Shown here piece after piece: positions 1-45,850 of a DNA stretch of 45,850 nt. This stretch comes from a virus. Position numbers and translations under genes: made by a program. The stretch covers positions 1-45,850 of IMG/VR virus record IMGVR_UViG_3300034374_007647, one strand, 5' to 3'. The notes beneath the pieces were generated by a model. That model was not told the origin of the DNA, did no database searches, and saw only the letters and a program-made list of their open reading frames with translations. The number at the start of each line of letters is the position of its first letter. Positions within the stretch are counted from its first letter, which is position 1.

Positions 1-516
1 GTAAAACCACGAAGCAATATGTGCTAATTGGGTTGATGCTTCGCTTGACAAAATATCGTCAAGCACCACGATGTCAGGGTGCGCGCCACGCACAGCCTTG
101 CCGACTGACATAGCCGATATGGATGATTTGTTTGTCATTTTGAATTTCTGTTTTGCCCATCCTCGTGCGGGTTTCAAATGCGAAAGCACAGGATTTGATT
201 CAATCAATTCGTTCATTTTAGCCATGTGTTCAATAGACTGATGCTGACTGTGTGAAAAGAATAGGACTTCTGTGCCGGGATTATAAGCCATTTTCCATAG
301 CAAATAGACTCGGTAAAACACGGACTTGCCGTGGTCACGAGAAGCGATTACGCAGGTTTTGTTGTGTTCCTCCGACATGGCGAACCATTCTTCGTGAAAG
401 TCGGCTAACTGATAGCCTTCCTCTTTGCCACAAATGTCCTCAAAAAAGAATTTGAAATCCCTGCGCCCCATTTCCCAATCCACTTTATTGGCGAGGTCAA
501 GGACACCTGCTGACAC
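1..516 (-). CDS. terL: Terminase large subunit, N-terminal part (cut by window edge)
   Basis: ATP-driven DNA-packaging motor of tailed viruses. About 172 residues are visible before the window ends. A Walker A-like motif ASRDHGKS lies near residue 55, followed by LFFSHSQHQS, and a Walker B segment PDIVVLDDILSSE near residue 150; order and spacing fit the terminase ATPase domain. An ATG at 523 is out of frame (stop after eight codons). The in-frame start is GTG at 516, with GGTG seven bases upstream. It follows the 527-2506 gene closely. The C-terminal nuclease domain would lie outside the window. Family call is confident; the start is less certain. Confidence 0.85.
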   Translation of the reverse strand, partial: MSAGVLDLANKVDWEMGRRDFKFFFEDICGKEEGYQLADFHEEWFAMSEEHNKTCVIASRDHGKSVFYRVYLLWKMAYNPGTEVLFFSHSQHQSIEHMAKMNELIESNPVLSHLKPARGWAKQKFKMTNKSSISAMSVGKAVRGAHPDIVVLDDILSSEASTQLAHIASWFY

Positions 517-526
517 GAGGCATCAC

Positions 527-2506
527 CTATACCCAACCATTCGGCAACAGTGAATAATTGACATTCGCATCGTTTTCTTTCAGCAATTGCTGACGCATAC
601 CACTTGGTAGTAGTGAAAGGTCATCGTTGCTATTGTTGAAGGTATCACCAAACAAATCATTCATTTCATCCATGAATTGAGGATGCACTCTTTCAACCTC
701 ATCGCCGTAATTTTTAAGATGGCTGATAGCCTCCGCCTTACCTTCTTGTGCATCAAGAATCAATTCCCCCACCTCTTCACTTGACATAGAACGGATTGGC
801 TTTAGTGCTTCGGTTTTTGCTTCAACCTTGTTTTTATTGCGATTGGCTTTGCGCTCTTGTGCCGCTTCAATCGTTGCCGTGTCGTCCTTTGGCTTCACGG
901 ATTCCGTCTGTTCTTCACCATTAAACAGTGTCGTTTGTTTTGCCGTTGGTGGTTGCTTGGTGGTCTGTTCCTCAACCTGTGGTTCGGGCTTCTTTACAGA
1001 CTCGGTATTTTCTTGAGGCTGACCGAACCCTGAATCCCTAATTGCTTCAAGCATAGCCCTTCCCATAGCGGTTTCATTTTCATCCAACGCACCTCTCGTT
1101 TCGCCCGCTTCGGGCAAATCGGTTTGTGGTGCAGGAGTGCGCTCAGCCTCAACCTTATCGGCGGCTTTGTTTCGCTTGTCTCGTTCTGCTCGGCGTTTTG
1201 GCGAAGGCAATTCATGCACTTGGGGGTCACGGCGATCTTCTCTCATCGTGATTGGAGATCGCATACCCTTTCGTGAGCCGCCTCGTGGAGGTTTAGCCCC
1301 TGTGCTTTCAGGCAACATGAAACGCTCTTGCACCTCACGCGCCTCCAATGCAGTGGGGACTCCGCCTTGTGGTTGTTCAGCCATTTCACGCTTAGGGATA
1401 GGGGTTTCTTGTGCTTCACGCTTTTGATTTGGATTCAGTGTTTCACCACCAAGCATTTGGTTTGCTTCATCAAGACTCGGTTGAGTCTGTTCTTTCATTT
1501 TAGGGAATTGGGGGATATTGCCCGATTGTTGCATTTCTTCCCATAGGCTAAACGCCTCATCCTCAGTCATGTCGCCTCGCTCAACGAAGCGTTCCATAGC
1601 CTCAGCGTATTCCTTGCGTTTATCGCTCACTTGTTGGTATTTTTCGTTGGCGGCGGTGTCCTGCCTGTCGCCAAGGTCGCCTGTTGTTCTTCGATCCAAT
1701 TTGGGCATAGGACTACCCTGCTTAACATCAGCCGATGAAAGAGGGGTCACTCCTTCTTCTCGTGGCTCTTTGCCCCTTCTTCGCTCATTCACTTCACTCA
1801 AAAGAGAACGGTAATCCGAATCAGGGACGAGTGTTTGAACAGCCGACACAAATCGATCATCACTTGGCCCACCGAAATTTTTTGCTCTTTGACTTGCACT
1901 CATGTCGCCTCGCATGGTTGGCGGGAGGCTTCGTGTGCGTTTCGTTTCAACAGGTGCGGATGATGCAGGTGCGGGTGCAGGAGGTTGCTCGGTATTGATG
2001 TCCTCACGCATTGGGACTTCTTCGGCTTCAAGCGGTCTGTCAGCACCGCCCCCTTGACCGAATCCACTCGGCCCTAACTCAGCCATTGTGGTTGGTTGCC
2101 CACTCGCTCTTGTCGTGCGCGTTGAGCCTGTGACATCGCCTAATGCTTGACCGAATGGATCAACAAAGCCATCATCACTATTTGATGGTGTATTATTTGT
2201 CGGTAAAGGAATGTTGTTCATTGGTCTTTGTCCCAATCCTTGCCCGCCCATTCCTTGTAGGGTATTTGACACGCTTTGCCGAGGTTGGTTTCTGTTTGCA
2301 TTAAATGAATCCTTCATTCGTTGCATAAAACCGGGTCGTTGTTGGCGTGCTTGCATGGCTCGCATTTGATCTTCAAAGCCCTTCGTTAAATCCCAAGCCA
2401 TTGAAAATGCTGTGTCCTTTGTGATGACTTGACGGGGCTGACTCTTCCCCAACATTTCGGCACGAGCCTTGATGAGCAAATCGTCAAATCTATCCATGTC
2501 AATCAC
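527..2506 (-). CDS. Long disordered, charged protein with internal AFSMAWDLTK tag
   Basis: No family recognised. About 659 residues, mostly low complexity: Gly/Asn/Gln/Pro-rich in the first third, then acidic/basic Glu-Lys-Arg-rich stretches, with little sign of a compact fold until the last 80 residues. Residues 33-42 read AFSMAWDLTK, matching the tag that starts the 20-29 kb genes. The GTG start overlaps the previous stop (GTGA); an ATG three codons later is an alternative. Position next to terminase suggests a virion, assembly or scaffold role. This is inference. Confidence 0.7.
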   Translation of the reverse strand: MIDMDRFDDLLIKARAEMLGKSQPRQVITKDTAFSMAWDLTKGFEDQMRAMQARQQRPGFMQRMKDSFNANRNQPRQSVSNTLQGMGGQGLGQRPMNNIPLPTNNTPSNSDDGFVDPFGQALGDVTGSTRTTRASGQPTTMAELGPSGFGQGGGADRPLEAEEVPMREDINTEQPPAPAPASSAPVETKRTRSLPPTMRGDMSASQRAKNFGGPSDDRFVSAVQTLVPDSDYRSLLSEVNERRRGKEPREEGVTPLSSADVKQGSPMPKLDRRTTGDLGDRQDTAANEKYQQVSDKRKEYAEAMERFVERGDMTEDEAFSLWEEMQQSGNIPQFPKMKEQTQPSLDEANQMLGGETLNPNQKREAQETPIPKREMAEQPQGGVPTALEAREVQERFMLPESTGAKPPRGGSRKGMRSPITMREDRRDPQVHELPSPKRRAERDKRNKAADKVEAERTPAPQTDLPEAGETRGALDENETAMGRAMLEAIRDSGFGQPQENTESVKKPEPQVEEQTTKQPPTAKQTTLFNGEEQTESVKPKDDTATIEAAQERKANRNKNKVEAKTEALKPIRSMSSEEVGELILDAQEGKAEAISHLKNYGDEVERVHPQFMDEMNDLFGDTFNNSNDDLSLLPSGMRQQLLKENDANVNYSLLPNGWV

Positions 2507-3345
2507 TTCCTATATCGCAGGTAATCCATGCCTTTGTAAATACGGTCAGCGGAGTCAAGCATACCGATGTTCCAAAATGGTCGGCTTGCTGTCACCAATG
2601 TGGGGTCGGGGTCGGTAGGCTTAGGGACTTCTTCATCCGCACCCGGCAAAGGCACACTTCGTGCTTCTTCCGCACCCGGCAAAGGCACTCGTGCCGCGCC
2701 CGCAGGTGCGGCAGGTGCGGGAGGTGCAGGTGGTGCGCCCGCAGGTGCAGGTGGTGCAGGTGCTTGAGGCTGTTGCGGTTGCTGTCCCATTTGTGCTAAT
2801 TGACCCATAGCCTGTTGCTGTTGTTTGTTGGCCGCACGATTTTGCATGAAATTGCTGACACCACGAACCGCACCGGGTATTCCACCCAACGCTATGTTCA
2901 TCATAGGGTTTTGTTGAAATGACCCAAAACCACCCTGTGCTTTCGGCTTACCTTGAGCCTGTTGAGCGAGCAATTGGGCGTGCTGTTGAGCGTAGGCGTT
3001 GTCGCCCCCGCCCATTTGCCCTCCAGCCTGTTGTAATTGTTGTTGCCCTTGCATCAAACCACCAACCATTTGATTGGCTTGGTTTTGGCTACGCAATCCC
3101 TTTCGTTGAGCCAACACTGCGTTTTGATAGCCTTGTTTTCCTCCCGTAGCACCGGGCGACAATCCTTGAACCTGAGCATCCACTTGTCCTTGTTCAGTCG
3201 GATCCAATTGTCCATATTGGCGACCTGCTTTGAATTTAGCATATTGGTCGCCAATCATTTGCCCAAGACCCTTTTCCAAATCCTCGCGCTCACGAATCAT
3301 CCTCGCTCGTGCGAGCCTGTCAATACCAATGCTTCTGTTATTCAT
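2503..3345 (-). CDS. Gln/Gly/Ala/Pro-rich hypothetical protein
   Basis: Not recognised. 280 residues. The N-terminal 60 residues are charged and probably helical (RARMIREREDLEKGL). The centre is extremely Gln-rich (QQLQQ, QQQQQ runs) and residues about 190-225 are a Pro-Ala-Gly tract, followed by a tandem VPLPGA-EEARS / VPLPGA-DEE repeat. Such composition suggests a flexible linker or scaffold-like virion component. Starts with ATGA overlap to the upstream gene and ends with GTGA overlap to the next, so it is translationally coupled in one operon with 527-6880. Confidence 0.65.
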   Translation of the reverse strand: MNNRSIGIDRLARARMIREREDLEKGLGQMIGDQYAKFKAGRQYGQLDPTEQGQVDAQVQGLSPGATGGKQGYQNAVLAQRKGLRSQNQANQMVGGLMQGQQQLQQAGGQMGGGDNAYAQQHAQLLAQQAQGKPKAQGGFGSFQQNPMMNIALGGIPGAVRGVSNFMQNRAANKQQQQAMGQLAQMGQQPQQPQAPAPPAPAGAPPAPPAPAAPAGAARVPLPGAEEARSVPLPGADEEVPKPTDPDPTLVTASRPFWNIGMLDSADRIYKGMDYLRYRK

Positions 3346-5189
3346 TCAAATGCCACCTTTACCAATTGAAACAATTCATAGTCCACGCCCATTGATTTGG
3401 ATATTTCCTCCCAATGACCCCGACTGTTGAGAATCGTGATAACATCGGTTGGAGGGATGTTATAGCGTGATGCCATCTCTCCTATATCGTTTGTGCTATG
3501 TGATGAAAATGTGTGGGTGGGCATTGACTTGACAATCACATCATTATTGAGTGCGATTTCTCGTTGGACTTGTTCAAGAGCGTGAGCAATTTCCTCTTTG
3601 CCGATGAGGTTCATAAAGCCCGCCGCACCTCTTCCAAGCGCGTCAGCAAGTCTTTCGCTCATCCCTCTCCAACCCGGCAGATATTTTTGGTTCATCTCCG
3701 CTTGTTGTTCGGGAGGTTGCGTTAGTGTATCAACATTGAGGTCGGCGGGTGGCATTTGCGGAGGAACAGCGGGCTGACGCTGTTGCGGGGGATGCGGTGG
3801 TTGTTGCGGTGGTTGGTGAATGGGTGGTGCGGGTGGCGGTTCTTGCACAGGCACAGGCGGTGCGGGTTGTTCAACACGAACAGGAGGTGCTTGTGGTTGC
3901 ACCTGCCTCTCCACCGCAGGTTGTTCGGGCGGTGCTTGTGGCACTTGTGCGCCACGCATATCGGGGCGAATCAATTGCGAGGGGTCTTTGATATGTTCAG
4001 GCACAATGCCGGGATTCTGTTGGTTGATATAGCGAATAATCCCATCAACCAACCTATCCTCACGCCTTTTCCCTTGACCTATTTGCATGGCATCGTCAAA
4101 GGTGAAGTCATCGGGCAATTGATAATGCTCTTTGAATTTGCCAAAAATTTGCTGACCGTAATAACCGAAATTGTTCCTCGCTTGGTCAAGAAGGCTGACA
4201 CCCCGTTTGCTTTGCCAATGGTCGTCAGGGAGGTAATTGACATATTGCCCCGCATTCGCCATTTGGTTCTGTTGTTCAACCGCCGCCTGTGCCGCATCCG
4301 CTTCTTGAGGTTGGTGGGGCGAGGTGTTGCGGATGTTGTATGAGCGTGATAGTGGACTCATTTGATGAGGCATATATTGAGCCAAAACAGGATGGGAAGC
4401 CCAAAATTGCTTCACCATTTCGGGCGTGAGGTTATCACGATTGTAGCCTTGTTTAGCCAAATTGTCCATCATGTCGTAAATGTGTTTGCTCGCTTCGTGA
4501 GTGATGAACACACTGTTGGGTTGAACACGGTGGGATTCAATGTATTCTCGTGTTTTGCGCCCCCCACGCATTTGTTGAAGCCCCTCGTGATACGGGCGAT
4601 TCCACGACTCAGCGAATTTGTTTTCTTGATCGCGATTGCCGATTCGCAATTTACGCTGTCCAAATTGGTCGTATTCCCACGGTGAGTCTTTGTTCTGCGC
4701 GCCCCAAACACCTTCACGCCATTCACTGTTTAGCACAGTCCTTCCCATATCACTTTCAAATGGTGCAGGTAATGGTTCAGGGATTTTGCTTGGGTCTTTG
4801 CCTGTTGCGAGCAATTCAGCGCGCTTTGCTTCCCAAATGCGATTTTGAGAATTAACGGCGGCGTTAATCGTTCCCGCCCCCGCACTGATGGCTTTTTGCA
4901 CAGCCTGTTGGTAAAGCCCTTCTTGACCCGCTTGTGGCCCGGCATGGATAATTGCCGCAGTGGTTGCATCCACAGCACCTTGATAAATTGCCTCCCAAAC
5001 AGCATCCGCTTCAACGCCTGATAGTGAACCACCACCAATGTCATCCATTGGTCGTGGGAATGCTTCAAGTCCGTTTTGTCCTGTCATCCCAACCAATTGG
5101 TCTATGAGGGCATTGAAATCGTAATGACCCTCGCCCTTGATAATCAAACAGGTATCAAGAATAGCCCAAGGATTGCTTGACAGAATCAT
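3342..5189 (-). CDS. Large hypothetical protein with Pro/Gln-rich linker
   Basis: No family recognised. 615 residues: a likely folded N-terminal region (1-400, with Ala-rich helices around 65-110), a Pro/Gln/Val-rich linker (about 420-490), and a compact C-terminal domain ending with a helix-turn-helix-like run (DIGEMASRYNIPPTDV). No catalytic motif is obvious and the tag motif is absent. ATGA overlaps couple it to both neighbours. Linker-plus-domain architecture beside terminase suggests a virion-associated protein; the function is unknown. Confidence 0.65.
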   Translation of the reverse strand: MILSSNPWAILDTCLIIKGEGHYDFNALIDQLVGMTGQNGLEAFPRPMDDIGGGSLSGVEADAVWEAIYQGAVDATTAAIIHAGPQAGQEGLYQQAVQKAISAGAGTINAAVNSQNRIWEAKRAELLATGKDPSKIPEPLPAPFESDMGRTVLNSEWREGVWGAQNKDSPWEYDQFGQRKLRIGNRDQENKFAESWNRPYHEGLQQMRGGRKTREYIESHRVQPNSVFITHEASKHIYDMMDNLAKQGYNRDNLTPEMVKQFWASHPVLAQYMPHQMSPLSRSYNIRNTSPHQPQEADAAQAAVEQQNQMANAGQYVNYLPDDHWQSKRGVSLLDQARNNFGYYGQQIFGKFKEHYQLPDDFTFDDAMQIGQGKRREDRLVDGIIRYINQQNPGIVPEHIKDPSQLIRPDMRGAQVPQAPPEQPAVERQVQPQAPPVRVEQPAPPVPVQEPPPAPPIHQPPQQPPHPPQQRQPAVPPQMPPADLNVDTLTQPPEQQAEMNQKYLPGWRGMSERLADALGRGAAGFMNLIGKEEIAHALEQVQREIALNNDVIVKSMPTHTFSSHSTNDIGEMASRYNIPPTDVITILNSRGHWEEISKSMGVDYELFQLVKVAFE

Positions 5190-6880
5190 CGCTTCCCCAC
5201 CACACCCGTCACCAAAGGAATAGAAGTGTCCCCAAAGCGATATGCCGATTTATCCTCTTCGCGCATAAGACTTTCATCGCCCGGTGCTGATGCTCGCTCA
5301 GGACTCGCTTGATTGCCACGCTTTGCGTTTTCATCAAACACAGGAGGGGATTTTTTCAAACCCTCAATGATTTTCACCAATTTTTCCAATTGGCGTTTCA
5401 AGTCGTTAATTTCCAAACGGGTGAGTCCCTTTGCTTTCATCAATGGTTCGGCGGATAATGGGTCGTGCATCAATGAACCCGTTGCCATAGCACCTTTAGA
5501 CGGCTTGAATTGACTTAGGCTTGTTCCTTTTGGTGCTGAAACACCCATCTTTGTGCCACTTGGATTCATACCGATGGTTTGGATTTTTCCCTGCAAACCC
5601 GAAGTGTCACGGTGAACGGTAATGTCACGGGGTAAAGCACCCTGTTGCCTTCGCATTTTTTCGTTAGCCAATTTTCGTTGATAGGCAATTGGATCGCGAA
5701 GGCGTAGCGGAATACCTGCCGCACGAGGATTGCCTGAAAACATCCTTCGCTCGCTGAATGCTTGACGCTTGGTTTCACGGTCAATGTTCTGTTCAGCCGA
5801 TGCCGCCCTTCGTGCCGTTTTACCTTTGATGTCACGGCTCGCTTCTTTTTTGCCCCGCTTCATTTCACGCTTTCGTTCACGCTTCTTTTTGCCTTTGGAT
5901 TTACGCTCATCCTCATCGGATTCTTCATCCTCATCATATTTGCGACCCTTTTTTTTTCGTCGGGCTTTGATAATGTCGGAGGTCAATAATGGGTCAGCGG
6001 ATGCGTTCTTTTCCTGCCACACCTGTTCCATGAGGTGTGGTAAGCCTGTGACATCACCACGACTTTCATCATCAATAATTGAATCGGGAGGTGTGGGGAA
6101 AAACATTCTCACATCGTCACGCGCAAATCCGCCCCCTCGCCTAAATTCATCCATGACAGTCTTGGCTTCATTGGGCAATTGTTCCAAGAATGCACGCATA
6201 TCCTCAATGTTGTCGGGCAGATCTTCAAGGTCAATACCTGCCGATATTTTGCCTCCTGTCAATCTTCCCATGTTTGGATTGTCGGGTTCAGGGACAATTT
6301 TTGCCGCCGAAGCCGAAGCAAAAGGCACACCTTCTCTCCATTGTCGCTCTCCCTCTTCCTGTAAATCCCCAATCAATTGTTCGTGAGCAAAGTCCTTTCC
6401 TTCTTCGGGTGTGATTTTGATGATAGACCCCCAAACATTTTCAAAAATGTCGTGGCTACGACCAAAGAGCAAACCCGGCCCTTCACGCATGACAGGACTG
6501 ATTTGCGCCCCTGTGCTTGCTGACAAACCACCGGGCAAACCCATGTCCACGCCTGTGCGTGCCTCAGCGAGCATATCCTCGTCTTTGGTTTGAGGTGTTG
6601 ATGCGAGCGTATCAGCAATTTCTTCAGGCTTAATTGAAATGTGAGGCAAATCACCCTCCATTTCCTTGAGTGCCTTTTCCCTCCGTTTCATCGGACTTAA
6701 CTGATCGCGGAACGATTGTGATTCTCCACCTTCACGGCTATGATGAGCCAAGCCATCAGCATCCTCATTTGGGTTCACATCATAGTCGCCCATCATTTCG
6801 CGCCCATTGAAGCCCCCTGTGAATTCTTGAACCCGTATGGATTCTTCATTCACATTTCTTCGGGGGTTGGCTACGGGCAT
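5186..6880 (-). CDS. Acidic/basic block protein with Lys/Arg-rich centre
   Basis: Not recognised. 564 residues. The first half is acidic. About residues 310-385 form a strikingly basic block (KARRKKKGRK, KKKRERKREMKRGKK) interleaved with acidic DEDEESDEDE, resembling nucleic-acid-condensing tails. A C-terminal helix (LTRLEINDLKRQLEKLVKII) looks coiled-coil. An imperfect tag-like IFENVWGSIIK lies near residues 144-154. Start ATG 6880 has GAGGTG five bases upstream. A DNA-binding or internal virion protein is plausible but unproven. Confidence 0.65.
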   Translation of the reverse strand: MPVANPRRNVNEESIRVQEFTGGFNGREMMGDYDVNPNEDADGLAHHSREGGESQSFRDQLSPMKRREKALKEMEGDLPHISIKPEEIADTLASTPQTKDEDMLAEARTGVDMGLPGGLSASTGAQISPVMREGPGLLFGRSHDIFENVWGSIIKITPEEGKDFAHEQLIGDLQEEGERQWREGVPFASASAAKIVPEPDNPNMGRLTGGKISAGIDLEDLPDNIEDMRAFLEQLPNEAKTVMDEFRRGGGFARDDVRMFFPTPPDSIIDDESRGDVTGLPHLMEQVWQEKNASADPLLTSDIIKARRKKKGRKYDEDEESDEDERKSKGKKKRERKREMKRGKKEASRDIKGKTARRAASAEQNIDRETKRQAFSERRMFSGNPRAAGIPLRLRDPIAYQRKLANEKMRRQQGALPRDITVHRDTSGLQGKIQTIGMNPSGTKMGVSAPKGTSLSQFKPSKGAMATGSLMHDPLSAEPLMKAKGLTRLEINDLKRQLEKLVKIIEGLKKSPPVFDENAKRGNQASPERASAPGDESLMREEDKSAYRFGDTSIPLVTGVVGKR

Positions 6881-6889
6881 GGTGTCACC

Positions 6890-7528
6890 TCAATGATTGA
6901 TAGGTTTAGAGCAAAACGGACATTCTTCCTTGCCTTCTGTTAATTTATCGTAGTCAAGAGGCTCAATATCAAAATCACGCTCTTGATAGGCTTCATCAAT
7001 GTTAGGCCCATAACGGTCAAAATCGCTATATGTGTCTATTGTCACATCACCAATGTCTTGACCGCAAAGAGGACAATCACCACCTGTGGTGTGCAAATTC
7101 TCCATGCCCTCAATGTCCAAATCCTTGATGCGTTCCATGTAGCCACATTCCCCACAAGCGAAATTCAATCGCCCGTTTTCTTCTTGAATAATCAAACCAC
7201 GCCCATTACATTCGGGGCATTCGTGATCGGAAACGGGTCTTGGCTCATTTTTTACCAAAGACCAACCCATAGCAAACGCCTTAGCCATTCCTTGATGGCT
7301 CGCGCAATATTGTCCTTGTGCATCAACCTTAGCCAAGCACATAGAATGAGCGCAGGTTGGGTAGGTTATGAACCGTTTTTTTTCAACGGATTTCTTCAAA
7401 TCCTTGTCTTTATAGCAGGGGCATTTTGGCTCACTCTTAGAGCAATTCATTACGCCCTTTTTCATACACGCGCATGGGCTTGACTTTGTAGCCCCACAAC
7501 AACATGACTCACGCTTCAACAATTCCAC
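6890..7528 (-). CDS. Cys-rich multi-zinc-site protein with internal tag
   Basis: About 212 residues with at least three clusters of paired cysteines: CCCG near the N-terminus, CPECNGRG...CGECG in the middle (a DnaJ-like/zinc-ribbon pattern), and CPLCGQD plus CPFCSK near the C-terminus. Residues about 83-92 read AFAMGWSLVK, an exact match to the tag consensus, placed between two zinc modules. The GTG start at 7528 overlaps the end of the upstream gene; a TTG at 7519 is a possible alternative. Probably a structural or nucleic-acid-binding zinc protein; family unknown. Confidence 0.65.
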   Translation of the reverse strand: MELLKRESCCCGATKSSPCACMKKGVMNCSKSEPKCPCYKDKDLKKSVEKKRFITYPTCAHSMCLAKVDAQGQYCASHQGMAKAFAMGWSLVKNEPRPVSDHECPECNGRGLIIQEENGRLNFACGECGYMERIKDLDIEGMENLHTTGGDCPLCGQDIGDVTIDTYSDFDRYGPNIDEAYQERDFDIEPLDYDKLTEGKEECPFCSKPINH

Positions 7529-7986
7529 CTCTTGAGTGCCGCACCCTTTGGTGTCAATTTACCACCTTTGCTCGTTGGCCCTTTCACCCCGCCCATCCGA
7601 GCGCAAAAGGACTTTCGCCTCTTGGCTTTCTTTGAACCGGGTTTGAGTGTTGATGGTTTTTCAGTGACAGGCGGTTTTAGGTTTGCGCCTTCTTCACGCT
7701 TGAATTTTGCACGCCCTTTTGCGTTCAATCCACCTTCACGACTGTGGCGATTGGGGTTGTAGCCGTGAAACGGCTTATCGGACTCTTTGCTCAACAACGC
7801 CTTCGCCAATGTGTCGCAGGTGTCACAATCACACGCTGATTTTTTTGTGTCACTTGGCACACAATTCGGGACTTTTTTGCCCCGCTTGGTTTTCATGCCC
7901 ACTTGTTCGTAGCCATCCCAACACGGATCCTCTTTGGCGAATTCCCATCCAACCAAAAATGCCCCATCACCAATTGCCATCATCAT
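7516..7986 (-). CDS. Marine-phage-type protein ending in FCARM...LKRWNC, with N-terminal tag
   Basis: About 156 residues. Two blocks are familiar from marine phage proteins of unknown function: CWDGYEQVGMKTKRGKKVPNC near residue 25, and the C-terminal SFCARMGG...ALKRWNC (DUF6321-like from memory; the name needs checking). A CDCDTC cluster sits between. Residues 9-18, AFLVGWEFAK, match the tag consensus. Three successive ATG codons (7986, 7983, 7980) could start it; GGGGGC lies four bases before the first. Overlaps both neighbours. Confidence 0.65.
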   Translation of the reverse strand: MMMAIGDGAFLVGWEFAKEDPCWDGYEQVGMKTKRGKKVPNCVPSDTKKSACDCDTCDTLAKALLSKESDKPFHGYNPNRHSREGGLNAKGRAKFKREEGANLKPPVTEKPSTLKPGSKKAKRRKSFCARMGGVKGPTSKGGKLTPKGAALKRWNC

Positions 7987-8411
7987 CGTTGCCCCCTAAA
8001 TTTGTTGTAGGTTGCCGCCACTTTCAAGGGCAACGAGGAATACCACTTGGCTAATTTCGGTGTAGCCGAATAGGAACGCACCATCGGCTTGAAGGCTTCA
8101 TCAATTGCTTTAAGCAAATCATCAGCCTCTTTTCGTGAAACCATCGGCAAAGGTTGTGCTAAATCGCTGAAAGCCATACGCATGACGATAATTGCCCCGT
8201 ATGCCTCTTCCGCATATGTTGTGTGGGTTTCCATGCCAAAGGCATCCAATCCCTTTTCCCACAAACGCACCGTTTCTTCCAATGCGTCACAAAGCGTGGA
8301 GGTTTGTTCTATGGACACGATGTTGCTTGGGGTTTCCAAGAGCGACCCATATTCCGTGTTTTTTAACATGAGGGCAGGAATCGTTTGATAATCTCTATCC
8401 CTATTATTCAT
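7983..8411 (-). CDS. Hypothetical helical protein
   Basis: Not recognised. 142 residues from ATG 8411, chosen because GGGGGTG stands close upstream; an ATG at 8429 is also in frame. Mostly helical, without Cys clusters, membrane segments or the tag. Overlaps the end of the candidate small terminase by eight bases and runs into the following ATGATGATG start. Operon position suggests a head-assembly or packaging accessory role. Function unknown. Confidence 0.6.
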   Translation of the reverse strand: MNNRDRDYQTIPALMLKNTEYGSLLETPSNIVSIEQTSTLCDALEETVRLWEKGLDAFGMETHTTYAEEAYGAIIVMRMAFSDLAQPLPMVSRKEADDLLKAIDEAFKPMVRSYSATPKLAKWYSSLPLKVAATYNKFRGQR

Positions 8412-9114
8412 CACCAAGCACCCCCGCATCAGCCAAAGCCTTTCGCATCATTCGCCATTCGTCAGGCGACTTCTCGCTAAAGTGAGCCTGTATAACGGTC
8501 AGCACATTAACCTGTTGTGAATTTTCAATGTTCTCGGCTGTGCTTAGGTGTTTCGCCAAGTCGCCAAGCGTATCACGGACTTCACGATGCAATTTCACCG
8601 CCGCATCCAATCCTTTGTAGTCAAGCATTCCTGTTTCTTCTCGTTCCGCTTGCATCAAATTGAGGTGATCGTTGAACAAGCCATTCAAGCGTTGAAGGTT
8701 ATTATCGGTTTGGCGGATTGCATCGGCCACGCTTGTGATAGCCATTGGCAACGCTTCAATTGCCGCCTGTCGTTGAATGACAGGCTGAGTGTGATTTTCC
8801 ATGTGGTGTGATAAAGCACTTGAAGAAACCTCCAAATCCTCAGCCATTTGGTCTATGTCAATCAAACGCTCAAGGATGGCGACTTCAATGTTGGCTCGCT
8901 CAGGGTGTGTGCAAAGGGGGCAATCGCTATTGCTGTTGTTGTGGTATTCTCCCGAATGTCGCCTCATGTGCCTGTGAGCCGTTCCTTCGGCCCAATCCTG
9001 ATTACGATCCATGTCTTGAACATCAATCAGCCCAATGCGGATGTTTTGTTCCATCATGTCACGACTTGGATGCAAACAGAAAGGGCAATTGCGCCTTGTC
9101 TGACGACCCACCAT
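8404..9114 (-). CDS. Duplicated zinc/HTH DNA-binding protein, candidate small terminase
   Basis: 236 residues with an internal duplication. Each unit starts CP-x-C-x-HP-x-R, continues with a helix containing ID-[VI]-x-x-M, and ends H-M-x-x-H (first near residues 10-53, second near 64-108). This looks like two Cys2His2-type DNA-binding units. The middle is helical, and the C-terminal part (VLTVIQAHFSEKSPDEWRMM) resembles the tail regions of small terminase subunits. A DNA-recognition role upstream of terL fits, but a transcription regulator is the alternative. Confidence 0.55.
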   Translation of the reverse strand: MVGRQTRRNCPFCLHPSRDMMEQNIRIGLIDVQDMDRNQDWAEGTAHRHMRRHSGEYHNNSNSDCPLCTHPERANIEVAILERLIDIDQMAEDLEVSSSALSHHMENHTQPVIQRQAAIEALPMAITSVADAIRQTDNNLQRLNGLFNDHLNLMQAEREETGMLDYKGLDAAVKLHREVRDTLGDLAKHLSTAENIENSQQVNVLTVIQAHFSEKSPDEWRMMRKALADAGVLGDE

Positions 9115-9133
9115 GCTTTATGCGAAGGCATTC

Positions 9134-9388
9134 TCATTTATTTGGTTGCCGATGGTGATAGCAATATCCATTATGGATAGCCTCTTTACGACACGGCTCA
9201 CCCGCCCTTGTCACGCCTTTACAACGGTCACTATCAAGGAATTCCTTTTTGACAACGACCTTTTCTTGTAGTGGTTGGGATTTTAGAGGCTGTTCCACCG
9301 TTTGAGGTTGCCATTGACTCCTGTTCGCCTCAATACCGAAAGGAAGAATATTGACGCACAGCCACCGTGAAAGTGAATAACATTCCAA
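9134..9388 (-). CDS. Small protein with C-terminal zinc-binding CxxHR module
   Basis: The last 35 residues carry RCKGVTRAGEPCRK...NGYCYHHR, a compact four-ligand zinc module seen in many small phage and bacterial proteins. The start is unclear: TTG at 9388 overlaps the upstream membrane gene by 59 bases and has a weak ribosome site; GTG at 9298 would give about 54 residues and still keep the module. The coding frame of the module is secure; the N-terminus is not. Confidence 0.5.
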   Translation of the reverse strand: MECYSLSRWLCVNILPFGIEANRSQWQPQTVEQPLKSQPLQEKVVVKKEFLDSDRCKGVTRAGEPCRKEAIHNGYCYHHRQPNK

Positions 9389-9578
9389 AGAAAAAGCCCA
9401 TGATTTGACTCGTGGACATTTCAGGGCCTTTCCACACCATAATCAAAAATCCCACAAGGATAAATGAAATGATGAAGATCATGGTTGCACTTTCAACGAG
9501 CATTTTTTGCGGGCTTAGCAAATTGACACTCGCACTCGCCCAATTGATTTCAGCCTCTTTGTTTCGTTCTTCCGCCAT
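9330..9578 (-). CDS. Small two-pass membrane protein
   Basis: 82 residues. A charged N-terminus (MAEERNKEAEIN) and about 20 linker residues precede two hydrophobic segments, residues about 32-49 (MIFIISFILVGFLIMVW) and 60-74 (MGFFFGMLFTFTVAV). No family recognised. It belongs to a run of membrane proteins flanking the small GTPase at 11205-11933. Candidate roles include a virion membrane component or an envelope-interacting factor. Inference only. Confidence 0.6.
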   Translation of the reverse strand: MAEERNKEAEINWASASVNLLSPQKMLVESATMIFIISFILVGFLIMVWKGPEMSTSQIMGFFFGMLFTFTVAVRQYSSFRY

Positions 9579-9588
9579 TTATCACACC

Positions 9589-10239
<651 letters not shown>

Positions 10240-10247
10240 ATTATCAC

Positions 10248-11153
10248 CTATTGTGCGACCATTTTTTCCTGCATCATCGCTGTATTCACTTGTTGTGGTG
10301 TGATGCCCACCATTTGCTGTTGTTGAGCAATTTGTTCCATTTGTAAGGCTCGCAAATCAAAAGTCACCGTCACCAAATCCGCTACACCCGAAACAGGATT
10401 AGGATGTTGGGTTAAAGTCACTCCCTTTGAATGTTGTGCGTCTTGTTGAATCATGTTGAAAAATTCAGCGTATTTCAACAATGATTCAGGGGTTGAACGG
10501 TTCTGTGCCTTTGACGACCCCGAAAAGCCCGGCACACGCATGAAGCGCGTTCCCTTTGATACCTTTGAGAATCCTTCTTCTTCAAGAGTGTGTTCTTCAA
10601 TCATGCACCGAAGGGTGTGGTAAATGTGCAAATGTGCAGGGCAAAGCGTGCTTGACATTTCATCCCCGTGATCGCCATGCGTGCGTGCATGAGGCTTTCG
10701 TGCTTGTTGAGTGTCCTCATCAAACCAATAAATGTCAGCCAATGACAATCCTGTTCGCTCATCGTTAATGTGGTGATAAGCATTATCCCCCTCAAGGAAA
10801 CGCCTCACATCCACACCACAACAGGCGCACTCGTGTGCCGCATTGTAGCGATACACCTTGAATAAACCCAAATTGTAATTTGGTGGTCGGAGAGCCTTGC
10901 GAAGCATTTTGATGTTTTTCTTTCGTGCCTTTACAGGATTTTTGGGGTTGGTAATCAATTTGATTTCAACCGTAGGAATGACAATTTCTTGATCCATACC
11001 TGCACCCTGTGATCCTGATGAAGCCATTTCAGCCCGTTGTTGTGCTTTGAGAAATTCAAAGGCAATCCCCGTTTGGGATGAAAGGGTTCTCAAATCGCCA
11101 TCCGATAAGCCGTTGAGCGACATCCCGCCACGAGCGAATGGGTTCATACGCAT
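10248..11153 (-). CDS. Protein with HNH-like CxxC...HH...CxxH zinc core
   Basis: 301 residues from ATG 11153, which has GGAGGGAG six bases upstream; an ATG at 11171 is less well placed. The middle holds CACCGVDVRRF, then YHHINDERTGL and LCPAHLHIYHTL. This Cys-Cys/His-His/Cys-His layout is reminiscent of HNH (His-Me finger) nucleases, but I cannot confirm catalytic geometry. The N-terminus is basic; the C-terminus is Gln/Met-rich. HNH proteins often act near packaging modules in tailed viruses. Treat as a candidate nuclease or structural zinc protein. Confidence 0.5.
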   Translation of the reverse strand: MRMNPFARGGMSLNGLSDGDLRTLSSQTGIAFEFLKAQQRAEMASSGSQGAGMDQEIVIPTVEIKLITNPKNPVKARKKNIKMLRKALRPPNYNLGLFKVYRYNAAHECACCGVDVRRFLEGDNAYHHINDERTGLSLADIYWFDEDTQQARKPHARTHGDHGDEMSSTLCPAHLHIYHTLRCMIEEHTLEEEGFSKVSKGTRFMRVPGFSGSSKAQNRSTPESLLKYAEFFNMIQQDAQHSKGVTLTQHPNPVSGVADLVTVTFDLRALQMEQIAQQQQMVGITPQQVNTAMMQEKMVAQ

Positions 11154-11180
11154 AGACTCCCTCCGAACCATGTGAGTCCT

Positions 11181-11193
11181 AACATATTCAAAA
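11181..11193 (-). promoter_or_regulatory. Possible TATA-like element before 10248-11153
   Basis: Read on the minus strand, TTTGAATATGTT lies about 28-40 bases before the ATG at 11153. It resembles the TTGATATG and TTAATATG elements before two other genes. Weak, composition-based call. Confidence 0.3.
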
Positions 11194-11204
11194 TGGTTTC
11201 CCCC

Positions 11205-11933
11205 TCACAACATTTGAACCGTGTCATAAATAGCACGCTCAACATTCAATCCATATTGGGCTGACATAGCCTCAACATTCGTAGCAATTCCCGCTTTACG
11301 CAAACGCCTCATTTCCTCTTGAAAAGGCAACACAAAAGGGTGTTGTCGCTTCATGCCTTCATCCCACATCCTTTGAGAATCAATATCCCACCACAAATCC
11401 ATTTTGTTCACCAACAAGCACACGACTTTTGGTTTGAAAATTTTCGCCTTTTTCTTCAAATAGCGATTGAAGGACTTTGGGTATTTGGTGTTCGTCATAA
11501 TGTCCACAAGGTATTTCAAACCCCCAACGGCTTCTCCCAACAGGTATTGGGATTGTAGGATTCGGTGATCAACGACATAGAAAACAATGCTGATATTGCG
11601 CCCAACCATGTCCTCAGCCCACATATTCCAATAGCGTGCTTGACCGCCAAAATCAGCGGTTGAAATGGGAATTTTTTCACCGTTCCATCTCACCTGTTTT
11701 TTTGTTGTGTGAGGCATGGTAAATTGCCCATGCTTCATGGCGTGTGTTGTGCGGAGTGCTAACGGTATCGGCTCAATGTCGCCCGGCACTGTGAGGTATT
11801 GGTCTAAAGTCGTTTTACCCGACATAGATGGGCCATAAACCCCAAATTTGTGGGGTTTTAGGATTCTGTAAATGTATGATCCCAATTGGGCTGAACCAAG
11901 CAACAGATGCCCAACAAACATCCACGATGACAT
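11205..11933 (-). CDS. Arf/SR-beta-like small GTPase with N-terminal hydrophobic helix
   Basis: 242 residues with a complete set of Ras-superfamily motifs: G1 GPSMSGKT (residues 34-41), G3 DFGGQ (94-98, the GGQ form typical of Arf/SR-beta), G4 NKMD near 177 within VCLLVNKMDLWW, and G5 SAQYG near the C-terminus. The first 25 residues (MFVGHLLLGSAQLGSYIYRI) form a hydrophobic helix that could anchor it to a membrane, as in SR-beta or Arf. Flanked by small membrane proteins at 9330-9578, 11939-12163 and 12177-12623. GTP binding is likely; the target is unknown. Such GTPases are rare in viruses. Confidence 0.75.
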   Translation of the reverse strand: MSSWMFVGHLLLGSAQLGSYIYRILKPHKFGVYGPSMSGKTTLDQYLTVPGDIEPIPLALRTTHAMKHGQFTMPHTTKKQVRWNGEKIPISTADFGGQARYWNMWAEDMVGRNISIVFYVVDHRILQSQYLLGEAVGGLKYLVDIMTNTKYPKSFNRYLKKKAKIFKPKVVCLLVNKMDLWWDIDSQRMWDEGMKRQHPFVLPFQEEMRRLRKAGIATNVEAMSAQYGLNVERAIYDTVQML

Positions 11934-11938
11934 TCAAA

Positions 11939-12163
11939 TCACGCACCAAACATCCATTCCCATACGGATGTTGGTGTGATTTGCCAAAACGCATCAAGTC
12001 CGACCATTACAAGAAACGAAAGCGAAGCACCAACCAAGAAGGCGAGAATTGCTTTGATTGTCCAAGTCATGCGCTCAAGCCTTCGCTCATAGGCATTTTC
12101 AGCGAGGATGCTCGCCATCGCTTCCGCCTGTCTTTCTTGTTGCGTGTTAAACGGCCAAGCCAT
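11939..12163 (-). CDS. Small membrane protein next to the GTPase
   Basis: 74 residues: a charged helix at residues 8-34 (QQERQAEAMASILAENAYER), then a hydrophobic segment about 35-57 (AILAFLVGASLSFLVMVGL), and a Trp-rich tail (ITPTSVWEWMFGA). GAGG lies seven bases before the start. It ends five bases before the GTPase gene, so co-expression is likely. It could serve as a membrane receptor or partner for that GTPase. No family recognised. Confidence 0.6.
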   Translation of the reverse strand: MAWPFNTQQERQAEAMASILAENAYERRLERMTWTIKAILAFLVGASLSFLVMVGLDAFWQITPTSVWEWMFGA

Positions 12164-12176
12164 GACAATGCCTCAG

Positions 12177-12623
12177 TTATTGCTGTTCAGGTTCTTTTTT
12201 GGACTCTTCGGTTTGAACGGGAACGGTAAATGTGGTTGATTGCTGTTGCCCGTAATTGCCGTTGTAAAAATCCTGATTGCCCCCCGTATATTTTCGCATT
12301 CTTCGTGCTTGAAGGCGAGCCTGTTGTGTTTGCCACTTGTCATAGCGGGATTCTTGAGCGAATTCCGCACGCATGGCGAGGCTATCCCGAAGCCCGCCCA
12401 CATGAAACAGAACCATTGAAAGGCACAAAAATCCAAAACAAATCAAACCAAATTGAAGCCCCAATTCGCCCGCACTCGCATCAGGCAAATACCACCCCAA
12501 GTGTGATACCCCAACAGCAGTGCCGACCAACAATGATTGCCACAACAACATAGCAATTAGGTTAATGTCAATTCGGTTTTCATCCATCGCCCAAGGCGGA
12601 ACAGGTGGTTTCATTTCTTGCAT
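12177..12623 (-). CDS. Two-pass membrane protein with Gln-rich tail
   Basis: 148 residues. Two hydrophobic segments, about 21-44 (LIAMLLWQSLLVGTAVGV) and 55-76 (LGLQFGLICFGFLCLSMVLF), are followed by a basic helical region (RYDKWQTQQARLQARRMRKY) and a disordered Gln/Glu tail. The GGAGG ribosome site is inside the last codons of the upstream ribbon-helix-helix gene, coupling the two. Part of the membrane/GTPase module. Family unknown. Confidence 0.6.
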   Translation of the reverse strand: MQEMKPPVPPWAMDENRIDINLIAMLLWQSLLVGTAVGVSHLGWYLPDASAGELGLQFGLICFGFLCLSMVLFHVGGLRDSLAMRAEFAQESRYDKWQTQQARLQARRMRKYTGGNQDFYNGNYGQQQSTTFTVPVQTEESKKEPEQQ

Positions 12624-12625
12624 TT

Positions 12626-12766
12626 TTAATCATCCTCCTTCTTTTGTTTGTTGAAATATTCGCTAATAATGTGATTGATGAACGAGGATTTTGACTCACG
12701 CCCCCTCGCCGCATCCATTTTAGCAAACAAATCGTCGCTCATCACGACTGACACATGACGGCTCAT
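12626..12766 (-). CDS. Ribbon-helix-helix (CopG/Arc-like) DNA-binding protein
   Basis: 46 residues. RHVSVVMSDDLFAKMDAARG gives the classic beta strand plus first helix, followed by ESKSSFINHIISEYF as the second helix, with the SSFI turn typical of ribbon-helix-helix regulators; the tail is KKEDD. It is the first gene of the 9.1-12.8 kb run and has its own TATA-like element, so it probably autoregulates or controls this module. Small size and strong match make this a good call despite its length. Confidence 0.75.
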   Translation of the reverse strand: MSRHVSVVMSDDLFAKMDAARGRESKSSFINHIISEYFNKQKKEDD

Positions 12767-12786
12767 GTGTGCTTGTCAAGAATGAG

Positions 12787-12800
12787 AAGCATATCAAGGT
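12787..12800 (-). promoter_or_regulatory. TATA-like promoter of the ribbon-helix-helix gene
   Basis: On the minus strand, ACCTTGATATGCTT lies 24-31 bases before ATG 12766, the spacing expected when transcription starts at or just before the start codon. TTGATATGCTT closely matches TTAATATGCTT before the chaperonin gene. Confidence 0.45.
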
Positions 12801-12805
12801 TGTGA

Positions 12806-13879
12806 TTATTGTGAGCCTTTCAGCACAGCCCACCCATAGTCAAACGGGTCGGCTGATTTTTCGGTTGTCCAATCAAGCAAATCCTTCTGTTGCTGAGGTA
12901 TGTTCTTGTGATAGCCAAATCTTTGGAGAACATTTGTTGGACTCAAGCCCTCAATGTTTGTAGCCACCATTTCAGGCACATATCCACGCTTCGCAGGATC
13001 GGGGTTTGTTCCATCATAACGCATGATTTGCTCAACATCCAACCCAATGTCCCTGTATAGGTCAGCGGCATCCATTGAATCAAACGCAACAATAGGCTGA
13101 CCCTCTTCGTTTCTTTCGGACAGCGCACTAACGAAACGCCCCGTATCAAAGTCAATACCGTAGGTGGATGGCTCATTCATGTAGGGCATATCCGCCCCAA
13201 GCAGGTTCATGTCATTGATGTCCCACTCACGCAAAGCATCCGCCGCATCTCCTGTGCGTAAATTTGCATTGGCGAACAACGGTTGGTATTGAGCAAGGCT
13301 AATGTCCTGTGCATCCTTGAATCGTTTTAGACTACCGGGGGTGTAATTGTTGTAGCCTGTTTCAGTGCGAATGCCACCTTGAAAGCCTGTTTGCTTATTC
13401 ATCAAATACATGATGGCGAATTCTCTTTCTTCGTCGGGAGTCAAAGGAATACCCTGCCGAATTTTGTGCATATAATAATTCATTGAACCCTCTTGAGGCA
13501 ATTCACCCCGATTGATTCTTGTGATAGTGCTTCCACGAATGTCGCTGTTCCATGTCGGCTTATCCATCACACCCCCATAGCGACTGTAAGGTATTACCAA
13601 TCCGCCTTCCGTCCCTTGAATTTGACGCATCACATTCATCAGTGCTGAATCATAATCATTCATGTTCACTTGACCTGTCGGCATCATTCCCAACAAAAAT
13701 CCAGCCGCACCACTTGCAGGATCGTCTAAGCCTGTTGTCCCCGCCAACGCTTGTGCCGCACGCATGATGGCGTTGTAGTGAGGCTTGTTTTTGTTGCCGG
13801 GATGCTTGGTCATCCCGCTAAGTCTTGCTTGGCCCGACCACCAATCAGGTCTTGACCTAAATGCGTTGATGTCCACCAT
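12806..13879 (-). CDS. Hypothetical protein with C-terminal PFDYGWAVLK tag
   Basis: 357 residues, no recognised family. The sequence looks globular, rich in Asp, Gly, Tyr and Met, with no low complexity. The last 13 residues read DPFDYGWAVLKGS-Q, a close match to the tag that other genes carry at the N-terminus (compare SPFDTAW...). Starts immediately at the end of the upstream gene. Tag position at the extreme C-terminus suggests the tag works from either end, as expected for a docking or packaging signal. Confidence 0.65.
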   Translation of the reverse strand: MVDINAFRSRPDWWSGQARLSGMTKHPGNKNKPHYNAIMRAAQALAGTTGLDDPASGAAGFLLGMMPTGQVNMNDYDSALMNVMRQIQGTEGGLVIPYSRYGGVMDKPTWNSDIRGSTITRINRGELPQEGSMNYYMHKIRQGIPLTPDEEREFAIMYLMNKQTGFQGGIRTETGYNNYTPGSLKRFKDAQDISLAQYQPLFANANLRTGDAADALREWDINDMNLLGADMPYMNEPSTYGIDFDTGRFVSALSERNEEGQPIVAFDSMDAADLYRDIGLDVEQIMRYDGTNPDPAKRGYVPEMVATNIEGLSPTNVLQRFGYHKNIPQQQKDLLDWTTEKSADPFDYGWAVLKGSQ

Positions 13880-16053
13880 CAGTCCTCACCTCGCTCACGC
13901 TTTTGCCTTTGGACTTCCTCTAATCGCTCTTGTGCTATACCTGCGAGCAAGTCATTCAATCCTATGCGTCTCGTGTTCTTTTTCATGTATTCCCGTAATG
14001 AGGTGATTTTCTCGTCTGTGGTGTCGGTTAAATTGCGATGCCACGGTGAAATGCCCTTGTGTCCACGCATAGGTGCGACTTCTCCACTGAATAATTCACC
14101 GCCCCACTTTTTGCCTTGAACATTGGGCTGTAAAATTCTCCCATCAAGTGTTGGTGCATCACTTGACGAATACCGCCCTTCTCCTTTGACATCATATTCG
14201 GACAGCATAAAGGCATCAGCGATGGCTCGTGACACAGGGTCATATTCAAATTTGGGCTTGGGTATTCGTTTCATTGGAGTGGTTCTTTTAACAGGGCCTT
14301 TCAATTTGACATATTCATCTCCACCCCAATGGTGCAAATCAACCCCTTTTCGTTCAGCCCATTCTCGGAAAGAGGAACGGTATTCGTATGGGATTTCAAT
14401 TGCGTTATCACGGGGATCATCGGTGTATTCGTAGCGGTTTTCAAGGTATGGGGATTTACCGTTGCTATCCCAAGTCGTAAATGGACCTGAATTCATCATC
14501 TCATCAATCACAGCGACTTCTTCATTCACTCGTTCTTCAAACCAACGATGGTAGGGTATGTTTGCCTCATCCCGTTCATCTTCACTCATGTGGCTATGAT
14601 CCCAAATGTCATAGCGCATAGGCATAGGACCGTGTTTTTCCATCATCCTTTCATTGACCTTATCAGCGATTTGGTATTCGTCCCATAATTTTCTTGGGTC
14701 ATTTTCACGATCTGCCTCCATTTCAAATTGCTGAGCGACCATGTTCGCCAAGTGTTGCCTCAATTGCATCCGTCCCAATTCCATTCGGAGATCTTCGGGC
14801 AAATCCTTGAGGGATTCACCTTGACCGTCACTTGTTTTGAAATGCCTTTTGATAGCGTCAATGAGAGGCTTAGCAAAATTCTTTGCTTGTTTGACTCTTT
14901 CACCATGTTGTTCCACTCGCCCTGCAATCGGGTGCATCCTAAAGTCGCCCGATTGAGCCAATATCCCATACGCTTGACCGATTGCGGCGTTTATCATGTT
15001 CTGCTGAATTCGCTCTTTTGCGGGCATCAACAAGCGTTTGCTTTCAGGTGCGTCCCTGTTTTCGGGCGGATTGCCCATGATTTCACGCAACACCGCCGTC
15101 CTACGCCCAAATCCTAAATTTGGTGAAATTTGCCTCGCAATACCATCGCCCGCTATCGGTTCTTTGACTCCTGCCGCTTTTTGCGCTCGCTCAATCGCTA
15201 AGAGGTATTTGCGTTTCATGGCTTGTGGGACACTCGTGTGCATCAGCCACTTACCCGCCGCATAGCCCGGATGATTTGGGTATTCAACGGTATATGCCGC
15301 CTTTTCATGTCCACTGCTATCCAATTGCATTTCAGGGTTGTTGAAGGCACTCAACGACAAAGCGTTCATTTGGTCTGTCCCTTTCAACCATTCTTTCATG
15401 GCTTGGGGATTATCCAACAAAAGACCTGCTAAGGATTCATATTCGTATTCACGACTTCGGTTTTCACCCTCACCCACCTTGTCAGTGAATGCCCTGACTT
15501 GTTGATTTCGCAGACCCCTTGGGTAAAGCGGATCTTCTGTTTGACCATCCCTTTGTCCGTATGAGTCGGATGACCAAGTGGTTTTCCCGGCTATGGCGTG
15601 CTTTGCTTGGTCTATGGCATCATCTATTTCTTGATGGGTGGCTTGATGACCCCCTTCGTGCATAGCAGTGTCCATAATATCCATCCCTAAGACGCGATCT
15701 CGCTGTGGGCTTAGTGCAGGAACACGATTGCCTCTTTTGTCACGAAGCCACGGGTCAGGGGCATTCTCATCAAATTTAGCACTTTCAAATTTTACATCGG
15801 TGGGTAAAGGTCGCCATCCACTGCCTTGTGCAAACGGTTCAAGAAAGGTGTATGCCTTCCCATCCCTGTGTGTGTAATAGCCCAAATAGTCACCACTGCC
15901 GTCATCGGTGGGACGGCGAATTCTCAAATCATTGTCGGGGTATGCGTTAGGATCTCCATAAGGGAATTCCCTACTAAAGAAGCGTCCTTTTGGTTCTTCA
16001 TCCGACCCCCTCACCTCTTTGATGATAGCGTCCCAAACAGCGGTAAAGGTCAT
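13879..16053 (-). CDS. Large protein with HEGGH metalloprotease-like motif and tag-like N-terminus
   Basis: About 724 residues from ATG 16053 (ATGA overlap with the upstream gene). Begins MTFTAVWDAIIK, an imperfect version of the tag. Residues 132-136 are HEGGH within DTAMHEGGHQATHQEI, fitting the HExxH zinc-peptidase motif on a helix; a third ligand is not certain. The remainder is charged and helical with no other domain recognised. It may be a virion maturation or injected protease. HExxH alone is weak evidence, so alternatives remain open. Confidence 0.55.
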   Translation of the reverse strand: MTFTAVWDAIIKEVRGSDEEPKGRFFSREFPYGDPNAYPDNDLRIRRPTDDGSGDYLGYYTHRDGKAYTFLEPFAQGSGWRPLPTDVKFESAKFDENAPDPWLRDKRGNRVPALSPQRDRVLGMDIMDTAMHEGGHQATHQEIDDAIDQAKHAIAGKTTWSSDSYGQRDGQTEDPLYPRGLRNQQVRAFTDKVGEGENRSREYEYESLAGLLLDNPQAMKEWLKGTDQMNALSLSAFNNPEMQLDSSGHEKAAYTVEYPNHPGYAAGKWLMHTSVPQAMKRKYLLAIERAQKAAGVKEPIAGDGIARQISPNLGFGRRTAVLREIMGNPPENRDAPESKRLLMPAKERIQQNMINAAIGQAYGILAQSGDFRMHPIAGRVEQHGERVKQAKNFAKPLIDAIKRHFKTSDGQGESLKDLPEDLRMELGRMQLRQHLANMVAQQFEMEADRENDPRKLWDEYQIADKVNERMMEKHGPMPMRYDIWDHSHMSEDERDEANIPYHRWFEERVNEEVAVIDEMMNSGPFTTWDSNGKSPYLENRYEYTDDPRDNAIEIPYEYRSSFREWAERKGVDLHHWGGDEYVKLKGPVKRTTPMKRIPKPKFEYDPVSRAIADAFMLSEYDVKGEGRYSSSDAPTLDGRILQPNVQGKKWGGELFSGEVAPMRGHKGISPWHRNLTDTTDEKITSLREYMKKNTRRIGLNDLLAGIAQERLEEVQRQKRERGED

Positions 16054-17687
16054 CCCCAAAGTCCCTCCACCCTAAAATTATCCTTGTCCAAAAAGCGTGG
16101 TTGCCTAAATGGTTGCCCTCGCAATCCCGGTGGTGAAAGAATTTGACCCAATTGCCGTTTGGGTATTTCTTCTTGTGTCCTGTCAATCAAATTCCGCATA
16201 TCCTCCAAAGCAATAGGTTCTATGCCTTGTTCATTCATATCCCTCGTCCCAAGCAAAAGTTTCGCTGTGTTTGGTAAAACGGGGTTGATTTGTGTGCCTT
16301 CAGGAACGGACATTGACATAATACCTCGCACAGGGTATCTGCTGTCTCGGTTATATCCCCATTGTTCTGCTCTTTGCCTTTCATTCTCCATCAAATTGTT
16401 CACATTGATTTTCGTGTTTGGGTCAATTCCCATTTCACGCAATCCTGCATCCATGGCTCTAAATGCACCCAAACCCGCAGGTGAGGCGACTGCTTCTTCA
16501 ATACGCCCTACATTTTCCAACAATGAACCCATCGTATTCAATCCGAGTCCCATTCCCCTGAACAATGGGTTCACATCAATCATCGGCCCTTGACCCAAAG
16601 CACTGATGCTTCCTGATGAAACAGGCATAGTGTCCCTGCCTTCATCCCTTCTTTCGTCAGCCCACTGCAAATACCTGTTGATACCCCCGCCGTATTGAAC
16701 CGCCTGTGGATAGTAATAGGAGTGGTCAAGGTTGGCACGCAATTCATCAGCCATCGGCATCCTGCCCGCAAGATTGGCGAATTGTTCTAATATCTGTTGC
16801 ACTCGCCAAGTGTCCATTCCTTCATGTTCAAGGAATTCTTCGGGCGAGCCTGAAATACCATGTTGGGCTAACACCTCCCACCACTCATCCTCGTCAAAGT
16901 CCTCTTGACGCAATCCCGCACTTTCAGGCGTTTCATATCCCAATTGCGTGGCGAATTCTGTTGGATCTTGCTCTAACTGTTCCAAGTGTTGCACAGCGGT
17001 GTTGAGGGGGAGACTCCCCACCGAATACATCCCCAATTGCATGGGGATTTCTCTTTGAAGCGGTCCTGTATCGGTTAGCAGTGAAGGTTGGAGATACATT
17101 GAGTAGGTGTAATCATCCCGCCCTATTTGCTTTTGAATAGCGTTCCATCCTGCATCAAAGGCATCCTCCGATGCGTAAATGTCCATGTTGTCACCAAAGG
17201 TGGATTTGGCTTCACACATATCCCATTCTTCAAGAATGCGCTTAGCGAGGTAATGCTCGGAGGTTGGGTTTCGTCTGTTGCCTACATTTGCCTTGTAATA
17301 CGGGCCGGGACGACCACCTGCAAATTGTTCAATGGCATCACGGAATTCTTCGCATGACATTTCTTCATAGGCTCGGTAAATTTCACCGTTTGTGTCAAAA
17401 TACGGAGAAGTGCGGTGATTTTTGATTCCCGCATTTGAATAGTCCGAATCGGGATGTGCTGATGCGGCAATAACCTGCCCTCCGTGAATATCCTCACCAA
17501 AAATCTCCCGCAATCCCTCAATCCACTTATTCTTTGCATCAATGCAACAGGCATCGCCACCCATGTCGGCTTGAACGGCATCCTCGCCCTCAATGGTGAT
17601 GTCAGGGTCAAACATTGACGGGGGGTTGGTGTTGGCGGGGTGTGTGAAAATACGGGGTTGCCCCTGTGGTCTTTCAAGTCCGACCAT
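16050..17687 (-). CDS. Large hypothetical protein with internal AFDAGWNAIQK
   Basis: 545 residues from ATG 17687, overlapping the upstream stop by one base (TAATG), with GGCGGG upstream. No family recognised. The N-terminal half contains DACCIDAKNKWIEGLREIF and Cys-containing helices; residues about 175-185 read AFDAGWNAIQK, matching the tag except for one extra residue before the Lys. The C-terminal half is Pro/Glu/Asn-rich. It lies between the Gp88-like and HExxH genes with overlaps, so they are co-translated. Function unknown. Confidence 0.6.
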   Translation of the reverse strand: MVGLERPQGQPRIFTHPANTNPPSMFDPDITIEGEDAVQADMGGDACCIDAKNKWIEGLREIFGEDIHGGQVIAASAHPDSDYSNAGIKNHRTSPYFDTNGEIYRAYEEMSCEEFRDAIEQFAGGRPGPYYKANVGNRRNPTSEHYLAKRILEEWDMCEAKSTFGDNMDIYASEDAFDAGWNAIQKQIGRDDYTYSMYLQPSLLTDTGPLQREIPMQLGMYSVGSLPLNTAVQHLEQLEQDPTEFATQLGYETPESAGLRQEDFDEDEWWEVLAQHGISGSPEEFLEHEGMDTWRVQQILEQFANLAGRMPMADELRANLDHSYYYPQAVQYGGGINRYLQWADERRDEGRDTMPVSSGSISALGQGPMIDVNPLFRGMGLGLNTMGSLLENVGRIEEAVASPAGLGAFRAMDAGLREMGIDPNTKINVNNLMENERQRAEQWGYNRDSRYPVRGIMSMSVPEGTQINPVLPNTAKLLLGTRDMNEQGIEPIALEDMRNLIDRTQEEIPKRQLGQILSPPGLRGQPFRQPRFLDKDNFRVEGLWG

Positions 17688-18877
17688 TAACCCACCCGCC
17701 TTTTCAGGTTGTCCCACAATATCTCAAGCATCGTTGGTGGCATTTGTGAGAGTGGGTCATCGTGATCCATATATCCGACATTTGTGCCTCTTCGGTAGCA
17801 CGCCCTGCATTTCATGGTGTTCGTGAGAGGGTCATAGACTTCATCGCACTTTCGTGGGTTGCCGGGTATAGTGGCGGGACAAATGGTCGTTTGATTGTCA
17901 AAGGCATCATAGGTTGTCCAATCAATCGCAGGGTGTTGTCCCAATTCATACAAATCAACAGTGTGCATATTGCCCAAAGGATCTCTTCCCTTCCATTCTG
18001 TTCCCGGCACAACATCGTCAGGTGTCATTTTGCCCGGTAATGAAACATTGACAGCCATGTTTTGAGCAAAGGCATCATCGTCCCACCCTCGCACATCAAG
18101 CAAATCCCTAACAAACGGGTATTGGCGTGTAGCGAGCCAAAAGTCCATGGAGGGGTTCAGCCTCGCTACGGCATCGGGTGCGGCTAAACCACCCATACCC
18201 AATGCGTCACCCGAAGTGTTCACCCTCGCTACGGGTTTATCCCTTCGTGATGTTCGCATCAATTGGGCTTGGGGAAGCACCGTATCAGCGTAAGCGGCGG
18301 TGAGTGGGATTGGGTCAGTTAGCAACCTATCCAAAGTGCGCCACATTGAGGTTTGCTTTGAATTAAAACGGTGATTTCCTTTACAGGCATAACAATTCCC
18401 ACACGCACTATTGGGGTTATCGGGTGTTGAAAAGATACAGGCTCGTGGCGGGGTGTCCATAATTGACCCACCCGCCATTTTGCTTGGTTCACCATGATGG
18501 GCTAATTTCTTAGCGGCGAGGGTCAAATCGTAAGGATTTGACAAATCTGCTCTCACCTCACTGAATTCGGGTAATTCATAGTCAATGTCAAGAGGGAAGT
18601 CAATTGTGCGGGGTGAACCATCGGGGTTATTGATGTAGGCATTCACTTTGTCGGGATTGTTGATAATCCAATCCATAATGTCAAAAGAACCCGAACCTCC
18701 TTCGGATAGGGCTTTGCCTTCGGGGTATGTTCCTCCGTAGCGTTTGTCCCACCAAAACATCTCGTCAGGATCGCCTAACGCTTTGATAAGGAGATGCCCA
18801 AGACCAACAGTCAAAGCATCCGCCATGTGTCGGTTGAAGGCGTATTGGTTGAAAGCCTTTGTTGTCATTGTTGTCAA
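17687..18877 (-). CDS. Phage Gp88-like protein (Cys-cluster family)
   Basis: 396 residues. Around residue 165, ACGNCYACKGNHRF matches the C-x2-CYA-x-KG signature of mycobacteriophage gene-product-88-type proteins. ARVNTSGDALG near residue 218 matches their VRIHVSGDF block, followed by FWLATRQ. CPAT...KCDEVYDP...MKCRACYRR near the end supplies the last Cys group. Molecular function of that family is not established. It starts 41 bases from the divergent chaperonin start; ATG 18868 is an alternative start. Confidence 0.55.
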   Translation of the reverse strand: MTTMTTKAFNQYAFNRHMADALTVGLGHLLIKALGDPDEMFWWDKRYGGTYPEGKALSEGGSGSFDIMDWIINNPDKVNAYINNPDGSPRTIDFPLDIDYELPEFSEVRADLSNPYDLTLAAKKLAHHGEPSKMAGGSIMDTPPRACIFSTPDNPNSACGNCYACKGNHRFNSKQTSMWRTLDRLLTDPIPLTAAYADTVLPQAQLMRTSRRDKPVARVNTSGDALGMGGLAAPDAVARLNPSMDFWLATRQYPFVRDLLDVRGWDDDAFAQNMAVNVSLPGKMTPDDVVPGTEWKGRDPLGNMHTVDLYELGQHPAIDWTTYDAFDNQTTICPATIPGNPRKCDEVYDPLTNTMKCRACYRRGTNVGYMDHDDPLSQMPPTMLEILWDNLKRRVG

Positions 18878-18885
18878 TCATCACA

Positions 18886-18899
18886 GGGTTAATATGCTT
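18886..18899 (+). promoter_or_regulatory. TATA-like promoter of the chaperonin gene
   Basis: GGGTTAATATGCTT lies 20-33 bases before ATG 18919 in the 41-base divergent gap. It matches the GGTTAATATAGACC family seen across the plus-strand block. The core TTAATA is nearly palindromic and might also serve the minus-strand gene starting at 18877/18868. Confidence 0.5.
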
Positions 18900-18918
18900 G
18901 GTTTGTGTGGCGGTGAAC

Positions 18919-20490
18919 ATGATGCCCAACGGTCAAGCCCCCGTGTTCATATTGCGTGAAGGAACAGAAAGAAGTCATGGTCGTGTAGCCCAATCCAACA
19001 ACATCGCCGCCGCACGAGCCGTTGCTGACGCTGTGCGTTCAACGCTTGGGCCGAAAGGCATGGACAAAATGCTCGTGGATGAAGGAGGGGATGTGATTAT
19101 CACAAACGATGGGGCTACAATCCTTCGTGAAATGGACATTGAACACCCCGCCGCAAAAATGATTATTGAAGTGTCAAAGACTCAAGAACAAGAGTGCTAT
19201 GACGGCACTACAACGGCTGTCATCCTTTCAGGCGAATTGTTGAAGAAGTCGGAGGAATTGATTTCACAAAACATCCACCCAACCACCATTTGCGACACAT
19301 TCCGCAAAGTCGGGACGGAATTAAATGCGATGATTGACGATTTGGCGTTTGATGGTGACGCTGATGCTCTTTTGAGTGTGGCTCAAACCTCGCTCACGGG
19401 CAAATCCGCAGGTTCAATTAAGGAATTCTTGGGTCGCATTTGTGTTGATGCTGTTGCACGCCTCTCAGCGAGTGGTCGTGTGGACTTGAATGAAATCATG
19501 GTCGTCAAGGCTGTCGGTGGCGAGGCTATTGACAGTCGGTTGGTTTCGTCAGTCGTTCTTGACAAAGAACGCTGTCACCCCAATATGCCTCTTTCAATCA
19601 CTTCTCCGAAGGTTTTGCTTTACAACAATTCCCTAATGGTGCAAACCACCGAAATGGATGCCAACATCCAAATCACCGATCCCAACCAAATTACAGCATT
19701 CCTTGAACAAGAAGAGGAATTCCTTCGCAACCTCGTTAGTGATATTGTGTCAAGCGGTGCAAAGGTGGTTGTTTGCCAAAAGGAAATTGATGATTTGGCA
19801 AAGCATTATCTCGCCAAAGCGGGTGTTCTCGCTGTTGAAAAAGTCCCCAAGTCCGATATTGAGGCTTTGTCACGAACCACAGGGGCTTCAATCCTGAATA
19901 ACCTTGAGGATGTGCGAGCAGGAGAGGATGTTTTGGGCGAATGTGGCTTGGTTGAGGAAAAGAAAATCGGTGAATTGCCGATGGTTTTCTTTGAAGATCC
20001 TGCAAACGCTGTGCCTGTCACCCTCATCCTTCGTGGCGGGACTGTTCCTTTTGTTGAAGAAATTGAGCGTGCCTTTGACGATGCCGTTGGTGTTGTGTCC
20101 GTTGCTCACGAGGATGGCAAAGTGCTGACAGGCGGTGGTTCTGTTTTCGCCGCACTTTCGCACAAATTGCACGATTTGGCTCAAACCCAACATGGTCGTG
20201 AGCGTATGGCGACTGAGGCGTTTGCCGAAGCGTTGCTCGTTGTTCCTCGCACGCTCGTGGAGAACGCAGGACTTGACCCCGTTGATGAAATGATGACCCT
20301 CCGCACCCATCACGCATCAAACGACAACACCGCATACGGTGTGAATGTCTTTGAAGGTGGTTTAGCGGATATGGCTGAGGCAGGAGTCTTTGAGCCAAAG
20401 CGCGTGGTTGCTCAAGCAATCAAGTCAGCGGTTGAAACCGCCATTATGATTCTCCGCATTGACGATGTAATTTCATCAAAAAAGGCTTAG
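18919..20490 (+). CDS. ths: Group II chaperonin (thermosome subunit)
   Basis: Forms ATP-driven double-ring folding chambers in archaea. About 523 residues from ATG 18919 (GGTG upstream; ATG 18922 also possible). [58 protein letters not shown] and the end MILRIDDVI are hallmark thermosome blocks. Oddities: the usual VGDGTT is CYDGTT, the usual GGGAxE is GGGSVF, and the Gly/Met-rich C-terminal tail is absent. It stands alone on the plus strand and overlaps the convergent gene at 20476 by 15 bases. Probably folds viral proteins, perhaps mixed with host subunits (inference). Confidence 0.93.
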
Positions 20491-21726
20491 AACATCCTTT
20501 GGGTGCATTGGTTTAGGTTCAAAGTGCCGTTGCTCAAGCAATTGCGAAAGGTGTTCACGAGCCATAGGTTTGTCACTAAGCGTGTAAGTGTCAATTTTTC
20601 CTGTTCTGTATTTAGGGTCATAGCCTTGAGTCCATTCCATCAATCCCTCTTGTTCTTTAGGTGACACATCCAAACCCCATTTTTCATAAGCATCCAACAA
20701 ACCCGGTGTATCAACGAATCGGTTTGTTTCTTGAAGAGTCATGCCTTGCGGTGTCACTTCACGATCAACAAACCCTCCAAGTTTTCTTCTCAACCTTTTA
20801 TGTGCAAAATCGGCGGCAAGACTTCTTGCATCATACAATGACCCCAAAGTGCCATAATGCTCAATCAAAGCAGGGAGAACCCTTTCACTATACAACCCCT
20901 GCCCTTGATAGCCTTCATCTATGTTTGCATGAACAAGCGGAATGGGCTGATTGGTGTAAGGTTCGGTGAACAGTGAATAGGCGGTGTTATGAGGTTGATT
21001 TTTATGATGGGGTCTTAATGTGCCATCGGGTTGTAGTCTTGACGCTAAAAAAGCGTTGAATTGGGTTGGCAATTGTGGGCGTGGGAGGTCAATGGCAAAA
21101 CGCCCCACTTCAAATGGCTCAGGGAGGCTTGTGTCAAACAACGCCCATTGGTCTTTATGTGGCGTTTTTGCACTTAAAGGACTCCCAACGAGTGAATAAC
21201 TCAATTCGTCATATTTTTCAATGCCGTCATCCTCATCCTGTGAATTGATGTGTTCCATTTGCATTTGGCGAACCTTCTCCATCATCTCGGCATATCCTTC
21301 ATCATACATTGGATTCGGATAGGTCAAAATGCCCGGACTACGCTCATTTTGCACAGCATCAGGCCAAATATCCTGTGGTGGGATTGGCTCACTTGATACA
21401 AACGAAGCCTGTCCACTCACTTCGTTAGGATCGTAGCCCAACAAAGCGAGCATCATGGGGCTGTGGTCTGCACCGGGTGTCATTCGTGGGTCGCCCTCAT
21501 CACGCCAAAACGGAATTACGGACACTTCGGGGCTTTGCCTTTGGGTAAATGAAATCCACCTGCGGGCGATTTCAGGGTCAAGCGAAGCATAAACCTCGCC
21601 AAAATTGCTACGAATGCCTTCACGGAGGATAGGGTCAAGGTTTTTTGTGGGTGTTGCGTGGTAATACATGGGCATTTTCACGATAGCCCAAGCGGTGTCA
21701 AAAGGACTATCACTCAGGTTCATCAT
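20476..21726 (-). CDS. Tagged ADP-ribosyltransferase-like plus GNAT-like fusion
   Basis: 416 residues from ATG 21726 (GGAG seven bases upstream). SPFDTAWAIVKMP at residues 7-19 is the tag. Then MYYHATPTKNLDPILREGI, VYASLDPEIA and IPPQDI give the H23...Y46...Q118 layout of H-Y-[EQ] ADP-ribosyltransferase folds. The C-terminal half has GYQGQGLYSERVLPAL and a later DFAHKRLRRKLGGF, matching GNAT motif A and the helix before motif B. It looks like a two-domain effector, tagged for packaging. Domain calls are by motif only. Confidence 0.6.
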   Translation of the reverse strand: MMNLSDSPFDTAWAIVKMPMYYHATPTKNLDPILREGIRSNFGEVYASLDPEIARRWISFTQRQSPEVSVIPFWRDEGDPRMTPGADHSPMMLALLGYDPNEVSGQASFVSSEPIPPQDIWPDAVQNERSPGILTYPNPMYDEGYAEMMEKVRQMQMEHINSQDEDDGIEKYDELSYSLVGSPLSAKTPHKDQWALFDTSLPEPFEVGRFAIDLPRPQLPTQFNAFLASRLQPDGTLRPHHKNQPHNTAYSLFTEPYTNQPIPLVHANIDEGYQGQGLYSERVLPALIEHYGTLGSLYDARSLAADFAHKRLRRKLGGFVDREVTPQGMTLQETNRFVDTPGLLDAYEKWGLDVSPKEQEGLMEWTQGYDPKYRTGKIDTYTLSDKPMAREHLSQLLEQRHFEPKPMHPKDVLSLF

Positions 21727-22144
21727 CTTCACTCTCCATCCATCGTTTGTATTCGGCATCCATTAGTGCGTGAATCCGTTCCCTGTAAGCGGATGGGTTC
21801 TCCCCTTCCTCAGCAGGTGGTCCTTCCCACATGATTGAAAGCATTTCGGGTGGTATGTCCCTGTTATACACATTCACATCAAAGGCGGGGTTTTGGTCTG
21901 CCTCAACCTCTTGGGATATGTGAATGACAGCGGGCGGGTCATCAGTCCACATGGCTGATGCGGCATAATCCATAGCCGCTTCATAGTCAGGTGATGAGAA
22001 TGATGACGGTGCGCCATACCAACGATCATAGGCATCGGTTTTGCGGGCTTTTAGCCCCTCTTCCATGATTTTCTTCGCCCTTGATAACGAAGTCCCATGA
22101 AAGGGCATTTTCACGATAGCCCATGCTGAATCAAACGGGGTCAT
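21710..22144 (-). CDS. Tagged ADP-ribosyltransferase-like protein
   Basis: 144 residues. MTPFDSAWAIVKMP is the tag. FHGTSLSRAKKIMEEGL (H16), SSFSSPDYEAAMDYA (around residues 47-61) and DIPPEML (E100) follow the order H / [YF]-S / E of ADP-ribosyltransferase folds; this would be a minimal version of the domain. The tail is acidic. Overlaps both neighbours by 14-17 bases. Target protein or nucleic acid unknown. T4 Alt and ModA are functional parallels, not close homologues as far as I can see. Confidence 0.6.
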   Translation of the reverse strand: MTPFDSAWAIVKMPFHGTSLSRAKKIMEEGLKARKTDAYDRWYGAPSSFSSPDYEAAMDYAASAMWTDDPPAVIHISQEVEADQNPAFDVNVYNRDIPPEMLSIMWEGPPAEEGENPSAYRERIHALMDAEYKRWMESEDDEPE

Positions 22145-22904
22145 TTTCCTTCACCTCGTCCGTAGCGTAAGACCCCAAATAATTGGCACGAAGCCAATTG
22201 TTCAATTCTTGGGGCGTGGTTCTCACCTGATTCATAGAATGTAAAATTTTATGCTGTCGCAACAATTCCCTTTGTTGCTCATCGGTCAAGGTTTTCAAAT
22301 AGTCAAAATTCCACATCATCTGATCTATCAAATTATACCGTTGCATAGCCGCATCACGCCAATTTTTCAAACGAGTGGCTAAAACGCCCAATTCTTCTTC
22401 CCCTAACCTTCGCATTGTGTGCGGGGGGACATCTCCTTTAGTGCGCCATTGGATTGAGTGTTTGGGATAGGCATAGCGGGTCAATTCCCCTGTGTCGTAT
22501 TCACTTCGTTGCCACTTGGGTTCTTTAATCCACTCAGGGGCATCGGGATGGTTTTCATCAATTTCAAAAATATCCGAACCATAGCCACTCGCTTGACTGA
22601 AAGCACCGAGCATTCCCGCAGGTGCTTGAAGTGTTTCTCTTTTGGTTGGCCCTGCCGCATATTTCCAAGTGTCACCCACCATCATCCGTTCCCAATCCTC
22701 TTCGCTGTGATCACGCAAAAATCGTTCTTTGATTTGCTCAATGGGCCAATCGTAGTCCTCGCCCCTGCGACTGTCATAGACATAATCTTGAAAATCCGCC
22801 GCTTCAGCACCTTCGGTCAAGCCCTCATGCTCAACCTCGTCACCCCAATAAGTGCCGTGATAAAGGGCTTTCACGATGCCCCAAGCGGAGTCAAAGGCGG
22901 TCAT
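22131..22904 (-). CDS. Tagged protein with ADP-ribosyltransferase-like N-terminus
   Basis: 257 residues. MTAFDSAWGIVKAL is the tag, directly followed by YHGTYWGDEVEHEGLTEG, which looks like the first strand and helix of the ADP-ribosyltransferase fold. A later Tyr-rich YVYDSRRGEDY may be the second element, but the catalytic Glu is unclear. The C-terminal 110 residues are helical and Leu/Gln-rich. The ribosyltransferase reading is weaker here than in the neighbours. Confidence 0.5.
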   Translation of the reverse strand: MTAFDSAWGIVKALYHGTYWGDEVEHEGLTEGAEAADFQDYVYDSRRGEDYDWPIEQIKERFLRDHSEEDWERMMVGDTWKYAAGPTKRETLQAPAGMLGAFSQASGYGSDIFEIDENHPDAPEWIKEPKWQRSEYDTGELTRYAYPKHSIQWRTKGDVPPHTMRRLGEEELGVLATRLKNWRDAAMQRYNLIDQMMWNFDYLKTLTDEQQRELLRQHKILHSMNQVRTTPQELNNWLRANYLGSYATDEVKENDPV

Positions 22905-23623
22905 GCTATCACCCTCGCCCCAAGCCTATCAATCAATTCATTCGTCTCCATATCAGGGAATGCCGCCCCGTATGGTGTAATGACACTCAATTCACCGACC
23001 AATTCAGCGGTTTCAGGCACAACAGCACGAACCTTTGTTCTCGGATCTTCGTTTAGGCTATCCAATTGCGTGACGACAAAATTGCCCCCATAACGATTCG
23101 GTATTGTTTTATCCCTATCTTCAAACGGCCAATAAGACACCAAAGGCGCAAAGCCCCCTTCCCTATCCAACACAATCGGCATCCCTTCGCCATGTTTGTT
23201 GTATTCAACATCATAGTCAAGGAGATCTTGGGGGTTAGCACTGTCAAACAACATTTGGTCAAGGATGTCACGAGTCGTCTGCCCCTCAATTTTCGCATGA
23301 AGCGATCTTTTCCCCGTGTCCCATGTTTTGTTTTGCATACCACGACTAATCCAAAATTTGTTGTAGTCTGTGAGGGGGATAGTGGATGAGGTAGCGAGGG
23401 TAGTCCAACCGCTTTTTCTTCCTTCAGGAGTCAGCAATTTCGGCTGAATGCTCATCATAGGTCGGTTTTTCCATGCCCTCGTTAAATTGCGAAATGAACT
23501 AATGGGTTGAACACCATCCATCAAAGAGTGTCCCCTTTCTTCTAACCAAGGTAAGCCTTTATCCGTAAAGGTGGGGGCTTCGTAGCCTTTCATCACCAAC
23601 CATGCGGTGTCAAACGGACTCAT
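22901..23623 (-). CDS. Tagged protein of unknown function
   Basis: 240 residues. MSPFDTAWLVMKGY is the tag. The rest (for example SIQPKLLTPEGRKSGW, PIVLDREGGFAPLVSYWPFEDRD) looks like a single globular domain I cannot place; no zinc cluster or transmembrane segment. ATGA-type overlap with 22131-22904. Its place in the tagged run suggests another packaged effector. Confidence 0.6.
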   Translation of the reverse strand: MSPFDTAWLVMKGYEAPTFTDKGLPWLEERGHSLMDGVQPISSFRNLTRAWKNRPMMSIQPKLLTPEGRKSGWTTLATSSTIPLTDYNKFWISRGMQNKTWDTGKRSLHAKIEGQTTRDILDQMLFDSANPQDLLDYDVEYNKHGEGMPIVLDREGGFAPLVSYWPFEDRDKTIPNRYGGNFVVTQLDSLNEDPRTKVRAVVPETAELVGELSVITPYGAAFPDMETNELIDRLGARVIA

Positions 23624-23714
23624 TTTTCTTTGCCCCCGTCACCATGCACTTCTTGGTATTAGCCTCACGCTCATCCAAACGCTTGCTGTGATAGTCAAAC
23701 CACTCGTCAAGCAA
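23610..23714 (-). CDS. Possible small ORF, TTG start
   Basis: 34 residues, LDEWFDYHSKRLDEREANTKK followed by CMVTGAKKNESV, coding-like composition filling the gap between the HMG-CoA-lyase-like gene and the tagged gene that starts at 23623 (14-base overlap). No ATG or GTG start is available and no ribosome site is clear, so it may be a remnant or untranslated. Confidence 0.25.
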   Translation of the reverse strand: MLDEWFDYHSKRLDEREANTKKCMVTGAKKNESV

Positions 23715-23725
23715 TTTACAGCGCG

Positions 23726-24613
23726 TTATAGCCTCACCACCGACCTGATACGCCCTGTGGCTTCTTGCATTTTACCTTTAATGACGGAGGTGAGAGTGGG
23801 ATAGCGAATCTGTTTGGCGAATTCCGCCGCCTCTCGCACCGCCTTATCGTTCAACGGACAGCGAATACCCTTGTCCCTGCACCACTTGAGCAGATCTTCA
23901 GTCGCCAAATTCGCACCTGAGTCCTTGACAAAGGGGCAACCCCCCAAACCACCGATGCTCGTGTCAAATTCAAAGACACCGTTGAGGTATGCGGTTTCCA
24001 CATTGGGCATGAGGTTTTTGCCGTGATGCAAATGCACAGCGAGGTTTTCTGTGTAATCGTTGGCTACATCAATACCCAAAGCGATGTCAAAGGGTTTTGC
24101 TGTCCCCGAAGTGTCGCATAACACGATTTTTTCACCATAGGTGAGTCCTTTTTGCACGACATCGGCTAATTGCTCAACACACCCACCAAATGCCTTTGAA
24201 ATATACACACGCACATTTTCACGAGGCACATCCGTCAGCATTTTGTCATAAATCGCTGTGATTGCCTCAAGGTCTTTACCGAAATTGCGCTTGTTAAAAT
24301 CATCATCAGGGGACAGCACAATGTTGAATTTGGTTGCACCAACCGCCTTTGCACGCTCTAAACCCTTGTCATTCATCACCAATACCGAATACGAAACATC
24401 GTTTTTCCTGCGGAGAACCCCCTGCACCACTTCTTCACCATCAGCCATGTTCGGAACAAGGCGAGGATTGACAAACGAAGCCACTTCAATGTGCTTTACA
24501 TTGGTCTTTTCAATGAGGCTAATCAAGTGCAATTTGTCCTCCGTAGCCACGAAATGCGACAGGTTTTGAAGGCCGTCACGGGGTGCTACCTCAAAAATGG
24601 TAATACCCGCCAT
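23726..24613 (-). CDS. HMG-CoA lyase-family enzyme (DRE-TIM metallolyase)
   Basis: HMG-CoA lyase cleaves hydroxymethylglutaryl-CoA to acetoacetate and acetyl-CoA in leucine breakdown. 295 residues from ATG 24613, the usual family length. EVAPRDGLQN (R12, D13), metal-ligand pair H194-x-H196, GLGGCPF with catalytic C226, and ATED with N235 are all in family positions. The canonical HxHDT is HLHHG here, so substrate or metal details may differ. It lacks the tag although surrounded by tagged genes, which suits a metabolic gene acting inside the infected cell. Likely acquired from a host. Confidence 0.8.
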   Translation of the reverse strand: MAGITIFEVAPRDGLQNLSHFVATEDKLHLISLIEKTNVKHIEVASFVNPRLVPNMADGEEVVQGVLRRKNDVSYSVLVMNDKGLERAKAVGATKFNIVLSPDDDFNKRNFGKDLEAITAIYDKMLTDVPRENVRVYISKAFGGCVEQLADVVQKGLTYGEKIVLCDTSGTAKPFDIALGIDVANDYTENLAVHLHHGKNLMPNVETAYLNGVFEFDTSIGGLGGCPFVKDSGANLATEDLLKWCRDKGIRCPLNDKAVREAAEFAKQIRYPTLTSVIKGKMQEATGRIRSVVRL

Positions 24614-24644
24614 GTGCGGTGTGAGAGCGTGACGGGTGAAAAAG

Positions 24645-25535
24645 TTAGCGGGGGTCAAGTGAATTCCAATCACTTCCCCATATCGCTTTGCCATCGTGGG
24701 TGACTTCTTTTGTTGAATAACGAGAGTGCGGTTCAATCAATTCCAAAAATTCACGAATGCCTTCTTGATTCGCTCGCAATTCATCCATATCATTTTCCAT
24801 CCAATAGCCATCATCTTCTAAGCCTCTAATATCGGTCATATCGGGCAAACGGTCTATCAAACGGCTAACGGGCAATTCAAGACCCATCGCGTGAGTCCTC
24901 CCCATCCAATCCTCCGCCCTCTCCTTTGGGGTCATCTCCTTGTAATTGTCAAAGCCGACAGACCACGGACCGCCCTGCAAATTGAAATCAAAAAATCTCG
25001 GCAATCCTTTGGGATCGATTCCAATGTTATCACCATGCTTGTCAGTGGCTATTCCATCCAAAACCCTTTGAGCAAGTGCGGTAAGCCCCGGACGCTCATA
25101 CGGTGGCTTTTCACCCACCTTCTCCCAATGTTCACCCGGTCCTGTTATCAAACGAGGTTGAATGTTGAAGAAACCATCACCTTCACGGTGCATCTCCGAC
25201 ACAACAGGATAACCCAATTCCTCCAAGGCAACATTGAACGGGTTTGCACGCATACGCATTATGTTCCTGTAAAGGGCTTCTTCATCAAAAAAATCACTTG
25301 AGCCGGGTCTTTTGGCAACAAATGAATCACTGTGTGGGTGAACAAACGGCACAATGTCCTTTGGTAGGTAATAATTGCTTTGCATTCGGGCGTTTTTCAC
25401 AGCATCGCGATCCTCCCAATTGAAATTAAAATCAAAATCATTTGCTTCATCAATCAAGGGGAGAGCGTCAATTTTTTGCCTCCAATCAGGAGTCCACTCT
25501 TTCAAGAGCGACCAAGCGGTGTCAAATGCGGTCAT
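24645..25535 (-). CDS. Tagged protein with kinase-like catalytic loop
   Basis: 296 residues from ATG 25535 (ATGA overlap). MTAFDTAWSLLKEW is the tag. Residues 165-184, D165-x-H167-x-D169-N170-I-G followed by FFDF (D183), resemble the catalytic loop and metal-binding DFG-type Asp of protein-kinase-like folds (H-x-D-x-x-N and DFG equivalents). Upstream, ALEELGYPVVSE and NIQPRLI could be the N-lobe/hinge strand. A classical Gly-rich loop is not obvious. A kinase effector would parallel T7 gp0.7. Moderate confidence. Confidence 0.5.
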   Translation of the reverse strand: MTAFDTAWSLLKEWTPDWRQKIDALPLIDEANDFDFNFNWEDRDAVKNARMQSNYYLPKDIVPFVHPHSDSFVAKRPGSSDFFDEEALYRNIMRMRANPFNVALEELGYPVVSEMHREGDGFFNIQPRLITGPGEHWEKVGEKPPYERPGLTALAQRVLDGIATDKHGDNIGIDPKGLPRFFDFNLQGGPWSVGFDNYKEMTPKERAEDWMGRTHAMGLELPVSRLIDRLPDMTDIRGLEDDGYWMENDMDELRANQEGIREFLELIEPHSRYSTKEVTHDGKAIWGSDWNSLDPR

Positions 25536-26266
25536 ACCCAATCATCCTCCGAATATCCCGCTTCTTCGGCGGCTTTTCGTTGCCAATCCTCTAAATCCTC
25601 CCATTCGCCAAGCATTTCAACCATGCTATCGTCATAGCCAAGTGCCTCTATGAAATCGTCATAGTCAGCCGTTCTAAACACATCTCCATCCATCTCATAA
25701 CTTGGTGGGCGTGGGTTGAACCTCTCAAGTGATTCGTTGTTTCTATAAGCAATCAATCGGCTTAAAGCGTCTTTTGCGTGTTGCCCTCTTTGTTCAGGAG
25801 TGAACAATTCACCTGTTGTTCCTCCCATAACCCCCTCATATCGCCTTTCATCAATGTATTCTTGAAGCAATTCAATAACTCGGTCATGCGATAAGCGTTC
25901 ACCCATATTCTCATCATCCATAACACCGACATCGGGGCTAAACGGATCTTCTTGCATTATGTGTGCGTATTCTTCAAAATCGCTTGGGTCAATGGTGCTA
26001 ATGCTCGGTATTGTTCTTCGCATTGGTGGAGAGGATTTTCCTTCTGTATCTCTTTGCCCTCTAAAATCAGCGTAAGGAATGGCTGAACCATACAAAGCAT
26101 AATGCAAAGCAAGATCAAGGTCATTTGAATAATAGCGTGGTTCATCTCTAAAATCCCCCCCGCTAAACAGCATTTCATCATCGCCAATCTCTCTTACCCG
26201 CCCACGATCCGAATAAACATCAATGGGGGCTTTCAGCAAAGCCCAAGCGGATTCAAAGGCGGTCAT
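25532..26266 (-). CDS. Tagged acidic protein, possibly ribosyltransferase-related
   Basis: 244 residues from ATG 26266 (ATGA overlap). MTAFESAWALLKAP is the tag. PRYYSNDLDLALHYALYG near residue 43 resembles the Tyr-Ser strand and following helix of ADP-ribosyltransferase folds, but the HGT element is missing. The C-terminus is highly acidic (EEAGYSEDDWV). Could be a diverged or inactive member, or an unrelated domain. Confidence 0.5.
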   Translation of the reverse strand: MTAFESAWALLKAPIDVYSDRGRVREIGDDEMLFSGGDFRDEPRYYSNDLDLALHYALYGSAIPYADFRGQRDTEGKSSPPMRRTIPSISTIDPSDFEEYAHIMQEDPFSPDVGVMDDENMGERLSHDRVIELLQEYIDERRYEGVMGGTTGELFTPEQRGQHAKDALSRLIAYRNNESLERFNPRPPSYEMDGDVFRTADYDDFIEALGYDDSMVEMLGEWEDLEDWQRKAAEEAGYSEDDWV

Positions 26267-26742
26267 AACCCTCTCCCCATCGTTTGTTGTAATTGTTTTT
26301 TCCATTCATTCATGGCTTTATACCACGCTTGCCCCTTTTCATTTCCTTCCCACCTATCACGGAACGGGGGTTTAGGAGGGCCATAGTGAACAGTCAATTG
26401 CTCAGGAGGAACGGTGCGAGTCGTATAGGCATAATTGGCGAATGATTCTTCTTGGATTGGATTTTCGTTATTCACTGCGCTATCAGGAAATTCAAGAACC
26501 ACAGGGTCGCCCCGATCCCTGCTGTCCTCTTCGGCACGATACATAGCCCATGAAGTCGCTTTTTCAGGTTTCGTGGCGTAATACAGGCGAGCCTCCCACG
26601 GTAAAAAGTCTCCCTGCTCATCACGATCTCTAAACGAACCTCTTGGCTGTAAGCCATCACGCATGATTTCCTCTAACCTGTCGGTTGTAGTGCCGTGATA
26701 CGGCATTTTGAGCAAAGCCCATGCGGATTCAAAAGCGGTCAT
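26263..26742 (-). CDS. Tagged ADP-ribosyltransferase-like protein, best-conserved copy
   Basis: 159 residues. MTAFESAWALLKMP is the tag. YHGTTTDRLEEIMRDGLQPRG (H16), RLYYATKPEKATSWA (Y54/Y55) and VPPEQL (E114) give a clear H-Y-E order with normal spacing, and the compact length suits a single catalytic domain that transfers ADP-ribose from NAD to a target. ATGA overlaps both sides. T4 Alt is injected with the genome and modifies host RNA polymerase; a similar role is inferred. Confidence 0.65.
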   Translation of the reverse strand: MTAFESAWALLKMPYHGTTTDRLEEIMRDGLQPRGSFRDRDEQGDFLPWEARLYYATKPEKATSWAMYRAEEDSRDRGDPVVLEFPDSAVNNENPIQEESFANYAYTTRTVPPEQLTVHYGPPKPPFRDRWEGNEKGQAWYKAMNEWKKQLQQTMGRGL

Positions 26743-27152
26743 AGGTCATCCCTCAAATCAACATGACCTTCTTCGTGCCTTTGACTCCAAAATTTATGGG
26801 CGTTCTCATCAAGAATTTCATCCCGATTCACATACGGCTTGAAATTAGGGTATCGGGTCTGTATTTCTGCAATCATTTCCAATAATCGTTCTCTCCCCAA
26901 ACCTTGTCCTTGTAATTGATGTGGGATAGCAAATGCGTGTATTAGTCCGTCTTTTAGTGCCATTCCTCTCGCATCATCCAATTCGGAAGCCCATGAAATG
27001 CTGTTTGTTGTATGTGGTCTTAAATTGTGCAAAAAACCATCCAAATCACCTTCTTTTGCCCTTGCCCGTTCATTCCATGTTTTCGGTGCTTTATCACCCA
27101 TCTCATACAAAGGCATTTTCAATAACGACCAAGCGGTGTCAAAGGCGGTCAT
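26739..27152 (-). CDS. Tagged GNAT acetyltransferase-like protein
   Basis: 137 residues. MTAFDTAWSLLKMP is the tag. LIHAFAIPHQLQGQGLGRERL has the GNAT motif A signature Q-x-x-G-x-G that binds the acetyl-CoA pyrophosphate, and NAHKFWSQR near the end fits the motif B helix (A-x-x-F-[YW]). Such enzymes acetylate protein or small-molecule amines. Probably a tagged effector; the substrate cannot be read from sequence. Confidence 0.6.
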   Translation of the reverse strand: MTAFDTAWSLLKMPLYEMGDKAPKTWNERARAKEGDLDGFLHNLRPHTTNSISWASELDDARGMALKDGLIHAFAIPHQLQGQGLGRERLLEMIAEIQTRYPNFKPYVNRDEILDENAHKFWSQRHEEGHVDLRDDL

Positions 27153-27772
27153 TGTGAATTATCCCTCCAATAATCATCTTCCCACCGACCATACCTTTCA
27201 AGGGCAACATCAATTTCATCTTGAGGCAAAATGCGAATATGTTTAGGTGGTATTGTTTGATTTGTCAATGACACTTCGGGAGGCAATTCATAATGCGGGG
27301 GCTTCAAGCCCCATCCCAAAGAAGGAAAATCATCAATTTCCAAAATTACAATTGGGTTATCAATCTCATCATAGTCAATGTCGCCCGATTCACCATATCC
27401 AAACGCTTCTAAAATCCCATATTCTTTACCTCCGATGTTGTCTTTTTTTCGTGGCATTTTATCGTTGTAGGCATAAGTGACCCCCATTTGCATATTTTCA
27501 CGGTCTTTTTGACGAGCCTCTTCTAATTGTTCAATGGTGTATTCAATTGGTTGCCTTGAATAATAATTTTTATCCCTCATCGCTTCAAGACTATCTATGT
27601 GCGGTTCTCCCCATTGAAGAAGGCGTTCAAAATAATGTCGTAATGCGTTATCATAATTAAATGAAGAGGTAGGCTTCAATCCTTCTTGCATAATTTTCTC
27701 CGCATTTTTACGGTTAGTGGCGTGATACATCGGCATTTTCAGCAAAGCCCAAGCGGTATCAAAGGCGGTCAT
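27149..27772 (-). CDS. Tagged ADP-ribosyltransferase-like protein
   Basis: 207 residues from ATG 27772 (ATGA overlap). MTAFDTAWALLKMP is the tag, followed at once by MYHATNRKNAEKIMQEGLKP (H17). A VSLTNQTIPPKHIRI block near the C-terminus matches the IPP-x-x-I strand of its relatives, with Lys in place of the catalytic Glu/Gln, so activity may differ. The central insertion (about 50-150) is charged. Confidence 0.55.
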   Translation of the reverse strand: MTAFDTAWALLKMPMYHATNRKNAEKIMQEGLKPTSSFNYDNALRHYFERLLQWGEPHIDSLEAMRDKNYYSRQPIEYTIEQLEEARQKDRENMQMGVTYAYNDKMPRKKDNIGGKEYGILEAFGYGESGDIDYDEIDNPIVILEIDDFPSLGWGLKPPHYELPPEVSLTNQTIPPKHIRILPQDEIDVALERYGRWEDDYWRDNSQ

Positions 27773-28335
27773 AGGTCGTCCCTCACAGGCCATGTTTTAC
27801 GGTTTTTCCACATCCCCTTTGCCGCCGCCTTTTGTTCGTGCGAAGGATTCAAAGCATGACCCCCCTGCTTGTCCATCAAGTGAGCGATAACATCATACAA
27901 AGCGGAAGCATACCCCCTGTTTCTAAACCCCTCTCTTGTTTCACTCCAATGGGGAAACCTGCTTTCAGCACCTTGATTGAAATTAACGCCTGTTATTGCG
28001 CGTCTTAAATCGGGAATAACGGGGACTAAACGCCCTTCGGCATTGGCCGTTGTATCTCCTTCATCGTTATACCTCAATTTTCCTTCTTTGGAGTTAGGAT
28101 CTGCGCCGATTGCACCTTTATACGATTCGTATTTTTTCCCTTCACGATTCAAAAAAGAACCGTAATCAACAAATAAAGGCAACAATTCTTGTGTTTCGGG
28201 GTCTTGAAATAAGGTTTTGAAACGCTTTGTATCTGTATAAAACGAACCCGCATTTGGGTTTTCGCCAAGGTATTCCAATTGATTCGGAACAACGGGCATC
28301 TTCACAATGCCCCAAGCGGTGTCAAATGCCGTCAT
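27769..28335 (-). CDS. Tagged GNAT-like protein
   Basis: 188 residues. MTAFDTAWGIVKMP is the tag. Near residue 145, EGFRNRGYASALYDVIAHL matches GNAT motif A (R-x-x-G-x-A), and LNPSHEQKAAAKGMWKNR matches a common GNAT ending with a P-S...G-x-x-[LM]-W pattern. The N-terminal half has no clear assignment. Overlaps both neighbours. Confidence 0.55.
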   Translation of the reverse strand: MTAFDTAWGIVKMPVVPNQLEYLGENPNAGSFYTDTKRFKTLFQDPETQELLPLFVDYGSFLNREGKKYESYKGAIGADPNSKEGKLRYNDEGDTTANAEGRLVPVIPDLRRAITGVNFNQGAESRFPHWSETREGFRNRGYASALYDVIAHLMDKQGGHALNPSHEQKAAAKGMWKNRKTWPVRDDL

Positions 28336-28697
28336 TCAAGATTCCTCCTTTGACGATGGCTTAGGTTGATGTTTTGAGGGTCATGCAAAGCACTTTGGCA
28401 TTGTTCGCATCGTTGTAAGTGCCTTTGCCCAAATGCTTCATTGATGAAAGAAGCGTTGGTTTTTATTCCCCCAAACAATTGACCCGTTGTTGCATAATCC
28501 CCGCATTGATAGCCGATGAAAAAACCATTTGGATCGGGTTCAATATGAACAATTGGATATTCAAGACCGATTTCATTAGCAAGGTGTTCTGTTGGATTGA
28601 CGGGTGCTTTTTCGGGCGGTGGTGGTGCGAAGGGATCACCTTCGCTTTTCCAATCGTTAAATTTGAGCAAGTCCCAAGCGGATTCAAATGCGCCCAT
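28332..28697 (-). CDS. Short tagged protein with one CxxC
   Basis: 121 residues. MGAFESAWDLLKFN is the tag, followed by a Pro-rich linker (FAPPPPEKAPVNP) and a small domain with GFFIGYQCGD and RCEQCQSAL, perhaps a minimal zinc site. Overlaps the upstream gene's end by 14 bases. No family recognised. Confidence 0.55.
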   Translation of the reverse strand: MGAFESAWDLLKFNDWKSEGDPFAPPPPEKAPVNPTEHLANEIGLEYPIVHIEPDPNGFFIGYQCGDYATTGQLFGGIKTNASFINEAFGQRHLQRCEQCQSALHDPQNINLSHRQRRNLE

Positions 28698-29430
28698 GCT
28701 TCACCACATCCCATGCAGAAGTGAATGCGTCAGCACTTGCGAATTTATCACCAAAGCCTTCGGGGAAGCCGAATTCCCTGTCGCTAAGGGGCGGTTTGAC
28801 AAGCATTGGGTCTTCACCCATACCCCATCGTATATCGTTCAAACTGCCTTCCATTTGCGCCGTCATGTTAGCACGCTGATTGGGGTCGCCGTGTGCTGTT
28901 CGGCGGGCGGCTTCCTCAACCAATTCAGCCAAAAAGGGAATATCGGCTTTTGACTGCGTTAGTGCGCTGATGCGCTGAGCCAATTCCGCATCGGTCATGT
29001 TGGCGAATGGATTCTCAGGCACAGCGACTTCTTGATCGGGAGGCACAGGCATCTCTTCATCGTCCTGTCCGTGGTGTATTGGGTAGCCGTATTCATCCTC
29101 ATCATCGGGGATAATGGGGTTGCCTTCGTCATCCAACGAGCCGTCAAGCAACATATCCGATACGCACTGCACACAATACGCACCACCATTGAATTCGGGG
29201 TGATTTTCAATTGGATGCCCGCTGTCAATTTCACCACGATAACCGGGATTGTCATACCCGCCTTCTTCTATCATGCACGATTCACACACATCTTGCCCGC
29301 ACTGCTCACACCCGTATTGTTTGCCGTCAGGAATTGGGTCATGGCAATATGAACATTTGGGATCCTCGTCATATTTGAGGATTTTACCTATCACAGCACT
29401 ATCCCAAGCGATGCGGAATGCCGTAGGCAT
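28684..29430 (-). CDS. Zinc-binding protein with tags at both ends
   Basis: 248 residues, first gene of the leftward block. TAFRIAWDS at the N-terminus is tag-like, and ADAFTSAWDVVKHGR at the C-terminus is a full tag. Between them CSYCHDPI...CEQCGQDVCESCMIEEGG...CVQC forms a RING/ZZ-like set of metal ligands (residues about 22-85), then an acidic linker and an Ala-rich helical part. Having tag copies at both ends supports the idea that the tag is a portable signal. Confidence 0.6.
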   Translation of the reverse strand: MPTAFRIAWDSAVIGKILKYDEDPKCSYCHDPIPDGKQYGCEQCGQDVCESCMIEEGGYDNPGYRGEIDSGHPIENHPEFNGGAYCVQCVSDMLLDGSLDDEGNPIIPDDEDEYGYPIHHGQDDEEMPVPPDQEVAVPENPFANMTDAELAQRISALTQSKADIPFLAELVEEAARRTAHGDPNQRANMTAQMEGSLNDIRWGMGEDPMLVKPPLSDREFGFPEGFGDKFASADAFTSAWDVVKHGRI

Positions 29431-29507
29431 GATGTGTGGGAGAACATTCTCCTAAAAAAAAATTTGGCGGAAATTTTGCGATGAACGACTGAGAAGTGTT
29501 AGGGTTG

Positions 29508-29532
29508 TGAGGACTGACAAAAAAAATCCTCA
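29508..29532 (+). terminator. Hairpin followed by T-run
   Basis: TGAGGA (29508-29513) pairs with TCCTCA (29527-29532) across an A-rich loop, then AATTTTTT follows. Terminator-like on the plus strand, though no plus-strand gene is close upstream. Confidence 0.3.
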
Positions 29533-29588
29533 AATTTTTTCCGTGTAGCATATGCGGTTAGGGAGGCACGCCCAAAAAAAAAAAAAAT

Positions 29589-29613
29589 ATGCTCATCGGC
29601 AAGCCGATGGCAT
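29589..29613. terminator. Strong hairpin between A14 and T-runs
   Basis: ATGC-T-CATCGGC pairs with GCCGATG-GCAT (one bulged T, loop AA). A 14-base A-run (29574-29587) lies on the left and T7-C-T8 (29616-29631) on the right, so it resembles an intrinsic terminator in both directions. It could also be an origin structure. Confidence 0.45.
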
Positions 29614-29645
29614 CATTTTTTTCTTTTTTTTGGCTCGCAGTGGCC

Positions 29646-29667
29646 CGCCCACCCGTCAGGGTGGGCG
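29646..29667. repeat. Perfect 9 bp GC-rich hairpin
   Basis: CGCCCACCC (29646-29654) and GGGTGGGCG (29659-29667) with loop GTCA. A very stable stem near the left edge of the GC-rich stretch. Confidence 0.6.
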
Positions 29668-29778
29668 AGGCGGGGGTGGCTCGGCTCGGCTGAGTGGGTC
29701 GGGTGGCTCGCAGTGAGCCGATTGGGTGGGGGGCGGTGGGTGGTTGGTGGTGGCTCACCCACCCCCTCGCCCGCCCTA

Positions 29779-29994
29779 ATCAACGCACTGCGGGGCTGTC
29801 GCCCGCCTATCACCGCACTAAATCGCCCGCCCACCCCCTTTGGTGCGTCATTTGGGGGCGAATCGGGGCGTTTGGGGGCGGTTTGTGAGCCGTTCTCGCC
29901 CCTCGCCCACCCATCACCGCACTAATCGCCCGCCTCGCCCATCCTGCCCCCTCTAAGACATCAAAATCGGTGGGTCTGTCAATCACCGCACTAA
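29779..29994 (+). repeat. Iteron-like repeats ATCACCGCACTAA
   Basis: Exact copies at 29809-29821, 29913-29925 and 29982-29994, with a degenerate copy (ATCAACGCACT) at 29779-29789. Each is followed within a few to about 12 bases by CGCCCGCC. Spacing 30, 104 and 69 bases. Could be initiator-binding sites. Confidence 0.5.
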
Positions 29995-30190
29995 TTCGGA
30001 CTCGCCCGCCCCCCTCATCCCCTCGCTAATTCTCAGCAAAATCGCACCGTGGACGAGCCTCCCCGCAGGTGTATCGGTGGTGGTGTTTTCGGTTGCTGAC
30101 CCGCCAAAACCCGCAGGGGATCCGAACCGCCCCATGACCCATGCACCATGAGCATGGCCCATGTGTCCATGTCATGTTCATGTGATGAGG

Positions 30191-30290
30191 TTTCATCACT
30201 TTCATCATGTATCACCACCTATCTTTCCCCTCTCTCCCCCCTTTCCCCCATGTATATTTGGTAAAGTGATGAGTGATGAAAGTGATGAAA
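30191..30290. repeat. 17 bp perfect inverted repeat around a TATA-like site
   Basis: TTTCATCACTTTCATCA (30191-30207) is the exact reverse complement of 30274-30290, 66 bases apart. The right arm lies in tandem GTGATGAAA units. The loop holds a pyrimidine-rich run and TGTATATTTG (30251-30260), a possible TATA box for rightward transcription. Confidence 0.5.
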
Positions 30291-30395
30291 GTGATGGAGG
30301 TTCGGAGGGGTGGATTTGGGGGTGTCCGACCCCCCTGAAATCCACCCCAAAGCACCCCCTCCAAAACGCCTCACAGCCCGCCGATTTTGCACATA

Positions 30396-30410
30396 GGGTT
30401 CATATAGACC
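30396..30410 (+). promoter_or_regulatory. Promoter element before the SF1 helicase
   Basis: GGGTTCATATAGACC lies 28-42 bases before ATG 30438 and matches the shared plus-strand element, with CGCAGGGTGTGG just downstream. Confidence 0.5.
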
Positions 30411-30437
30411 GCAGGGTGTGGCGAAGGCACAGCGGAG

Positions 30438-33400
30438 ATGATACCGATGATAACCCAAACCGAAAACCGACAGACTGAGAGCCATATACCCATGCACCGA
30501 TGGGTGAAACCAACCGACCACAACGGCAACGCATGGAGTGATGAGCAAATCGCCATCCTCAACCATGTCGCCCAATGCGTTGAATTTGACCGCCCCATCC
30601 GTGTCGCCATTGACGCTGTGGCGGGGTCGGGCAAAACCACCGTTCTCCGTGGAATCCTCGTGCTTCTCAGCAACGCTCAAAACGAGTCAGCCTCCAACCA
30701 CATGAGCCTCAGTCCGATGGCGTTCAATCGCTCAATCGCCTCAGTCCTCGCTGACACCATGAATGCCGTCAAGCCCGATGGTGCTGATTGGGTCAGCAAA
30801 GGCTCAGGCACGCTCAATGGACATGGGCTTCGCACCCTCAAGAAAGCGTTCACCCACGCCATGAAATTGAGCAACGCCAAATACACCATGTTGTCCCGTT
30901 GGGCGGTGTGCAACATCCTCGCTGACCCTCTCATGCGAGCCGAATTTGAAGCCAACACCCCTGTGTCCGATTCGGGCAACCCTCGGTATCAGTCGGCATG
31001 GTTCGCCTTTGGTCGCTTTGTCAAGTCCGTCACTGAGAAGGCGATGGGCTACGGATTGTTCGTGGACACCGACCATGACTACACGGAGGATTGGGAGGCT
31101 TTCCTCATGCTCAACCGGGCATCCCTCCGCATCACTGATGCACCCATTGGCCCCATGATTGAGGAACACCTGCCCGTCATGGTGTCCACCATCATCGCCA
31201 AAGGCATGGACATGGTGCGTGACCCTCTCACCACCGTTGAATTGCACCCCGACGCTCATGCGTGGTTCAAGCCTGACCGCTACACCACCGTCATAGCACC
31301 TGTGTCCTCCATGCCCACCGCTGTCGCCAACGATCTCGGTGCGACCCACAGCCCCACCCTCATGGAGTCGGCATCATGCGGTGGCTCAATCCACCGATAC
31401 CGCACCACAGGCAAATTCGGCCATGCTCGCATTCAAGTGAACCTCCCCCATGTTGATGACCTCAAGGCTCTCAATGATGCGTGTTTCAAGGCAGGATGGT
31501 CGCAACGGTTCGGACACGCCAATGTCCACGCTGACCGTGACAAATACGGACTCCGACCCGCTGACAGCGATGACACATGGGTGCGAACCATCAAGGACAC
31601 CCCTGATGTCATCAACGGCTTCATCAGCACCGTCAAGCGTGTGTGTGGCATTGATGTTGCACCCCTGTTCAGTGATTCGCCACAGGCGACTGAGGAACAG
31701 GAACAGACCGCCACCGCATTGGTCGCCCACATTGATTGCATCTATGCCCCCATCCGCATGGGCTTGATGCCGTGGCGAACCTTTGACCTCATCATCGCTG
31801 ATGAGGTTCAAGACATGAGCGTGCTTCAAGGGACATTCATGCGTTCCCTCATGCGTGAGGGTGGCAACGCTGTCGTGGTGGGCGACCCCAAGCAAAGCCT
31901 GTATCTGTTCAGCGGTGCTTCATCACAGTCCATGAGCGAGAACATTGAGGCGTTGGGATGCACCGTGTTCCCCATGACCTATTGCTACCGCCTGACCGCC
32001 ACCCTGTCCACTGAGGTTCGCCTCATGCTTGGCCTTGACTCCGAGGGCAACGCCCTCCCATACAACAGCCACCGCCACCCCGACTACATCCCATCGTGGC
32101 CTGTCGGTGAGTCCTCATCGTTCATCACGCCTCACCAATTGGCTGACAGCGTGGCGTTGGGCGACATGGTGCTGTGTCGCATTGGTTCGCCTCTCGTGCC
32201 TCAAGCGATGGCGTGCCTTCGCAACGGCATCCCTGTCCGTATCGCAGGTGGTGGCGACCTTGAGAAGGGCGTGCGTGCTGTCTGTGAATCCATCGGCATC
32301 GCAGGTGTCCAAGGCGTGCCTCAAACCGCCTCAGCGATTGAGGAATACCTTCACCATGAGGTTCGTGGTGTCCTGTCCAAATTGATGCGTTCAAAGACCC
32401 ACAAAGGCGATGAGGCATCGGCCCGTAAGGATGAGCAATACATCAACGCTGTCGCTTACACCGACTCCATCACCGCCCTCGTGCAACGCTTCGCTGATGA
32501 AGCCACCAACAGCGTGTTCTGTGCCGTTGGTGATGAACCACAGGATTGGCTCGCTGACCTGTTCTGTGACCCCAACGCTGACGGCTCAGGCTTTGTCATG
32601 TTCTCATCGGTTCACCGAGCCAAAGGCTTGGAGTCCAAGCGTGTGTTCATCATCACTGACCGCATGACGATGACTGAGGATGGTGAAGAGAAGGTTCAAC
32701 CCACCTTCATGTTGCCTTGGTCAATGAACAACGCCGCTGAGATTGAGCAGGAAGTCAATGCCGTGTATGTCGCCATCACTCGTGCGATGAAAGAGAACAT
32801 CTTCGTGTCCCATGACCTCGGCAACACCTTCTATGCCGCCCTCCCAACCGTGATTCGTGATGAAGAACAGGCTGATGACACCGCTGACGATGACGATGAC
32901 GAATCCGAGCCTCTCAGCGTGTCCCCTGTGGCTGAGAATGACCTCACCCCTGCCGATGATGCTCAAGACGATTCGGAGGCCACACAGGACACTCCAACGC
33001 ATCAATTTGGGTGCTTCACCTTCACTGATGCTGAGGGCATCAAGTGTTCGGGCATCACCACTTCACCTGCTGAGGCACAGGCATGGCTTGAGGCTCACGC
33101 CCCATCGTTCACCACGCCCTATGACGGCGGCACATGGCTATCCACCGATGCGTGCCTCACTGTCAAGACCATCAGTCGCAACACGGGTGAAGTGTCCGTT
33201 GCTGTGGTTGAGGGTCAAGTCGCTGTGTTCGCACTGTGGATGGACTGTCCCGATGAAGTCCTTGACGCTGTGAGCGTGCGCTATGCACCCTCGTGGATTG
33301 ACATGAAGCCTGAGTGGTGGTGTAAGTGCGTTGGTCGCACCACCAACGCCGACTGTCCCCTTCACGGACACGATGACGACACCGATGACGATGGCGATGC

Positions 33401-34466
33401 TGTCAGCACCGATGAGGATCCCACCGATGGTGGTGAAGCACCGACCACCACTGTGCCTTTGGACGCTGATGGCGACTACAACCCCGAACAAGACTTCCTC
33501 AATCAAGACATGGAGTCCGATGACTCCACCGTTGATGATGAACCACAGGCTGATGTTCACCCACAGGCGTTGGGATGCTCATGGGGCGACCCCATGACCT
33601 TCCTCGCTGAGCCAACCACCTTCGTTCGATCGATGGAGAATGGCTACGCTGACCGTTCTCGTGTCAAGCCCGCCAAGCGTGCTGATGACCTGCTCAGCAT
33701 GGTCGCTCATGCTTTGGAGTGCGATGTGTGCCGTGAGGACATCCGCACCCGCTGTGGTCGCATCCCGCTGTCCCCTGAGTCCATCATTGATGACTCATCC
33801 ATCGCCGTCTTGATGAACACCACGGACGGCACGATTCGCCGTGTCCTTGACCTCATCGCTGACAGCACCGACCAAGACTACACCACCTTCTCAGGCGGTG
33901 AGGACACGGGCGCATGGACTATCCTGCCCCTCGTCAATGACGAGCGTGGCGAAGTCTATGCCTCGTGCCTCCGCACCCCCAATGGTCGCATCCAACGCAA
34001 CACCCGTGTTGAATTCTCTTTCCGACCCGCTGTCCTCACCGATAGTGAGCCGATTGAGGAAATTGATTGGGACACCCACCCCGAAGAGATGGCTGAGCGC
34101 ATGGATGCCTACACCGCCGAATTGGAGGCGATTGAGGAAACCGATGACACCACCACCGTTGAGGCGATCGTTGAGGCGATTGAGGAAACGAAGGGTGCGT
34201 TTGAGCGTGTGTTCGCTGAGGATGTTGGTGATTCGCCACAGCCTGTGGAGGAACAGCCCGTTGATGTGAACCTCGCTGTGAACCTCCGCTACACCGCCCC
34301 ACCCGGTGTTGAATTGACCCCTGAATACCTCGCTATGGTTGAGCGAGCCATCAACAACGGCTTCGGGCAATTCATTGAAACCGTTGCCCCCAAGGGGCAG
34401 GGCGGATTGGACATCACCGTTGAGCCTGTCGTGGAGGACATCACAAACACTCAGGAGGATGAGTGA
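30438..34466 (+). CDS. SF1 (UvrD-like) helicase with long acidic C-terminal region
   Basis: 1342 residues. Residues 60-69 AVAGSGKTTV are Walker A (motif I); IIADEVQDMS near 452 is motif II (DEVQD); VVGDPKQSLYLFSGA near 480 is motif III; FSSVHRAKGLESKRVF near 720 and VYVAITRAMKENIF near 775 are motifs V and VI. These place it in the UvrD/Rep/PcrA group of ATP-dependent DNA translocases. The remaining about 540 residues are acidic, Thr/Asp-rich, with Cys pairs (WWCKCVG, CDVCRED), unusual for the family. GGAG lies one base before ATG 30438; ATG 30447 is the alternative. Likely replication or recombination. Confidence 0.85.
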   Translation: MIPMITQTENRQTESHIPMHRWVKPTDHNGNAWSDEQIAILNHVAQCVEFDRPIRVAIDAVAGSGKTTVLRGILVLLSNAQNESASNHMSLSPMAFNRSIASVLADTMNAVKPDGADWVSKGSGTLNGHGLRTLKKAFTHAMKLSNAKYTMLSRWAVCNILADPLMRAEFEANTPVSDSGNPRYQSAWFAFGRFVKSVTEKAMGYGLFVDTDHDYTEDWEAFLMLNRASLRITDAPIGPMIEEHLPVMVSTIIAKGMDMVRDPLTTVELHPDAHAWFKPDRYTTVIAPVSSMPTAVANDLGATHSPTLMESASCGGSIHRYRTTGKFGHARIQVNLPHVDDLKALNDACFKAGWSQRFGHANVHADRDKYGLRPADSDDTWVRTIKDTPDVINGFISTVKRVCGIDVAPLFSDSPQATEEQEQTATALVAHIDCIYAPIRMGLMPWRTFDLIIADEVQDMSVLQGTFMRSLMREGGNAVVVGDPKQSLYLFSGASSQSMSENIEALGCTVFPMTYCYRLTATLSTEVRLMLGLDSEGNALPYNSHRHPDYIPSWPVGESSSFITPHQLADSVALGDMVLCRIGSPLVPQAMACLRNGIPVRIAGGGDLEKGVRAVCESIGIAGVQGVPQTASAIEEYLHHEVRGVLSKLMRSKTHKGDEASARKDEQYINAVAYTDSITALVQRFADEATNSVFCAVGDEPQDWLADLFCDPNADGSGFVMFSSVHRAKGLESKRVFIITDRMTMTEDGEEKVQPTFMLPWSMNNAAEIEQEVNAVYVAITRAMKENIFVSHDLGNTFYAALPTVIRDEEQADDTADDDDDESEPLSVSPVAENDLTPADDAQDDSEATQDTPTHQFGCFTFTDAEGIKCSGITTSPAEAQAWLEAHAPSFTTPYDGGTWLSTDACLTVKTISRNTGEVSVAVVEGQVAVFALWMDCPDEVLDAVSVRYAPSWIDMKPEWWCKCVGRTTNADCPLHGHDDDTDDDGDAVSTDEDPTDGGEAPTTTVPLDADGDYNPEQDFLNQDMESDDSTVDDEPQADVHPQALGCSWGDPMTFLAEPTTFVRSMENGYADRSRVKPAKRADDLLSMVAHALECDVCREDIRTRCGRIPLSPESIIDDSSIAVLMNTTDGTIRRVLDLIADSTDQDYTTFSGGEDTGAWTILPLVNDERGEVYASCLRTPNGRIQRNTRVEFSFRPAVLTDSEPIEEIDWDTHPEEMAERMDAYTAELEAIEETDDTTTVEAIVEAIEETKGAFERVFAEDVGDSPQPVEEQPVDVNLAVNLRYTAPPGVELTPEYLAMVERAINNGFGQFIETVAPKGQGGLDITVEPVVEDITNTQEDE

Positions 34467-34490
34467 TTCATCATAGTCCACACAGCGAGC

Positions 34491-34504
34491 GGTTAATATA
34501 GACC
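34491..34504 (+). promoter_or_regulatory. Promoter element before the DUF932-like gene
   Basis: GGTTAATATAGACC, 33-46 bases before ATG 34537. AGGAGG at 34524-34529, seven bases before the start, implies a short leader. Confidence 0.55.
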
Positions 34505-34536
34505 ATCCGCTGTGGGTCAGTCAAGGAGGAATAAAA

Positions 34537-36219
34537 ATGCAATCCGAAAACCAAACCGTAGCCAGCACTGAGAACAACACCAACATGGTTGTGGTGGGGC
34601 GAATCGCCCACCGCACCATGACCCATGTGGGGGTGGTCTATCCATCCCCATCGGGTCAATCTGTCCTCGTCGTGAACCGACAGGACATCAACACCACGCC
34701 ATCCACAGGACTCCCCCTGCCCAACAGCAGTGACCGTGTGTATGCCTTCAAGCGTGCCGTGTGTCCTTCGTGCAACAACGAACCGTCAGCCCGCCGCCAA
34801 ATCGTGTTCACCACCGATGAGGATGGCAACGAAGTGCGAAACACCATCAAGTGTGCCTCGTGCGACGGCAAAGGTCACATCAGCGACTTCACCAACGGAC
34901 ATGAGCCTGTCATTGATGACGAAGCACAGGCGTTGGTTGATTCCCTCGCTCAAGGCGACCTGCCTGATGTCCACACCCCTGCCTTTCAATCCATGATGAA
35001 GGGTGGTCGCAACGGGATCATGACCGAGTGGGATGTCCACATCACCCCTGTGTTCGCAGGTGCGATGGTTGATGGCGAATTCAAGGAATTCACCCCTGCC
35101 CAAGTCCAACACTTCAACGCCGACTTCAAGTCCGATGATATGCCTCACGGACTCCCTGTCGGGCGACCCAAGACGGGCGTGTATCACACACTCCAACACC
35201 GTGAGGCTCTTGAGCCGTTCATCGCCCACTGCGACACCGCAGGACTCCGCTACAACCTGTGGGGTTCTAACGGCGGTCAAGATGCTTACATGGACATCAT
35301 GCTCGCTGAGAACGGCACTCGCAGTGAAGTCATCGCCTCCCTCAAGGCTCTCCGTGAGTCAGCACAGATGGATGGCGACTTCACCATGCCCGCGCTTCGT
35401 GACAACCCACAGGCTGTCATCAAATTCGGTGTGCAATTGCACCACTCGTTTGACGGTGCGTTCACCATTCGTGGCTACGCTGAGCGTGTTGCGTGCTTGA
35501 ACGGCATGGTCGCCACCGACACCAAGAACCTGCTGTCCGTTCAGCACAAGAAGGGTGTCATGGCTGAATTGAATTTCACCGACCTCGTGCCTCTCATCAT
35601 CCAATCCGCGCTTGAATTGTATGGCGAGATGCTTGAAGTGGATGCCATGAACAACCTCTCCATCAACGACACCGAATTTGAGTCCATCCTCGTTCTCGCT
35701 GAGAAGCGTGGTTTGCTCTCTTTCCCATCAGTCGGTAAGAACAACCAATTGACGGGCGGGCGTGTGTTCCGCTGTGCTGTTCAAGGTTGGGCTGACCCAT
35801 CGTTGCCTTGGGTGTCTGTCGGTCAAGGTGAGGGCGATTCAGCACGAACCTTGAACCACATTTACAACATCCTCACGGGCATCCTCACCCATCAGGTTGA
35901 GGCTAACGATGCTCACGGCAAAGTCACGGGCGGCAAAGCCATTTCCGTGACCCGTGTTCAACAGCAATTGCGTGATGTTCACACCTTCATGCGTGAGATC
36001 CAAAACACCACTCGTGCTGAGGCTTTCGCTAACGGTTGCACCACCGCTGAGGACATCGCCCAATGGGTTGAATTCAACGGCCACCCAATGCTCAACAACA
36101 CCACCCACGATGACGCTGACGAGGGACACATCCTCCCTCGCATCACCGTTCACATGGGGACTGAGGACGAGCGCAGTGTTCAATTGACCTCGGTGTTCGC
36201 ACGCCCAATGGTGGCTTGA
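34537..36219 (+). CDS. DUF932-like plasmid/phage protein with N-terminal zinc module
   Basis: 560 residues. CPSCNNEPS near residue 73 and CASCDGKGHI near 107 form a DnaJ-like zinc module. The centre (FGVQLHHSFDGAFTIRGY, ERVACLNGMV around residue 310) matches the phage/plasmid-like DUF932 pattern, in which F...N/H-S-x-DG and RL-x-C-x-NG are typical. Function of that family is unknown; it is common and well expressed in phages and plasmids. It has its own promoter and strong ribosome site, and C-ending codons dominate, suggesting high early expression. Confidence 0.65.
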   Translation: MQSENQTVASTENNTNMVVVGRIAHRTMTHVGVVYPSPSGQSVLVVNRQDINTTPSTGLPLPNSSDRVYAFKRAVCPSCNNEPSARRQIVFTTDEDGNEVRNTIKCASCDGKGHISDFTNGHEPVIDDEAQALVDSLAQGDLPDVHTPAFQSMMKGGRNGIMTEWDVHITPVFAGAMVDGEFKEFTPAQVQHFNADFKSDDMPHGLPVGRPKTGVYHTLQHREALEPFIAHCDTAGLRYNLWGSNGGQDAYMDIMLAENGTRSEVIASLKALRESAQMDGDFTMPALRDNPQAVIKFGVQLHHSFDGAFTIRGYAERVACLNGMVATDTKNLLSVQHKKGVMAELNFTDLVPLIIQSALELYGEMLEVDAMNNLSINDTEFESILVLAEKRGLLSFPSVGKNNQLTGGRVFRCAVQGWADPSLPWVSVGQGEGDSARTLNHIYNILTGILTHQVEANDAHGKVTGGKAISVTRVQQQLRDVHTFMREIQNTTRAEAFANGCTTAEDIAQWVEFNGHPMLNNTTHDDADEGHILPRITVHMGTEDERSVQLTSVFARPMVA

Positions 36220-36255
36220 TTCGGAGGTTCGTGATTCACCACACATCACTCACAC

Positions 36256-36328
36256 GGTTTCGGTGTCCTATGACGGACTCCCCTCGTGCATCCCATCCGC
36301 CTGACGGGACTCTTGAGGACACCGAACC
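36256..36328 (+). promoter_or_regulatory. Structured leader: 11 bp long-range stem
   Basis: TTCGGTGTCCT (36259-36269) pairs perfectly with AGGACACCGAA (36316-36326), extended by GG/CC past one bulged T; 46 bases lie inside. It sits 30 bases before the start at 36356 in the only sizeable gap of this block (36220-36355). It does not fold as a tRNA. Candidate structured 5' leader or protein-binding site. Confidence 0.4.
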
Positions 36329-36355
36329 CTGTGCAACGATACAGGAGAGATACAC

Positions 36356-36907
36356 ATGACGACAACAATCCAAACCCGCACGCCCACGCCCGTCAAGGTG
36401 GTGTTCCGATACACCCCTCGCACCGTTCTGTCAAGCACCGCCATCACAGGTGAATTGGCTGACCTCGTGAAGCGCATGAGTGGCTTCGCCACCGACACAG
36501 GCACAGACACCGTTGAAGATGTCCAAGACGAGCGTGTGTGGGCAATCCTGCCCTATCACCCCCTCCCCGAAGGGGAGAAGTCCAACGACATGGTGGCTGT
36601 GCTTCTCGCTGACGGCACTCGTGAGGTTCACCATTGGCCCACGCTCATCAAGGACACCACCGAAGCCACCCCTGAGCAATACGCTCGCATGATGGCTGAC
36701 ATGGAGGACAACGGGTATGAGGTTGAGCCGATCACCGCACGCCAAGTCAATGCACTCCTTCGCCGCGCTGAACGCCCGGTGGTTAGTGCTGAACGACAGG
36801 CATCCACCGATGAGGACTTTGAGGTTGAGGACATCAGCATTGACGGCTCGTTCACGGGCGACCTTGACGCATGGAACAATTCAACATTTCAGGAGGATTG
36901 GGCATGA
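36356..36907 (+). CDS. Hypothetical acidic protein
   Basis: 183 residues, not recognised. The N-terminal 110 residues look like a small alpha/beta domain (VWAILPYHPLPEG, MVAVLLADGTREVHHW); the last 40 are acidic (DEDFEVEDISIDGS). Ribosome site GGAG eight bases before ATG. ATGA overlap with the next small gene. Codon choice like the helicase and DUF932-like genes. Confidence 0.6.
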   Translation: MTTTIQTRTPTPVKVVFRYTPRTVLSSTAITGELADLVKRMSGFATDTGTDTVEDVQDERVWAILPYHPLPEGEKSNDMVAVLLADGTREVHHWPTLIKDTTEATPEQYARMMADMEDNGYEVEPITARQVNALLRRAERPVVSAERQASTDEDFEVEDISIDGSFTGDLDAWNNSTFQEDWA

Positions 36908-37038
36908 GCGACATTCGTGACCTCGTGCTGTTCATCCTCACCGGGAGGGATGCCGATGAGGTGCGTGCGAAGCGTGAGCCTCAGCCCCGACCTGTGGACG
37001 ACACCGATGCGTGGAGAGGATTTGAACCAACGGAGTGA
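36904..37038 (+). CDS. Small hypothetical protein
   Basis: 44 residues, MSDIRDLVLFILTGRDADEV then a Pro/Arg-rich and Asp-rich tail. ATGA overlap with the upstream gene, whose end supplies AGGAGG seven bases before the start. Coupling and tight packing support translation. Confidence 0.5.
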   Translation: MSDIRDLVLFILTGRDADEVRAKREPQPRPVDDTDAWRGFEPTE

Positions 37039-37044
37039 TTCACC

Positions 37045-37353
37045 ATGAATGACATACAGATTGGAGATGTGTTCGCACACCGCACGCTCACCATCAAGAC
37101 ACCGTTCACCCCTGTGCCGTTCCCTGCGACCTTTGAGGTTCAAGGCTATGTCAATGACATGAACGGCACGAGGATTACCCTGCGTGCCTTACACCACTAC
37201 AACCGCCCACCACTGATGAATGGGCATGAACGCTCGCTCAACGCTACACTCGTGACCGAATTGCCTGATCCTCATGGGGAAACCTTTGATGTTCCCCCGG
37301 AGGCTCTTGAGAAGCACTTTGTGTTCCTTCGCCATGCTGATGGAGGGATTTGA
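37045..37353 (+). CDS. Hypothetical beta-rich protein
   Basis: 102 residues, not recognised. Alternating hydrophobic pattern (IQIGDVFAHRTLTIK, FEVQGYVNDMNGTRITLRAL) suggests a small beta-barrel. ATGA overlap with the next gene. Confidence 0.55.
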   Translation: MNDIQIGDVFAHRTLTIKTPFTPVPFPATFEVQGYVNDMNGTRITLRALHHYNRPPLMNGHERSLNATLVTELPDPHGETFDVPPEALEKHFVFLRHADGGI

Positions 37354-37598
37354 TGACGGGCTTCACGCCACAGAAGTGGGAGGCGATGCCGTGGGGTCGC
37401 AAAGGAAAGAAGGCACGCAGGGTGTGGCTGACAGTCAAGCGCGTGTCCGGGTCAGCACCCACGATCATCCACTACATTCCCCCTCAGCCATCCCGACAGC
37501 AACGAGCCATGTGGGTGATTGAACACGAATCACAGACCTTGACATTCTCAGGCACAGCCACCGAAGTGGTGGAGGAAATTGAAGAGGTGTTTGCATGA
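37350..37598 (+). CDS. Hypothetical small protein
   Basis: 82 residues, basic N-terminal half (WGRKGKKARRVWLTVKRV) and beta-rich C-terminal half (WVIEHESQTLTFSG), acidic end. Overlaps both neighbours by ATGA. Family unknown. Confidence 0.55.
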   Translation: MMTGFTPQKWEAMPWGRKGKKARRVWLTVKRVSGSAPTIIHYIPPQPSRQQRAMWVIEHESQTLTFSGTATEVVEEIEEVFA

Positions 37599-37843
37599 CC
37601 GAATCCATCACTCTCCCCGACTCCTTGACCATCCACTTCACCAATGACCGTTTCAGCACGCTGTGCGGTCAAGCCATCCTCTCCGACACCCCTGTGGTGT
37701 TTCGTCATTTGCATCCGTCAGGCTATGCACCGACATACCTGTGTGAGATTTGTGAGGAAAGACACACGGCAAAGACGAGAGGACAGGTGATTTATCGCTA
37801 TGATGACGAAGCAAACACCTTCATTGAATACGATGAGGCTTAA
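37595..37843 (+). CDS. Small Cys-containing protein
   Basis: 82 residues. A single Cys (STLCGQAI) and a CEICEERH pair with nearby His (FRHLHPSG) could form a zinc site. Overlaps the upstream gene. One of several small putative zinc proteins in this block. Confidence 0.55.
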   Translation: MTESITLPDSLTIHFTNDRFSTLCGQAILSDTPVVFRHLHPSGYAPTYLCEICEERHTAKTRGQVIYRYDDEANTFIEYDEA

Positions 37844-37850
37844 ATACGCC
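37837..37850 (+). promoter_or_regulatory. Promoter element, variant
   Basis: GGCTTAAATACGCC followed by ACAGGGT, a variant of the shared element, 36-49 bases before ATG 37886. Confidence 0.4.
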
Positions 37851-37885
37851 ACAGGGTATCGGAGAACACACACGGAGATGAAAAC

Positions 37886-38212
37886 ATGACCGCATTGAAA
37901 GAAGCATTAGACAAATTAGACGCAATCAGGGGCGACATTGAACGCCTCGTTGAGGAACACGGTGAGGCATTGATGCCTCTTGAAGAAAAGGTCAAGGAAT
38001 TGTCCGAAAACATCACCGAGATTGACACGAGCATTGAGGACTTGGAGAGGCGTGTTCAAGTCATTGAGGACAATTATATCACCGGGAATGATCTTGACAC
38101 AAACGCACCATCCACACATGACCTTCTCTCCCTCATCAACGAATTGCAGGAACACATCGCTCGCAACGAAGGCGGTGCTGTCGGCATGATGTTCACCACG
38201 AATCCTCGGTGA
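37886..38212 (+). CDS. Coiled-coil protein
   Basis: 108 residues. Residues 1-60 have heptad-like Leu/Ile spacing (LKEALDKLDAIRGDIERLVE, LEEKVKELSENITEI) predicting a coiled coil; the rest is a short helical tail. No family recognised. The ribosome site is weak, consistent with its own promoter. Ends with GTGA overlap. Confidence 0.55.
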   Translation: MTALKEALDKLDAIRGDIERLVEEHGEALMPLEEKVKELSENITEIDTSIEDLERRVQVIEDNYITGNDLDTNAPSTHDLLSLINELQEHIARNEGGAVGMMFTTNPR

Positions 38213-38217
38213 TTGAC

Positions 38218-38772
38218 ATGAACACTTTCTTCTTTGACCCATGTGCCTATGTTTCGGCACAAATGATGGATGACAAACGAGTGGGAAAAATGATAATTGA
38301 ATCGGGCCAATTGTTCACCGCCTGTATTCGCATCACCCTCGCTGACAACGGCTTCACCGATGAGGCGATTGAAGCGTTGATGGAGGAATACGGTATTGTG
38401 ACATCCAAAGGCACGACATGGCGTGTCACCCATCGCAACCACCCCTCAAGCCTGTGGTGTCGTGAAGCATACGAGAACGCTTCATGGGTCATTCACCATG
38501 CTCTCGGACTCATCAACCAATTCACCATCCGATTCGGCAAAGTGCATGGTTGCGCTCTTGCGATTGCAGGAATGTTTAGGCTCTTGGAGGACATTCTCAA
38601 GCCATTGATGATGCCCGGTATGACGAAGCCCCCACAATGTATGCCCGATGAATTCAAGCATGACGATCCTTGCATCGCCTATCAGCAATATCACCACTCC
38701 AAACCTAATGTCTATTGGAGAAAAGGCGTGGATGCACCTGCTTGGTGGCGAAGCGTGGAGGTGATTCAATGA
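38218..38772 (+). CDS. Conserved phage protein, T4-like environmental family
   Basis: 184 residues from ATG 38218 (GGTG six bases upstream; GTG 38209 also in frame). FFDPCAYVSAQMMDDKRVGKM, the HRNHPSSLWCREAYENASWV core and PPQCMPDEF near the end match a family I recall from many tailed phages, with its K-M-x-x-E and N-H-P...W-x-R...N-x-x-W signatures. Function is not established to my knowledge. Confidence 0.55.
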   Translation: MNTFFFDPCAYVSAQMMDDKRVGKMIIESGQLFTACIRITLADNGFTDEAIEALMEEYGIVTSKGTTWRVTHRNHPSSLWCREAYENASWVIHHALGLINQFTIRFGKVHGCALAIAGMFRLLEDILKPLMMPGMTKPPQCMPDEFKHDDPCIAYQQYHHSKPNVYWRKGVDAPAWWRSVEVIQ

Positions 38773-38975
38773 GCATCAGTCCCGGTGACTATTTTGCCTG
38801 TCGCAAATGTGGATTGAAGTCCTATTGCACCATGTATCTGTTCTGTGAATCGTGCGGTCATCAGGATGCTGATGACAGGAAAAACATGGTGAAGCGTGGG
38901 CGTTGGACTCCCAAGCCCTGCGTGTGCTGTCATGGAGAGGATTCAAATAGACCACAGGGAGTGGATGGGTCGTGA
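38769..38975 (+). CDS. Small zinc-ribbon protein
   Basis: 68 residues. FACRKCGLK, FCESCGHQD form a four-Cys ribbon; PCVCCHG adds a third pair. ATGA overlap upstream; ends inside the GTG start of the next gene. Likely nucleic-acid or protein binding. Confidence 0.6.
   Translation: MSISPGDYFACRKCGLKSYCTMYLFCESCGHQDADDRKNMVKRGRWTPKPCVCCHGEDSNRPQGVDGS
38939..38953 (+). promoter_or_regulatory. Internal promoter element
   Basis: GGATTCAAATAGACC followed by ACAGGGAGTG, inside the end of 38769-38975, 18-32 bases before GTG 38972. Confidence 0.45.
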
Positions 38976-39379
38976 GCCGTATGAAAATTAACCAAACCAC
39001 CCAAGTGAAATCCTGTGCTAAGTGCGGGAATCAATTGATTTACGAAAGAAGAGAAGGGGTATCTGTTGATGGTAAAATTGATCAACGCCAAATGAAGAGG
39101 GAACACTTTTGCATAGATTGTAATTCCGACTGTGAGGTAAAGTGGACAACACTACACCATTGGACTCATGCACTTCGCTCAAACGAGTTAGGTGTTGATG
39201 AGGAATTCCCACTTATTAAAGAGGACAAAGCATCAGGAGAAAGACGCTTCGCATCGCCATACACATGGGCCTATCACAATGTGAAATCACAGGTTCTTGA
39301 TATGATTGCTGAAAGCCGTGGTGGTAAAGCGTTTGAATACGATTCGGATGGGCGACTTGTGCCGAAGGAGGAATGGTGA
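38972..39379 (+). CDS. Zinc-ribbon-containing hypothetical protein
   Basis: 135 residues from GTG 38972 (GTGA overlap); ATG 38981 is an alternative and may be the leaderless start from the element at 38939. SCAKCGNQL and FCIDCNSDC form a four-Cys zinc ribbon in the first 50 residues; the rest is charged and helical. Precedes the SF2 helicase with overlap, so may act with it. Confidence 0.6.
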   Translation: MSRMKINQTTQVKSCAKCGNQLIYERREGVSVDGKIDQRQMKREHFCIDCNSDCEVKWTTLHHWTHALRSNELGVDEEFPLIKEDKASGERRFASPYTWAYHNVKSQVLDMIAESRGGKAFEYDSDGRLVPKEEW

Positions 39380-40866
39380 TGCCCCTATACCGTTGGCAAC
39401 AAGAGGCACTTGACCTGTGGATTGATGAGGAATCCGACAGGATGGACAACAAGAAAATGACCGTAGCCGCCGTGACAGGTGCGGGCAAAACATGGCTCGC
39501 TCTTGAAGTCGCACGACATGAACAGGAATTGGCTCTCGCTGATGAATGCACACTTTACATCACCGTGGTCGTTCCTCGCAAAGCACTGATGCCCCAATGG
39601 AGAGAGGCTTTCAACAACCACTTCGCATTCCAACATCTCACCATCGGGAGAAAGGGTGGTGGAGGTATCAAGGGTTGGTCGCCCAATCCTGTCTGCGCCG
39701 ATCCCATCAATATCAATATCATCACCATCAACGCACAGCGTGAAGGTAAAATGCAAATTGCACACAATCGCCATTTGGTGATCGTTGATGAATGCCACAA
39801 CCTTCGTGGTGCGAAGAATCGCAACGCCATGAACCCTAACTTCATCGGTGAGGAAAGCGTGAAGATTCTCGGACTCAGTGCTACACCACACCCCACCCCC
39901 GAAGCGAAGCGGGTGGTTGAGGAATTGTGTGGTGAAATCAAATACGCATACCGATACGCTCAGGCTCTTGAGGATGGCGTTATCCCGTCATTCGTGGTGA
40001 ACGCTGTGAACATTCCCATGAACGATGAGGAAACGAAGGAATTGGATGATTGGGATAGCAAAGTCAAGTGGGCTTTGAAGAAGGCTGACAACGCATGGGG
40101 TGCTGAGAGGAACAAAATGCTCAACATCGCCAAGCAATACGGTATTCAGCGAAAGCAATTCCTCAACCGTGTCAAGAGCCGAACCCACATGGCTCTAAGG
40201 ATTCTCAACAAGCATCAAGGTCAGCCGACCATGTTGTTTCACGACAGGACTGAGGATGTTGATCGTTTGGCTGAATTGACACCACATCTCAACCCGGCTG
40301 TGTATCACAGCAACCGACCATCAGCCGATGAGGAAATTGAGTCATTCATCACAGGTGACACAGATGTTCTCTATTCTTGCATGGCTTTGACTGAGGGCTT
40401 CAATGTCCCTCGTGTCAAGGTGGCTGTGATGATGTCCGGGTCAAACGCACCGTTGAGGCGTATTCAAACGCTTGGGCGTTGCCTTCGTGGTGATGACGAT
40501 ACGCCCAATGAAATCTATTTCCTTTACATCAAGGGAACGAAGGATGAGGATGGACTTCGCAACCTGATTCGTGAAGCCGATTTGCCGACTTCGGTGATGA
40601 GGTATTTCACCATGAACGGTGAATGGATGGAGGAATCATCGCCCACCGTTGTTGGTGAAGCACCTGTGTTCCGTGAGCGAAAGGAACGCCCTCAATGCCC
40701 GAAGTGCGAGCGCACATTCAGGGGTGAGGTTGGACTCAACAATCACCATTGTGTCCCAAAGCGACAGGGGGAATACGGTTCAAAGGAAAGGAGGCAACGC
40801 CTCCGTGACATCCTATCGGGAAAGCATGACGACATGACCTTTGATGAATTTGCGGATGGTTGGTGA
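39379..40866 (+). CDS. SF2 DEAD/DECH-type helicase with C-terminal zinc finger
   Basis: 495 residues from ATG 39379 (GGAGG seven bases upstream; ATG 39373 possible). AAVTGAGKTWLA near residue 33 is motif I; VIVDECHN near 135 is motif II; GLSATPHP motif III; YSCMALTEGFNVPRVKVAV and RRIQTLGRCLRG motifs V and VI. This is the ResIII/phage-type SF2 group that unwinds or remodels DNA. Near the end CPKCERTFRGEVGLNNHHC is a Cys2His/Cys zinc finger. With the SF1 enzyme it forms a two-helicase replication/recombination set. Confidence 0.85.
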   Translation: MPLYRWQQEALDLWIDEESDRMDNKKMTVAAVTGAGKTWLALEVARHEQELALADECTLYITVVVPRKALMPQWREAFNNHFAFQHLTIGRKGGGGIKGWSPNPVCADPININIITINAQREGKMQIAHNRHLVIVDECHNLRGAKNRNAMNPNFIGEESVKILGLSATPHPTPEAKRVVEELCGEIKYAYRYAQALEDGVIPSFVVNAVNIPMNDEETKELDDWDSKVKWALKKADNAWGAERNKMLNIAKQYGIQRKQFLNRVKSRTHMALRILNKHQGQPTMLFHDRTEDVDRLAELTPHLNPAVYHSNRPSADEEIESFITGDTDVLYSCMALTEGFNVPRVKVAVMMSGSNAPLRRIQTLGRCLRGDDDTPNEIYFLYIKGTKDEDGLRNLIREADLPTSVMRYFTMNGEWMEESSPTVVGEAPVFRERKERPQCPKCERTFRGEVGLNNHHCVPKRQGEYGSKERRQRLRDILSGKHDDMTFDEFADGW

Positions 40867-40872
40867 TGAACG

Positions 40873-41238
40873 ATGTATAGAATACAGAAGGACACAGTGG
40901 ACGGCTTTGAGGGTCGGTGGATGATGTATGGAGGCGAATGGACATCTAAACAGTGGGCCGAAGAGAACGCCGAAAAATTGAGAGGGCGTGGCTACACAGC
41001 CCGTGTGCATAGCACTACACAAACCGTCAAGGTGCGAGGTGAAATTTGTTGGGAGGGAGAGCGTTGGTTCGCTCAAAAATTCAGACCCGATGAGGCTGTG
41101 GATTTTCGCAAAGGGCGGTGGGTGAAATACAAAGACCCATCAAACAAATCGTTGGATTTGACTAACCTCATTCCCATTGACGGGTCGTGGGATCCACCGA
41201 CTTTTCAACAGGGTGTGATTTTCTCCGAAGAGGAATGA
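40873..41238 (+). CDS. Hypothetical basic protein
   Basis: 121 residues, Trp/Lys/Glu-rich (GRWMMYGGEWTSKQWAEE, EICWEGERWFAQKF), no family recognised. GGTGA lies seven bases before the ATG. Confidence 0.55.
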   Translation: MYRIQKDTVDGFEGRWMMYGGEWTSKQWAEENAEKLRGRGYTARVHSTTQTVKVRGEICWEGERWFAQKFRPDEAVDFRKGRWVKYKDPSNKSLDLTNLIPIDGSWDPPTFQQGVIFSEEE

Positions 41239-41246
41239 GCGTATCG

Positions 41247-41263
41247 TTGTTTAATATGTCAGG
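41247..41263 (+). promoter_or_regulatory. TATA-like element
   Basis: TTGTTTAATATGTCAGG, with TTTAATAT at 41250-41257, about 17-30 bases before the starts at 41274/41280. Confidence 0.35.
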
Positions 41264-41273
41264 GGGCTATCGG

Positions 41274-41753
41274 ATGAACATGGCCCGCAAAACCTATCCC
41301 AAGAAGCCCAAGACCCACAAGCGAAAGCGACACGCAATTGACCACGAATGGTTGGACAATGCGTTTCGCATCAATTATCTCCAAGACGGTGAAACAATGG
41401 CGAGCATCGCCAAGCGATATGTGCGTGTCAAGAAAACAAGCACCGTGGGTTCAATCACCGCCGCGCTCGCTGTCAAGAAGAAAGCCCATGAAACCAAATT
41501 GAAAGAGGCACGACAAGCACGACGAGTCATCGCCATCGCTGAGGCACGAAATGTCTTGGAGAACCAAAAGCACAATCGCCCCATCACGCCGTCAAGCATA
41601 CAAGAGGCTCAGGAATCCGATGCCCCACAGCACTTCACGGTTCGTCACGATTCACCTACATTGAAGTCGCTTCAAGACAAAGCCGACTATCACTTGAGCC
41701 AATACAAATCGGCTCTCAAGGAAATCCTTGAGGTGATTGGTGGTGAACAATAA
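41274..41753 (+). CDS. Lys/Arg-rich protein, possible HTH
   Basis: 159 residues from ATG 41274 (GGGGG seven bases upstream); ATG 41280 possible. Basic N-terminus (KTYPKKPKTHKRKRH), then LQDGETMASIAKRYVRVKK, which could be a helix-turn-helix, and a long charged helix. Resembles small regulators or terminase-associated factors, but I do not recognise a family. Confidence 0.5.
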   Translation: MNMARKTYPKKPKTHKRKRHAIDHEWLDNAFRINYLQDGETMASIAKRYVRVKKTSTVGSITAALAVKKKAHETKLKEARQARRVIAIAEARNVLENQKHNRPITPSSIQEAQESDAPQHFTVRHDSPTLKSLQDKADYHLSQYKSALKEILEVIGGEQ

Positions 41754-42090
41754 GGACTTCATCGCCACATTCACCACGAAAGCCGTTGATGAAGTGGCCT
41801 CAGCGAAGAGGCGGATTGCCGATTGGCGAGCCGTTCTCAGTGAATTGCACGCAGATCGTGGTGCTTTGTTGGGGAGTCAGCAATACAGCGAAATGTCGGG
41901 GATTGAACAGGCGAGAGTGTTGGGGGAAATTGATGATGGCATCGCTTCAACCAAGCACCACATTTCAGTCATTCGTGATGAATTGTTCGCTATGTCAATA
42001 CCACGCACTCACATTCATCGGTGCAAACGCATCATCAATCGGCTCTTGAAGGAATCAATTTTTGACGAATACAGGGAGGGAACAGAATGA
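41743..42090 (+). CDS. Hypothetical helical protein
   Basis: 115 residues from GTG 41743 (GGTGA six bases upstream). Almost wholly helical and charged; no motif seen. ATGA overlap with the next gene. Confidence 0.5.
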   Translation: MNNKDFIATFTTKAVDEVASAKRRIADWRAVLSELHADRGALLGSQQYSEMSGIEQARVLGEIDDGIASTKHHISVIRDELFAMSIPRTHIHRCKRIINRLLKESIFDEYREGTE

Positions 42091-42380
42091 GTCAGGAATG
42101 GGGAATCCGATACGGCACACACGGTGAGGGTTTCGTCATGTCTATTTCCGGGCCACTTCACGGTGGTTGGCACAATGTTCTCGTGGAGTGTGATGAAGCA
42201 CACATGAGTCAGGAAATCAAAGAAACGGTTCAAGAGATCGTTGAGGAAAACGGATTTCACCGACCTCATGGGAATTGGGATTGGACACGAATCAACACCA
42301 CATACATGAGGAAATCCACGACTTATCACGAAATACGGGTGCGGAGGAATCCAAATGCAGAACCACGAGAAGAAGAATAA
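42087..42380 (+). CDS. Hypothetical protein
   Basis: 97 residues, not recognised (FVMSISGPLHGGWHNVLVE, then charged helix). ATGA overlap upstream and a 26-base overlap with the next small gene. Confidence 0.5.
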   Translation: MSQEWGIRYGTHGEGFVMSISGPLHGGWHNVLVECDEAHMSQEIKETVQEIVEENGFHRPHGNWDWTRINTTYMRKSTTYHEIRVRRNPNAEPREEE

Positions 42381-42507
42381 TTGTCCTGATTGTGGTCGCC
42401 CCATGTTGATGGAGAAGGAAACCAAATACGACATCATCACTGCGATGGAGAGGAATGTGTTGAAATGCACACAATGTCGCAGGTGGAAATACGAGGGGAG
42501 TGATTGA
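42355..42507 (+). CDS. Small zinc-ribbon protein
   Basis: 50 residues: NNCPDCGRPM and LKCTQCRRW, 28 residues between the first and last Cys pairs, a classic minimal zinc ribbon. GGAGG stands six bases before the ATG; ends directly before the next start. Confidence 0.6.
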   Translation: MQNHEKKNNCPDCGRPMLMEKETKYDIITAMERNVLKCTQCRRWKYEGSD

Positions 42508-43125
42508 ATGCCTTTACCTCCACCAACCAATGAGGATTTCAATTGGGCTAACCGCCTGTGGAATACGCTCGTGATTGCTGACGAAGGACAGGGGCGACAG
42601 GGAGGAACATGGGATATGCCCTCCGTTGGTCGCTATGTTCGGACAGGACTGACCGAATTGACATTCACTGAAATTCATGGTGACATGACCGCCCCTGACC
42701 GACTTGGCATCACTCTCTTTGAGAAGCACGATTGGATTTGCGCTCTCGCTGAGGGAATTGGGTGGGTGATTTATGACGAAGTGCGAAAGGCTGACCTTGA
42801 GGAATCCGACTTTGATCCTGCCGAACCACCCATTGAACACATCGGGATGGTTCATGTGTGCGATTGCTCACTCATCTATACCGTGAGGGGTCAGGACTGT
42901 AATGAGCGTGTCCTCGTGGGAGAAGAAGGCGGGTGCTTGAATCCTCAATGTGCGGGACTCCTGCCCGAAGTCCATAGAGGTGTTTTTAACCACATTAACG
43001 AAACGGCACTCATCGCCAAGATGGAGGCGTTAGAACGCTTGATTGCTATTGACGAAGGCGACCTCCCCGCACCACCAATACCTATTGACCCAAGTGGACA
43101 GATGACTTTGTTTGAAGAGGAATAG
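42508..43125 (+). CDS. Hypothetical protein ending in a QMTLF clamp-binding-like motif
   Basis: 205 residues. Middle part has Cys groups (VHVCDCSL, QDCNER, CLNPQCAG) that could bind zinc. The last residues read GQMTLFEEE, reminiscent of PCNA-interacting peptides of archaea (compare RFC large subunit KQATLFDF) and of bacterial clamp motifs QL[SD]LF. If real, it would recruit this protein to the sliding clamp. Otherwise unrecognised. Confidence 0.5.
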   Translation: MPLPPPTNEDFNWANRLWNTLVIADEGQGRQGGTWDMPSVGRYVRTGLTELTFTEIHGDMTAPDRLGITLFEKHDWICALAEGIGWVIYDEVRKADLEESDFDPAEPPIEHIGMVHVCDCSLIYTVRGQDCNERVLVGEEGGCLNPQCAGLLPEVHRGVFNHINETALIAKMEALERLIAIDEGDLPAPPIPIDPSGQMTLFEEE

Positions 43126-43138
43126 GTTAATATAGACC
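43125..43138 (+). promoter_or_regulatory. Promoter element
   Basis: GGTTAATATAGACC, identical to the element at 34491, followed by ACCCGTTGTAG; 19-32 bases before ATG 43157, so the transcript would be nearly leaderless. Confidence 0.55.
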
Positions 43139-43156
43139 ACCCGTTGTAGCGTCGTC

Positions 43157-43330
43157 ATGGCGAACACAAACGACCTCCCAAAGTGCATCGGATGCGGGCG
43201 ACCCATCCAAGACAAACCAAAGCAGGTGATGATTGCTGTGCGTTCCGCACAAGACCATGCCCGCTGTCAGACCTGTTGGGAGGTTGGTGATTTGTTCCTC
43301 ATAGCACAAGGAAAAGGTGATTTAGCATGA
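43157..43330 (+). CDS. Small zinc-ribbon protein
   Basis: 57 residues: KCIGCGRPI and RCQTCWEVG form a four-Cys ribbon. No ribosome site is seen, in keeping with leaderless translation from the promoter at 43125. ATGA overlap with the next gene. Confidence 0.6.
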   Translation: MANTNDLPKCIGCGRPIQDKPKQVMIAVRSAQDHARCQTCWEVGDLFLIAQGKGDLA

Positions 43331-43980
43331 GCAAAAAATTGTTTCAAGAATACGCACAAGGACTGACTGATGAGCAAATGCGTCAATTGACGGGCGTGGG
43401 GGCATCCCTGCGTGACTTCGGTGAAGCATTGGAGAAGGAGTGGCTCGCACGCAACGGTGCGAACCTCAACGCTGAGGAACGCAAAGAGAACAAAGGTGCG
43501 CCAAACGCTGTGGCGAACCCGGTGATTGATGTTGAAATACCCGATGTGCTGTGTGTGATGCTTCGCCCATCGCCTTCAACCAACAATAAGACTCGTGGAT
43601 ATGGCTACGCCAACGATGTGGGTCTGTCGGACAAGGTGAAATTCGGGAATGTTCCTCCTTCGCTTTTGACTGAAATTTTGGTGGACAAAATCGCCACCAT
43701 GCTCAACGGCAAAGTCGCTGAGAAGGCACTCAACGATCTTCGTGATGCTCTCAGGAATTGTATGTCCATTGATGACGAAGGCAATTTCACCTTTGACAAG
43801 AAGAAAGCACCACCTCTTCAACACCCGGTTGAAGTGGCTGAGTGGATTGACTCTCTCAAGCAGGAATACATTGGCTCAACGGCGGGTGCGACCCACACGA
43901 GCATGGAGGTTGTGCCTATCCCAATTTCACCCGACGCAACGGTGGAGGAAACATCACAAACGGTGGAGGTGAAACAATGA
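43327..43980 (+). CDS. Hypothetical protein
   Basis: 217 residues. The N-terminal 60 residues are helical; VIDVEIPDVLCVMLRPS suggests a beta strand core. AAC/Ala-rich, acidic C-terminus (DATVEETSQTVEVKQ). No family recognised. ATGA overlaps both sides. Confidence 0.55.
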   Translation: MSKKLFQEYAQGLTDEQMRQLTGVGASLRDFGEALEKEWLARNGANLNAEERKENKGAPNAVANPVIDVEIPDVLCVMLRPSPSTNNKTRGYGYANDVGLSDKVKFGNVPPSLLTEILVDKIATMLNGKVAEKALNDLRDALRNCMSIDDEGNFTFDKKKAPPLQHPVEVAEWIDSLKQEYIGSTAGATHTSMEVVPIPISPDATVEETSQTVEVKQ

Positions 43981-44117
43981 CTTGGGAAATTAGCGAATTG
44001 ACATACGAGAGAACGGGAGAACACAGGGGTTGGATGCTGATTAACACCGAAACCAAGCGAACCATCGCTTGCGAATCGGAAGAGGAAGCAAAGGCTATTC
44101 GGGAAGTGATGAAATGA
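43977..44117 (+). CDS. Small hypothetical protein
   Basis: 46 residues: MTWEISELTYERTGEHRGWM, then a short beta-helix with an acidic helix (CESEEEAKAIREVMK). Overlaps both neighbours by ATGA, which supports translation. Confidence 0.5.
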   Translation: MTWEISELTYERTGEHRGWMLINTETKRTIACESEEEAKAIREVMK

Positions 44118-44272
44118 ACACCCTGAATCAAATCCCCTGCATCAAGTGCAAATTCCCCACGCTCGTTGGGTATTTGGACACGAAAGACAAAGCCATCGTT
44201 TTGTCCTGTGTCAATTGCTATCACAAGCACCGATTTGTTGTCAATAATGAAGTGAAGGGGGAAGAGGAATGA
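44114..44272 (+). CDS. Small zinc-ribbon protein
   Basis: 52 residues: IPCIKCKFPT and LSCVNCYHKH form a four-Cys (plus His) ribbon. ATGA overlaps link it to 43977-44117 and to the methyltransferase gene. Confidence 0.6.
   Translation: MNTLNQIPCIKCKFPTLVGYLDTKDKAIVLSCVNCYHKHRFVVNNEVKGEEE

Positions 44273-45850: not shown

What the first reader, a model, noticed from the sequence alone, without database searches (positions are those of the whole stretch)
20476..29430. A shared N-terminal tag (MTAFDTAWALLKMP type) starts at least eleven adjacent, otherwise unrelated viral genes
Seen: MTAFDTAW, MTAFESAW, MTPFDSAW, MSPFDTAW and MGAFESAW variants, each followed by x-[LIV]-x-K, begin the genes starting at 28697, 28335, 27772, 27152, 26742, 26266, 25535, 23623, 22904, 22144 and 21726. 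Spacing F+4=W+4=K is fixed and fits an amphipathic helix. Bodies differ: ribosyltransferase-, GNAT-, kinase-like, zinc and unknown. Known: T4 packages Alt and internal proteins through a short N-terminal capsid-targeting sequence. Inference: the tag is a packaging/injection or docking signal defining a virion-borne effector set in an archaeal virus, possibly undescribed.
Basis: partly seen in the sequence, partly recalled or inferred. Interest (0 to 1): 0.95.

Follow-up and report, generated by a model that had tools for sequence, protein, structure and literature searches.

The report
Shared cargo tag on viral effectors
Viruses of the abundant ocean archaea Poseidoniales put the same 10-to-12-residue helical tag (TAFDxAWxLLK) on well over a hundred unrelated, fast-changing proteins, probably as a ticket that loads them into the virus particle for delivery into the next host cell.

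Summary
The strict motif FxxAWxx[LIVM]K occurs 16 times in the window, all in minus-strand genes; residue shuffles give 0.03. It lies at N-termini (including all eleven listed genes), at two exact C-termini, and once inside a protein. It is conserved at protein level. In related viral contigs I found 330 unique tagged proteins in 156 body families. Across 90 family representatives nothing but MxAFDxAWxLLK is shared, and the reversed motif is essentially absent. 46 of 50 tag-bearing records carry one terminase lineage. These are magrovirus-like tailed viruses of Poseidoniales: one such virus contig sits in a Poseidoniales single-cell genome, with two tagged genes directly after the portal gene. 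Tags lie on the late strand; the tag forms its own helix in two AlphaFold models; bodies include KptA-like ADP-ribosyltransferases, GNATs, HExxH proteases and zinc proteins, and turn over faster than untagged neighbours. Best explanation (about 0.68): a docking helix that loads effectors into the capsid for injection, working like the T4 capsid-targeting sequence. Packaging itself is inferred, not shown. Cleavage after the invariant Lys by the prohead protease is possible but unproven. The tag was not mentioned in the papers I could search.

The parts
28656..28697 (-). N-terminal tag MGAFESAWDLLKFN of gene 28332-28697 (121 aa)
28294..28335 (-). N-terminal tag MTAFDTAWGIVKMP of gene 27769-28335 (GNAT-like body)
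   Evidence: GNAT-like fold
27731..27772 (-). N-terminal tag MTAFDTAWALLKMP of gene 27149-27772 (KptA/Tpt1-like ADP-ribosyltransferase body)
   Evidence: fold
27111..27152 (-). N-terminal tag MTAFDTAWSLLKMP of gene 26739-27152 (possible GNAT-like body)
26701..26742 (-). N-terminal tag MTAFESAWALLKMP of gene 26263-26742 (ADP-ribosyltransferase-like body)
26225..26266 (-). N-terminal tag MTAFESAWALLKAP of gene 25532-26266 (conserved family of 14 tagged relatives)
25494..25535 (-). N-terminal tag MTAFDTAWSLLKEW of gene 24645-25535
23582..23623 (-). N-terminal tag MSPFDTAWLVMKGY of gene 22901-23623
22863..22904 (-). N-terminal tag MTAFDSAWGIVKAL of gene 22131-22904 (ADP-ribosyltransferase-like, YHGT)
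22103..22144 (-). N-terminal tag MTPFDSAWAIVKMP of gene 21710-22144 (ADP-ribosyltransferase-like)
21676..21702 (-). Tag core FDTAWAIVK near the N-terminus of gene 20476-21759 (YHAT body)
28699..28725 (-). C-terminal tag core FTSAWDVVK (then HGRI stop) of zinc-binding-like gene 28684-29430; an N-terminal look-alike MPTAFRIAWDSAV is also present
   Evidence: orthologue with C-terminal tag in G048
12818..12844 (-). C-terminal tag core FDYGWAVLK (then GSQ stop) of gene 12806-13879
   Evidence: conserved at the C-terminus in G048
7933..7959 (-). N-terminal tag core FLVGWEFAK of the DUF6321 protein 7516-7986
   Evidence: tagged orthologues in G002, G035, G040
7250..7276 (-). Internal tag core FAMGWSLVK in cysteine-rich protein 6890-7528
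2381..2407 (-). Tag core FSMAWDLTK at residues 34-42 of the TerL-adjacent protein 527-2506
13879..16059 (-). Gene with weaker N-terminal tag-like MTFTAVWDAIIK
   Evidence: by eye
23726..24736 (-). Untagged HMG-CoA lyase-like gene inside the cassette: internal negative control
   Evidence: Pfam 1.3e-20; slower divergence than tagged neighbours
18859..20490 (+). Thermosome (group II chaperonin), untagged, opposite strand
   Evidence: Pfam 1e-162
1..516 (-). Terminase large subunit, cut by the window edge
   Evidence: PHROG 9.3e-28

Best explanation
The tag is a portable docking helix of about ten residues: an N-cap box [T/S/N]-[A/P]-F-[D/E], then x-A-W-x-[LIV]-[LVM]-K, usually followed by A/M/S and then P/D. 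It marks cargo for loading into the procapsid of a magrovirus-like tailed virus of Poseidoniales archaea. During late expression the helix binds a conserved inner head component (the major capsid protein or the scaffold part of the prohead protease are the likeliest partners). The tagged proteins (ADP-ribosyltransferases, GNATs, metalloproteases, zinc proteins and others) are then carried in the virion and ejected with the DNA to act at once in the next cell. Shown: the tag, its modularity, protein-level conservation, restriction to this lineage, late-strand and head-cluster placement, helix prediction, effector-type folds and fast turnover. Inferred: binding partner, packaging, injection. Optional and weaker: the prohead protease cuts after the invariant Lys (LLK|A), as suggested by the MCP site SG[TS][DE]LLK[AS]D[SA]P.
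For: Motif 16 versus 0.03 expected. 303 versus 3 reversed controls in fetched loci. Hundreds of hits versus 1 control hit in 50 records; 93 versus 0 in 31 records chosen by MCP, not by tag. 156 body families; only the tag aligns across 90 of them. Third codon positions are nearly free. N-, C-terminal, both-end and domain-junction positions. 46/50 tag records share one TerL. Late-strand placement next to TerL, portal, protease and MCP. Two tagged genes sit between portal and protease/MCP in a Poseidoniales single-cell virus contig, the first overlapping the portal gene by 4 bp. AlphaFold puts a separate helix at residues 3-11 in two unrelated proteins, with KptA/Tpt1 and GNAT folds as best hits. 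HExxH in 35 proteins versus 3.3 expected, paired CxxC in 33 versus 0.3. Tagged proteins diverge faster than untagged late neighbours (p = 0.0004, 0.005, 0.016 in three genome pairs). Enzymes of this kind made late make most sense if carried to the next host; T4 Alt and IP proteins are the precedent (PMC9026906).
Against: No virion proteomics exists for these uncultured viruses. No binding partner was identified. Some tagged proteins may simply be assembly factors. The tag is sometimes C-terminal or internal, unlike the T4 sequence, and cleavage after Lys would not remove a C-terminal tag. The LLK[AS] enrichment in other late proteins is modest at family level (7.6 versus 2.7+-1.6), and in the protease it coincides with a strand of the fold. 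Distant relatives HVTV-1 and HCTV-1 lack the tag pattern.
Confidence: 0.68

Rival explanations
1. The tag targets proteins to a place inside the infected cell (membrane, replication or assembly site), not into the virion.
For: The helix is amphipathic (mean moment 0.51 versus 0.32 for body 9-mers); small membrane proteins and a Gtr1/RagA-like GTPase are conserved in the same viruses.
Against: Invariant F, W and K with a fixed register and a capping box look like a protein-binding peptide rather than a generic membrane helix; late and head-cluster placement.
Confidence: 0.13
2. The tag is a client signal for the virus-encoded chaperonin.
For: A chaperonin is found in 24 of 31 long tag-bearing records and lies beside the cassette in the window.
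Against: G018 (92.8 kb, many tags) has no detectable chaperonin, though the record may be incomplete; very small zinc proteins also carry the tag; the chaperonin is encoded on the other strand; short terminal chaperonin tags are not an established mechanism (own knowledge).
Confidence: 0.06
3. The tagged proteins are subunits or attachments of one structural complex (inner body, tail or surface), held together by the tag, with no injection.
For: Some tagged proteins are conserved near TerL (527-2506, 7516-7986).
Against: Body diversity, enzyme folds and rapid turnover do not suit a fixed structure.
Confidence: 0.07
4. The shared 5' sequence is a DNA or RNA device: translation start enhancer, or recombination handle for exchanging cassette genes.
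For: It lies at gene starts, and DNA repeats are visible.
Against: Synonymous positions are nearly free; the same peptide occurs at C-termini and domain junctions.
Confidence: 0.02
5. Degradation or toxin-control tag that keeps toxic effectors inactive or unstable until needed.
For: Bodies are toxin-like enzymes.
Against: Small zinc proteins and TerL-adjacent proteins also carry it; no known degron matches (own knowledge).
Confidence: 0.04

Closest known systems
Phage T4 capsid-targeting sequence (IPI-III, Alt) with gp21 prohead protease
   Same: Short N-terminal peptide shared by different proteins, including an ADP-ribosyltransferase, in a tailed virus with a prohead protease; residues 4 and 7 matter most for T4 targeting (PMC9026906), comparable to F4 and W8 here.
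   Different: Here about 156 body families, tags also C-terminal and internal, invariant F-W-K, no L/I-x-E site, archaeal host; virion location unproven.
Encapsulin cargo-loading peptides
   Same: Short terminal peptide loads diverse enzymes into an HK97-fold shell (general description from PMC8346489, abstract only; details from own knowledge).
   Different: Cellular compartments, usually C-terminal, few cargo types; receptor not known here.
MuF/portal-fused and polyvalent phage effectors
   Same: ADP-ribosyltransferases and other enzymes encoded near or fused to head genes and thought to be injected (PMC9503650).
   Different: There the ticket is a whole fused structural domain or one giant multidomain protein; here a 10-residue helix on many small proteins.
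PBCV-1 basic adaptor domain (own knowledge, not tested)
   Same: Shared short module on diverse viral enzymes.
   Different: Basic, different sequence, eukaryotic algal virus.
Magroviruses (Magrovirales, Aoguangviridae)
   Same: Same kind of genome: HK97-fold MCP, portal, protease, TerL, PolB, clamp loader, chaperonin, HMG-CoA lyase, two opposed modules (PMC10768690; PMC5332604).
   Different: The tag or a tagged cassette is not mentioned in the held magrovirus papers.

Membership tests
T4-type capsid-targeting sequence | Short peptide, mostly N-terminal, common to several unrelated proteins | tested here: met
   259 of 281 nonredundant hits are N-terminal; 156 body families; C-terminal and internal copies also exist
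T4-type capsid-targeting sequence | Carrier proteins are inside the virion head | not testable with these tools
   No proteomics; only gene context
T4-type capsid-targeting sequence | Prohead protease encoded by the same virus | tested here: met
   Head maturation protease PHROG, E=2.5e-22, G040; orthologues in relatives
T4-type capsid-targeting sequence | gp21-type cleavage site L/I-x-E at the end of the peptide | tested here: not met
   Invariant Lys, not Glu, ends the tag
T4-type capsid-targeting sequence | Removal of the peptide at maturation | tested here: inconclusive
   LLK-A/S-D is conserved in MCP and aligns with SKAD in HVTV-1; modest enrichment in other late proteins; no cleavage data
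Encapsulin-type cargo peptide | Binds the inner face of an HK97-fold shell | not testable with these tools
Magrovirus-like Poseidoniales viruses | HK97-type MCP, portal, protease, TerL | tested here: met
   PHROG hits in relatives; window holds part of TerL; shared gene order
Magrovirus-like Poseidoniales viruses | Archaeal-type replication genes, chaperonin, HMG-CoA lyase | tested here: met
   PolB, clamp-loader-like AAA, ERCC4 in G017; thermosome and HMGL in window
Magrovirus-like Poseidoniales viruses | Host in Poseidoniales | tested here: met
   MCP 81% identical on a 106-kb contig of Poseidoniales single-cell genome AG-422-I20; association in one cell of a relative, not proof for the window virus
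Aoguangviridae | Sequence relatedness to the type virus ON649702 | not tested
   Record not held

The most novel reading that the evidence does not exclude
A lineage-wide cargo-loading code: one uncleaved docking helix, usable at either end of a protein, binds a conserved inner site of an HK97-fold capsid and lets a group of archaeal viruses carry an exchangeable arsenal drawn from more than 150 protein families, making the tag alone enough to predict injected effectors from sequence.
Probability: 0.35. Interest if true: 0.95.

Novelty: new variant of a known kind. Interest (0 to 1): 0.86.

Why it matters
Poseidoniales are among the commonest surface-ocean archaea and no virus of theirs is in culture. 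A sequence tag that marks virion cargo would let anyone list candidate injected effectors in hundreds of metagenomic viruses, would be, as far as I could find, the first such system described in archaeal viruses, and could give a small portable loading peptide for HK97-type capsids. It makes testable the long-open question of how tailed viruses choose which non-structural proteins to pack.

Tried and rejected
Pfam and PHROGs give almost no annotation for tagged bodies, so folds had to be used. Window proteins 5186-6880 and 10248-11171 were first taken as portal/MCP candidates and used for searches; full relatives showed that the true portal, protease and MCP lie outside the window. No phage-collection match was found for 5186-6880 or 10248-11171, and only one weak match for the tagged protein 27149-27772. 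The tag pattern was absent from 257 Gb of GTDB genomes (about two chance hits expected). Protease-site idea: LLK in the protease coincides with the conserved first strand and the end of the fold, so it was not counted as evidence. An upstream translation signal was considered and rejected by the codon test and the C-terminal tags. MCP-selected records without tags were not taken as counter-examples, because from the contig coordinates I judge them cut before the cassette. ICTV exemplar genomes and two magrovirus papers were not held. In one search the C-terminal tag list is incomplete because of a regex fault; C-terminal examples are taken.
Full report
OBSERVATION. The window is a 45.9-kb IMG/VR virus record. 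All eleven listed genes carry the tag. The strict core F..[AGS]W..[LIVMATF]K is found 16 times, only on the minus strand; residue shuffles of the same proteins give 0.03 on average and never more than 2. Beyond the finding, the tag is exactly C-terminal in 28684-29430 and 12806-13879, near the N-terminus in 7516-7986 and 527-2506, and internal in 6890-7528. Seven of the twelve cassette junctions, all between tagged genes, are 4-bp ATGA-type overlaps.

SCALE. An ATG-anchored degenerate pattern hit 71 stretches of viral contigs and none of 257 Gb of bacterial and archaeal genomes. In 70 fetched loci the motif occurs 303 times against 3 for the reversed motif. In 50 whole records the tag occurs in 49 with one reversed control hit. 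In 31 further records chosen by their major capsid protein, without regard to tags, 23 carry it, 93 hits against 0 controls; from the contig coordinates I judge that the rest end before the cassette would begin. Clustering bodies without the tag gives 330 unique proteins in 156 families, and an alignment of 90 representatives is invariant only at F, W and K of the tag, apart from a few gap-dominated columns.

WHAT KIND OF SIGNAL. Information sits in codon positions 1 and 2, while synonymous positions are nearly free, so selection is on the peptide. The logo reads [T/S/N]-[A/P]-F-[D/E]-x-A-W-x-[LIV]-[LVM]-K-[A/M/S]-[P/D], and information stops two residues after Lys. S/T/N, then A/P, then D/E three residues on is the classical helix N-cap box (established knowledge). 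AlphaFold models of two unrelated tagged proteins both give a separate helix at residues 3-11. Where tags are internal they lie at domain junctions, for example ahead of the GP88-like part of a 778-aa protein in G002 or between two tagged bodies fused in G018, and one G035 protein has both ends tagged. These positions fit a docking peptide and exclude a start-codon effect.

WHICH VIRUS. 46 of 50 tag records carry one terminase lineage in two clades, about 80% and 46% identical to the G040 query, and 38 carry the same MCP. Relatives have MCP, portal, head maturation protease, tape measure and TerL, B-family polymerase, a clamp-loader-like ATPase and an ERCC4 nuclease; the MCP's only named relatives are haloarchaeal and other archaeal tailed viruses. 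With thermosome and HMG-CoA lyase this matches the published description of magroviruses (PMC10768690; PMC5332604). A GTDB search with the MCP hit a single genome: a 106-kb contig of the Poseidoniales single-cell genome AG-422-I20, 81% identical. Its readable third contains two tagged genes directly downstream of the portal gene, the first overlapping it by 4 bp, and upstream of protease and MCP. Tags thus occur inside the head gene cluster as well as in the accessory cassette.

WHAT THE BODIES ARE. The 27149-27772 model (mean pLDDT 68) best matches KptA/Tpt1 ADP-ribosyltransferases (Foldseek probability 0.99, E 0.02). The 27769-28335 model (pLDDT 82) best matches GNAT acetyltransferases (probability up to 0.99, E 0.04-0.1). 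These are fold-level assignments with weak E-values. HExxH occurs in 35 tagged proteins (3.3 expected) and paired CxxC in 33 (0.3 expected). The repertoire is volatile: between the window virus and G048 (TerL 99% identical) tagged late proteins have a median identity-times-coverage of 32 against 93 for untagged late proteins (p=0.0004), with the same direction in two other genome pairs. The untagged HMG-CoA lyase gene inside the cassette scores 86 by the same measure.

MECHANISM. Effectors that modify host molecules but are encoded among late genes are most useful if carried in the particle, as with T4 Alt and internal proteins, whose first ten residues suffice for capsid targeting (PMC9026906). 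I therefore infer that the helix docks cargo to an inner head component during procapsid assembly. The near-identical tag in two TerL clades implies a well-conserved partner; the MCP is the most conserved head protein compared here, and the protease's C-terminal scaffold-like part is the alternative. Whether the prohead protease then cuts after the invariant Lys is open. The MCP has an invariant LLK[AS]D that aligns with SKAD of HVTV-1, and [LIV][LIV]K[AS] is enriched at late-protein N-termini (54 versus 13.9), but the enrichment shrinks when families are counted once, and C-terminal tags could not be removed that way.

RIVALS. Intracellular targeting, chaperonin client tag, structural complex and degron readings remain possible at lower probability. 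The chaperonin rival is not excluded, because chaperonins are nearly universal in the long records (24 of 31); G018 is one long tag-rich record without one.

VERDICT. Real, large and apparently undescribed: I found no mention in the papers I could search, but key magrovirus papers were not held. It works like a capsid-targeting sequence; membership in the T4 type is not claimed, because its cleavage motif is not met and virion location was not testable.

Noticed in passing
window 11205-11933 (-): Small GTPase resembling Gtr1/RagA (E=2.8e-4, just under cut-off), found in most relatives and in the single-cell virus, next to small membrane proteins; unusual for a tailed virus.
   Followed up: partly
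L230-L236 (CACGHY010000002.1): A 106-kb virus contig inside Poseidoniales single-cell genome AG-422-I20: probably an infected cell and a direct host link.
   Followed up: partly
window 527-2506 and late proteins of relatives: A second N-terminal motif, DxLLLKARxEM or NDLILKAR, begins several late proteins without the main tag.
   Followed up: partly
window 30397-30410, 34491-34504, 43125-43138 (+): GGTTAATATAGACC repeat; the first two copies lie about 30-35 bp upstream of plus-strand start codons (30438, 34537): possible early promoter box.
   Followed up: no
L022:12144-13526, L128:5377-6462: Single ORFs that look like fusions of two tagged genes with the second tag kept inside the protein.
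   Followed up: no
window 17687-18877 (-): GP88-like protein (Pfam 4.2e-12) with conserved CxxC pairs; a relative in G002 has the tag just before this domain, and the G018 orthologue starts with a tag variant (MQAFETVWSLLKMP).
   Followed up: partly
window 7516-7986 (-): DUF6321 protein (Pfam 3.6e-18) carries the tag in most relatives.
   Followed up: no
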